From assembly GCA_018654575.1 (NCBI GenBank), contig JABILI010000023.1:1-46519 (forward strand): a DNA stretch of 46,519 nucleotides. Reading direction: 5' to 3'. The position numbers and the translations under genes are program-made. Source of the stretch: Porticoccaceae bacterium. Lineage in GTDB: Bacteria > Pseudomonadota > Gammaproteobacteria > Pseudomonadales > Porticoccaceae. Below the pieces are notes generated by a model. The model was not told the DNA's origin. It ran no database searches and saw only the letters and a program-made list of their open reading frames with translations. Below, one piece after another: positions 1 to 46,519 of this stretch; position 1 is the first letter of the stretch, and the number at the start of each line of letters is the position of its first letter.

Positions 1-528
1 AAGGGTGGCGGCGATAAAACCACCCGCGGTGGCCCCCAAGGGATAACCGGCAGTTACACATACGACTGCCAGACTGCGGGATTTTGCCGGACTGTACTCT
101 GCAGCCATTGCACAGAGGCTGGCAAGCACACCCCCCACCCCAATCCCCGTGATGGCTCGGAGGATAATGAGTTCCCAGATGGACGAGGAGAAGGCTGTGA
201 GAATAGTAGTTGCCCCCACCACCGCGCTACAGGCGAGAATGAGTGTGCGTCGACCATAGAGATCTGATAGTGGAGCCACACAAATTGCGCCCAGCATCAT
301 ACCGGCCAACGCCACGCTGAAAACGATACCTAAGCTGTTCGGACTAAGTTGCAAGTCCATGCCGATTTGATGGGCAGAAAATGCCATTGCTGTGACATCA
401 AAACCATCGAGCATGTTCAGGCAGATGGCGGACACTATGACAAGAAGCTGGGTTACCCTGAATGTGTCGGTGGCTCTAACTAGATCCTCCACAGAGGGTT
501 CTTCCACACTAGCGACTAAGCCCGACAT
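1..528 (-). CDS. MFS aromatic-acid transporter (AAHS family), partial, C-terminus beyond the left edge
   Basis: The frame is open from an ATG at 528 down to position 1 (176 codons) with no stop, so only the N-terminal part is present. The reading is that of a major facilitator permease. A first membrane segment holds the Asp-Gly-Phe-Asp motif typical of aromatic acid:H+ symporters (PcaK, BenK, MhpT). The loop between TM2 and TM3 carries the MFS signature as PLSDLYGRRTL, and a Gly-rich TM4 segment (RAITGIGVGGVLASL) follows. It is the last visible gene of a leftward operon, 36 bp after the dioxygenase gene, so uptake of the ring-cleavage substrate or a precursor is the likely role. The start is preceded by an AGGTGAG-like ribosome site. 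The exact substrate cannot be read from the sequence. Confidence 0.85.
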   Translation of the reverse strand, partial: MSGLVASVEEPSVEDLVRATDTFRVTQLLVIVSAICLNMLDGFDVTAMAFSAHQIGMDLQLSPNSLGIVFSVALAGMMLGAICVAPLSDLYGRRTLILACSAVVGATTILTAFSSSIWELIILRAITGIGVGGVLASLCAMAAEYSPAKSRSLAVVCVTAGYPLGATAGGFIAATL

Positions 529-564
529 AACAACTGCTCACCTACACCCATTACCGTGATTCCT

Positions 565-1524
565 TTAAAGAGCGTGCACAATTCCCGCCGCGATACCGAT
601 CTCCGGGGCGATGGCGTAAATATCTACTACAGGGTTTGATCCACCCGCAGATTTATGGGCGGCAGCAGCGGCTATCCAGGCATGTAATTCCATAGAACCA
701 ATACCCGCTTTTTCAATCAATTTATACTGATCCCAAGTATCAAAGGCCTCAATATCCCCAGATACCAAAGTGTCGAGAAATAGTTGATCAGAATCTGCGT
801 TCAGACGCATATCTTTCGCTGTGCGCTCCCCCCGCGCTATCATATCAGCTCCTTCGTGGTGCATAACCTCCAGCCGCTCTAGCCATTCTGCTGGCGTCAA
901 TGAAGTTGGCGCATCGCCACCAGACATTTGCCAAGCCTGAACCTCTTCCTCTCCCTCACCATACGCTGGATAGTATCTGGTGGGGTGATGCGACATACCG
1001 CCAGACCCTAATAACAAAACGCGCTTATTGAGTGTTTGGGTAAACCGGCCAATCGCCTCGCCCATCAACCTACTACGCTTAAAGGGAACAAAGGGTGTGG
1101 TGATACAGTTTATGAATACAGGTATGACAGGCCGTTTTTCAAGGCCGCCCAACATATCAACAATCGTCTGGGAAAAAGCGTGGTCGATCGTCATCTGATA
1201 CGAAATCGCGGGGTCGATATCATTGATCCGCAAGAACTCTACAACACTGAATGCAATATCCTGAGGTACGTTCAACGGACCTGGGTAGCCACCAATGTCG
1301 CCAGCCGCTTCCGCTTTGGCGCCCACACAAAAAGCTGGCATCATCTTCAAAAAGAAACCATTAAAGTGATCGGATCCAAATGCGATCACAAGTTCCGGGT
1401 CAAATTTCTCAATCACAGCTGCGGTGTCTTTGAAAGCTTGTTGTAAGGCGCCCCAGCTGTCGGGTTCTTTACTGTAGCAGTGCAGAAGTGGACTGTGCGA
1501 CGCACACACCATAGCTGTGTTCAT
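565..1524 (-). CDS. mhpB: MhpB-type 2,3-dihydroxyphenylpropionate 1,2-dioxygenase (class III extradiol)
   Basis: This 319-residue protein belongs to the LigB-type extradiol dioxygenases, which open catechols with Fe(II). It resembles E. coli MhpB (3-(2,3-dihydroxyphenyl)propionate 1,2-dioxygenase) over its whole length. Expected metal and catalytic residues are visible: His10 in ASHSPLLH, His53 in GSDHFNGFF, His115 in TIDHAFSQ and His179 in GSGGMSHHP. His115 and His179 have the same numbers as the catalytic histidines described for E. coli MhpB. The block MGEAIGRFTQTLNKRVLLLG is almost identical to the E. coli protein. A GGAGAG ribosome site precedes the ATG. It lies between the SnoaL-like gene and the transporter in the leftward operon. 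The mhpC hydrolase and the other mhp genes are missing, so the true substrate may be another 3-substituted catechol. Confidence 0.88.
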   Translation of the reverse strand: MNTAMVCASHSPLLHCYSKEPDSWGALQQAFKDTAAVIEKFDPELVIAFGSDHFNGFFLKMMPAFCVGAKAEAAGDIGGYPGPLNVPQDIAFSVVEFLRINDIDPAISYQMTIDHAFSQTIVDMLGGLEKRPVIPVFINCITTPFVPFKRSRLMGEAIGRFTQTLNKRVLLLGSGGMSHHPTRYYPAYGEGEEEVQAWQMSGGDAPTSLTPAEWLERLEVMHHEGADMIARGERTAKDMRLNADSDQLFLDTLVSGDIEAFDTWDQYKLIEKAGIGSMELHAWIAAAAAHKSAGGSNPVVDIYAIAPEIGIAAGIVHAL

Positions 1525-1558
1525 TGTTCTCTCCTGCCAGGAAATGCATTTTGCAGCC

Positions 1559-2032
1559 CTAGACTTTGTTCGTTTCGCCCACTGGGCCTTTGTTTGAAGG
1601 GTCGAGAAATATTCGCTCTATTCGCCGTTTTGCTATGCGCCAGCAACCATCACCCTCGCGCACATAATCGTCAAAAAAATCCGCAACCAGATAGGGCATT
1701 GCCGGGGTGATCGGCGGCGCAGCATTCTTCGCGAACGTCATACAGACACTCGTACCCCGCGCTCTATCCGTTTCTATCAAGTCAACTTTCAGACCGCTAT
1801 AGAGGTGCCGGGTTGTTCTCACACCCGCGGATGAGCGAGTATCAAATAAGTCGCGAATCTGATCGGCCCCAACAGAAACACGGCTGCCGTGTATGTAGCG
1901 TGCATCAACGGTAAAAAGCCCCACTAGCAGGTCGACCTTGTTGTGGTCAAGGTAGTGATAAAAATCGGTATTTAGATCTTCAATTGCCAGCCGAGCTTCA
2001 AGGCGGGCAATATCTTCTAATTCAAGCGCCAT
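1559..2032 (-). CDS. SnoaL/NTF2-like small protein
   Basis: This 157-residue protein has the SnoaL-4/NTF2-like layout: an N-terminal helix with IARLEARLAIEDLNTDFYHYLD, then a cone-shaped beta sheet with GLFTVDARYIHGSR and TRHLYSGLKVDLIE, and a late W-R motif (DGCWRIAKRRIERIFL). Members of this fold act as isomerases, cyclases, dehydratases or hydroxylase small subunits (it also resembles ring-hydroxylating dioxygenase beta subunits), and catalytic residues vary. Its first 16 bases overlap the end of the FAH-family gene in another frame, so the two are probably translationally coupled. Its place between FAH and mhpB suggests it handles an intermediate of the same pathway. The reaction is unknown. 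Confidence 0.75.
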   Translation of the reverse strand: MALELEDIARLEARLAIEDLNTDFYHYLDHNKVDLLVGLFTVDARYIHGSRVSVGADQIRDLFDTRSSAGVRTTRHLYSGLKVDLIETDRARGTSVCMTFAKNAAPPITPAMPYLVADFFDDYVREGDGCWRIAKRRIERIFLDPSNKGPVGETNKV

Positions 2033-3021
2033 TCACCTATCTCTCTGTCCTCAACTATTACTGGGTTCTGCTGGACACCGAGACCTTCAATGGAAACTGA
2101 CACTGGCCCTGGAACCTTTTGAAAGTTAGCATTATGAATAGATTTTCGGTTTTTCGCAGGCTTAAACGCCGTGCCGCATGACACCACGTCACCAGGATGC
2201 AGTGTATGAAACTGATTAATAAAGCTGAGTATTTCGCTCACTTTGTAATTGTAGTACCGCGTACTGTCCTCGGCGATTATCTCGTCACCCACGCGACACT
2301 CAACGGCGAGATCATCTGGGTTTGAAATCTCCTCCTGGGTAACTAACCAAGGGCCTAGTACGCCAAACGTATCGCAGCCCTTATAACGACCCGCATACGA
2401 GAGGTTTTGTTGGACTCGACGCGTCTCATTGGGATTATCTTCTTTGCCGTAGATAGCCCAATATTGAAATAGGTCTTCCGCACGCATATCATTTCCCGTC
2501 AGATCGTTCATGACAGTGAAGCCTGCGACATAGTCCATCGCATCAACAGCGGGAACATCGCGCATTTGTTTGCCGATAATTACTGCAAGCTCTGGTTCGG
2601 GGTGTACGCTGCCATAGTATTTCCTGATGACGATAGGTTCTTTATGCCCAATCAGGCACGAGGCTGGCTTCAGGAAAAAGGCGGGGTGTTCTGGCGCAAT
2701 AATCTTACGTTTGTTACTCGCGGAGTTATTCATGGCGAGACCGCAAACCTTGCCTGGGTTGCGAATCGGCGCATGCCAATATACATCGGACTGGAAAATC
2801 ATCTCCACTGTATCCGAGGATTTTCGCACTGCATCGACCGCCTCCGAGATCTGAGACAAGACTTCTTCTCCCCCTTGTAGCAGCTCGAGCATGTCACCTG
2901 GAGCGCTAACGCGATCATCGAATACTGCGGCAAATGCGTCGGCGATATCCACCACACGTCGTTCATCTACTGCCGCAACAATCCGATCAATTCCTTGATA
3001 TGTAATACTTGCCAATTTCAC
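2017..3021 (-). CDS. Fumarylacetoacetate hydrolase (FAH) family enzyme, possible HpaG substitute
   Basis: This 334-residue protein has a poorly conserved N-terminal segment (residues 1-90) followed by an FAH fold. The metal-binding acids expected of the family are visible in HPEPELAVIIGK and TVMNDLTGNDMR, and the C-terminal GDVVSCGTAF matches the family's GDv(I/V)xTGTp motif with Ser-Cys replacing the usual Thr. The family includes hydrolases of ring-cleavage products, acylpyruvases and the HpaG decarboxylase/isomerase. The start is a GTG with AAGGG six bases upstream. It is the first gene of the leftward operon. The hpa set at 8457-12943 lacks hpaG, whose product belongs to this same family, so this gene is a reasonable candidate for that step (inference). 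Alternatively it hydrolyses the MhpB-like product. Confidence 0.8.
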   Translation of the reverse strand: MKLASITYQGIDRIVAAVDERRVVDIADAFAAVFDDRVSAPGDMLELLQGGEEVLSQISEAVDAVRKSSDTVEMIFQSDVYWHAPIRNPGKVCGLAMNNSASNKRKIIAPEHPAFFLKPASCLIGHKEPIVIRKYYGSVHPEPELAVIIGKQMRDVPAVDAMDYVAGFTVMNDLTGNDMRAEDLFQYWAIYGKEDNPNETRRVQQNLSYAGRYKGCDTFGVLGPWLVTQEEISNPDDLAVECRVGDEIIAEDSTRYYNYKVSEILSFINQFHTLHPGDVVSCGTAFKPAKNRKSIHNANFQKVPGPVSVSIEGLGVQQNPVIVEDREIGEWRLN

Positions 3022-3104
3022 AATAGGCCCTTACTAAGTTATTCAATTAACGATTTTTAAATCTTCCTTCAAATGTTCTGAACTCACAACAAACACGCAT
3101 TCCT

Positions 3105-3153
3105 ATTCCTCTTTACGAAACATAAAAGGCTAGAGTGTTCTCTTTTGCGCAGT
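3105..3153. promoter_or_regulatory. Two candidate IclR-type operator sites upstream of the FAH operon
   Basis: ATTCCTCTTTACGAAAC (3105-3121) and GTTCTCTTTTGCGCAGT (3137-3153) match the motif RTTCCN5RCGARAY also found near the IclR gene at 4591, 4708 and 5661. The two copies start 32 bp apart, about three helical turns. They lie 84-132 bp upstream of the GTG start of the leftward operon. The second copy is weak (about 11 of 17 positions against the 4708 site). Assignment to the neighbouring IclR protein is inference. Confidence 0.35.
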
Positions 3154-3253
3154 GGACTTGGCACCACCTAGTTTACTTTCAAACTTTTACTTCTCACGAT
3201 AAATTAAACATTCAATAACAACGAAAGCTTCGATCGCCTGACGGACCAGTTAA

Positions 3254-4486
3254 TCACAGCCCCGGTAACGCCGAATTATCAAGTTCGGCAATACAGGTCG
3301 CCTCTTCGATATCCATGTTCAACAGACGATCATAGAATTTGGTGTGCTTCCATTCACCCACCCAGTTCTCTGGGTCAACAAATATCATCTCAATCATTAA
3401 AGTGTTGCCCTCATTCAACATTTCGATATGCTCCGTCATACGAAATTGCTCGCTAACCTGAATGCCATCCATGATCCAATGTTCCGGCGAGCCGAAGCCC
3501 ACTAAGTCCACCTTGAGAGAGTCGCCATCCCACCGACCGATGGCATCACCGTTATAGGTTTCCTGGCGAATATCTTCATTAACATGACCGCGGCCATCGA
3601 GAAAAATAGTCCTGAAGCTGTTATTAAAACGGTGGACAATATAGACTGCAGTGGGCAACTGAATTGCCATAAAGGCCCCGAATCGAGTCATCAGTGCTGG
3701 CTGCCCCGGCGGATAACAGCGTGCATGCGGATCCATTCCACGCTTACCTTGAGCTATCACCGCGCGGTATTCGTCCAAAGTGGCCTGTGCTTTTGGCATA
3801 AGCTTGGGGATAGGGTAGAAATCCCAGGGATTAACGCCGGGCTTGGCTGACCGCTCATCTTCGACGCGGAACTCCCAAACACCTGTCATGTCAAAAGGTG
3901 CTGCCGAGCGCTTCTTGATTAGTGCTTCCGGATCCAGTGCTCCTGGGCCACCGACATTATTGATCAGCGGCAGAGTGGCTGGTCGCCATTTTTTCTCCCG
4001 CTCCAAGGCAGCCTTACGGCGCACCGCTAGGTCTTCAGCTGACTCCGTGCTGACGTATATCGTACTCTGGGTGCTGACATCGACCTTGACCTCCTTATTC
4101 CCGTTCGGTGAATCCTTGTGGATCGGCAATACTCGTCCGTCTGCTAGAGTTACCCACTGCAATACGCCTCCGGGCTTGCCACTTTTCAGCGGATTGACCT
4201 GTGCGGTAATAACCTCGCCTTTTTTAACGTCGGTTTTTTTCCAGCCCCGTCCAACCAGCGAATTAATAGCATAGGATTCTAACTTCCAAATCTCAGTTTC
4301 TCCCGCTTCATTGACCAGTTCCAGGTTAATGGCGACATGGGGGCTACGCCATAACAGACGGGTAACGGTACCTGTAACACTGATGCTTTTGTCGAAATCG
4401 AATACGACTGCGGAATGGTGAGCATGCGCTGAAAGAGTAATTGCAAGCAACCACACAAAAGCGAATACATGGGATATGGTTTTCAT
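3254..4486 (-). CDS. Exported DUF6152-type protein, paralogue 1
   Basis: This 410-residue protein starts at the ATG at 4486. The frame stays open further upstream, but only this ATG has a ribosome site (GGAGAG, eight bases away) and a signal peptide directly after it. The signal sequence ends ..LSAHA, and predicted cleavage leaves His-His-Ser at the mature N-terminus. Residues 23-130 match the DUF6152 type: WRSPH at 46-50, GRGWKK, and a LADGRVLP ending strand. A linker leads to a second, lipocalin-like beta-rich domain (about 220-405) with GVWEFRVEDE, TIFLDGRGH and GRWDGDSLKVD. The mature part holds only two cysteines, one per end of the second domain. It is the most divergent of the three copies and is transcribed leftward, away from the IclR gene. 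Function is unknown; a periplasmic location is likely. Confidence 0.75.
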   Translation of the reverse strand: MKTISHVFAFVWLLAITLSAHAHHSAVVFDFDKSISVTGTVTRLLWRSPHVAINLELVNEAGETEIWKLESYAINSLVGRGWKKTDVKKGEVITAQVNPLKSGKPGGVLQWVTLADGRVLPIHKDSPNGNKEVKVDVSTQSTIYVSTESAEDLAVRRKAALEREKKWRPATLPLINNVGGPGALDPEALIKKRSAAPFDMTGVWEFRVEDERSAKPGVNPWDFYPIPKLMPKAQATLDEYRAVIAQGKRGMDPHARCYPPGQPALMTRFGAFMAIQLPTAVYIVHRFNNSFRTIFLDGRGHVNEDIRQETYNGDAIGRWDGDSLKVDLVGFGSPEHWIMDGIQVSEQFRMTEHIEMLNEGNTLMIEMIFVDPENWVGEWKHTKFYDRLLNMDIEEATCIAELDNSALPGL

Positions 4487-4590
4487 AAATACTCTCCGGC
4501 TAAGTTCATCTCTTGCACACCTTCTTGGGCTTTTACTGCTCAGGTATTTAATCACACCGTTTAATAAAGGATGTACGGTTCGAGCCTCGG

Positions 4591-4607
4591 ATTTCGTCTT
4601 ACGGAAT
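4591..4607. promoter_or_regulatory. Candidate IclR-type operator upstream of DUF6152-1
   Basis: Read leftward the site is ATTCCGTAAGACGAAAT. It keeps the TTCC and ACGAAA halves of the motif shared with 3105, 4708 and 5661. It sits about 105 bp upstream of the DUF6152-1 start. The match is partial and no statistics were run. Confidence 0.3.
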
Positions 4608-4707
4608 AACAAACCCGTAATTTCGCGGGCTCTTTCACCCATTCAACCAACTATCGCTTCTAGTTTCGAGCAAAAACAGGCTGTTTGAGTAAAAAAATCA
4701 CAAAAGC

Positions 4708-4724
4708 GTTCCATATTGCGAAAC
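4708..4724. promoter_or_regulatory. Candidate IclR autoregulatory operator
   Basis: GTTCCATATTGCGAAAC is an imperfect dyad (GTTYC / GRAAC arms) of the size and style bound by IclR-family dimers. It lies 80 bp upstream of the IclR ATG in an AT-rich context where its promoter should be. Confidence 0.45.
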
Positions 4725-4803
4725 ATTTTTTTATACTGGGCTTAACTATAAACCTTACTCACAGGGCCTTGCTAAATAACTGTCTACCGAGATCCCGTTC
4801 CTC

Positions 4804-5592
4804 ATGCCCTCATCCGATGTGATTGAACCAATTGCCAGAGCGCTCTCAATCATGAGTGCGATGAATCAGCATAGACTGTCTACAATTAGCGACCTCCACC
4901 GGGCGACCGGGCTTCCCAAGCCCACCGTACACCGCATACTCGCTACGCTGATAAGTTGTGGGTATGTGGGGAAAGATATTGATCGCAGTGTCTATATGCT
5001 CACAGAGCAGGTGCTGTCATTGTCGTCAGGCTACGGTAAAGAAGCATGGTTGCTACAGGTCGGTACACCGGTGGCAAGGAGAATAACCCGAGAGGTTAAG
5101 TGGCCCGTCGCTATCGGCATATTAGATTACAACACCATCGTTGTTCAATATTCTACCCGCCCTTATTCAGAGTTTGTAATGCAAGGTTCCACAGTTAATA
5201 AGCGATTCAACTTATTCAGCACCGCTATGGGGCAGGCGTATTTGGGTTTCTGTGAAGAAACCCAGTTACAGAACATTCTTCAAGCACTTCGTGACCAGGA
5301 GGTTCAGGAGGACTGCATTCTTGAGAGCGATTCCAAAATAAAGCGCTACATAGCCGCGGTGCAAGATCGAGGTTACGGCCTACGCGTTGGCAACCGTGGT
5401 GAATCTACCCATATGGCCATCCCTATTAAAAGTGACCACCAGATCATCGGCGTTATAGGCCTCTCCATTTTCTCCAGCTGTTTTAACGATAAGGTGGCCA
5501 AGGAGTATCTGGCGTTGCTACGAAAATCTGCTGGTGAAATAGTCGATTCCATGGACAAAATGATGGCCCTCGCTGAACACTCGGCCACGTAA
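4804..5592 (+). CDS. IclR-family transcriptional regulator (MhpR-like)
   Basis: This 262-residue protein has the two IclR domains. An N-terminal winged helix-turn-helix (about 8-70) contains STISDLHRATGLPKPTVHRILATL. The C-terminal effector domain (about 80-255) contains VQGS-like MQGSTVNKRFNLFSTAMGQAYLGF and the late MAIPIK..IIGVIGLSIF strand. This family often senses aromatic acids and their products (MhpR, PcaR, PobR) and acts as activator or repressor. It sits between divergent DUF6152 genes and next to the aromatic operons, and dyad sites resembling IclR operators occur on both sides of it, so it most likely controls this locus. No good ribosome site precedes the ATG, so translation may be weak. 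The effector is not predictable from sequence. Confidence 0.9.
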   Translation: MPSSDVIEPIARALSIMSAMNQHRLSTISDLHRATGLPKPTVHRILATLISCGYVGKDIDRSVYMLTEQVLSLSSGYGKEAWLLQVGTPVARRITREVKWPVAIGILDYNTIVVQYSTRPYSEFVMQGSTVNKRFNLFSTAMGQAYLGFCEETQLQNILQALRDQEVQEDCILESDSKIKRYIAAVQDRGYGLRVGNRGESTHMAIPIKSDHQIIGVIGLSIFSSCFNDKVAKEYLALLRKSAGEIVDSMDKMMALAEHSAT

Positions 5593-5660
5593 ACTCAATC
5601 GCCCCTGCTACCCAATCCATTTAGATTAAATTCAATACGTTAAAACTACTAGACGGCAAT

Positions 5661-5677
5661 GTCTCGCATCACGGAAC
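5661..5677. promoter_or_regulatory. Candidate IclR-type operator upstream of the DUF6152-2/3 pair
   Basis: Read leftward this is GTTCCGTGATGCGAGAC, agreeing with the 4708 site at 13 of 17 positions. Its inner TCGCATCA (5664-5671) is repeated inverted as TGATGCGA at 5719-5726, 55 bp away, which would suit a tetrameric or looped IclR complex. It lies about 160 bp before the DUF6152-2 start. Confidence 0.4.
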
Positions 5678-5833
5678 GATTTAATATATGCCTGCCTGTA
5701 CCCCTTCGTCCTAAGTTATGATGCGAAAATAACTGGTCTGGGATGTTTTATTTGTCGACAATGGCACATACACTTGTGCCGTCCGCCTCTATAACACCCT
5801 TGGCGATATAAACAATAACCAGTAGGAACTATC

Positions 5834-6931
5834 ATGCAACGATTAATAGCCATACTATGTATTTTTCTATTCTCGAGTATAGCGCTAGCCCACCATTCCA
5901 GAGCCCCCTATAACTCAGAGCAGGAAATATCCGTCAAAGGTACTGTGACCAAAGTGCTATGGAGAAATCCACACCCTTACTACAAAATTGAGTCCATTAA
6001 TGCGCAAGGTGTTAAGGAAAATTGGCAATTCGAGGGCTTCGCAGTTTCTGCCTATGTTAAAGTCGGCTGGAAAAAAGATACAGTGCAGGTTGGCGACGCG
6101 GTAACCATGGTCGGCAATCCGAACAATAAGAACGCCTCACGGCCACCTGAGAAGCAATCGGGCTTACTGGTGCGTATCATCCAAGCCAATGGCAATGTAT
6201 TGGATGCGAATCCGGCAGAAGATGCACCTAAGGCCGATGGTGATGAGGAAGCCGAGCGAGAGAGTGAGTATAGTGACAAAATCATGGATACTCCCGGCAC
6301 CCATGATTTTAGTGGCAACTGGCATTTCTTCGTCAACAATGAAGAGGGGAAAACTGGCGGCTTTGATCCACCACGACACTGGCCCCTTTCTGCCGCAGGG
6401 CAGGAACAAGTCGACAACTTTGCTCTTAAGGACGACCCGTTCTATAAGTGTGTCAATTTTGGCCATCCACGGCTTGTCTTCTGGGTATGGGCACGCAACT
6501 GGGTGCGGTTTGAAGACAGGATTGAAGTGGAAACTGAGATGTCAGCCGAAAACCAAAATCGTACTATTTGGCTGGACGGCAGAAAAAAACCCGCTGACTT
6601 TGTGCCCTCCGATATCGGGTTTTCCACAGGTACCATCGACGAAAATGGTACCCTGACAGTAGAAACTACGGGCTATACCTCCACTCCATGGGGTAACATT
6701 ATCGGGCTTGATTCTAGCGACCAGAAACGTGTCGTTGTACGTTATAACCTAACTAACGGCAGCCCACTAACCGGGCATACCCGTATGGTTTTCGAAATGG
6801 TGGTAGAAGACCCGGTATACCTGAGCAAGCCGGTCAAGACCTGGGGCGTCTACGACCTCGCGCCGGCGCATGAATACGTGCCGTTCAGTTGCGATCCAGA
6901 GGCATCTAGCGCTCACCTAGAGTACGAATAG
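5834..6931 (+). CDS. Exported DUF6152-type protein, paralogue 2
   Basis: This 365-residue protein has a signal peptide (residues 1-19, hydrophobic core LIAILCIFLFSSIALA). Cleavage after Ala19 gives a mature His-His-Ser N-terminus. The first domain (20-125) has VKGTVTKVLWRNPHP, with the motif His at 47, 27 residues after His20. An acidic linker (about 127-150) precedes the beta-rich second domain with FSGNWHFFV, ARNWVRFEDRI, TIWLDGRKKPAD and the tail CDPEASSAHLEYE. Only two cysteines are present in the mature chain. TAGGAAC is the ribosome site. Paralogue 3 follows 137 bp later with nearly the same tail, indicating tandem duplication. Enzyme activity, ligand or binding role is unknown; the context suggests a periplasmic step tied to aromatic-acid use. 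Confidence 0.78.
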   Translation: MQRLIAILCIFLFSSIALAHHSRAPYNSEQEISVKGTVTKVLWRNPHPYYKIESINAQGVKENWQFEGFAVSAYVKVGWKKDTVQVGDAVTMVGNPNNKNASRPPEKQSGLLVRIIQANGNVLDANPAEDAPKADGDEEAERESEYSDKIMDTPGTHDFSGNWHFFVNNEEGKTGGFDPPRHWPLSAAGQEQVDNFALKDDPFYKCVNFGHPRLVFWVWARNWVRFEDRIEVETEMSAENQNRTIWLDGRKKPADFVPSDIGFSTGTIDENGTLTVETTGYTSTPWGNIIGLDSSDQKRVVVRYNLTNGSPLTGHTRMVFEMVVEDPVYLSKPVKTWGVYDLAPAHEYVPFSCDPEASSAHLEYE

Positions 6932-6964
6932 GCGGGTCTGCTCGAACTGAAATAACAGGCCACC

Positions 6965-6999
6965 GGAGCTTTCCCCCAGCAACCCAGCACGAAAGCTCC
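6965..6999 (+). other. Stem-loop between DUF6152-2 and DUF6152-3
   Basis: GGAGCTTTC (6965-6973) pairs perfectly with GAAAGCTCC (6991-6999) across a 17-nt loop. No uridine run follows, so it is not a standard terminator. It could stabilise the 3' end of the first message or be a weak terminator between the two paralogues. Confidence 0.4.
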
Positions 7000-7068
7000 T
7001 CGGGGGTTTGCCTCTCGCTTAAGCTCCCGCCAAAGGCCTACAATAAAAATTTTAACGCGAGGTTTATT

Positions 7069-8166
7069 ATGCTCAAGTACTTCTTACTAATACTGCTACT
7101 GCCGCTGACAACCGTCCAGGCTCACCACTCCCGCACCGCCTTCGACCTTGATACCGAGATCAGCGTTAAAGGTACGGTGATGGCCATGCGATGGAGGAAT
7201 CCACACGTCAGGTACGTTCTTGAGGTAGTCAATGAAAAAGGCGTCAATGAAATCTGGGCCTTCGACGGCTCTGCCATCGTCGACCTGGTCAAAAATGGGT
7301 GGATGGAAGATACCATTAAAGTCGGCGATGAAGTCACGTTCAAGGTATTCCCCAACCGTAAAAATGCGCAGCGCCGCCCGGAAAAAAAATCAGGTTTGTA
7401 CAATCGGGTAATCCTCGCCGATGGTACCTCTCTTCCACCCGTTGGAGGTGCAGAAACACCAACGCCTGTAACAGCCGGCGAGAGCGATGATACCAGCAAA
7501 GAAAAGACGAATGTATTCGGCGAATACGGCGTAACTACTTCCAAAGATTTCAGCGGTACTTGGGAATACTACCTGACTCTGGATGAAATCCTCGTCTTGG
7601 GTATGGGCTTAACCCACCCATGGCCACTGTCACAGAAAGGACAAGAAAATTACGCGGCCTATGATTCTAAAGATGACCCCGCATTTACCTGCCAGGAATA
7701 CGGAGCACCGCAAATCATCTTCGATGTGTATGCCCGGAACTGGACTCGCCATGAGGATCGTATCGTAGTCAAAACAGAAGGCAAGGAAACCGAACAGCGT
7801 GTTATATGGCTTGATGGCCGTAACAAGCCGGCTGACTACAGACCCAACCCGGTAGGTTTTTCCAGCGGTAGGTTCGATGAGTTTGGCAGCCTGATTGTTG
7901 AAACCACTGGGTTTCCGGCCACTCGCTGGGGTATAGATTATGGACTGGATTCAAGTACCCAAAAGAAGCTGACCGAGCGCTACACGCTGACCAACGGCAG
8001 GAAACTGGGCGGCACCAGAATGTTCGTAGAAGCGCTGGTAGAGGACCCGGTATATCTGGCGAGACCATTTTCGATACACGGTGTCTACAACCTCACTGAT
8101 AAACGTGAATTTCCCACCGCAAACTGCGATCCCGAAACTGCCAGCGCGCACCTTGAATATGAGTAA
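7069..8166 (+). CDS. Exported DUF6152-type protein, paralogue 3
   Basis: This 365-residue protein is the same length as its upstream neighbour. The signal peptide ends at Ala18 (..TTVQA), leaving His-His-Ser. The motif WRNPH ends at His46, again 27 residues after the first His. N-terminal domain features include VKGTVMAMRWRNPH, VKNGWMEDTIKVGDEVTF and LADGTSLP. A Thr/Glu-rich linker leads to the second domain with FSGTWEYY, ARNWTRHEDRIVV, VIWLDGRNKPADYRP and the tail CDPETASAHLEYE. Two mature cysteines match those of the other copies. A GAGG ribosome site lies seven bases before the ATG. No biochemical role is established to my knowledge for this type. Confidence 0.78.
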   Translation: MLKYFLLILLLPLTTVQAHHSRTAFDLDTEISVKGTVMAMRWRNPHVRYVLEVVNEKGVNEIWAFDGSAIVDLVKNGWMEDTIKVGDEVTFKVFPNRKNAQRRPEKKSGLYNRVILADGTSLPPVGGAETPTPVTAGESDDTSKEKTNVFGEYGVTTSKDFSGTWEYYLTLDEILVLGMGLTHPWPLSQKGQENYAAYDSKDDPAFTCQEYGAPQIIFDVYARNWTRHEDRIVVKTEGKETEQRVIWLDGRNKPADYRPNPVGFSSGRFDEFGSLIVETTGFPATRWGIDYGLDSSTQKKLTERYTLTNGRKLGGTRMFVEALVEDPVYLARPFSIHGVYNLTDKREFPTANCDPETASAHLEYE

Positions 8167-8220
8167 CCACCCGCGCGTGCCAAATACCCTGCGGAGGTGC
8201 CTTCAGTGTAATGCCCCATG

Positions 8221-8247
8221 GGTTACGCACCCCTGCAGCGCGTAACC
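8221..8247. other. Inverted repeat downstream of DUF6152-3
   Basis: GGTTACGC (8221-8228) and GCGTAACC (8240-8247) are perfect inverted arms around an 11-nt loop, 54 bp past the DUF6152-3 stop. There is no T-run, so it may be an RNA-stabilising hairpin or a protein-binding dyad rather than a terminator. Confidence 0.4.
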
Positions 8248-8373
8248 AGGCAGTACATCTCGCTCCGTGTAGTTAGTATTAAAATCATTTACATCGACCT
8301 AAGAGTTACACCTTGAATGCCCCTAAGACCTTAAGACAGCATCTTTTTGGCAGTGATATTGTCTTGTGCATAT

Positions 8374-8433
8374 ATTTGTTAACACGTTACATTGTTTTTC
8401 GCTCAATCATTTGTTAACATGTTACATTGTTTT
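8374..8433. promoter_or_regulatory. Two 25-bp direct repeats upstream of hpaE (candidate operator)
   Basis: Copies at 8374-8398 and 8409-8433 are identical except for one C/T difference, with a 35-bp period. Each contains TTGTTAACAYGTTACATTG. The core holds the palindromes TGTTAACA and, in copy 2, TAACATGTTA. Copy 2 ends 23 bp before the hpaE start, so a bound protein would block or recruit polymerase for the hpa genes. The motif differs from the one near the IclR gene, which points to a second regulator not encoded in this window. Confidence 0.6.
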
Positions 8434-8456
8434 GAGTTTGATCCTTGGAGTCGCTC

Positions 8457-9974
8457 ATGTCCGAATTTTCAGAAAACATAAGCAGGGCTAATCAGTATCT
8501 GCAACCGTTCAAAGCCACGACCACAGGGCATTTCATTAATGGCCGAGTAGTGTTGCCCGCGGGAGCTGCCACCTATGACAACACAACTCCAGTCGATAAC
8601 AGCTCTCTGGGCTCTGTGGTAGCTGGGACAGCCGCAGATGTGGACCGAGCCTGTGAAGCCGCAGAGGCAGCATTTGCCGATTGGCGCGACCTCCCCGGTG
8701 CCGAACGGAAGAAAGTATTGAATCAATTTGCCGACAAAATTGTTGAGCATGCCGACGAAATTGCACTGGTGGAGTCCATGGACTGTGGTCAGCCTATTCG
8801 CTTTATGAAACAAGCCGCAATTCGCGGTGCAGCAAACTTCCGCTTCTTTGCTGACAAAGCTCCTGAAGCACAAAACGGTTTATCCTTGCATCAGGAAGAG
8901 CACACTAACTACACCATTCGCAGCCCAATTGGCCCTGTGGGAATTATTACCCCTTGGAACACGCCTTTCATGCTTGCCACCTGGAAAATTGCGCCAGCAC
9001 TGGCTGCCGGCTGCACCATTGTGCACAAGCCTGCTGAGTTGACGCCTTTGAGCGCAATGCTATTGGCTAATATTAGCAAAGAGGCAGGGTTACCCGACGG
9101 GGTTTGGAACACTATTAATGGATTGGGAGAAGAAGCCGGAAAGCGGCTCACCGAACACCCTGCAATAAAGGCTGTGGGGTTGGTGGGCGAAGGAGCAACT
9201 GGCAGCCATATCATGCGCCAGGGAGCGGAGACATTGAAACGCGTGCACTTTGAGTTGGGTGGCAAAAACCCGGTGATCGTATTTGACGATGCCGACTTCG
9301 ATCGCGCCCTGGATGCCGTCGTATTTATGATCTACAGTCTTAATGGCCAGCGTTGTACTTCGTCGAGTCGCTTATTGATACAAAGTGGTATTAAACAAAA
9401 ATTCATCGATGCCCTGGAGCAACGGATAAAGATCCTGCGAGTTGGTCATCCGCTCGACCCGGACACCGAGGTGGGACCACTTGTCCATACGGGCCACTAT
9501 GAAAAGGTGATGAGCTATATGGATATTGCTCGAAAAGACGGGGCGACCATTGCTGCAGGAGGTGAGCGCAGAGAAGATTTAGGAGCGGGCAACTATATAG
9601 CCCCTACGCTTTTCACCCAGGCTACAAACAACATGCGCATTGCCCAGGAAGAGATTTTTGGCCCGGTTCTTACCGCTATATCCTTCGACACCGAAGAGCA
9701 AGCTATTGAGATTGCGAACGATACTATCTACGGCTTGGCCGGCTATATCTGGACAGAGAACACGGGCCGTGCAATGCGCATGGCCAGACAGGTAGAATCC
9801 GGCATGCTATGGATAAACTCAGAGAACAATCGCAACCTCCCCTCTCCGTTTGGCGGCGTCAAAATGTCCGGCATCGGTCGCGATGGCGGCGATTTCAGTT
9901 TCGACTTCTACATGGAAACAAAGAATATCTGTGTCGCTCATGGCACTCACAAAATCCCAGTTTTAGGGCGCTAG
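8457..9974 (+). CDS. hpaE: 5-carboxymethyl-2-hydroxymuconate semialdehyde dehydrogenase
   Basis: This 505-residue NAD-dependent aldehyde dehydrogenase oxidises the semialdehyde made by HpaD to 5-carboxymethyl-2-hydroxymuconate. The active-site Glu is in FELGGKNP and the nucleophile Cys in LNGQRCTSSSR. The stretch SGIGRDGGDFSFDFYMETKN and the C-terminal HKIPVLGR follow the HpaE pattern. The frame could start at a TTG at 8445, but TTGGAG there is better read as the ribosome site for the ATG at 8457. It is the first gene of the rightward hpa operon. The usual nucleotide-binding FTGxTxTG motif reads LVGEGATG here, an unusual replacement. Another muconate-type semialdehyde substrate cannot be excluded. 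Confidence 0.88.
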   Translation: MSEFSENISRANQYLQPFKATTTGHFINGRVVLPAGAATYDNTTPVDNSSLGSVVAGTAADVDRACEAAEAAFADWRDLPGAERKKVLNQFADKIVEHADEIALVESMDCGQPIRFMKQAAIRGAANFRFFADKAPEAQNGLSLHQEEHTNYTIRSPIGPVGIITPWNTPFMLATWKIAPALAAGCTIVHKPAELTPLSAMLLANISKEAGLPDGVWNTINGLGEEAGKRLTEHPAIKAVGLVGEGATGSHIMRQGAETLKRVHFELGGKNPVIVFDDADFDRALDAVVFMIYSLNGQRCTSSSRLLIQSGIKQKFIDALEQRIKILRVGHPLDPDTEVGPLVHTGHYEKVMSYMDIARKDGATIAAGGERREDLGAGNYIAPTLFTQATNNMRIAQEEIFGPVLTAISFDTEEQAIEIANDTIYGLAGYIWTENTGRAMRMARQVESGMLWINSENNRNLPSPFGGVKMSGIGRDGGDFSFDFYMETKNICVAHGTHKIPVLGR

Positions 9975-10010
9975 CCACATAGGCACTATTTCACATTACG
10001 GAGATTCATT

Positions 10011-10862
10011 ATGGGTAACATAGCTTTAGCAGCAAAAATAACCCACGTGCCATCCATGTATCTTTCCGAGTTAGACGGCCCGAATAAGGGTTGTCGTGAA
10101 GCTGCAATTAAGGGGCACAAGGAAATTTCCCGGCGCTGCCGCGAGCTAAGTGTTGATACAATTGTGGTCTTCGACACCCACTGGCTGGTGAACTCTGGCT
10201 ACCATATTAATAATGCGGCACACTTCAAAGGCTGTTACACCAGCAACGAACTACCTCATTTCATTAAAAATATGGACTACGAATACGACGGCAACACAGA
10301 GTTAGGCGAGAGTATCGCCCAGGCAGCTATCGAGGCGGGCGTGCACACCAGGGCGCACTCCGACACTACCCTTCCATTAGAATATGGAACTCTCGTCCCC
10401 ATGCGCTATATGAATGAGGATCGCGCTTTCAAAATTATCTCTGTCTCTGCTCTATGCACAGTGCACGATTTGGAATCCAGTGCTCTACTGGGGCAGGCGG
10501 TACGCAAAGCCGTAGAGGAAAACTACGACGGGAACGTTGCCGTATTCGCCTCTGGCTCACTATCTCATCGCTTCGCTCAAAATGGCGTCACAGACCAATA
10601 CTCATTTAAAGTCTGGTCACCCTTCTTACAAGCAATGGATGAGCGCGTCGTGAAGATGTGGGAGAACGGGGAATGGGAAACCTTTACAGCCCTATTGCCA
10701 GAGTATGCGGATAAATGCCATGGCGAGGGCTTCATGCATGACACTGCCATGCTACTCGGTTGCCTCGGATGGGATAAATATCAGGGAAAAGTAGAGGTTG
10801 TCACACCCTATTTCGGCAGTTCGGGTACCGGCCAGATAAACGCTATCTTTCCAGTAAAATAA
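10011..10862 (+). CDS. hpaD: 3,4-dihydroxyphenylacetate (homoprotocatechuate) 2,3-dioxygenase
   Basis: This 283-residue class III extradiol dioxygenase opens homoprotocatechuate next to its hydroxyls, giving 5-carboxymethyl-2-hydroxymuconate semialdehyde. Similarity to E. coli C HpaD is very high from the first residues (ALAAKITHVPSMYLSEL). The metal ligands can be placed: His12 (ITHVPS), His57 (FDTHWLV) and Glu239 (CHGEGFMHD). EYGTLVPMRYMNED and FASGSLSHRF are further conserved blocks. GGAG precedes the ATG. It is only distantly related to the MhpB-type enzyme at 565-1524, so the locus has two ring-opening enzymes of different specificity. Confidence 0.95.
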   Translation: MGNIALAAKITHVPSMYLSELDGPNKGCREAAIKGHKEISRRCRELSVDTIVVFDTHWLVNSGYHINNAAHFKGCYTSNELPHFIKNMDYEYDGNTELGESIAQAAIEAGVHTRAHSDTTLPLEYGTLVPMRYMNEDRAFKIISVSALCTVHDLESSALLGQAVRKAVEENYDGNVAVFASGSLSHRFAQNGVTDQYSFKVWSPFLQAMDERVVKMWENGEWETFTALLPEYADKCHGEGFMHDTAMLLGCLGWDKYQGKVEVVTPYFGSSGTGQINAIFPVK

Positions 10863-10874
10863 GGAGCCCCACTG

Positions 10875-11255
10875 ATGCCACACTGTATATTGGAATACTC
10901 TGCGAATCTGGATGAATCTATTGATATTCCAGTACTTCTGAAAACACTCAGTGCAGCGGCTGTGGAGACCGAGTTGTTTCCGCTGGCAGGAATTCGCTGC
11001 CGCGCCCACCGATGCGAACACTTTCTAATCGCCGACGGGAACCCTAATTTTGGTTTCTTACATTTACAAATCAAAATCGGTGCAGGCCGATCAGACGAGG
11101 CTAAAAAGCAGGCTGCTGACAGTATCTTCGAGGCCCTGAATGCCTTTTTGCAACCGCTCTCTGATCGACAGGGGCTGGCGATATCCTTCGAAATGTCGGA
11201 ATTACCCGCCATACTGAAGTACAATAAAAATAACCTCCGCGACTATCTCCCATAG
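10875..11255 (+). CDS. hpaF: 5-carboxymethyl-2-hydroxymuconate delta-isomerase
   Basis: This 126-residue protein has the size and layout of the CHM isomerase (tautomerase superfamily, trimer). It starts MPHCILEYSANLDE, so the catalytic N-terminal Pro is exposed after Met removal. RCRAHRCEHFLIADGNPNFGF and the C-terminal SFEMSE strand are typical. It converts 5-carboxymethyl-2-hydroxymuconate to 5-oxopent-3-ene-1,2,5-tricarboxylate, the substrate of the missing HpaG. It begins 12 bp after hpaD with a strong AAGGAG ribosome site, so the two are co-expressed. Confidence 0.9.
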   Translation: MPHCILEYSANLDESIDIPVLLKTLSAAAVETELFPLAGIRCRAHRCEHFLIADGNPNFGFLHLQIKIGAGRSDEAKKQAADSIFEALNAFLQPLSDRQGLAISFEMSELPAILKYNKNNLRDYLP

Positions 11256-11288
11256 CCAGAGCAGGGGTTCACAAAAGGGCCAGACACT

Positions 11289-12092
11289 ATGTTAAGTGAT
11301 GCTGATATTGACAAAGCCGCGAACGATCTCCATCAAGCAGAGATCGACAGGAGGCAGATCGACCCGATTACGCTCACCCATCCAAACATGACTATGGATG
11401 AGGCCTATGCTATCCAGAAACAGTGGGTTGACCGCAAAGTATCCGATGGCCGACGGGTGATCGGTTATAAGATTGGACTCACATCCCGCGCCATGCAGAA
11501 TACAATGAAGATCGACCAACCAGATTACGGTGTGCTCTTGGATGACATGGTGTTCGAGGATGGCGCCGATATCGAGACGGCCCGCTTCAGCGATCCAAGA
11601 ATAGAAGTAGAACTTGCCTTCGTTCTGAAAGACCGTCTTGAAGGTGAGCATGTCACTATGTTCGATGTGCTCAACGCCACTGACTATGTAGTCCCGGCGC
11701 TGGAACTGATCTCAGCGCGCAGCCACCGGGTTCACCCGGAAACCGGATACACGCGTAAGATTTTCGATACCATCGCCGACAATGCCGCCAACGCTGGCAT
11801 TGTTATGGGTGGCCGCCCGATCAGGCCGCAAGAAATGGACTTACGATGGTGTGGTGCGCTCTGCTATGTCAACGGTGTATTGGAGGAGACCGGTTTGGCG
11901 GCCGGGGTTCTAAACCACCCCGCCAATGGGATATGTTGGGTGGCCAAACGATTCGCACCACACGGCATCGCGCTGGAGCCCGGCCAGGTTATATTGTCCG
12001 GCTCATTTATCAGGCCCATCATCGTCAAGGCCGGTGACACTGTTCACGCCGACTACGGCCCATTGGGCGGAATTTCCTGTCACTTCGTTTAG
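11289..12092 (+). CDS. hpaH: 2-oxo-hept-4-ene-1,7-dioate hydratase
   Basis: This 267-residue protein belongs to the hydratase/decarboxylase group (HpaH, MhpD, XylJ). It hydrates 2-oxohept-4-ene-1,7-dioate to the 4-hydroxy acid used by HpaI. Family signatures are GYKIGLTSRAMQ, YGVLLDDMVF, the metal-binding acids in PRIEVELAFVL and the late LEPGQVILSGSF. It is spaced 33 bp from hpaF. Because HpaH and MhpD are homologous, this enzyme might also serve a product of the MhpB-like branch, although the surrounding hpa genes favour HpaH. Confidence 0.92.
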   Translation: MLSDADIDKAANDLHQAEIDRRQIDPITLTHPNMTMDEAYAIQKQWVDRKVSDGRRVIGYKIGLTSRAMQNTMKIDQPDYGVLLDDMVFEDGADIETARFSDPRIEVELAFVLKDRLEGEHVTMFDVLNATDYVVPALELISARSHRVHPETGYTRKIFDTIADNAANAGIVMGGRPIRPQEMDLRWCGALCYVNGVLEETGLAAGVLNHPANGICWVAKRFAPHGIALEPGQVILSGSFIRPIIVKAGDTVHADYGPLGGISCHFV

Positions 12093-12145
12093 TTTGCGCA
12101 ACTAAGCTTCCCTAGTGGCGACACTTTTCAGTAAGGTAACTAAGC

Positions 12146-12943
12146 ATGGACCTACCCATAAATTACTTTAAGCAGACTTTAAAGGGCGACCAACCACAGT
12201 ACGGATTGTGGATGGGCCTGCCCGACACCATTTGTGCCGAAATCGGTGCCAGCGCAGGTTTTGACTGGGTATTAATCGATGCTGAGCACGCGCCTTATAG
12301 TGTGCGCGATGTACACAATCATCTCCAAGTCATCGCCCCATATAACGTGCCCGCCATTGTTCGCCCCGCCGAGGGGCGCACTGCTCTGCTTAAACAACTG
12401 CTGGATGTCGGGGCGCAAACATTACTGGTACCCATGGTAGATAGCGCTGATCAGGCTAAACAACTTGTTCAGGATGTGCGCTACCCCCCCGATGGAATTC
12501 GGGGGCTAGGAACATCAATGTCCCGCGCCGCTCGCTGGAATCGTGTAGACAATTATTTGCACAGAGCTAACGAAGAAATCTGCCTCCTCGTGCAGGTAGA
12601 AACAAAAGTGGCTCTGCAAAATCTTGATGAGATCGTAGCCGTTGAAGGCATCGACGGGGTATTTATTGGACCCTCTGACTTATCTGCATCAATGGGTCAT
12701 ATCGGAAACCCAGGCCACCCCGATGTGGTCTCCGCCATTGAAAGCGGACTTGAAACCATACTCACCGCGGGTAAAGCGGCGGGAATTTTGGCAGTAGATG
12801 AAGCACTGGCTCGACGCTATGTGGAAAAAGGAGCTAACTTTGTCGGTGTGGGGGTAGATGCAGCGCTACTGAGTAATGCAACCCGTCAACTGGCCAACCA
12901 ATTCAAACAGGCGACATCAGATGGGGAACAAGCCGGATACTAG
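12146..12943 (+). CDS. hpaI: 4-hydroxy-2-oxoheptane-1,7-dioate aldolase
   Basis: This 265-residue class II (metal-dependent) aldolase of the HpcH/HpaI family splits 4-hydroxy-2-oxoheptane-1,7-dioate to pyruvate and succinate semialdehyde, the last step of the pathway. Visible signatures are FDWVLIDAEHAPYS, the metal ligand Glu in LVQVETKVAL and Asp in GVFIGPSDLSASMG. It ends the hpa operon. A succinate-semialdehyde dehydrogenase is not encoded nearby, so that product must be handled by a gene elsewhere. Confidence 0.92.
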   Translation: MDLPINYFKQTLKGDQPQYGLWMGLPDTICAEIGASAGFDWVLIDAEHAPYSVRDVHNHLQVIAPYNVPAIVRPAEGRTALLKQLLDVGAQTLLVPMVDSADQAKQLVQDVRYPPDGIRGLGTSMSRAARWNRVDNYLHRANEEICLLVQVETKVALQNLDEIVAVEGIDGVFIGPSDLSASMGHIGNPGHPDVVSAIESGLETILTAGKAAGILAVDEALARRYVEKGANFVGVGVDAALLSNATRQLANQFKQATSDGEQAGY

Positions 12944-12968
12944 TGGCTACCCAACTAGTGATCCTTTT
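12935..12968 (+). terminator. Possible weak terminator overlapping the hpaI stop
   Basis: GGATACTAGT (12935-12944) can pair with ACTAGTGATCC (12954-12964) with one bulge across a short loop, followed by TTTT. The hairpin includes the hpaI stop codon. The T-run is short, so this is tentative. Confidence 0.3.
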
Positions 12969-13355
12969 CGCCGGTTTGGGCCAAGAAAACTCTACTCTAC
13001 TATTTGCACAATCTTAGGATAAGTGGTCACTGGTGACCAGGATCTGGTACATACTTAAGAGCGCGTGGAGAAAGCCATCATCTTAACTAGCAGGTCTTTT
13101 AAGCCAAAAGCCCACCGACTGCAGTGAGCTACTCTATAAAACGATCATACGCTCACGAAATTTCAAGTAAGCTTAATGAAAGCGGTTACTGTGTTAAATA
13201 TACTGTTAAAGCAGGTTTAAATAGACGGTTTACAAAATGGCATAGCCTACGCCATAATAATATAACCCTGTTATCTGAAAGGGCTATACCGCAATAGCTC
13301 TATCATTTGCATAAAGCTAATCGTATAAAACTATAAAAATGAGGGTAGCTATTTA
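12944..13355. other. 412-bp gene-free region between hpaI and the SDR gene
   Basis: No coding frame with a start, ribosome site or recognisable product was found. The left part holds the possible hpaI terminator and a dyad at 13024-13039. From about 13140 onward the DNA is AT-rich with several GTTAAA repeats and probably carries the SDR/monooxygenase promoter. I could not place -35 and -10 boxes with confidence. Confidence 0.5.
13024..13039. promoter_or_regulatory. Dyad TGGTCACTGGTGACCA, GntR-like operator candidate
   Basis: Seven-base arms TGGTCAC and GTGACCA face each other across TG, and a second overlapping palindrome CTGGTGACCAG occupies 13030-13040. The TGGT..ACCA ends resemble operators of GntR-family regulators such as FadR. 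No GntR gene is in the window. It lies about 320 bp before the SDR start. Confidence 0.3.
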
Positions 13356-14246
13356 ATGAGAAGTTTTTCAAACAAGGTTGCGGTGATCACTGGTGCCGGA
13401 TCAGGCATGGGACGTTACCTAGCCATATTACTGGCAAAAGCTGGCGCTAATATCGCTATCTGCGAGATTAATGAAACGACTCTAACCGAAACTCACACCA
13501 TGATGGCAGACTATGGCGTTAGTATTTCCGCCCATGTTCTGGATGTTGCAGATAAAGCGGCCGTTGAGGCCCTACCCGCTGAAGTGCTAGAGCAACACGG
13601 ACAGGTGGACTTGGTCTTTAACAATGCGGGAGTCACCGTCGACTCTACCTTTGAGGGTATGTCTGAGACAGATTGGGATTGGGTAATGAACATCAACTTG
13701 CAGGGTGTTATTAATTCTACTCGCGCTTTCTTGCCGCACCTGCAACAACGGCCTGAAGCGGCCCTAATCAATACGTCCTCAATTTTTGGCATGATTACTG
13801 TACCCAATCAGTCGGTTTATCACACTGCAAAATTTGCTGTGCGCGGCTTTACAGAGTGCCTAGCCAAGGAACTCAAAGACAGTAACGTGCAAATACACTG
13901 CGTACACCCCGGCCACATTGGTACCAACATTGTCACCAATGCTCGTATGAATAAGCGCGAAGACGCCGTCAATCCAATGCAGCAAATGATGGGCAAGCTT
14001 ATAGGCGTAGGGACCACCCAGGAGGAAATGGCAGATTTCTTCCGCAATAACGGCATGCATCCGAGTCGAGCATCTAATATCATCCTGAAAGGTGTGCTTA
14101 AGAACCGTATGCGCATTTTTGTTGGTGCAGATGCCAAGCTTATGGATTTGTCGCAGCGACTGTTCCCTATGAACTATGACAGGGTATTTCCGCTGTTTCA
14201 GATACCTCTAACACTGATGAGAAATAAAAAGCCTTTAAACTACTAA
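13356..14246 (+). CDS. Short-chain dehydrogenase/reductase
   Basis: This 296-residue classical SDR has the cofactor motif TGAGSGMG (12-19), NNAG (89-92) and the catalytic Ser142-Tyr155-Lys159 set (NTSSIFG, YHTAK). Asp/Glu-rich CEINE at the end of strand 2 suggests NAD(H) rather than NADP(H). The chain is about 40 residues longer than a minimal SDR and has a C-terminal extension. It is 28 bp upstream of the flavin monooxygenase gene, an arrangement in which an alcohol is oxidised to a ketone and then to an ester or lactone. The substrate is unknown. Confidence 0.88.
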   Translation: MRSFSNKVAVITGAGSGMGRYLAILLAKAGANIAICEINETTLTETHTMMADYGVSISAHVLDVADKAAVEALPAEVLEQHGQVDLVFNNAGVTVDSTFEGMSETDWDWVMNINLQGVINSTRAFLPHLQQRPEAALINTSSIFGMITVPNQSVYHTAKFAVRGFTECLAKELKDSNVQIHCVHPGHIGTNIVTNARMNKREDAVNPMQQMMGKLIGVGTTQEEMADFFRNNGMHPSRASNIILKGVLKNRMRIFVGADAKLMDLSQRLFPMNYDRVFPLFQIPLTLMRNKKPLNY

Positions 14247-14274
14247 CGATAAAAATCGAGAGATAACTATAAAA

Positions 14275-15765
14275 ATGCAAATTGAGCATACTGATGTCGT
14301 CATTGTTGGTGCTGGCCTCTCAGGAATTGGCGCCGCTTACCACCTCACTAAGAAGTGCCCAAACCATAACTACCTAATTTTGGAGAGCCGTACTGCTATT
14401 GGTGGTACCTGGGATCTTTTTCGTTATCCTGGTGTTCGTTCAGACAGTGACATGCATACTCTAGGCTATAGTTTCAAACCGTGGAATAGCGCCAAAGCCA
14501 TTGCCGATGGACCTTCGATTCTTAAGTATGTCCGCGAGACAGCCACTGATAATAAAATTGAAGAAAAAATTCGCTATAACAGTAAGCTAACTGGGGCTAA
14601 TTGGGACAGTGAGACTAGCCTTTGGACCCTAACCATAGCTCAGACAGACACTGGTAAGTCGGTAAAAATCAGCTGTAACTTCTTGCATATGTGTGCAGGT
14701 TATTATAGCTATGAGCAGGCTCATGACCCTAAGTTTCCAACAACTGACGCCTTTAAGGGCAAACTTATACACCCTCAGTTTTGGCCCGAAGATGTAAACT
14801 ATGAAAATAAAAAGGTCGTTGTCATCGGCTCGGGAGCAACGGCGGTTACGCTAGTACCATCGATGGCGGAAAAAGCTGCTAGCGTGACCATGCTGCAACG
14901 CTCACCCACTTATATTATCTCGCGGCCCTCCGAGGACTGGTTTGCCAATGGATTGCGCAAGTTACTGCCACATAGCTGGGCTTATGCCCTAACACGCTTG
15001 CGCAACACGCGATTCCAAGAGTACATCTACAAGCGCACGCGAAAAAACCCAGAGAAAGTCAAAAAGACACTGCTTGATATGGTGCGCAAAGAGCTCGGTC
15101 CCGACTACGATGTCGACAAACATTTTACCCCCAGCTACAACCCTTGGGACCAACGCCTGTGTCTAGTCCCTGACAGTGACCTATTCACCGCTATAAAAAA
15201 TGGCAGTGCCGCCGTGGTGACTGATCATATCGACACCTTTACAGAGAATGGCATTCAGCTTAAATCGGGTGAGCACCTTGACGCCGACATCATTGTCAGT
15301 GCCACAGGCTTGCAACTTGTCATGATGGGTGGCGCAGAGATAACGGTCGATGGAAATATTGTAGACTTTGCTAAACTCTGGACCTACAAAGGACTAATGG
15401 TCTCTGACGTGCCCAACATGGTCTCCACCTTTGGCTACATTAACGCTTCCTGGACACTGCGCGCAGACCTAACTGCAGAGTGGGTCTGCAAAACGCTTAA
15501 TCATATGGCTGACACCAATACCACGAGCGTTGTACCTATAGTACCAGCAGACTTGCTCGACATGCCGGTACGAAACTGGATCGCTGATTTCCCTGCAGGT
15601 TACCTGCAGCGAGTGATGCACCTATTCCCCAAACAGGGTAATCGAGAGCCCTGGGTGAACACTCAAGACTTCCGTAGAGATCGCACATTATTTAATCAAC
15701 CGTTAGGTGCTGATACCGCTCTGCAATTCAGCCAGCACAAAGAATCAACCGTCAAAAGCGCTTAG
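14275..15765 (+). CDS. Flavin-containing (Baeyer-Villiger type) monooxygenase
   Basis: This 496-residue protein has an FAD site GAGLSGIGAAYHL (from residue 12), GGTWDLFRYPGVRSDSD, and an NADPH Rossmann motif GSGATAVT (185-192). The Baeyer-Villiger fingerprint FxGxxxHxxxW is present as FKGKLIHPQFW (160-170), just before it. Such enzymes insert oxygen next to a ketone to form esters or lactones. The second half (SYNPWDQRLCLVPDSDLF and a DIIVSATGL motif) is typical of the group that includes cyclohexanone and long-chain ketone monooxygenases. It is co-directional with the SDR gene and very likely co-transcribed. Substrate range cannot be deduced. Confidence 0.88.
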   Translation: MQIEHTDVVIVGAGLSGIGAAYHLTKKCPNHNYLILESRTAIGGTWDLFRYPGVRSDSDMHTLGYSFKPWNSAKAIADGPSILKYVRETATDNKIEEKIRYNSKLTGANWDSETSLWTLTIAQTDTGKSVKISCNFLHMCAGYYSYEQAHDPKFPTTDAFKGKLIHPQFWPEDVNYENKKVVVIGSGATAVTLVPSMAEKAASVTMLQRSPTYIISRPSEDWFANGLRKLLPHSWAYALTRLRNTRFQEYIYKRTRKNPEKVKKTLLDMVRKELGPDYDVDKHFTPSYNPWDQRLCLVPDSDLFTAIKNGSAAVVTDHIDTFTENGIQLKSGEHLDADIIVSATGLQLVMMGGAEITVDGNIVDFAKLWTYKGLMVSDVPNMVSTFGYINASWTLRADLTAEWVCKTLNHMADTNTTSVVPIVPADLLDMPVRNWIADFPAGYLQRVMHLFPKQGNREPWVNTQDFRRDRTLFNQPLGADTALQFSQHKESTVKSA

Positions 15766-15780
15766 CGCTCTAATCAGAAA

Positions 15781-15803
15781 AAGGGTCGTTTGTTAAGACC
15801 CTT
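15781..15803. terminator. Short hairpin between the monooxygenase and zntR genes
   Basis: AAGGGTC (15781-15787) pairs with GACCCTT (15797-15803) across a 9-nt loop. There is no T-run in the rightward direction, and the right arm overlaps the -35 box of the zntR promoter. It may be a weak terminator after the monooxygenase gene. Confidence 0.3.
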
Positions 15804-15833
15804 GACCTTGGACTATACTCCACCCTTTATGCT
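15802..15833 (+). promoter_or_regulatory. MerR-type promoter with 20-bp spacer (ZntR-like operator)
   Basis: TTGACC (15802-15807) and TATGCT (15828-15833) are separated by 20 bp instead of the usual 17, the hallmark of promoters activated by MerR-family DNA distortion. The spacer contains the partial dyad TTGGACTATACTCCA. Transcription should begin near 15840, which rules out the ATG at 15840 as the zntR start. Confidence 0.75.
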
Positions 15834-15854
15834 GAGGACATGGAGGCAAATATG

Positions 15855-16262
15855 ATGCTTAAAATTGGTGCATTAGCGAGCCTAGCCGGCGTCTCGAGAG
15901 ACACTCTACGGTTCTACGAAAAACACGGCCTAATTACGCCAGACACCCGCACTGACTCTGGTTATCGTCTGTATTCTGAAACGGACGTGTATCGTATTAG
16001 TTTTATACTGAGCGCGAAAGAAGTCGGCTTTACGCTAAACGAAATACATCAGTTACTAGAATTAGAAGTCACCAAAGATGACAAGTCTTGTCATGATGTA
16101 AAGCAATTTGTTGACAATAAAATACAAGTGGTTAATCAGCGCCTGGGTGAAATGGAAAAGATTAAGCAGTCATTAAAAACGCTAAGCAATGCCTGCTGTG
16201 GCGGCGATGAGCCGGCCACCCACTGCACCATTTTAGGGGCTTTAAGTGTCCAAAATAGGTAG
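15855..16262 (+). CDS. zntR: ZntR-like MerR-family metal-responsive regulator
   Basis: This 135-residue MerR-family activator probably senses Zn(II) or a related metal. The start at 15855 is chosen because GGAGG lies eight bases upstream and the chain then begins MLKIGALAS like ZntR; two earlier in-frame ATGs (15840, 15852) fit the promoter or spacing less well. The winged helix (VSRDTLRFYEKHGLI) is followed by a dimerisation helix with Cys79 and a C-terminal metal loop with Cys114, Cys115 and Cys124. These have the same numbers as the ligands of E. coli ZntR. The fifth ligand His119 is replaced by Glu, with a His at 123. It is six bp upstream of the permease gene and presumably activates the operon. 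Confidence 0.88.
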   Translation: MLKIGALASLAGVSRDTLRFYEKHGLITPDTRTDSGYRLYSETDVYRISFILSAKEVGFTLNEIHQLLELEVTKDDKSCHDVKQFVDNKIQVVNQRLGEMEKIKQSLKTLSNACCGGDEPATHCTILGALSVQNR

Positions 16263-16268
16263 AAAAGC

Positions 16269-17357
16269 ATGTCTTTAATTGAACATTTTATCGGTCTATT
16301 TATCGAGTCAGCGCCTTGGCTACTCATGGGCTTTACCGTTGCAGGGCTCATGAAGGCTTTTGTGCCCAGCGAGCTACTCGCTAAACATCTTGGCGAACCG
16401 GGCTTAATGGCCACAGTCAAAGCATCCCTTCTAGGAGCGCCCCTGCCTCTTTGCTCCTGCGGAGTGATTCCAGCAGCCCTTGGCCTACGCCGCAGTGGCG
16501 CCTCTAAGGCCGCAACCACCTCTTTCCTGATATCTACACCAGAGACAGGCGTGGACTCAGTAACCGTCTCTTACGCGATGCTAGGGCCATTTATGGCCGT
16601 TATTCGCCCCATTGCCGCTATTTCCACTGCAATCACCGCTGGTTTGCTGGTAGGCGCCGACAAAGACGAGCCGGCGCCAATCACCTCAGAGCTGGTTCAA
16701 TCGTGCTGTGCCAGTAAAGCCCCAGAACCCGAGCCAAGCTGCTGCAGTCAAACCAATGTCGAAGCTAGTGCGCCTGAAACTCTGGCGACTCGCCTAAAAG
16801 ACAGCATGAAGTTCACCTTTGTCGATCTCATCAAAGATATCAGCCTGTGGCTGCTGATTGGCTTGGGCATTGCCGCAGTGGTTAAAACCTATGTACCCAC
16901 CGAATTTTTAGCCCAGTGGGGTGATGGCTTTATGGCCTTTGTGGTCATGGCTCTAATTGGCGTACCTATGTACATCTGCGCCCTAGCCTCAACCCCTATT
17001 GCCGCTGGGCTGTTATTTTCCGGCGTATCCCCAGGTGCCACATTAGTCTTTATGCTGATTGGGCCTGCCACTAACATCGCTACCATGGGCCTAGTCAAAC
17101 GTGAGCTAGGCAATCGAGCCCTGACGGCCTACCTTGGCAGTGTTGTCGGGGTTGGCTTTGCCTTTGGCTATCTAACCAACTACCTAGCCGCAGAGTGGAG
17201 CATCGACTTTTTAGCGCAAACCCAACCTGCACACGCCATGCTTAATACGTCCATAGCAACAGCCTCGGCCATCGCGCTCGCTGGGTTAATGATTTATGCG
17301 CTGGGATCCAAGTACCTCATGACTCCCAAATTAAAAACACCCGCTACTCATTCATAA
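16269..17357 (+). CDS. SO_0444-type Cu/Zn efflux permease (DUF318/ArsP-like)
   Basis: This 362-residue polytopic membrane protein has two homologous halves of about four helices each. The first half carries APLPLCSCGVIP with Cys62 and Cys64, the metal motif of this permease family. The halves are joined by a soluble linker with two Cys pairs (146-147 and 158-159) in a Pro/Glu-rich context. The second half has GVPMYICALASTPIAAGLL. Members are linked to export of Cu, Zn or arsenic species. The ZntR-like gene immediately upstream favours zinc or a similar divalent metal. No clear Shine-Dalgarno is seen, so translation may be coupled to zntR. Confidence 0.8.
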   Translation: MSLIEHFIGLFIESAPWLLMGFTVAGLMKAFVPSELLAKHLGEPGLMATVKASLLGAPLPLCSCGVIPAALGLRRSGASKAATTSFLISTPETGVDSVTVSYAMLGPFMAVIRPIAAISTAITAGLLVGADKDEPAPITSELVQSCCASKAPEPEPSCCSQTNVEASAPETLATRLKDSMKFTFVDLIKDISLWLLIGLGIAAVVKTYVPTEFLAQWGDGFMAFVVMALIGVPMYICALASTPIAAGLLFSGVSPGATLVFMLIGPATNIATMGLVKRELGNRALTAYLGSVVGVGFAFGYLTNYLAAEWSIDFLAQTQPAHAMLNTSIATASAIALAGLMIYALGSKYLMTPKLKTPATHS

Positions 17358-17380
17358 GTTACACCAAAAGGCCTTTTTTA

Positions 17381-17956
17381 ATGATGACTAATAGGGATAA
17401 TTTGATGGTTGGCTTAGCCCTGATATTCATTTCTCTAGGGGCAATGATTGCGTTTGATTTTCCATGGAAAGGCGGTGGAATCCCAATCACCGGACAAAGC
17501 CTTGCAGTGCTGGTCGTAGGATTTGTACTGGGGCGAAAAAGAGGATTACTTGCCATCGCACTTTATTTGATTTTAGGATTAGTGGGTTTGCCTATTTTTG
17601 CAAAAGGTGCGTCGGGAATAGAAACATTGATGGGAGGCAGTGGCGGATTTTTGTATGGTTTTTTAGTCGGCGGTTATGTCTGTGGCGCCCTGCAAGAGAA
17701 CGGCTATGGGCAAAGCTTCGTCGATAATTTAACGGCCATGGCTATTGGAACTGCGGTAATTTTAACCTGCGGAATTGCTCAACTATCGTTTTTATACGGG
17801 TTTGAAAAAGCTTTAGAGTATGGGGTTTTCCCCTTTTGGCCAGGAGCGATTGTGAAAATCATCTTAGGTGCAGCGATCGTTTACTGTATTCCAAAAGAAA
17901 GATATTCAGGACCCACGCCACCGCAATATACAGGCATTATAAGCAGTGAAGAATGA
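17381..17956 (+). CDS. bioY: BioY biotin transporter (ECF substrate-binding component)
   Basis: This 191-residue membrane protein has about six helices and the BioY pattern: IPITGQSLAVLVVGFVLGRKRG, LYLILGLVGLPIFAKG and GGSGGFLYGFLVGGYVCG. BioY binds biotin in the membrane and works alone or with BioMN ATPase subunits, which are not in this window. It follows the metal permease by 23 bp and could be read from the same promoter, although biotin has no obvious link to metal efflux. Codon use looks slightly more AT-rich than in the permease. A strong terminator follows. Confidence 0.85.
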   Translation: MMTNRDNLMVGLALIFISLGAMIAFDFPWKGGGIPITGQSLAVLVVGFVLGRKRGLLAIALYLILGLVGLPIFAKGASGIETLMGGSGGFLYGFLVGGYVCGALQENGYGQSFVDNLTAMAIGTAVILTCGIAQLSFLYGFEKALEYGVFPFWPGAIVKIILGAAIVYCIPKERYSGPTPPQYTGIISSEE

Positions 17957-17980
17957 TTTGAATTTTGTTCAGTTATGCAT

Positions 17981-18010
17981 AAAAAAAGCGGCCCGCAGGC
18001 CGCTTTTTTT
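17981..18010. terminator. Bidirectional rho-independent terminator between bioY and sucD
   Basis: GCGGCC (17988-17993) pairs with GGCCGC (17998-18003) across a four-base loop, flanked by seven A on the left and seven T on the right. It can stop transcription from both convergent genes. Confidence 0.92.
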
Positions 18011-18036
18011 ATTAACTATTTAACCGCCAAATAATC

Positions 18037-18909
18037 TTACCAGCCGGTAATTTCTTTCAGACCATTACCAATCTCAGCAAGGCTACGCACAGTTTTAACA
18101 CCGGCATCTTCAAGGGCTGCGAACTTCTCATCAGCTGTGCCTTTACCCCCTGAAACGATAGCACCTGCATGGCCCATACGCTTACCTGCCGGGGCTGTTA
18201 CACCAGCAATGTAAGAGACAACTGGCTTAGTGACGTTGGTTTTGATGTAGGCTGCGGCTTCTTCTTCTGCCGTGCCGCCAATTTCGCCGATCATAACAAT
18301 GGCTTCGGTGGCTAGATCTTTTTCAAACAGCGCCAAGATGTCGATAAAGCTTGACCCAGGAATCGGGTCGCCGCCAATACCCACACAGGTAGATTGACCA
18401 AAGCCGTAGTCGGTAGTCTGCTTGACTGCTTCGTAGGTCAATGTGCCAGAACGCGAGACAATGCCCACTTTGCCTGGCAGATGGATATGACCGGGCATAA
18501 TGCCGATTTTACATTCACCTGGCGTGATGACACCCGGGCAGTTAGGCCCGATAAGGCGCACGCCTAAGGTGTCGCAAACGACTTTACAGTCGAGCATGTC
18601 TTGAGTGGGAATGCCTTCAGTAATACACACTACAAGTTTAAGGCCCGAATAAGCAGCCTCAAGAATAGAGTCTTTACAAAATGGCGCCGGCACGTAGATA
18701 ACAGAGGCTTCTGCCCCTGTTTCCGCAACGGCTTCGGCCACTGTGTTAAACACGGGCAGTCCAAGGTGCGTTGTGCCGCCCTTACCGGGGGTTACACCGC
18801 CAACCATTTTTGTGCCGTATTCAATCGCTTGCTCTGAGTGAAAGGTACCCTGCCCGCCAGTAAAACCCTGACAGATAACTTTGGTGTCACTGTTAATTAA
18901 GATAGACAT
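18037..18909 (-). CDS. sucD: Succinyl-CoA synthetase alpha subunit
   Basis: This 290-residue protein is the CoA-binding alpha subunit of succinyl-CoA ligase, which makes ATP/GTP while converting succinyl-CoA to succinate. The Rossmann start has [17 protein letters not shown], the CoA site region has [13 protein letters not shown], and the phosphorylated histidine lies in [17 protein letters not shown]. The length matches E. coli SucD (289). It starts two bases after the sucC stop, so the pair is translationally coupled. It is the last gene of the leftward TCA operon. Confidence 0.98.
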
Positions 18910-18911
18910 GT

Positions 18912-20078
18912 TTAGTTACCCTCCGCGGCTTTAACAACCTGTTGGGCTGCATCTGTAAGGCTTGTAGCAGCAATAATGGCAAGACCAGATTCGGCCAGTT
19001 TTTTAGTTCCTAGGTCCGCATTGTTGCCTTCTAATCGAACAACCACTGGAATGGTCACACCCACTTCTTGGACTGCGCCGATCACGCCTTCGGCGATCAG
19101 ATCACAACGAACAATACCGCCGAAGATGTTGATCAGTACGGCTTTAACATTGCTGTCTGAAAGAATAATTTTAAACGCTTCAACCACACGCTCTTTAGTC
19201 GCGCCGCCCCCAACATCAAGGAAGTTGGCCGGTGAACCACCGTGCAGGTTAACAATATCCATGGTGCCCATCGCCAAACCAGCACCGTTAACCATGCAAC
19301 CAATATCGCCCTCAAGGGCTACGTAGTTAAGGTCCCATGCAGAGGCATGTGCTTCGCGAGTATCTTCCTGGGAGGAATCATGCATTTCTTTGATCTGTGG
19401 CTGACGATACAGGGCGTTGCCGTCAATAATGACTTTGGCATCTAAGCAGTGCAGATTGCCTTCATCGGTGATAACCAATGGGTTAACTTCTAGTAATTCA
19501 AGGTCTTTCTCTTTGAACAATTTAGCCAACCCCATAAAGATGCTGACAAATTGCTTAACCTGAACGCCTTTTAGGCCCAATTTAAACGCTAGATCACGTC
19601 CTTGGTAAGGCTGCGCGCCCGTTAGAGGGTCGATAGTCGCCTTCAGTATTTTTTCAGGAGTTTCTTCTGCTACCTTTTCAATCTCTACACCGCCCTCAGT
19701 AGAGGCCATAAAGATTATACGACGTGTGCCGCGATCTACCACAGCGCCAAGATACAATTCTTGATCAATGTCAGTGCAGGTTTCAACCAGAATACGGCTC
19801 ACTGGCTGGCCTTTAGCATCTGTTTGGTAGGTAACGAGGTTTCGACCTAGCCATTTGCGAGAAAACTCTTGAATTTCAGCTTTTGAACTAACTAACTTAA
19901 CGCCGCCAGCCTTGCCGCGACCGCCAGCATGCACCTGGGCTTTTACCACCCAACGATTGCCGCCAATAATGTCAGCCGCCGCAACGGCTTCCTGAACTGT
20001 TTCTGCCGCAACGCCTTTGGACACTGGCAGACCATATTCAGCAAACAACTGTTTGCCTTGATATTCGTGCAGGTTCAT
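18912..20078 (-). CDS. sucC: Succinyl-CoA synthetase beta subunit
   Basis: This 388-residue ATP-grasp protein is the nucleotide-binding beta subunit that partners SucD. It begins [20 protein letters not shown], contains [17 protein letters not shown] (ATP-grasp), EVNPLVIT and the C-terminal [12 protein letters not shown] near the succinate site. Its length equals that of E. coli SucC. It lies 82 bp downstream of lpd, separated by a hairpin (20116-20140), and has an AGGAA ribosome site. Confidence 0.98.
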
Positions 20079-20115
20079 ACATAGATTCCTGTTAATGTTT
20101 AGGTTGTATTGTACT

Positions 20116-20140
20116 CTAGGCTATTCAGCAAATAGCCCAG
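20116..20140 (-). other. Intercistronic stem-loop between lpd and sucC
   Basis: On the transcribed strand CTGGGCTATT pairs with AATAGCCTAG across a five-base loop (ten pairs, one of them G-U). No U-run follows, so read-through is expected. It may mark an RNA-processing or partial termination point that sets the sucCD to sucAB-lpd ratio. Confidence 0.55.
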
Positions 20141-20160
20141 GGCACAAAAAGTTAATTTTT

Positions 20161-21600
<1,440 letters not shown>

Positions 21601-21632
21601 CTATATACCTATATATATCATTTATTTACAGA

Positions 21633-22838
21633 TTAAATCTCAAGTAAAATCTTGGCAGGATCTTCGATCAACTGTTTGATTGCCACCAAGAACTGTACCG
21701 CTTCCTTGCCATCGATCAGGCGGTGGTCGTAGGACAATGCCAAATACATCATCGGCCGAATCACGACTTCGCCGTTAACTGCCATGGGCCGCTCTTGAAT
21801 CTTATGCATCCCCAAAATAGCTGCTTGGGGGGCATTAAGAATAGGCGTTGAAATCAACGAGCCATAGACACCGCCGTTGGTAATAGTAAAGGGGCCGCCG
21901 GTCATTTCGTCAATAGTGAGCTTGCCATCGCGGGCCTTACCCGCATAGGTGCTAATCGTATTTTCTATCGTAGCTATGCTCATATTTTCTGCATTCCGCA
22001 GAACTGGCACTACCAAACCACGCTCGGTTGACACCGCTACGCCAATATCCTGATAGCCGTGATAAACGATATCGGAGCCGTCAATAGAGGCATTTACTAG
22101 CGGGAATCGCTTCAGCGCTTCTACAGCAGCTTTGACAAATAAGCCCATAAAGCCGAGTCGAGTGCCATTGTGCATCTTAGTGAACTCGTCCTGGTACTGT
22201 TTGCGAAGGCTCATCATGGCTGACATATCGACTTCATTGAAAGTAGTCAATGACGCGGTTGTCTGAGTCACATCCATAAGGCGCTCTGCAATACGGGCGC
22301 GCATACGAGTCATAGGCACTCGGCGCTCGACTCGTTCACCGTCTTGCAATAGAGGCTCTAGGGCTGCTGACTCTTTTGATGCCGCCGGAACGATTACAGC
22401 CGCAACAGACACCACTGCAGGGCTAAAATTGACGACATCTTCTTTAGTAATACGCCCGCCTTTGCCCGTGCCGGAAACCTGCGACAGATCAATATCACGT
22501 TCATCAGCTAGTTTTTTTGCCGCCGGATTAACCAAAGCACCACCCACCTGATGATCAGGCTCAGGAACAGCTAATACTGTTGCAGGAGATACCGCCGCTT
22601 CACCTTCTTCAATGTGAGCTAAGACTTCGTTACTAAGGACTATATCGCCCTCAGCTTTAAGCAGCTTGGTTAGGGTGCCAGAAGCCGATGCAACAACCTC
22701 CAGGACCACTTTATCTGTTTCAATATCAACAATAAGCTCATCGCGAGCAACGCTGTCGCCGGGCTGCTTGTGCCAAGCCGCCAGTGTCCCCTCTTGTACG
22801 GATTCTGGGTAAGTCGGTGCCTTAATTTCAATAGCCAT
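21633..22838 (-). CDS. sucB: 2-oxoglutarate dehydrogenase E2, dihydrolipoyl succinyltransferase
   Basis: This 401-residue protein forms the core of the 2-oxoglutarate dehydrogenase complex. A single lipoyl domain (1-75) has the lipoylated Lys in [13 protein letters not shown] peripheral subunit-binding domain has [20 protein letters not shown], and an Ala/Val-rich linker leads to the catalytic domain with active-site [14 protein letters not shown] at the end. Domain number and length fit SucB (E. coli 405). It starts 15 bp after sucA. Confidence 0.97.
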
Positions 22839-22853
22839 TAATCTATTCCTAGT

Positions 22854-25691
22854 TTAAGCGTCGAAGGTCAACGCTTTATCGATAAATTGTTTCTGCTCTT
22901 CAAGGTGAACAGACATATATCCGCTCGCAGGAGCGGCTGAGCCGATTCGGCCCGCATAGTTGAGATTTAGCTTAGGGTCCAATCTTTGTAATGCATTACG
23001 CATATGGTGCTGGCTACTATACCAAGCGCCCTGATTCATAGGCTCTTCCTGGCACCAAACTGCACTTTCTAAGCCAGTATAAGGTGCTAAAACGGCATCT
23101 AACTCCTGATCGGGGAACGGGTACAACTGCTCAAGACGAACGAGCGCAATATCAGTAATACCCCTTTCTTCATGCTCTTCAAACAGATGGTAATAGACCT
23201 TCCCTGAACAGAGGATGACGCGCTTGACCTCAGCAGGCTTAACCGTAGTGCCTGCAATTACATTGAAAAATTCGCCGTGGGCAAGCTCTTCAAGCGATGA
23301 GGTTGCTAACTTATGGCGCAGTATCCACTTAGGGCTCATGATAATCAAAGGACGGCGCATTGGACGAATAGCTTGCCTGCGCAGCAAATGGAATATCTGT
23401 GCTGGAGTTGTTGGATTGCAAATTTGCATATTATGCTCAGCACTAAGCTGTAAGAATCGCTCAAGCCGCGCCGAAGAGTGTTCAGGGCCCTGGCCCTCGA
23501 ACCCATGAGGTAACATCATAGTTAGGCCGCATAACCTACCCCACTTGTGCTCGCCACTGGCTATAAATTGATCAATCACAACCTGAGCGCCGTTGGCAAA
23601 GTCACCAAATTGAGCTTCCCATATAATCAATCCGGCTGGTGCAGTTGTCGCATAGCCATACTCAAACGCCAACACGGCCTCTTCTGAAAGCACCGAGTCA
23701 TAAATATCAAAACGTGGCTGATCTTCCGACAAATGTGCCAGCGGAAGATAGGCATCGCCATCCTTTTGATTAAACACCACCGCATGACGATGAGAGAATG
23801 TGCCACGACGTATATCTTGACCTGTAAATCGAATAGGGTAGCCTTCATGAAGGAGAGTGCCGTACGCCAGAAGCTCGGCCATACCCCAGTTTAGAGGTAA
23901 CGCCCCTCCTACCATCTTGCGCCGATCGTCATAAATCTTGGCTACCTGCCGCTGAACCTGAATCCCATCAGGAATTGAAGTTATTTTAGTGCCGATATCT
24001 TGTAGCTCATTAAGCGCAATAGCTGTCGTTGCAGGCGCTCGCCAATCATGATCTAAATAAGGTAACCAATTCACAAACAAACTAGTGTCTGGCTCTCGCA
24101 CCAAGTTATGTACCACGAACTCACCCTTATCAAGGCTTGCCCTATAGACATTAGCCATTTCATTGGCTTGATCTTGTTCAAGGACACCCTCAGTCACAAG
24201 TTTTTGTGCATAGAGCGTCCTAGTAGTGGAATGCTTGCGAATAATTTCATACATCAAAGGCTGAGTAGATGATGGCTCATCAGTCTCGTTGTGTCCGCGA
24301 CGACGATAACAGACCAAGTCGATAACCACGTCTTTACCAAACTCATATCGATAATCTGTAGCCAACATAGCGGCAAACATCACCGCATCAGGATTGTCAC
24401 TATTAACGTGCAAAATAGGCGCGCCAACCATCTTCGCAATATCAGTGCAGTATTCTGTTGATCGCGCATCATCCTGGCGGCTGGTGGTAAAGCCAACCTG
24501 ATTGTTGATTACTACATGGATGGTACCACCGGTTTTATAGGCTCGGGTCTGGGATAGCTGAAAAGTCTCCATCACCACGCCCTGCCCTGCAAACGCCGCA
24601 TCACCATGCATTAAAATAGGCACAACTTTTTGACCCGTGGGGTCATTGCGCCGATCTTGACGGGCTCGACCAGAACCAACAACAACAGGGCCAGAAATTT
24701 CTAAGTGCGACGGGTTAAAACCCAGCGCCATGTGGACTTCGCCACCAGGGGTCATCACGTTTGAGGAAAAACCTTGGTGATACTTTACGTCACCCGAGGT
24801 GTTAACCAAGCGTTTTCCTTCAAATTCTTCGAACATTTCAGCGGGATTTTTACCCAGAATGTTAACGAGGACGTTAAGCCTGCCCCGATGGGCCATCGCC
24901 ATTACAATTTCTTTAGCGCCATACTCTCCAGAACGCCTAACCAAACAATCAAGCAGAGGAATTAAACTCTCTCCACCCTCCAGTCCAAAACGTTTAGTGC
25001 CTGGATACTTAGAATCGAGGTGCTTCTCTAACCCTTCTGCTGCCGTCAGCCTATTAAGAACATCAATACGCGCACCGTCGCCATAGGTTGGCTTGGAACG
25101 AACACTCTCAAAACGTTGCGCCAACCACTGCTTCTCGGCAAAAGAAGTGATGTGCATGAATTCAGGACCCAAGTCACCACAATAGGTCTCTTCAAGAGCA
25201 CCAACTATCTCGCGCAAGGTCGCTTCTTGTTTACCTATATAAAGGGGGCTGGTTTGGAATGTCGTGTCAAGATCCGCTTCAGTTAAGCCATGGAAATGCA
25301 ACGCAAGATCAGCCACAGTCGCGCGAATCATAATCCCTAAGGGGTCTAACTTAGCTTTTTGATGTCCACGGAAACGATAAGAGCTGATTAACTGAACAAC
25401 CTTAACCTGCTTGCGCTCATGCTCTAGGTGAATTCCACCAGAACCAGGTGCAATTGTTGGTCGCGCTTGACGCCGACCAAGCAACTCAAAGTGTTGAATA
25501 ATTGTGTCGTGCGATATATCAGGCGCTATTGACCCATTAGTCCGGGGAAGGGAGTCAAAAAAACCACTCCACTCCTCTGAAACTCCATTTGGGTCGTGCA
25601 GGTAGATCTCGTAAAGCCCTTCGATATAGGCGGCATTTCCACCGGAATAGTGGGAGGAGCTAAGAAATTGCTCCATTGGGCCCTGGGGCAT
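22854..25691 (-). CDS. sucA: 2-oxoglutarate dehydrogenase E1 component
   Basis: This 945-residue thiamine-diphosphate enzyme decarboxylates 2-oxoglutarate and passes the succinyl group to SucB. N-terminal SSSHYSGGNAAYIEGLYEIY is the E2-binding helix region. AMAHRGRLNVLVNILGK, the ThDP site with GDAAFAGQGVV and the C-terminal WCQEEPMNQGAW are standard. The length is close to E. coli SucA (933). The ATG at 25691 is preferred over the one at 25676 because AAGGAT lies nine bases before it. It is separated from sdhB by 109 bp. Confidence 0.97.
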   Translation of the reverse strand: MPQGPMEQFLSSSHYSGGNAAYIEGLYEIYLHDPNGVSEEWSGFFDSLPRTNGSIAPDISHDTIIQHFELLGRRQARPTIAPGSGGIHLEHERKQVKVVQLISSYRFRGHQKAKLDPLGIMIRATVADLALHFHGLTEADLDTTFQTSPLYIGKQEATLREIVGALEETYCGDLGPEFMHITSFAEKQWLAQRFESVRSKPTYGDGARIDVLNRLTAAEGLEKHLDSKYPGTKRFGLEGGESLIPLLDCLVRRSGEYGAKEIVMAMAHRGRLNVLVNILGKNPAEMFEEFEGKRLVNTSGDVKYHQGFSSNVMTPGGEVHMALGFNPSHLEISGPVVVGSGRARQDRRNDPTGQKVVPILMHGDAAFAGQGVVMETFQLSQTRAYKTGGTIHVVINNQVGFTTSRQDDARSTEYCTDIAKMVGAPILHVNSDNPDAVMFAAMLATDYRYEFGKDVVIDLVCYRRRGHNETDEPSSTQPLMYEIIRKHSTTRTLYAQKLVTEGVLEQDQANEMANVYRASLDKGEFVVHNLVREPDTSLFVNWLPYLDHDWRAPATTAIALNELQDIGTKITSIPDGIQVQRQVAKIYDDRRKMVGGALPLNWGMAELLAYGTLLHEGYPIRFTGQDIRRGTFSHRHAVVFNQKDGDAYLPLAHLSEDQPRFDIYDSVLSEEAVLAFEYGYATTAPAGLIIWEAQFGDFANGAQVVIDQFIASGEHKWGRLCGLTMMLPHGFEGQGPEHSSARLERFLQLSAEHNMQICNPTTPAQIFHLLRRQAIRPMRRPLIIMSPKWILRHKLATSSLEELAHGEFFNVIAGTTVKPAEVKRVILCSGKVYYHLFEEHEERGITDIALVRLEQLYPFPDQELDAVLAPYTGLESAVWCQEEPMNQGAWYSSQHHMRNALQRLDPKLNLNYAGRIGSAAPASGYMSVHLEEQKQFIDKALTFDA

Positions 25692-25800
25692 TAATGATAT
25701 ATCCTTATGGCTACCGATTTTGCCGCCATTCTAATAGTCTAAGCCCTCCACTGCCAGTAAAATCTGGGCAAACATACACTTTTATAGATACCTAAGTCGA

Positions 25801-26505
25801 TTATGTCGCGCTGCGGATCAGCATATTGCGAATATGACCAATCGCCTTAGTAGGATTTAACCCTTTTGGACAAACTTGCACGCAATTCATGATGCCATGG
25901 CACCGAAAAACACTGAATGGATCACCTAAACTAGCTAACCGCTCTTCAGTTGCGGTGTCTCGACTATCGGCGAGAAACCGATAGGCTTGCAATAAACCCG
26001 AAGGACCAATGAATTTTTCTGGATTCCACCAAAAAGAGGGACAAGCCGTTGAGCAACAAGCGCACAGAATACACTCATACAGACCATCTAATTTAGCCCT
26101 CTCCTCTGGGCTTTGTAACCGCTCAATCGCTGGTGCAGGCGAATTATTGATCATATAAGGCTGTATTTTTTCATACTGAGCGTAAAACTGACTCATATCG
26201 ATCACTAAATCACGGATCACTGGCAAGCCTGGAAGAGGACGTATAACTAACTTATTCCCTTTAACCGCTTCAGACAACGGGGTGATGCAAGCCAAGCCAT
26301 TCTTACCCGAAATATTGACACCATCAGAACCACACACACCTTCTCGACATGAGCGGCGAAATACCAATGACGGGTCCTGAATCTTAAGTTTCTCAAGAAC
26401 GTCCAAAACCATGATGTCTTTGCCCTCAGTGTCGAACTGAAAATCCTGCATGTACGGCTCGTCATCGACTTCAGGGTTGTAGCGATAAATACTCACATTT
26501 AACAT
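25801..26505 (-). CDS. sdhB: Succinate dehydrogenase iron-sulfur subunit
   Basis: This 234-residue protein carries electrons from SdhA to ubiquinone at the inner membrane. The [2Fe-2S] cysteines are in SCREGVCGSDG and NGLAC, the [4Fe-4S] set in CILCACCSTACPSFWW and the [3Fe-4S] set in CHGIMNCVQVCPKGLNP. The length matches the gammaproteobacterial form. It lies 25 bp after sdhA in the operon. Confidence 0.98.
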   Translation of the reverse strand: MLNVSIYRYNPEVDDEPYMQDFQFDTEGKDIMVLDVLEKLKIQDPSLVFRRSCREGVCGSDGVNISGKNGLACITPLSEAVKGNKLVIRPLPGLPVIRDLVIDMSQFYAQYEKIQPYMINNSPAPAIERLQSPEERAKLDGLYECILCACCSTACPSFWWNPEKFIGPSGLLQAYRFLADSRDTATEERLASLGDPFSVFRCHGIMNCVQVCPKGLNPTKAIGHIRNMLIRSAT

Positions 26506-26530
26506 AAATCTAGACTCTCACATCGCAATA

Positions 26531-28303
26531 TTAATAGGTACGAATTTTAGGTTCAAAGGGTTCACGCGTTTTCAGGGTAAAGTTGACTGGCCGCTTACCA
26601 ATCTCCTTACTTCCCGGGAAGTAAATAGAATGACACAGCCAGTTCTCGTCATCACGTTCCTGAAAGTCTTCTCGAGCATGAGCGCCCCTACTTTCGGTAC
26701 GGCCTTCTGCAGAGATGGCTGTTGCATAAGCTGTTTCAAACAAATTCTGCAGCTCGAGCGCCTCAAGCCTGGCTGTATTGAACGAGCTACTCTTGTCGCC
26801 AAGATAAACATTTTCAACCCGCAGACGAAGATCATCAAGCTTTTCAATACCCTTCTTCATGTAATCGCCGCGCCGAAATACACCGAAATAGTTCTGCATA
26901 ATGGTCTGTAACTCAGCGCGTAAAACAGCGGCGTTTTCGCCATCAGAAGACTCATTAATTCTGTTCAAGCCGACCATAGCTCGCTGAATATCTTCCTCAG
27001 TTGCCTCTTTAAGGGTGATACCCTCACTCAGTTGCTTCTCAATAAAAATACCTGAAGCGCGACCGAATACCACTAAATCTAGGAGTGAATTACCGCCTAG
27101 ACGATTGGCGCCATGCACCGACACACAGGCTGCTTCACCACAGGCATAGAAACCATCAATCACCTGATCATTGCCCTCTCGATCGATCGTTAGGGCCTGA
27201 CCATCAACGTTGGTCGGTATTCCACCCATCATGTAGTGGCACGTAGGTACAACAGGAATAGGCTCTTTAATCGGATCGGCATGGGCAAATGTTCGAGACA
27301 GCTCAAGAATACCCGGCAGTTTTGCATTGAGCATCTCTTCACCAAGATGATCTAACTTAAGGTACACGTGATCCCCATCAGGCCCACAACCTCGACCTTC
27401 AAGAATTTCTAGCACTATTGATCGGGCTACAACGTCTCGACCTGCGAGATCTTTGGCATTTGGCGCATAGCGCTCCATAAAACGCTCGCCATCTTTGTTA
27501 ATGAGGTAGCCGCCTTCTCCGCGGCAACCCTCTGTGACCAGTGTTCCAGCACCATGAATACCGGTGGGATGGAACTGCCACATCTCAATATCTTGGACAG
27601 GGAAACCCGCGCGCAATGCCATACCAACACCATCGCCCGTACAAATGTGCGCATTTGTGGTTGATGCATAAATACGACCAGCGCCACCCGTGGCGAACAC
27701 TGTAGCCTTTGACTCCACGTAAACAGACTCTCCGGTTTCAATATCGATAGCGACAACACCAACCACTGCACCGTCAGTATTTTTGACGATATCAACGGCA
27801 AACCACTCATTCAGAAAGACGGTTTTGTTCTTTAAATTTCCTTGGTACAGGGTGTGCAGCAACGCGTGACCGGTCCGGTCCGCAGCCGCGCATGTTCGCG
27901 CTGCCTGACCACCAGCACCGTAATCTTTTGATTGACCACCGAAGGGACGCTGGTAAATTCGCCCCTCCTCAGTTCGTGAAAATGGCAAACCCATGTGCTC
28001 AAGCTCAAAAATTGCCTCAGGGCCCGTCTGACACATATATTCTATGGCCTCTTGATCACCAATGTAATCAGACCCCTTAATCGTGTCATACATGTGCCAC
28101 TGCCACTGGTCATTGGGGTCATCGCTGGCTATGGCACATGTGATACCGCCTTGCGCAGACACTGTGTGAGACCGCGTGGGAAAAACCTTGGTAATAACTG
28201 CTGTTTTGTAACCTGATTGCGCTAACTGGAGAGCTGCACGCATGCCAGACCCGCCGCCGCCAACAATGACAGCGTCAAAACTCATTTTTCTTAAACTACC
28301 CAT
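26531..28303 (-). CDS. sdhA: Succinate dehydrogenase flavoprotein subunit
   Basis: This 590-residue protein oxidises succinate to fumarate with covalent FAD. The FAD motif [14 protein letters not shown] and the FAD-linked His in [12 protein letters not shown] are visible, with substrate-binding [22 protein letters not shown] and the late [14 protein letters not shown]. The ATG at 28303 is preceded by GGGGA at 10 bases; an ATG at 28285 would give a chain starting MSFDAV, which aligns better with some relatives, so the first six residues are uncertain. It is four bases downstream of sdhD. Confidence 0.98.
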
Positions 28304-28307
28304 TCAA

Positions 28308-28676
28308 TTAAAGTCCCCAGAGAATTTTGATTGTCCACGCCAGGTAAAACAGGATTATGAATCCCAGCCCTACCTGCAAACCTTTACGGAGCCCATTCGC
28401 TTTTGGCCCCATCAATCTGACGGTAATGTAGTCAGTTAAAACACTCCACATTCCAATCCATGCATGGAAGGCAACCGCCATTATGGTGAAAAGAGTGAAT
28501 ATGCGCATCGACAGTAGGCTATTGAGATCTGACCATTGACCGTAGGTTAATGCTGGATTGGCTATCAAATAGCCAACGATGAAAAAGAGATAAGCCATCA
28601 TAACAACTGCGGTTACGCGCTGAATGATCCAATCACTGGGCCCTGTGCGGGCAAATCGCGCCAAGAGTGCCATCAT
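28308..28676 (-). CDS. sdhD: Succinate dehydrogenase membrane anchor subunit D
   Basis: This protein of about 122 residues has three membrane helices and with SdhC holds heme b and the quinone site. The segment AVAFHAWIGMWSVLTDYI includes the conserved His and Asp-Tyr seen in SdhD. I start it at 28676, where ATGA overlaps the sdhC stop and GGTGATC stands just upstream; a start at 28688 would add four residues. It begins with a conserved RxxxGPSDWIIQRVTAV stretch. Confidence 0.93.
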   Translation of the reverse strand: MMALLARFARTGPSDWIIQRVTAVVMMAYLFFIVGYLIANPALTYGQWSDLNSLLSMRIFTLFTIMAVAFHAWIGMWSVLTDYITVRLMGPKANGLRKGLQVGLGFIILFYLAWTIKILWGL

Positions 28677-29056
28677 AAGATCACCCATCCCGTTAATGCT
28701 GCAATTAACACAACCGCCACCACTACCGCGATCCAGGCGCTTATTCGGCCACTATTAAAACTCTCTTCACCAAACCCAAAATCCATAAACAGATGCCGGA
28801 TGCCAGCAACCGTATGATAGATGAGAGCGACGAGGCTGCTCCAGATCAAGAACTGAGCAAGTGGGTATGACAATATGTTTGATGTGGCTTCAAAACTTTG
28901 CTCTGACGCTAGACTCTGATCGAGGAGCCACAGAAAAATCGCAAGCGCGAAAAGAGTGGTCACCCCAGAAACCCTGTGCAGGATCGAAACGTAGGCGGTA
29001 ATTGGAAGTTTAATTGTTCCAAAATCCAGGTTAACGGGTCTTTTTTTATCCACCAC
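28673..29056 (-). CDS. sdhC: Succinate dehydrogenase cytochrome b556 subunit C
   Basis: This three-helix membrane protein has the signature RPVNLDFGTIKLPITAYVSI and SILHRVSG, with the heme-ligand His in YHTVAGIRHLFMD. The frame opens with GTG codons at 29065, 29056 and 29053. AAGG at 29065-29068 is a good ribosome site for 29056 or 29053, and relatives start close to KKRPVNLD, so the start at 29065 is unlikely. It is the promoter-proximal gene of the sdh-suc operon. Confidence 0.93.
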   Translation of the reverse strand: MVDKKRPVNLDFGTIKLPITAYVSILHRVSGVTTLFALAIFLWLLDQSLASEQSFEATSNILSYPLAQFLIWSSLVALIYHTVAGIRHLFMDFGFGEESFNSGRISAWIAVVVAVVLIAALTGWVIL

Positions 29057-29472
29057 AGGTAGCACCTTATCGTTGGTTGTCCTAACAATGAGACTTAAAT
29101 TGAGTGTAACCTAAACTTGGATACGCTTGAGGAGCACCTTTCGATCGGCATACCCCATTTGATGGCGCAGGAGTATAATTACTCAGCGAAGCGAATTCAA
29201 TTAGCTTTGCCCAAAAAACTAAACAAATAGTATTGCAGCCATAATAAGCCCGCCAAAGGAACATTAACAGGCCATTTGTCCTGTGAATAATGGTTATCTG
29301 GCCTATAAGCTAAATTAGCACCTATTTGCTGCCGACAATCACTGAATGGAAGGCTCTTGGCCCACTGAAACAGCCCTGTTAACATTAACATCTTATTGAC
29401 AATTTTCGCTGAACATCTATAGTTGCCAACCGAGTTTTTGACCAGCTCTAACCAGTTTTTTAAGGAAACAGC
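29057..29472. other. 416-bp divergent promoter region sdhC / gltA
   Basis: No gene is supported; leftward frames here (including one overlapping gltA) have no family match. It must contain the sdh-suc operon promoter and gltA control sites. A strong gltA promoter lies at 29396-29423. A short dyad GAGTATAATTACTC is at 29171-29184. Confidence 0.6.
29396..29423 (+). promoter_or_regulatory. Sigma70 promoter for gltA
   Basis: TTGACA (29396-29401) and TATAGT (29418-29423) are separated by 16 bp. The start would be near 29430, giving a leader of roughly 43 nt before the gltA ATG, with AAGGA as ribosome site. Confidence 0.75.
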
Positions 29473-30759
29473 ATGACTGACCGCAAAGCGACCCTGACAA
29501 TCGACGGCGAAGAGCCCATCGAACTGCCCGTACTGAAAGGTACCAGAGGGCAAGATGTCATCGATGTCGGATCGCTTGGAAGTCATGGTTTCTTTACCTA
29601 CGACCCAGGGTTTTCTGCAACGGCGGCCTGCCAGTCAGATATTACCTATATCGACGGCGAAAAAGGAATACTGCTTCACCGAGGTTATCCTATAGAGGTC
29701 TTAGCTGAAAAGTCAGACTACATTGAATCTTGTTATTTGCTTCTTGAAGGTGCGTTGCCGACCGCAGAACAAAAAGCCAAATTTGAGCACACCATCAAAT
29801 ATCACACGATGGTTAACCGCTCAATTGAACACTTTATTAGCGGATTTCGTTATGACGCACATCCAATGGCTATGCTGTGCGGTCTTGTTGGTGCAATGTC
29901 ATCCTTCTATCACGACTCACTCGACATCACCAACCAAGAACATAGAACAATTTCGGCGCATCGCTTAATAGCTAAAATGCCGACGATTGCAGCTATGTGT
30001 TACAAGCACTTTATTGGCCAACCCTTCGTATACCCTGACAACACGCTTTCTTATTCTGAGAACTTCCTGCATATGATGTTTGGGACGCCCTGTGAGAAGT
30101 ATGAATGCCATCCTGCTCTTGCTAAGGCAATGGATAGAATCTTTTTACTTCATGCCGACCATGAACAAAATGCATCTACATCCACCGTGCGACTGGCCGG
30201 GTCATCGGGCGCTAATCCTTTTGCCTGCATTGCTGCGGGTATCGCCGCGTTATGGGGGCCGGCCCATGGCGGCGCGAATGAAGCTGTACTCTCTATGCTT
30301 TATGAGATTGGTCACGAAGACAACATCGAAGAATATATCCTCAAAGCTAAAGACAAGAATGATCCTTTCCGCTTAATGGGCTTCGGCCACCGCGTTTACA
30401 AAAACCATGACCCGCGCGCCACGGTCATGCGCCAGACTTGCGACGAGGTGCTAGAGGTTTTAGGCGTCAAGAACGATCCACTATTTCGTTTAGCTAAAAA
30501 GTTAGAGGTAATCGCCCTCGAAGACGAGTATTTTATCTCCAAGAAGCTATACCCAAATGTAGACTTTTATTCAGGTATTATTTTAAAAGCTATGGGTATT
30601 CCAGAAGAAATGTTCACCGTGATTTTTGCCACTGGCCGCACCGTCGGGTGGATCTCACACTGGAACGAAATGATTACTCACCCTTACCGAATTGGCCGTC
30701 CACGTCAGCTTTACACGGGATCTGATGTCCGGGACTACACGCCAATTGACGAGCGATAG
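29473..30759 (+). CDS. gltA: Citrate synthase (type II, gram-negative)
   Basis: This 428-residue enzyme condenses oxaloacetate and acetyl-CoA. The size and N-terminal beta domain ([18 protein letters not shown]) are those of hexameric NADH-sensitive enzymes. Catalytic His in [10 protein letters not shown], His in [15 protein letters not shown] and Asp in PNVDFYSGI are present. It is transcribed away from the sdh-suc operon, as in pseudomonads, and followed by a strong terminator. Confidence 0.98.
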
Positions 30760-30788
30760 AACTCGCCAACGGTTACCCGGGTTAAAGA

Positions 30789-30822
30789 CACAAAAAAGGC
30801 AGCTTGAGCTGCCTTTTTTGTG
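30789..30822. terminator. Bidirectional terminator between gltA and the amidohydrolase gene
   Basis: A nearly unbroken hairpin: CACAAAAAAGGCAGC pairs with GCTGCCTTTTTTGTG around TTGA. Six A on the left and six T on the right let it serve both convergent genes. Confidence 0.92.
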
Positions 30823-30841
30823 CACGTCCTATTTTCATCAC

Positions 30842-33800
30842 TTAGTGCACCCAATGATGCCTTGCGGACTTCTCTGCTAACGCTTTGGCTGTTGCCGCCG
30901 GCATTGCATTGATCTCTAAGCGCTCAAAAAACAAAGGATCGATTTTAGATTTCCCACTTCCAACTTCTGACATATTAGTAACATCGTACAAACGACCGTT
31001 AATCATGGTGTGCGTGATCATTTCACTGCGGCGAATATTAGTAAGTACCTCGCCATCCATAATAACTATGTCGGCTAGCTTGCCCACTTCAATAGAGCCC
31101 AAATCATCTCCCATACCCAGGGCCACACTAGGGTCATGGGTGGCTGCACGCAGTGCTTCCCAAGGCGTGAATCCGCCCTGATTAAGCATCCACATCTCCC
31201 AATGAGCCGCCAATCCCTCTCGCTGGCCATGGGCACCAATCAACACGCGTACGCCCGCATCACGCAATTGCTTCGCGTAGGCGGCAACTTTTATATGGTT
31301 ATAGTGGTCATCAGGGGCTGTGGCTCGACGAATGGAGCGCGGTTCAACAATATAGCGAGGAACATAGCGTGTTAAACGAGGGTTTTCCCAGACATTAGTG
31401 CGGTCATACCAGTATTTTTCGCCCTCTAAGCCACCGTAGGCAACCACCAATGTTGGGTTGTATGCCATCTCAGTTTGGCCCCAGAACTGGGTGAGATCGC
31501 TGTACCCTGTAGCAATGTTTAGCGAATGCTCTAAGGTCGTATGGCCATCAGCAATCATGCTCATATTTTGATACAACTTACCGCCACCCTCTGGCACCAC
31601 CATTAACTCCAGATCACGCGCCGCATTAAGCACCTGCTGCCGTTGCTCTCGACGCGGCTGATTGTAACTTTTGACAGACACCGCCCCCATGTCTTTAAGG
31701 CGCTGTAAGTGGAAAAATGCGTCCTCATAGCTATCAATCTTGGCATGTGCGGTGGGCGAGTTAGCACCATAAATTATTGTTCCGGTGGAGAATATTCGTG
31801 GCCCTAAAATCTGCCCGCTACGCTGCATTTCAGACGCTGCAAATATCTCAGAACTGTCATTAGACGGATCGTGAATCGTCGTCACACCAAAGGCTAAACT
31901 AGAAAGATTCTTCCAATTCTGCTGCGGAATAATTTCCTCGTTCGCCTGAGAACCGTGGGCATGGCCATCAATCAAACCGGGCGTTAGTGTTTTGCCACTG
32001 ACATCAATTATCTGGGCGTCAGCCGGAATAGAAACCTCACCCACCTTACCCACTGCAACAATACGATTGTCTTGCACTACGACAACGCCATTACTGATCA
32101 CTTCTTGAGTATTATCAGCATCACGCATCGTAACCACTTGTCCGCCCACCAATGCGAGGGTCGAACTAGGCTTATCCGAGGGTTGGGGGAATCCTAAATT
32201 TAAGCCTTCAGATACCGGCTCCGGTAATTCATCAGGAGCACCCGCCAGAAAGCTAAACGCCTGATTCAGCTCACGACTGAACACGGTTGCACCGTGAGAC
32301 CAGCTAAGCCTATCGCTACCTGCAGACCAATTTAAATATTCACCGGCGCGCTTGGATACCTGCGCTACCGGCAAACCACTATCTTCAATATCCAGCTCTT
32401 GCTGCAAACCGGTACTTAGAAATGGCGCCACAAAGGCGTTATTTTGGTACGTATAAGCGATCCATTTACCATCTGGTGAAAGCTGGTATTCAGTAACCTT
32501 GTCACCCTTCAGCAGCGTGCGCTCATCCCTACCCTTTAAATCAACACTATAGAGCTCAAGCTCTGTGTACTTGCTGTCAGGAGCATAGTCGGTGAAGTAA
32601 AGCCGATCTTCATCAGCGGCAAAGTGCGCATTAAAGCCATCCTCTGTCACTTTCTCCATGGCCTTGGCTTTTCGGTCAGCAAGATAAATGCCGGGCTCCA
32701 ACGACCACTCAGGCGACAGCAGATAACCGCCCGTCAGCCGGCGAAAAACAATATTATTACCCTTAGGTGAGAACTTAGGTTCGACATAAATACCAGGCTC
32801 AGTCGTGACGGTTAAACCTTGGCCCCCATTGGCACTCACCACCTTAACTGAACCCAGATCTTTATCGTTCCAGGTTGTATAGGCTATCGATTTGCCATCA
32901 CGTGAAAAACTCGGATAAAACTCGTCATGATCATTCTGCCGAGTCAACCGTTTGACACGGCCGCTTTTTATATCGCGAAGATATAACTTGCCCAGCGCTT
33001 GATAAACCACCAAGTCTTTTGTCGGTGACATGCTGGCCCACCGAATCATCTTTATGTCAAAGGTATCAGGCGCTACATCTACCGCATAACGCGGTGGCTG
33101 CTGTACCTGTTTTTCGATTTTGATATGCATTGGGATAATTGAAACATTTAAGCTCTCGACATTTAGCCTGTGGAATTTACCGGCGGTCCAGTAGACAATA
33201 TGCCGGCCGTCCGGTGTCCAATCAAAATAAGCAAAATTACCCTCCGAACCAAAGGTTTCCTGATGGTCTCGCTCCATCTCTGTCGACAGCCTGCGGTCAG
33301 TCCCAGATTTGAGGTCTTTTAAATACAGAACGGTTTTTGTGTCCTCCCGTTTGAGATAAGCCATATGTTTACCATCTGGCGAAGGCGTTGGCACAATGGC
33401 GCCGCCCGCACCACCGATGTAACTGGACGATTCTCCCGTCTCAAGATCATGGCGCATAATGTTAAATAGTTCGGTGGTCGCATTTTTGCCATATTCCCAG
33501 ATTCGACCCGCGGTAACATCATCCGTGTAGTAGAGGTATTTGCCATCTGGCGAAAATGCAGGGTCAGTCATGTTTTTTTGAGTATGCTCCTCGTAAGCTC
33601 GCTCGGTAACCATTACCCCATCACCCCCAGATCGATGATACATCCAGATTTCACCCGCGGGGATAGACCTCGACGACATAAAGCCTTTGGTCACTGCAAT
33701 ATAGTCACCATCCGGGCTCCAACTAGGCGTATGAATAAGGGCTGTTTTCTCCGTACTAATTTGGCGTGAATTACTACCATTGGCATCCATTATCCATAAA

Positions 33801-34168
33801 TTAGAGGCACCATCACGATCACTGATAAAAGCGATAGTCTTACCGTCAGGGCTGTAGGTTGGCTGCATGTTCCAATCAAACCCCTGCACCAGCGGCGTGC
33901 CTTCACCTCCGCCAATAGGCATCGTATAGATATCACCGAGCATATCAAAAGCTATAGTCTTTCCATCCTCACTAACACTGAGGTTTGACCAGGTACTTTC
34001 AGTGGTATCAATCGATATGGTCTTTAGTTCACCCTGGGGTTGGGTGACGTCCCATTCATTTCCATCTTCCTCATCATCAATATCAGAGGAAAATGCAGGG
34101 GTTAAAATAAAGCAACACAAAAGGGAGAATATTGAAACGTAGGGCTGCTTCTTGAGGTGAGTAATCAT
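30842..34168 (-). CDS. Secreted TolB-like beta-propeller / amidohydrolase fusion protein
   Basis: This protein of about 1108 residues starts at 34168, where a signal peptide begins (MITHLKKQPYVSIF..) and AGAGG lies upstream; an ATG at 34201 would bury it. After cleavage near FSS comes an acidic segment, then WD40/PD40-type repeats such as YSPDGKTIAFISDRDG, PSWSPDGDYIAV and FSPDGKYLYY over about 600 residues. From about residue 670 an imidazolonepropionase-like amidohydrolase domain follows with the metal site LIDGHAHG, further His in TTLEHSLNIA and LIGAHGQREG, and AATHDPSVALGMGDDLGSIE. It probably hydrolyses a cyclic amide or peptide-like substrate in the periplasm. The substrate is unknown. 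Confidence 0.82.
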   Translation of the reverse strand: MITHLKKQPYVSIFSLLCCFILTPAFSSDIDDEEDGNEWDVTQPQGELKTISIDTTESTWSNLSVSEDGKTIAFDMLGDIYTMPIGGGEGTPLVQGFDWNMQPTYSPDGKTIAFISDRDGASNLWIMDANGSNSRQISTEKTALIHTPSWSPDGDYIAVTKGFMSSRSIPAGEIWMYHRSGGDGVMVTERAYEEHTQKNMTDPAFSPDGKYLYYTDDVTAGRIWEYGKNATTELFNIMRHDLETGESSSYIGGAGGAIVPTPSPDGKHMAYLKREDTKTVLYLKDLKSGTDRRLSTEMERDHQETFGSEGNFAYFDWTPDGRHIVYWTAGKFHRLNVESLNVSIIPMHIKIEKQVQQPPRYAVDVAPDTFDIKMIRWASMSPTKDLVVYQALGKLYLRDIKSGRVKRLTRQNDHDEFYPSFSRDGKSIAYTTWNDKDLGSVKVVSANGGQGLTVTTEPGIYVEPKFSPKGNNIVFRRLTGGYLLSPEWSLEPGIYLADRKAKAMEKVTEDGFNAHFAADEDRLYFTDYAPDSKYTELELYSVDLKGRDERTLLKGDKVTEYQLSPDGKWIAYTYQNNAFVAPFLSTGLQQELDIEDSGLPVAQVSKRAGEYLNWSAGSDRLSWSHGATVFSRELNQAFSFLAGAPDELPEPVSEGLNLGFPQPSDKPSSTLALVGGQVVTMRDADNTQEVISNGVVVVQDNRIVAVGKVGEVSIPADAQIIDVSGKTLTPGLIDGHAHGSQANEEIIPQQNWKNLSSLAFGVTTIHDPSNDSSEIFAASEMQRSGQILGPRIFSTGTIIYGANSPTAHAKIDSYEDAFFHLQRLKDMGAVSVKSYNQPRREQRQQVLNAARDLELMVVPEGGGKLYQNMSMIADGHTTLEHSLNIATGYSDLTQFWGQTEMAYNPTLVVAYGGLEGEKYWYDRTNVWENPRLTRYVPRYIVEPRSIRRATAPDDHYNHIKVAAYAKQLRDAGVRVLIGAHGQREGLAAHWEMWMLNQGGFTPWEALRAATHDPSVALGMGDDLGSIEVGKLADIVIMDGEVLTNIRRSEMITHTMINGRLYDVTNMSEVGSGKSKIDPLFFERLEINAMPAATAKALAEKSARHHWVH

Positions 34169-34302
34169 TGTTTTCTGTGCCTCTACTAAATGGTGATCCA
34201 ATCTAAAATCAAGACTTTTAACTAGCGCATACTATCCCATACTTTGCCTGGAAGGGAGTGCTTTTAAGCAAAAAACAAATGACGTAGGCGAGAATATTTC
34301 GT

Positions 34303-34911
34303 CTAATACACGGGTCCCGAATGGAACCTAAACTCGGTATCAGGTTGCTCAATAAGTTGCCTCTCTGCTTCTGCAAACATGATGATCCTCTCATCGATTG
34401 ATTCGTTCTTTGCCGCCTTTTTGGCCAACCCAAGATAGTCTTGATAATGCCGTCCTTCTGACTTGAGCAAAGAGGTATAGAATTGCTCTAGCTCAGCATC
34501 CAAATAGGGAGCAAGTCGCGCAAAGCGCTCACAAGAACGCGCCTCGATGAAGGCGCCTATAATTAAAACGTCGATTAGCTTCCCCGGATCGTCAGTCCGC
34601 GCCAAATCTCGTAATCCAGCCGCATAGCGAGATGCCGACACATGCTGATAACCGATATTTCGGCGCTTCATAATACCGATGACCTGCTCAAAATGACGCA
34701 TCTCCTCACGCGCCAGCTTTGACATTTTGTTCATCAGCTCAAAGTTATCGGTATATCGGTAGATCAAATTAAGCGCAGTACTCGCCGCTTTCTTTTCACA
34801 ATTAGCGTGGTCGATTAACATCAAGGCAGGGTTATCTAGTGCATTTTCCAGCCATTTATCAGGCGTTTGGCAGGGCAAAAACTCTTGAATCTTTTCCAGC
34901 GGAGTGTTCAT
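34303..34911 (-). CDS. miaE: tRNA 2-methylthio-N6-isopentenyladenosine hydroxylase
   Basis: This 202-residue diiron protein hydroxylates the isopentenyl group of ms2i6A37 in tRNA. The ferritin-like four-helix ligands can be placed: Glu39 (HANCEKKA), Glu70 and His73 (REEMRHFE), Glu123 (FIEARSCERF) and Glu152 with His155 (SEGRHYQDY). Blocks such as RYAAGL and LIIGAFIEARSCERF are typical of MiaE. It is followed leftward by the amidohydrolase gene with a 134-bp gap and is probably its own unit. The modification partners miaA and miaB are elsewhere. Confidence 0.95.
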   Translation of the reverse strand: MNTPLEKIQEFLPCQTPDKWLENALDNPALMLIDHANCEKKAASTALNLIYRYTDNFELMNKMSKLAREEMRHFEQVIGIMKRRNIGYQHVSASRYAAGLRDLARTDDPGKLIDVLIIGAFIEARSCERFARLAPYLDAELEQFYTSLLKSEGRHYQDYLGLAKKAAKNESIDERIIMFAEAERQLIEQPDTEFRFHSGPVY

Positions 34912-35260
34912 AATAAAGTCTATTGGTCAGCCTAATTGGGCGCTATTAACAAACAGGCGAGAAGCTTGTCATTATTTTACAACGATACGGGTATACAAGG
35001 AAAATAGCCTGTACGTTAATACCCATTATAAACCTGCGTAATAAAACCCTACAAAAATTAAGCTTTCTACTGGAACGTACCAATTTAGTGGTTAATAGCC
35101 GAGTTTCAGTCAGTTTACTGACGTCAAAAACCCATTTTATAGACTCTTCATAAAGCGATACCAATCTGTAATTAAACTACAAATTATTATATAATAAGAG
35201 TCCAGAGTGGCGAGTTCTTACCAAATGTCACCTACAATAAATGATAAGGAGCGGCAATTC
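34912..35260. other. 349-bp divergent region miaE / acnB
   Basis: AT-rich, with no supported gene. TATAAT at 35190-35195 is a good -10 for acnB, with no clear -35. A transcript starting near 35202 makes the first in-frame GTG (35207) an unlikely start for acnB. Confidence 0.5.
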
Positions 35261-37876
35261 GTGCTTGAAGCATATCGTGCTCACGTTGAAGAACGTCAGT
35301 TACAAGGAATTCCACCAAAGCCTCTCGATCCTGAATGGACCGCCGGCCTGGTTGAACTATTAAAAACCCCACCCACGGGTGAAGAGGAATTCTTACTCGA
35401 TCTGATTGCCAACCGCGTACCACCCGGAGTTGATGAAGCCGCCTATGTTAAAGCCGGGTTTTTGAGTGCTATTGTTAATGGTGATGCCAGCTCGCCGCTA
35501 ATCGATCGTTCAGCGGCTGTTACCTTGCTTGGAAATATGCACGGCGGTTATAACGTAGCCACTCTAGTGAGCCTGCTCGATGATGCTGAACTTTCAAGTC
35601 AAGCGGCTAAAGAGCTTAAAAGCACACTCTTGGTATTTGATGCGTTTCATGATGTGGCTGAAAAAGCCGATTCTGGTAATACAGACGCTAAAGCAGTCAT
35701 GCAGTCATGGGCTGATGCTGAGTGGTTTACATCGAACGATGCGGTCCCTCAAAGTATTAAAGTAGCAATATTCAAGGCCACGGGTGAGATTAACACCGAT
35801 GATCTATCTCCAGCACAGGATGCTTGGTCGCGACCCGACATTCCACTGCATGCCCTCGCCATGTTCAAGATGACTCGCGATGGCATGCACCCAGAAGAGC
35901 ATGGCGTTACTGGCCCTATGACTCAGATCGACGAACTTAAAGCCCGCGGCCTTCCCGTTGCCTTTATAGGCGATGTTGTTGGTACAGGTTCATCACGCAA
36001 ATCAGCCACAAACTCTGTTCTCTGGTTCTTTGGTGAGGACATGCCTGGCGTACCCAACAAGCGCTCTGGCGGTATTTGTTTTGGTAGTAAAGTAGCGCCT
36101 ATTTTCTTTAACACAATGGAAGATGCTGGAGCTCTAGTATTTGAAGCGCCCGTGGACAACATTGATAATGGTGACGTGGTTGAGATCTTCCCTTACGAAG
36201 GCAAAATTCTTAATGAAGCTGGCGAAGTCATTTCTGAGTTCGAACATAAATCAGAGGTGATTCTCGATGAGGTGCAGGCCGATGGCCGCATAAACCTCAT
36301 TATTGGCCGCGGTCTCACTCAACGAGCGCGTGAGCACATGGGTCTAGCCCCCTCTGATGTATTTCGTCATCCAGCGGCACCTATCGAATCAGACGCCGGC
36401 TTTACGCTAGCACAAAAGATGGTTGGCAAAGCGTGCGGTGCCGACGGTATCCGTCCCGGAACCTACTGTGAACCCAAAATGACAACTGTGGGCTCTCAGG
36501 ACACTACTGGCCCCATGACTAGAGATGAGCTTAAAGATCTGGCGTGCTTAGGTTTTTCTACCGATCTGGTCATGCAGTCATTCTGCCACACTGCCGCTTA
36601 TCCAAAGCCTGTCGATATTGACACTCAGCACAACCTTCCTGACTTTATTATGAATCGCGGTGGCGTGTCTCTGCGCCCAGGTGACGGCATTATTCACAGC
36701 TGGCTGAACCGTATGTTGCTACCCGACACTGTGGGTACAGGTGGTGACTCGCATACAAGGTTCCCTATGGGTATTTCATTTCCCGGCGGCTCCGGCTTGG
36801 TTGCCTTTGCGGCTGCCACAGGCGTAATGCCATTGGATATGCCAGAGTCTGTGTTAGTGCGCTTTAAAGGCCAAATGCAGCCAGGTGTCACCTTACGCGA
36901 CCTTGTGCATGCTATCCCCTACTACGGCATCAAAGAAGGTTTGTTAACCGTAGAGAAGAAAGGCAAAAAGAACTTCTTCAGTGGTCGTATATTAGAAATT
37001 GAAGGTGAAGGCATCGAGAGTCTTACCGTGGAGCAAGCCTTTGAGCTTTCAGATGCATCCGCAGAGCGTTCAGCTGCAGGTTGTACCATCAAGTTGAGCG
37101 AAGATTCTGTTGCAGAATACCTGCGTTCAAATGCAACACTTCTGCGCTGGATGATTGCTGAAGGCTACGGCGACGTGCGCACACTAGAGCGTCGTGTACG
37201 CAAAATGGAAGAATGGCTAGCACAGCCAACCCTAATGGAAGCTGATGCCGACGCAGAATATGCAGCGATTATCGAGATTGATTTGGCCGATATTAAAGAG
37301 CCGATCGTCTGTTGTCCAAACGACCCCGATGATGCCAAGCTCCTTTCAGACGTTGCCGGGAATAATGTTGACGAAATTTTTATTGGTTCATGTATGACCA
37401 ATATCGGGCACTTCCGCGCTGCAGGAAAATTGCTGGATGAAGCAGGCTCTGTTGATTCTAGATTCTGGATTTGCCCACCAACACGTATGGATGCTCACAC
37501 CCTAATGGAAGAAGGCTATTACAACATCTACGGTAAAGTCGGTGCTCGCACTGAAATGCCTGGCTGTTCACTGTGCATGGGCAACCAAGCCCGAGTACTC
37601 GCCGGTGCTACTGTGCTGTCAACGTCAACCCGTAACTTCCCCAACCGCTTAGGTGACGGCGCCAACGTCTATTTGACTTCAGCTGAACTTGCCACCGTGG
37701 GTGGTATTTTGGGTCGTCTGCCCACCGTTGCTGAGTACATGGAGTACGCTACTAAAATTGACTCCATGGCATCGGATGTCTATCGCTACATGAATTTTGA
37801 TCAAATCGAATCATTTCAAAAGTCAGCTGAGCAGGGTAAATTAATTGCTGCTGAGCAAATAGTCGAGGTTGTATAA
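35261..37876 (+). CDS. acnB: Aconitate hydratase B
   Basis: This 871-residue enzyme interconverts citrate and isocitrate using a [4Fe-4S] cluster. I start it at the GTG at 35261, because AAGGAG lies nine bases upstream and the chain then begins (M)LEAYRAHVEER exactly where E. coli AcnB begins. A longer frame from 35207 would add 18 residues without a family counterpart. AcnB domain order is visible: N-terminal HEAT-like domain, swivel domain with TGEINTDDLSPAQDAWSRPD and GDVVGTGSSRKSATNSV, then the cluster domains with FIGSCMTNIGH and GCSLCMGNQA. The length is close to E. coli AcnB (865). It completes the TCA set in this region. Confidence 0.97.
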   Translation: MLEAYRAHVEERQLQGIPPKPLDPEWTAGLVELLKTPPTGEEEFLLDLIANRVPPGVDEAAYVKAGFLSAIVNGDASSPLIDRSAAVTLLGNMHGGYNVATLVSLLDDAELSSQAAKELKSTLLVFDAFHDVAEKADSGNTDAKAVMQSWADAEWFTSNDAVPQSIKVAIFKATGEINTDDLSPAQDAWSRPDIPLHALAMFKMTRDGMHPEEHGVTGPMTQIDELKARGLPVAFIGDVVGTGSSRKSATNSVLWFFGEDMPGVPNKRSGGICFGSKVAPIFFNTMEDAGALVFEAPVDNIDNGDVVEIFPYEGKILNEAGEVISEFEHKSEVILDEVQADGRINLIIGRGLTQRAREHMGLAPSDVFRHPAAPIESDAGFTLAQKMVGKACGADGIRPGTYCEPKMTTVGSQDTTGPMTRDELKDLACLGFSTDLVMQSFCHTAAYPKPVDIDTQHNLPDFIMNRGGVSLRPGDGIIHSWLNRMLLPDTVGTGGDSHTRFPMGISFPGGSGLVAFAAATGVMPLDMPESVLVRFKGQMQPGVTLRDLVHAIPYYGIKEGLLTVEKKGKKNFFSGRILEIEGEGIESLTVEQAFELSDASAERSAAGCTIKLSEDSVAEYLRSNATLLRWMIAEGYGDVRTLERRVRKMEEWLAQPTLMEADADAEYAAIIEIDLADIKEPIVCCPNDPDDAKLLSDVAGNNVDEIFIGSCMTNIGHFRAAGKLLDEAGSVDSRFWICPPTRMDAHTLMEEGYYNIYGKVGARTEMPGCSLCMGNQARVLAGATVLSTSTRNFPNRLGDGANVYLTSAELATVGGILGRLPTVAEYMEYATKIDSMASDVYRYMNFDQIESFQKSAEQGKLIAAEQIVEVV

Positions 37877-37906
37877 GTCTGCCTTTAGGATCTCAACCAA
37901 ACCATA

Positions 37907-37934
37907 AAAAAACCCCGCAAAAGCGGGGTTTTTT
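37907..37934. terminator. Bidirectional terminator between acnB and nfuA
   Basis: CCCCGC (37913-37918) pairs with GCGGGG (37923-37928) across AAAA, flanked by A- and T-runs. It serves both convergent genes. Confidence 0.92.
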
Positions 37935-37963
37935 CATTTAATGTCAGTGCAAGGACAACAACA

Positions 37964-38545
37964 TCACATGTAGGCGTTACTGGTATCGGTATGATCAGTC
38001 ACGTCGCGCACGCCTTTTAGTTCTGGGATCTTCTCCATAAGCGTTTTTTCAACGCCCTCTTTTAAGGTCAAGTCAACTGCTGAGCAACCCTGACAGCCAC
38101 CACCAAACTCCAAGACCGCAAAACCCTCAGCCATTTCAGCCAGTGATACCACGCCGCCATGAGAGGCCAAACTCGGATTGATTTCGTTATAGAGTAAATA
38201 GTTAACCTTATCTTCTACCGGGCTGTCATCATTTATGTTGGGTAACCGAGAGTTCGGTGCACGAATCGTAAGCTGACCGCCAAATTTATCTTCCGCAAAG
38301 TCTACCTTAGCGTCATCTAAAAAGGGAATGCTGCGCTGCTCATAGTAACCATTAAACTTTCCGTATTCGACAATTAAGTCTTCTTCGTTGTGCTCTCCAG
38401 GGCGGCTATAAGCAATACAAGTCTCAGCCTTTGGGGTGCCCGGGTCTGACACAAACATACGGATGCCAATACCCTCGCAGTTCTGCTTCTCAAGCAGGCC
38501 CGCTAAATAGTCTTGAGCTGATTCGGTAATGTTGACATTTAACAT
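37964..38545 (-). CDS. nfuA: Fe-S cluster carrier NfuA
   Basis: This 193-residue protein has an N-terminal degenerate A-type domain (about 1-95, [18 protein letters not shown]) and a C-terminal Nfu domain with the cluster-binding CxxC pair Cys151 and Cys154 ([19 protein letters not shown]). NfuA delivers [4Fe-4S] clusters to apo-proteins, aconitase B among them in E. coli, and its gene here is convergent with acnB. The length equals the usual NfuA (about 191-195). Confidence 0.96.
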
Positions 38546-38653
38546 GCTTCTATCCTAATTCCATTGAGCGCGATTATTGTCCCTATTTTACGCTATAGAT
38601 CAGCTTAGACATACCCCCAAGTAGCAATTACAGGTCGCATTATCAATAATAAC

Positions 38654-38686
38654 TGGTATGATGCCCATCCATCGAAATATTTCGAT
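38654..38686 (+). promoter_or_regulatory. metH extended -10 promoter with perfect 16-bp palindrome operator
   Basis: TGGTATGAT (38654-38662) fits an extended -10 element. The perfect palindrome ATCGAAATATTTCGAT (38671-38686) covers the expected start region about 33 bp before the metH ATG, a typical place for a repressor. SahR, an ArsR-family repressor of methionine-cycle genes in proteobacteria, is a candidate, but I cannot verify its motif here. Confidence 0.6.
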
Positions 38687-38718
38687 AAAGAAGAAGAATA
38701 AAGGTATAGCAGAGCATT

Positions 38719-41700
38719 ATGAGTAATTCGATAATCCTAGCCGCCCAACATCGCATCCTAGTACTAGATGGAGCCATGGGGACCATGATCCAGCAGCACT
38801 CACTGGAAGAAGAGCATTTTCGTGGTGACCGATTTGCCGACTGGCACTGCGATATCAAAGGCAATAATGACCTATTAAGTCTAACTCAACCAGATATTAT
38901 CTGTGATATCCACCGAGCCTACCTAGAGGCTGGCGCTGATATTATTGAAACCAATACCTTTAACTCAACCACTATCTCGCAAGCTGATTACGATATGCAG
39001 GAAATCTCTCGAGAGATAAATGTAGCCTCTGCTCAGTTGGCACGTATCGCTGCAGATGAGTTCTCGACACCTGAGCGTCCGCGTTTTGTCGCCGGCATCT
39101 TAGGACCCACCAGCCGCACAGCCTCGTTGTCGCCAGATGTTAATGACCCTGGCGCCCGTAATGTCACCTTTGATGAGCTGGTAGAGGCGTATATAGAGTC
39201 TTGCGAAGCGCTGATTGAAGGTGGCGCAGACCTGATCATGGTCGAGACTATATTTGACACTTTAAATGCTAAGGCCGCTCTCTTTGCAGTACAAGTGGTG
39301 TTTGAAAAGCAGGGTTTCGAGTTACCTATTATGATCAGTGGCACTATTACCGATGCTAGTGGGCGCACTTTGTCTGGTCAAACACCTGAAGCCTTCTGGA
39401 ACTCGATACGTCACGCAAAACCCATAAGCGTTGGTTTGAACTGTGCCCTTGGCCCCAGCGAATTACGCCCCCACCTTCTCGAGATTTCCACGATCGCTGA
39501 CACCCTGGTCAGTTCGCACCCAAATGCTGGACTGCCCAATGAGTTTGGTGGCTATGACTTAGACCCCGATGCTATGGCTGAAACCGTCGCTGAATTCGCC
39601 AGTTCTGGCCTGCTAAATATTGTCGGCGGGTGCTGTGGTACCACTCCAGACCATATTCGCGTTATCGCCAATGCCGTTGCCAATATGAGCCCACGTAAGG
39701 TCCCCGTTATAGCGCCAGCATGCCGCCTTTCTGGCCTTGAGCCCTTCACCATTAACGCCGACTCTTTATTCGTGAATGTTGGAGAGCGCTGCAATGTTAC
39801 CGGTTCGGCTGCATTCAAGCGCCTGATTCTTGAAGATAACTATGATGCCGCGCTTGAAGTAGCGCGTCAGCAAGTGATCAATGGCGCTCAGATCATTGAT
39901 GTGAATATGGATGAGGGGATGCTTGAGTCGCTGCCAGCCATGACTAGATTTTTAAACTTAATAGCCTCAGAACCTGATATTTCACGAGTACCCATAATGG
40001 TTGACTCCTCAAAATGGGAGGTGATTGAAGCCGGCCTAAAGTGCATTCAAGGTAAATCAGTGGTCAATAGCATTAGCTTAAAAGAAGGTGAAGCTGAATT
40101 TATTGAAAAAGCCAGACTGTGTAAAAAGTACGGTGCGGCCATTGTTGTGATGGCTTTTGATGAAGACGGCCAAGCCGACAATCTTGAGCGTCGCCAACAA
40201 ATCTGCCGGCGTAGCTACGACATTTTGGTCAATGATATTGGCTTCCCCGCTGAAGATATCATCTTTGACCCCAATGTGTTCGCCGTGGCTACGGGTATTG
40301 AAGAGCACAACCGCTATGGCCTGGACTTTATTGAAGCTAGCGGCTGGATTAAAAAGAACCTGCCCCATGCTCTTATTAGTGGCGGCATATCCAATGTCTC
40401 ATTCTCCTTTCGTGGAAACAATCCCGTACGCGAAGCAATTCACTCAGTATTCCTCTACCATGCCATTCGCGAAGGTCTGAGTATGGGCATTGTCAATGCC
40501 GGCCAACTGGCGGTGTATGACGATTTACCGGAAGAGCTTCGTAACGTCGTTGAAGATGTCGTGTTGTTTCGCACTACCGAAGGCACCGAAAATTTACTTG
40601 CCATCGCCGACAAGTACCGAGGTGACGGCACAACTCAAGCTAAAGCCGAGGATTTAACTTGGCGCGAAGGTAACGTTAATCGTCGCCTAGAATACGCCCT
40701 AGTCAAAGGCATCACTGCCTTTATCGAAGAAGATGCTGAAGAAGCTCGCCAAAAGGCAGAACGCCCTCTACACGTGATTGAGGGCGCTTTAATGGACGGC
40801 ATGAATATTGTCGGCGACCTCTTTGGTGCTGGCAAAATGTTTTTGCCCCAAGTCGTAAAATCTGCTCGTGTTATGAAACAAGCAGTAGCCTACTTACAAC
40901 CCTATATTGAAGACGAAAAAGATGTGGCCGCCAGTGCTAATGGCAGAATTCTAATGGCGACAGTCAAGGGTGATGTTCACGACATCGGGAAAAATATTGT
41001 CGGTGTAGTGCTGCAGTGTAATAACTATGAAGTCATCGATTTGGGTGTAATGGTGCCTGCTCAAAAGATTCTGGAAACCGCAAAAGAACTCAACGCTGAC
41101 ATTATCGGTCTGTCTGGGCTGATTACGCCCTCTTTGGATGAGATGGTAACCTTGGGCAAAGAGATGCAGCGCCAAGGCTTTACAGTCCCTCTAATGATTG
41201 GCGGCGCTACCACGTCAAAGGCCCATACAGCCGTTAAGATCGCACCCGGCTATGAAAACAATCAGACCATCTATGTCTCTGATGCGTCTCGTGCCGTAGG
41301 CGTGGCGAGCAAGCTCATTAGCGCTGAACACCGAGATGCGTTTATTGCTGAAATACAGCTTGATTATGAGGCAGTAAGATTACGCACAGCTAATCGAACG
41401 CCCAGAGGCACCGTTTTTACCTATAACGATGCCATTAAACAAAAGCCTCAGATTAACTGGCGCGACCATCAACCTGAGATTCCGAATAATTTAGGTGTGA
41501 CAGTGCTAGACGACTACCCACTGGAAACGTTAGTGCCCTACATCGACTGGACGCCTTTCTTTATTACCTGGGATCTAGTGGGTAAGTATCCGAAAATCTT
41601 AGACGATAAGGTCGTTGGCGAGGCCGCCACTAGTTTATTCGCGGATGCTCAAGCATTACTCAAAGACATTATCGACAACAAGCGTCTTACCGCTCGTGCA

Positions 41701-42393
41701 GTATTTGGCCTATGGCCTGCCAATACGGTTAACCATGATGATATCGAGGTCTATGCTAACAGCGACCGATCTAATACGTTGGCAACATTGCACCAAATTC
41801 GGCAACAAATACAAAAGCCCGGCGCCAGTGAGCAACTTACTTCTTTAGCGGACTTTATCGCCCCTAAAGAGGCTGATTTAAACGATTATATCGGCGCTTT
41901 TGCAGTGACTACAGGTATAGGTGCCGATGAGCTGGCAGCCAAGTATGAAGCCCAGCATGATGATTATAATTCGATTATGGTCAAAGCCTTGGCCGACCGT
42001 TTGGCCGAGGCCTTTGCAGAACACCTTCACCACCGAGTGAGAAAAGAATACTGGGGCTACGCGACGGAGGAAGCCTTAGACAAAGAGTCGCTGATTAAAG
42101 AGAGATATCGCGGCATTCGACCTGCTCCGGGCTACCCCGCCTGTCCCGATCATACAGAGAAAGCAGCACTATTTGAGCTACTAGACGTGAAAGAGAATAT
42201 AGGATTAGAACTCACCGAAAGCTTTGCCATGACTCCGGCAGCAGCCGTCAGTGGTTGGTATTTTGGCCACCCCGACGCCAAGTATTTTAATACGGGTAAA
42301 ATTGCTGCCGATCAAGTAGAATCGCTCGCCGGACGCAAAGGCATGACCGTCCCTGAACTGGAACGATGGCTCACCCCAATTCTCAATGACTAA
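38719..42393 (+). CDS. metH: Cobalamin-dependent methionine synthase
   Basis: This 1224-residue modular enzyme moves methyl from methyl-tetrahydrofolate to homocysteine via cobalamin. The modules appear in order: homocysteine domain with zinc Cys in GLNCALG and [11 protein letters not shown] (to about 330), pterin domain with [17 protein letters not shown] and VNMDEGML, cobalamin cap and B12 domain with [12 protein letters not shown] (His under the cobalt), and C-terminal activation domain with [16 protein letters not shown]. The length matches E. coli MetH (1227). It is followed by the small DUF2970 gene three bases later. Confidence 0.97.
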
Positions 42394-42395
42394 AA

Positions 42396-42605
42396 ATGAC
42401 AAAAAATAACCCGAAAAAAAACAAAATCGGATCCCTCATCAAAAGTATTCTAGCGGCGGGCATCGGTGTTCAGAGCGACAAAAACCGTGAAGAAGACTTT
42501 GCTGGCGGAAACCCGTTGGCTTTCATTATTGGCGGCTTTATCTTCACCATTTTGTTTATTTTATCTGTCGCTGTGGTGGTCGGTTTAGTCCTAAGCAACG
42601 CTTAA
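42396..42605 (+). CDS. Small DUF2970-type membrane protein
   Basis: This 69-residue protein has a basic N-terminus, a GVQSDKNREEDF motif and one strong C-terminal membrane helix (AFIIGGFIFTILFILSVAVVVGLVL), the pattern of DUF2970 proteins in gammaproteobacteria. It starts two bases after the metH stop, so translation is probably by re-initiation. Function is unknown; a role tied to MetH is not established. Confidence 0.75.
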   Translation: MTKNNPKKNKIGSLIKSILAAGIGVQSDKNREEDFAGGNPLAFIIGGFIFTILFILSVAVVVGLVLSNA

Positions 42606-42687
42606 CACTATTGTCGTTAAAAGCGTCCCCAGAAAATAATAGCTACATCCAGTGCCGATGAACTAATTGCATTCAATCTCTACATTT

Positions 42688-42711
42688 AGCCAGTGAAAAT
42701 GTCCACTGGTT
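42688..42711 (+). terminator. Possible weak hairpin terminator after the DUF2970 gene
   Basis: AGCCAGTG pairs with CACTGGTT (one G-U) around an 8-base loop. No clear T-run follows. It is the only hairpin I noted in the 270-bp convergent gap. Confidence 0.3.
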
Positions 42712-42875
42712 GGCGGTTTAGATATCAGGAGTTTCCAAAAGGATTGAGGTCTTGCCATACTGGAGATCGATGGTAACACTAATCTAGCTAAGTCATTGCA
42801 ACAGATAACCATCGCAACTCTTGCACAGCACCCCTCCAATATTTACCCCCCCCTTTTTTAGAGGTTTTTTTGCTG

Positions 42876-44654
42876 TTAACTCCGGTAAAAGTCTTCAATG
42901 GAAAATGTTGCAAAACTCTCAATACCACCGAACATACCGCCCAAGTAGGAGGCATTTCGGTTTAATAACTGTGACGCGAAAAAGTCAGTGGTGGCGATCT
43001 TTTGGCTATAAAAACGATTTTGATCACCGGTTTCAATATGCTTCTGAGCCAAAATAGACAACTTGACCATCAACCAATAAGAGACTGAATTCCCAAATAG
43101 CATCATGAAATTATAAGCTAGGTGCTGTGACTTCTCCGGGTGAGCTAATACATGTGCTAACCCATCTTGGCACTGGACAACGGCATTTCGTAGGGCCTCT
43201 ACCAGGGGCTTTATTTGAGTGGAGTCAGATAATGAAGATTCAGCTGTATCACTCATCTCACTCAACAATGCCCGCAGCCCTTCACCACCGTCACGCAGGC
43301 ACTTGCGGCCGACGAAATCTAGGGCCTGAATGCCATTAGTACCCTCATAAATAGGCAATATCCTTGCATCCCGCATATGCTGAGCTGCACCGGTCTCTTC
43401 AATAAAGCCCATACCTCCATGCACCTGAACGCCAAGAGATGTAACTTCCTGAGCAACTTCAGTACACCAGCCTTTGACCAGAGGGGTTAATATTTCAACC
43501 GCACGTGAGCTAGCCTCACGCACTGATTGGTCAGCATGGCGCTTACTCCGATCTTCTGCGGCGATGGTATAAATCGACATTGCTCGGCCTGCCTCAACCT
43601 GCGCACGCATTTGTAACAGCATGCGCTTAACATCGGCATGATGGATAATCGAGGCTCGCCCATCAACACCCTGAACACGACCTTGAACACGATCTGCTGC
43701 ATAGGCGACAGCCTGTTGATATGCTCGCTCGCCCACCGCTACGCCCTGGTGCCCCACAGACAATCTAGCATTATTCATCATGCTGAACATGCACATTAGT
43801 CCTTGATTTTCAGGACCAACCAAATAGCCAACGGCACCGCCATTATCGCCAAACGCCATGGTACAAGTAGGACTGCAGTGAATGCCTAGCTTATGCTCCA
43901 CACCTACTGCCTTAACGTCATTGCGCTGACCTAGACTACCATCAGTGTTGACTAAAAATTTAGGCACTAAAAATAATGAAATGCCCTGATTTCCGGCAGG
44001 AGCATCTGGAAGTCGCGCTAGAACCAAATGAATCACGTTCTCAACTTTCTCATGGTCGCCCCAGGTAATATAGATTTTTTGCCCTGACACCAAGTAATGA
44101 TCTTTATGCGGTACTGCTTTGGATTGCACTGCTGATAGGTCACTACCAGCTTGGGGCTCTGTAAGGTTCATGGTCCCTGACCAAACGCCGGTAACAAGAT
44201 TTTCTAGATAGCACTCATTCAGTTGATCTGAACCATAAAGGTTTAGAGCATGAATAACTCCCCGACTCAGCATTGGCAGCAAGCTAAGTCCCATATTAGC
44301 GGATTGCAGCATCTCTTGAACGACCACGTCCACTACGCCAGGAAAGCCAGCGCCACCGTACTTAGGCGCACCACTCAAACCGCACCAACCAGCTTCTATC
44401 ATCTGCTCATAAACACCATCTAATGCTGGCGCAGTAACAACCTCGCCATTCACTATATGGGTCGCTTGACCATCCGCTACGGAATTAGTTGGGGCAACGA
44501 CCTGCTCAAAAAACTTGGCCGCCTCTGGCAAAACGGCATTTAACATGTCACAACCAACGTCTTGATAACCCGGTAATTGACTATGCTCCTCATAGCCGAT
44601 TAGCTCTTCAAGTATGAAAGAAAACTCTTGGACGGGGGCTTTGTATGCAGACAT
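42876..44654 (-). CDS. Acyl-CoA dehydrogenase (long FadE5/DmdC-like form)
   Basis: This 592-residue flavoprotein starts at the ATG at 44654, preceded by AGGAT; the frame upstream to 44714 is low-complexity and unlikely to be translated. It begins MSAYKAPVQEFSFILEELIGYEEH, the N-terminal extension seen in the 600-residue subfamily that includes DmdC (methylmercaptopropionyl-CoA) and FadE5-type enzymes. FAD-binding NLTEPQAGSDLSAV, KIYITWGDHE, and the catalytic Glu in LPIYEGTNGIQALDF are present, and a C-terminal helical domain completes it. It introduces the alpha-beta double bond in acyl-CoA. It is divergent from an acyl-CoA ligase gene. Choice between fatty acyl and sulfur-containing acyl substrates is open. 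Confidence 0.9.
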   Translation of the reverse strand: MSAYKAPVQEFSFILEELIGYEEHSQLPGYQDVGCDMLNAVLPEAAKFFEQVVAPTNSVADGQATHIVNGEVVTAPALDGVYEQMIEAGWCGLSGAPKYGGAGFPGVVDVVVQEMLQSANMGLSLLPMLSRGVIHALNLYGSDQLNECYLENLVTGVWSGTMNLTEPQAGSDLSAVQSKAVPHKDHYLVSGQKIYITWGDHEKVENVIHLVLARLPDAPAGNQGISLFLVPKFLVNTDGSLGQRNDVKAVGVEHKLGIHCSPTCTMAFGDNGGAVGYLVGPENQGLMCMFSMMNNARLSVGHQGVAVGERAYQQAVAYAADRVQGRVQGVDGRASIIHHADVKRMLLQMRAQVEAGRAMSIYTIAAEDRSKRHADQSVREASSRAVEILTPLVKGWCTEVAQEVTSLGVQVHGGMGFIEETGAAQHMRDARILPIYEGTNGIQALDFVGRKCLRDGGEGLRALLSEMSDTAESSLSDSTQIKPLVEALRNAVVQCQDGLAHVLAHPEKSQHLAYNFMMLFGNSVSYWLMVKLSILAQKHIETGDQNRFYSQKIATTDFFASQLLNRNASYLGGMFGGIESFATFSIEDFYRS

Positions 44655-44686
44655 TAATACTATCCTAAAATAATAACGATATTTTC

Positions 44687-44703
44687 TAAAACGTGTCGTT
44701 TTA
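44687..44703. promoter_or_regulatory. Dyad TAAAACGTGTCGTTTTA upstream of the acyl-CoA dehydrogenase
   Basis: Seven-base perfect arms around TGT, 33 bp upstream of the leftward ATG. TetR-type regulators of fatty acid oxidation, such as PsrA, bind AAAC..GTTT dyads, so this is a plausible operator. The regulator gene is not in this window. Confidence 0.5.
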
Positions 44704-44757
44704 AGGTTGGGCAAGTGTCTAGTTTACCAAGATCAGTGTAAACCTAAAACAATGACT

Positions 44758-44795
44758 CACTAGTCTTTCCACTAGTGAAAACGACTAGTAACTAG
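44758..44795. repeat. Cluster of ACTAGT palindromes
   Basis: CACTAGT and ACTAGTG form an inverted pair around CTTTCC (44758-44777), and ACTAGT at 44784 and ACTAGC at 44791 continue it. Starts of the first three ACTAGT copies are 12 and 13 bp apart. Confidence 0.45.
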
Positions 44796-45115
44796 CATCA
44801 TTCTACTGGTATCGATTTTGAAAATATAGCTAAAAGGGGCTGTGCGAGCATTCGTGGCCAAAGGTTTAAGTCCAGCGCTTTGACTGACTGCCCAATGGAC
44901 AACTACCCTCTCATTAATGGGGTATGGACTCACTGCATGTCTAAACCTGAATTCATTAAAGCGAGCCCTGAAACTCAGCCCGACCATCCGGCAAATCTTT
45001 AGACATTTAGCAACACCTAACCAAAAGGGTTTTAGTTGCACCTTAGTCACAGATCAGTAAACTAGATCTATGGAAGATCCCGCAAAGACGGGCCATCTAA
45101 TGAGGGAAATACGCC

Positions 45116-46519
45116 ATGATCGCCTTAGACCAATTCCACTGCGTTGCCGATATCAGCCGCTATCAAGCAAAGATAAACGGCCATCGCATTGCTCAAATTT
45201 TTGAAGGTCGAGAGACAACTTATAGCGAACTCGACCACAGAGCCAGCCAAGTGGCTAATGGGCTAATCAATGCTGAATGCGCACCTGGCACACGTATTGG
45301 TTATCTTGGTAAAAACAGCGATTACTATTTTGAAATAATGTCTGGATCGATGAAAGCCAACGTGGTTATCGCCGGTGTCAATTGGCGCCTCGCGCCACCA
45401 GAGATCGAATACATTCTTAATAATGCCTGCATTGATATTTTGTTTGTCGGCGCCGAATTCTATGATGTTATTGAACAGTTGATGCCCAACATTACCTCGA
45501 TTCGTCAATTTATTGCCGTAGATGGCGGCCACAGTGAATGGCCAGACTACTGCACATGGCGCGATGCCCAGGATTCAGCAGATCCCATGTTGTCTATTGC
45601 GCTGGATGACGACGTACTGCAACTCTACACGAGCGGCACCACCGGCCACCCAAAAGGAGTGCAACTGACTAACGGAAACTACCTCGACGTCCTCGACCAA
45701 GCCGCAAATGGTGGCTGGGGTGACTGGGATGAGGGCGAAGCCAGTATCGTCGCTATGCCCATATTTCATGTCGCTGGCGTCAATGTTGGAGTGGTGGGGC
45801 TTGCGCAAGGCTTGATCAATGTCATTCTTAAGGACGTTGACCCTGTGGTGATCATAGATTTACTTGAAAAATATCGTATTAAATACGCTTTTTTTGTACC
45901 TGCAGTCATTCTGTTTTTGAACTCTATTCCTGGCGTAAGGGATCGAGACTTTTCTAATCTCGGCTTTTTATTGTACGGTGCCAGCCCAATTTCCGAGGAC
46001 GTACTGCTCACCGCAAAAGACATTTTTAAATGCGACTTCTGCCAGGTCTATGGCCTCACCGAAACTTGCGGTGCAGGCACTATCTTGACCCCTGAAGATC
46101 ATAATCCAGCCCTTGGAAAACTCCGCTCGTGCGGCAAGCCTGCCCCAACCGCAGAGGTGCGTATTTATAGCGAAGATGGACAAACAGTGCCGCCCAATCA
46201 AGTCGGTGAAATAGCCTATCGCTCTAAAAGTTTAATGAAAGGCTACTGGAAAAATGACGAGGCCACGGCTAGTTCCATACGAAATGGCTGGTTTTATACT
46301 GGTGACGCGGGTTACTTAGATGAAGATGGTTATCTTTATATTCATGACAGAATCAAAGATATGATTGTCTCAGGTGGTGAGAATATCTACCCCGCCGAGG
46401 TAGAAAATGCACTGTTTGATCATGAGTCTGTGGGTGATGCAGCGGTCATTGGTGTACCCGATGAAAAGTGGGGTGAAGCGGTAAAAGCTATCATTGTGCT
46501 CAAGCCAGGCACCACGGCT
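45116..46519 (+). CDS. Acyl-CoA ligase (AMP-forming), partial, C-terminus beyond the right edge
   Basis: The frame runs 468 codons from the ATG at 45116 (GAGGG ribosome site) to the window edge. It is an ANL-superfamily enzyme that activates a carboxylic acid as acyl-AMP and then acyl-CoA. The phosphate-binding loop LYTSGTTGHPKGVQL, FHVAGVN, the QVYGLTETCGAG motif and the hinge region GWFYTGDAGYLDEDGYLYI with DRIKDMIVSGGENIYP are visible. The last 40-60 residues, with the acyl-adenylation Lys, are missing. Divergence from the acyl-CoA dehydrogenase indicates a shared fatty- or other acyl-acid oxidation route. Chain length preference is unknown. Confidence 0.93.
   Translation, partial: MIALDQFHCVADISRYQAKINGHRIAQIFEGRETTYSELDHRASQVANGLINAECAPGTRIGYLGKNSDYYFEIMSGSMKANVVIAGVNWRLAPPEIEYILNNACIDILFVGAEFYDVIEQLMPNITSIRQFIAVDGGHSEWPDYCTWRDAQDSADPMLSIALDDDVLQLYTSGTTGHPKGVQLTNGNYLDVLDQAANGGWGDWDEGEASIVAMPIFHVAGVNVGVVGLAQGLINVILKDVDPVVIIDLLEKYRIKYAFFVPAVILFLNSIPGVRDRDFSNLGFLLYGASPISEDVLLTAKDIFKCDFCQVYGLTETCGAGTILTPEDHNPALGKLRSCGKPAPTAEVRIYSEDGQTVPPNQVGEIAYRSKSLMKGYWKNDEATASSIRNGWFYTGDAGYLDEDGYLYIHDRIKDMIVSGGENIYPAEVENALFDHESVGDAAVIGVPDEKWGEAVKAIIVLKPGTTA

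Follow-up and report, generated by a model that had tools for sequence, protein, structure and literature searches.

The window (the whole stretch of 46,519 nucleotides that was analysed) carries three genes, P1, P2 and P3, the products of which match the Pfam family DUF6152 (PF19649) with E-values of 3.2e-24, 3.7e-22 and 4.0e-21, respectively; the scores of 85.3, 78.7 and 75.4 bits all exceed the Pfam gathering score of 27 bits. Judged by their sequences, P1–P3 are two-domain proteins, and their export is predicted from a signal-peptide-like start. The ATG at 4486, which has GGAG upstream, is the likely start of P1, rather than that of the longer ORF from 4642. The genes and their features are as follows.

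565–1524, minus strand: LigB-type extradiol dioxygenase, co-linear with P1
1559–2032, minus strand: SnoaL_4 protein, co-linear with P1
2017–3021, minus strand: FAA hydrolase, co-linear with P1, with weak HpaG-type matches below the cut-off
3254–4486, minus strand: P1, DUF6152 plus calycin-like C-terminal domain, 410 amino acids, predicted signal peptide 1–22
4127–4420, minus strand: mature DUF6152 domain of P1 (PF19649 match), end approximate
4412–4420, minus strand: His23-His24-Ser of P1
4337–4339, minus strand: His50 of P1, the Pro-His histidine
3257–3904, minus strand: C-terminal calycin-like domain of P1 (DMTGVW...)
4804–5592, plus strand: IclR-type regulator, located between P1 and P2 and retained beside them in relatives
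5834–6931, plus strand: P2, DUF6152 plus calycin-like C-terminal domain, 365 amino acids, predicted signal peptide 1–19
5891–6184, plus strand: mature DUF6152 domain of P2, end approximate, predicted OB-fold
5891–5896, plus strand: His20-His21 of P2
5972–5974, plus strand: His47 of P2, the Pro-His histidine
6293–6928, plus strand: C-terminal calycin-like domain of P2 (DFSGNW...)
7069–8166, plus strand: P3, DUF6152 plus calycin-like C-terminal domain, 365 amino acids, predicted signal peptide 1–18
7123–7416, plus strand: mature DUF6152 domain of P3, end approximate
7123–7128, plus strand: His19-His20 of P3
7204–7206, plus strand: His46 of P3, the Pro-His histidine
7534–8163, plus strand: C-terminal calycin-like domain of P3 (DFSGTW...), modelled as a separate chain
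8445–9974, plus strand: HpaE, 5-carboxymethyl-2-hydroxymuconate semialdehyde dehydrogenase, downstream of P3 (806.7 bits, cut-off 638.35)
10011–10862, plus strand: HpaD, 3,4-dihydroxyphenylacetate 2,3-dioxygenase (477 bits, cut-off 315.95)
10875–12943, plus strand: CHMI isomerase, HpaH hydratase and HpaI aldolase

The P1–P3 genes are thus surrounded in the window by LigB and Hpa genes of aromatic catabolism. A Cu/Zn efflux transporter of the SO_0444 type (449.4 bits, cut-off 300) is encoded at 16269–17357; it lies 8 kb downstream with other genes between and was not counted as linked. The dN/dS ratios were about 0.08–0.17 (P1–P3 against their relative L005, P1 and P2 also against L008), and dS was saturated in three comparisons with remoter relatives. 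One scan of viral contigs with P2 detected no relative.

The original prediction placed His-His-Ser directly behind the predicted signal peptide and a second histidine exactly 27 residues after the first. Both statements were confirmed for the three proteins: the histidine pairs are 23/50, 20/47 and 19/46, and HH is preceded by AHA (P1), ALA (P2) and VQA (P3), which are good signal peptidase I sites. Conservation of the motif histidines among homologues had been set beforehand as one of three tests and was borne out: HH followed by PH 20–34 residues on was found in all 111 assigned DUF6152 members (114 loci with a locus id were examined, 111 of them being given an ORF). The three loci without an assigned ORF (L075, L080 and L102) likewise carry the motif. 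The distance itself holds less strictly: it is 26–28 residues in 108 of the 111 members, 24 in one and 29 in two, so that exactly 27 is not invariant in DUF6152 and was rejected as a family-wide rule. Only H1, H2, P27 and H28 are invariant columns in a 37-member alignment; the rows of the 93-row alignment, which omits two other-frame ORFs (from L086 and L007), were trimmed to begin at HH. The conservation of the motif in DUF6152 exceeds chance. Ala is favoured at positions −1 and −3, as is usual, and occupies −1 in 103/111 members; by a simple rule an AxA-like cleavage site is present in 106 members and missing from five. The information content is 0.65 bits at position −2 versus 4.32 bits at each His of HH.

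The original prediction likened these proteins to the copper histidine-brace proteins. Such proteins (the LPMO AA families, CopC and PmoB) are exported and have an N-terminal His and a second conserved internal His, as is also the case in DUF6152, where the N-terminal His is predicted. They have Ig-like or cupredoxin sandwich folds. In contrast, DUF6152 begins with His-His, and the AlphaFold2 model predicts an OB-fold with a five-stranded barrel and a helix between strands 3 and 4 (order b1-b2-b3-a-b4-b5), residues 1–4 being modelled with pLDDT below 50. A Foldseek search of the PDB with this model gave a best E-value of 5e-4 and a query TM-score of about 0.16–0.20 for the full model. The 50 PDB matches listed were OB-fold or OB-containing proteins as judged by their titles; the Ig-like β-sandwich of LPMO and CopC was seen neither in the predicted structure nor among these 50 matches. 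No sequence relative of DUF6152 among LPMO, CopC or PmoB was detected in Pfam, NCBIfam or the PDB, and DUF4198 and DUF6702 were not among the Pfam matches of P1–P3 at E-values up to 1. Kinship to LPMO and CopC was therefore rejected on the grounds of the predicted OB-fold and the lack of sequence matches in these three databases, and kinship to PmoB is likewise unsupported. The layout of HH and a third fixed His suggests metal binding by DUF6152; a metal site is probable.

Beyond the original prediction, P1–P3 were found to have a second domain, and the conserved His2 of HH emerged as a possible ligand. The C-terminal 210 residues belong to no Pfam family. For the model of this domain from P3, the 50 structural matches listed were all FABP, CRABP, CRBP or myelin P2, and they were weak (E-values from 1.1e-3 to 4.1e-2, none at 0.001 or better; target TM-scores of 0.31–0.61; rmsd of 6.7–15.3 Å). 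The predicted fold thus bears a weak likeness to the fatty-acid- and retinoid-binding (calycin) barrels, which are up-and-down β-barrels; the domain differs from FABP-type barrels in being exported and in having two conserved Cys, and no sequence relationship to them was found. Its sequence contains a GxW motif, a feature linked to lipocalins. The domain was detected in 10/397 genomes, all ten of them DUF6152-positive (in some genomes, seven at most, part of the first-look candidates was scored, which sets the sensitivity of the absences).

DUF6152 occurs in 48 of the 397 sampled genomes of the phylum to which the window belongs (Pseudomonadota, as judged from relatives). Of 80 genomes sampled from the phylum that includes a Bryobacterales record, four carry it, with 36, 34, 11 and 1 matches. 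These genome counts are uncorrected for kinship, so that the Fisher values overstate independence. The membrane protein family DUF6644 was found with the Pfam model in 31 of the 48 DUF6152-positive genomes versus none of the 349 DUF6152-negative ones (part of the first-look candidates was scored in some genomes, nine at most, and the absences are to be read at this sensitivity). It lies within 5 kb of DUF6152 in 29 of the 31 genomes having both, the distances being upper bounds derived from 33 of 42 DUF6644 places and from 39 DUF6152 places. Two genomes encode DUF6152, the calycin-like domain and DUF6644 in one chain. The search for DUF6644 in the genome of the window gave nothing better than an E-value of 0.002.

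The association differs between types of N-terminus. A DUF6644-type protein adjoins 39 of the 44 HHG-type members, a figure that is partly circular because the DUF6644 model behind it, also used for the three-domain chains, was built from 23 membrane-like neighbours chosen out of these same loci; the counts obtained with the Pfam model are not circular. Among the HHS/HHA/HHP-type members, to which P1–P3 belong, DUF6644 lies within 5 kb in 15 of 82, many of these loci having short flanks, and the calycin-like domain is fused to or encoded adjacent to 73 of the 82. These type-specific counts cover 126 DUF6152 ORFs (another key gives 128 distinct ones); the HH..PH pattern was required for inclusion, so that the counts are no evidence for the pattern itself. 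A pair of an exported and a membrane protein is reminiscent of CopC-CopD and YcnI-YcnJ, which are copper pairs with a metal-binding exported partner. However, DUF6644 differs from CopD, no CopD match being found in four DUF6644-type proteins at E-values up to 10 (one had a weak match to DUF2214), and CopD was absent from the tally of 21 neighbour families of DUF6152.

In three relatives (G450, G451 and G452), a block DUF6644-HupE/UreJ_2-P0006-LigB lies within the DUF6152 cluster. The LigB dioxygenases of these clusters are of the Tat type, the HupE proteins have the predicted N-terminus A|HNVA, and the clusters of G451 and G452 also include a TonB receptor. No copper-handling family was present near DUF6152 in the tally of all 21 families or among the first 25 of 67 and the first 25 of 77 in two other tallies. 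All three tallies cover a selection of the nearest mechanically called ORFs, excluding those longer than 1000 amino acids and some duplicates. The neighbours in relatives point to metal handling plus aromatic turnover at least as much as to copper binding and oxidation.

We tentatively propose, with a probability of roughly 0.45, that P1–P3 are periplasmic metal capture or handling proteins coupled to the uptake and breakdown of aromatic compounds. The DUF6152 OB-fold would carry a transition-metal site made up of the free N-terminus and the side chain of His1 together with the invariant Pro-His histidine, which sits in the turn joining strands 1 and 2; His2 may be a further ligand. The C-terminal calycin-like barrel would hold a hydrophobic or aromatic ligand or dock a partner. 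The metal handled in the periplasm would be copper in the first place, and possibly nickel or cobalt, and many members, above all those of the HHG type, would act beside DUF6644. As a precedent, DUF4198 and DUF6702 bind Ni (PMC12537917). The sequence anatomy, the conservation, the gene partnership and the fusions are observed and both folds are predicted, whereas cleavage of the signal peptide, binding of a metal, the ligand and the role of P1–P3 are inferred. The 36 DUF6152 matches in one genome are hard to reconcile with a single metal chaperone; substrate-specific proteins would suit them better.

These paralogue sets (36 and 34 matches) also agree with a doubtful alternative, a periplasmic copper oxygenase or peroxygenase of a new kind, in which a histidine-brace-like site on the OB-fold would oxidize a barrel-bound aromatic or hydrophobic compound and the products would pass to LigB, FAH and Hpa enzymes. 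The position of P1–P3 among aromatic meta-cleavage genes and the predicted ligand-binding fold of the partner barrel are consistent with this, and cytochrome b561, which adjoins P3-like genes in two relatives, might donate electrons. However, no oxygenase fold or kinship was found, and cytochrome b561 was not detected in the genome of the window at an E-value of 1e-3; it is therefore not a required part and was rejected as a necessary electron donor. Moreover, weak or no peroxidase/oxidase activity is described for DUF4198 and DUF6702, two families with an N-terminal His (PMC12537917). The calycin-like domain and the catabolic neighbourhood would also suit metal-free exported proteins for ligand binding or sensing, the histidines of which would contact either an acidic aromatic ligand or another protein, for instance DUF6644, where the invariant H34, K103 and R157 could meet a histidine patch. 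Without a chelate, though, it is difficult to explain why consecutive invariant histidines stand exactly at a predicted new N-terminus and why another invariant His follows, and the HupE/UreJ permeases in the clusters of the three relatives have a predicted N-terminal His of their own, which makes this explanation unlikely.

Improbable as a whole is a periplasmic system for metal-catecholate unloading and feeding: a TonB receptor would import a metal-loaded aromatic chelate, the Tat-type LigB would cleave the ring and so destroy the chelator, the His-His DUF6152-calycin proteins and the N-terminal-His HupE would take the metal, and the ring fragments would enter the LigB/FAH/Hpa carbon pathway. 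If this were true, a single machine would serve both metal acquisition and aromatic catabolism, and its histidine-brace-like site would be borne by an OB-fold. Conservation of HH mainly for protein export, with a structural Pro-His, would agree with the usual Ala preference at −1 and −3 but is very improbable. Signal peptidase is not known to need His at +1 and +2; the conservation at both His far exceeds that at −2, and at +1 His is uncommon, with a share of 2.6 % in the set studied in PMC12537917.

Should the site bind metal, the histidine brace would be extended to a new fold and to the DUF6152 family. The gene partnership provides a functional context for the uncharacterized DUF6644 and for the unnamed exported calycin-like domain, and makes the role of DUF6152 directly testable. 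The literature search, the coverage of which mostly excluded subscription papers and preprints, found no paper with DUF6152 or DUF6644, nor one with 'histidine brace' and 'OB-fold' together. DUF4198, DUF6702, Ang-1 and Ang-2 are, like DUF6152, uncharacterized exported bacterial families with an N-terminal His, which in DUF6152 is predicted (PMC12537917). Ang-1 and Ang-2 involve HupE/UreJ_2 permeases; HupE/UreJ_2 is the permease part of anglerases, for which metal-binding domains with a conserved His1 were proposed (PMC12537917). DUF4198 is a β-sandwich (crystal structure) and DUF6702 an Ig-like β-sandwich (model), in contrast to the predicted OB-fold of DUF6152; the main text of this signal-strapping study does not name DUF6152 (PMC12537917). 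An HH family may have been missed there because the method discarded candidates with a second coordinating residue at position 2 (PMC12537917).

The genes of P1, P2 and P3, the DUF6152 proteins of the window, are real and as originally described, and all three match the Pfam model PF19649:

4486..3254, minus strand: P1, DUF6152 (PF19649) match
5834..6931, plus strand: P2, DUF6152 (PF19649) match
7069..8166, plus strand: P3, DUF6152 (PF19649) match

Shine-Dalgarno-like GGAG, AGGA and GAGG, respectively, lie upstream of their ATGs. The two claims made for the proteins were also confirmed: His-His-Ser directly follows a signal-peptide-like start (ending in AHA, ALA and VQA in P1, P2 and P3, respectively), and the histidine of the WRSPH/WRNPH motif lies exactly 27 residues past the first His in all three. 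The dN/dS ratios were ~0.08-0.17 for P1-P3 against L005 (a Halioglobus MAG locus) and for P1 and P2 against a further locus, L008; dS was saturated in three further P1-P3 comparisons.

The family was searched for with PF19649 in four genome sets and was found in 3/56 genomes of the relatives set (own genome included), in 48/397 genomes sampled from the window's phylum, in 4/4 genomes reached through loci and in 4/80 genomes from the phylum to which a Bryobacterales record belongs, the genome of that record being one of the four. Both histidines, on whose conservation the original prediction depended, are kept: HH followed by Pro-His 20-34 residues on was present in all 111 ORF-assigned members of the 114 loci counted (places without a locus in the loci-reached and Bryobacterales-phylum genomes being left out), and the remaining three loci, which lack an assigned ORF, likewise show the motif. 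Since the Pfam model spans the motif region, very divergent members without the motif could have been missed. Among the 111 rows, HH is preceded by Ala (103), Gly (5), Ser (2) or Thr (1) and followed by Ser (50), Gly (44), Ala (16) or Pro (1), and the His-to-His spacing is 24 (1), 26 (22), 27 (40), 28 (46) or 29 (2). The only invariant columns of a 37-member alignment are H1, H2, P27 and H28. In the genus sample, the family occurred in only 2/35 genomes, own included. Two genomes of the Bryobacterales record's phylum, each of ~4 Mb, carry 36 (G449) and 34 (G480) matches, which is a strong paralogue expansion. A fourth, single-domain gene of the own genome (G000:C71:23658-23924; loci L004, L124) lies near a betaine-aldehyde dehydrogenase gene and an esterase-like gene; no C-domain or DUF6644 match was found in the 16 kb stretch around it.

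The strongest new result is the partnership of DUF6152 with the C-domain and with DUF6644. Of the 82 DUF6152 genes of the HHS, HHA and HHP types, 19 encode the C-domain as a fusion, 48 have it as a separate gene in the same orientation at most 1.5 kb away, and 6 have it in the opposite orientation no more than 451 bp away. Nine remain: for six the flanks are shorter than 1.5 kb, and around three (L124, L128, L163) no C-domain was found within ~5 kb or more. A signal-peptide-like start was present in 46/61 separate copies according to a crude rule. The C-domain profile, for which only sequences of the window and close relatives were used, matches 10/397 genomes, all within the 48 with DUF6152 (Fisher 2.7e-10, genome kinship ignored). 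Near the HHG type, a DUF6644-like gene lies within 1.5 kb in 39/44 cases, a partly circular count because the custom model was built from 23 such neighbours; none was found in ~10 kb around L053, L058, L062, L070 and L162. The independent Pfam DUF6644 model matches 31/397 genomes, all of them DUF6152-positive (Fisher 3.2e-34, kinship again ignored), at a distance from DUF6152 of ≤5 kb in 29/31 and ≤1 kb in 21/31. DUF6644 lies within 5 kb of 15/82 HHS/HHA/HHP-type genes, and its invariant residues are H34, G83, K103, W149, G156 and R157 (23 and 20 members). Two genomes, G406 and G373, encode DUF6152, the C-domain and a DUF6644-like region in a single chain; the Pfam DUF6644 match is weak in one (E 0.0016, below cut-off) and absent in the other. 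The three parts form a newly seen module. The own genome yielded no DUF6644 match better than E 0.002.

The two-domain AlphaFold2 model (15 sequences; mean pLDDT 72.9, pTM 0.58) predicts N-domain strands 13-24, 29-36 and 42-48, helix 52-57 and strands 70-78 and 89-98, which in this model is the element order of an OB-fold. Foldseek returned 1178 PDB matches, three at E 0.001 or better (best 5.3e-4); the best 50 comprise lysyl-tRNA synthetases, PriB, SSB, CST/RPA, PolD, OBody and similar proteins, presumably all OB-fold or OB-containing as far as titles tell. For these 50, target TM reached 0.65, and query TM, lowered by the presence of two domains in the model, was only 0.16-0.20. The model places the histidine of Pro-His (residue 28 of mature P2) in the turn that joins strands 1 and 2; residues 1-4 have pLDDT <50. 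Modelled alone (pLDDT 73.7, pTM 0.77), the C-domain matched FABP, CRABP, CRBP and myelin P2 barrels in 50/50 of the matches listed, with E of 1.1e-3 to 4.1e-2, target TM of 0.31-0.61 (mostly 0.5-0.6) and rmsd of 6.7-15.3 Å; given these values, the calycin label is a fold hint. A Pfam search with the C-domain gave nothing at E up to 5, and profile searches gave no sequence relative in the PDB with E under 0.1. Across the 76 aligned rows of the C-domain, one Arg (72 rows) and two Cys (72 and 69) are conserved.

The window holds FAA hydrolase (FAH), SnoaL_4 and LigB genes co-linear with P1, and an IclR regulator gene precedes P2-P3, which are followed by the homoprotocatechuate cleavage genes HpaE, HpaD, CHMI, HpaH and HpaI. 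The P1-FAH-SnoaL-LigB plus IclR-P2-P3 block occurs in two copies in a Halioglobus MAG, both with hpa genes, and in a Cellvibrionales MAG, where hpa genes are absent from the stretch read. Between the window and L005, the LigB-SnoaL-FAH-P1-IclR side shares 98.5-100 % protein identity, whereas P2-P3 share ~93 %, and dS is 0.05 for P1 versus 0.21-0.24 for P2 and P3, a contrast which suggests patchwork exchange. In three related genomes (G450, G451, G452), such genes lie near a DUF6644-HupE/UreJ_2-P0006-LigB block, preceded by a TonB receptor gene in G451 and G452; the G450 contig begins at that point. Two block proteins are:

L007:3597-4346, L172 ~659-1399, L173 ~7744-8505: HupE/UreJ_2 permease, predicted A|HNVA N-terminus
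L007:4890-5915, orthologues in L172 and L173: LigB / 4,5-DOPA-type dioxygenase

The HupE proteins have the predicted A|HNVA start in 3/3 genomes and would be a second N-terminal-His protein within these clusters; the own genome carries HupE/UreJ_2 genes on contigs other than the window's. The LigB is 4,5-DOPA-dioxygenase-like (227.5 bits, just below the cut-off of 233), and its twin-arginine signal-like N-termini (3/3) suggest an exported ring-cleaving enzyme. At L009:5252-5797 and L010:4478-5023, a cytochrome b561 (PF01292) gene adjoins a P3-like gene, accompanied by tandem DUF6644-like genes; cytochrome b561 was not found in the own genome.

His at a protein's N-terminus is a natural chelator. 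Metal binding by DUF6152 proteins, all readings taken together, is probable (about 0.7). The specific reading in which metal handling is combined with turnover of aromatics has somewhat less than an even chance. Catalysis, which would account for the size of the paralogue sets and for a partner domain of a ligand-binding kind, is unlikely, and unloading of metal-catecholates, which fits the TonB/LigB/HupE cluster of relatives but relies on neighbours absent from the window itself, is less probable still. Metal binding has precedents: according to PMC12537917, DUF4198 and DUF6702 were identified by signal strapping, both bind Ni and Co, and DUF6702 also binds Cu. DUF6152 is likewise a predicted exported family with a predicted N-terminal His but has its second conserved His at position 2 (HH). 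Because signal strapping excluded proteins with a second coordinating residue at position 2 (PMC12537917), the HH family may have escaped it. In the open-access literature searched (most subscription papers and preprints lie outside this coverage), no paper was found to mention DUF6152 or DUF6644, nor any that brings together 'histidine brace' and 'OB-fold'. If the modelled fold is right, DUF6152 would be an exported N-terminal-His family on a fold unreported for such families in that literature.

Further window genes include part of an MFS-type transporter at the left edge:

1-564, minus strand: part of MFS-type transporter (translation, named by eye)

At 16269-17357, 8 kb downstream of P3, lies a gene for a Cu/Zn efflux transporter of the SO_0444 family, which scores well above the cut-off. 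A 1119-aa protein (30842-34201), which by eye seems to combine a TolB-type propeller with an amidohydrolase, adjoins a gene cluster that by eye is TCA-cycle-like.
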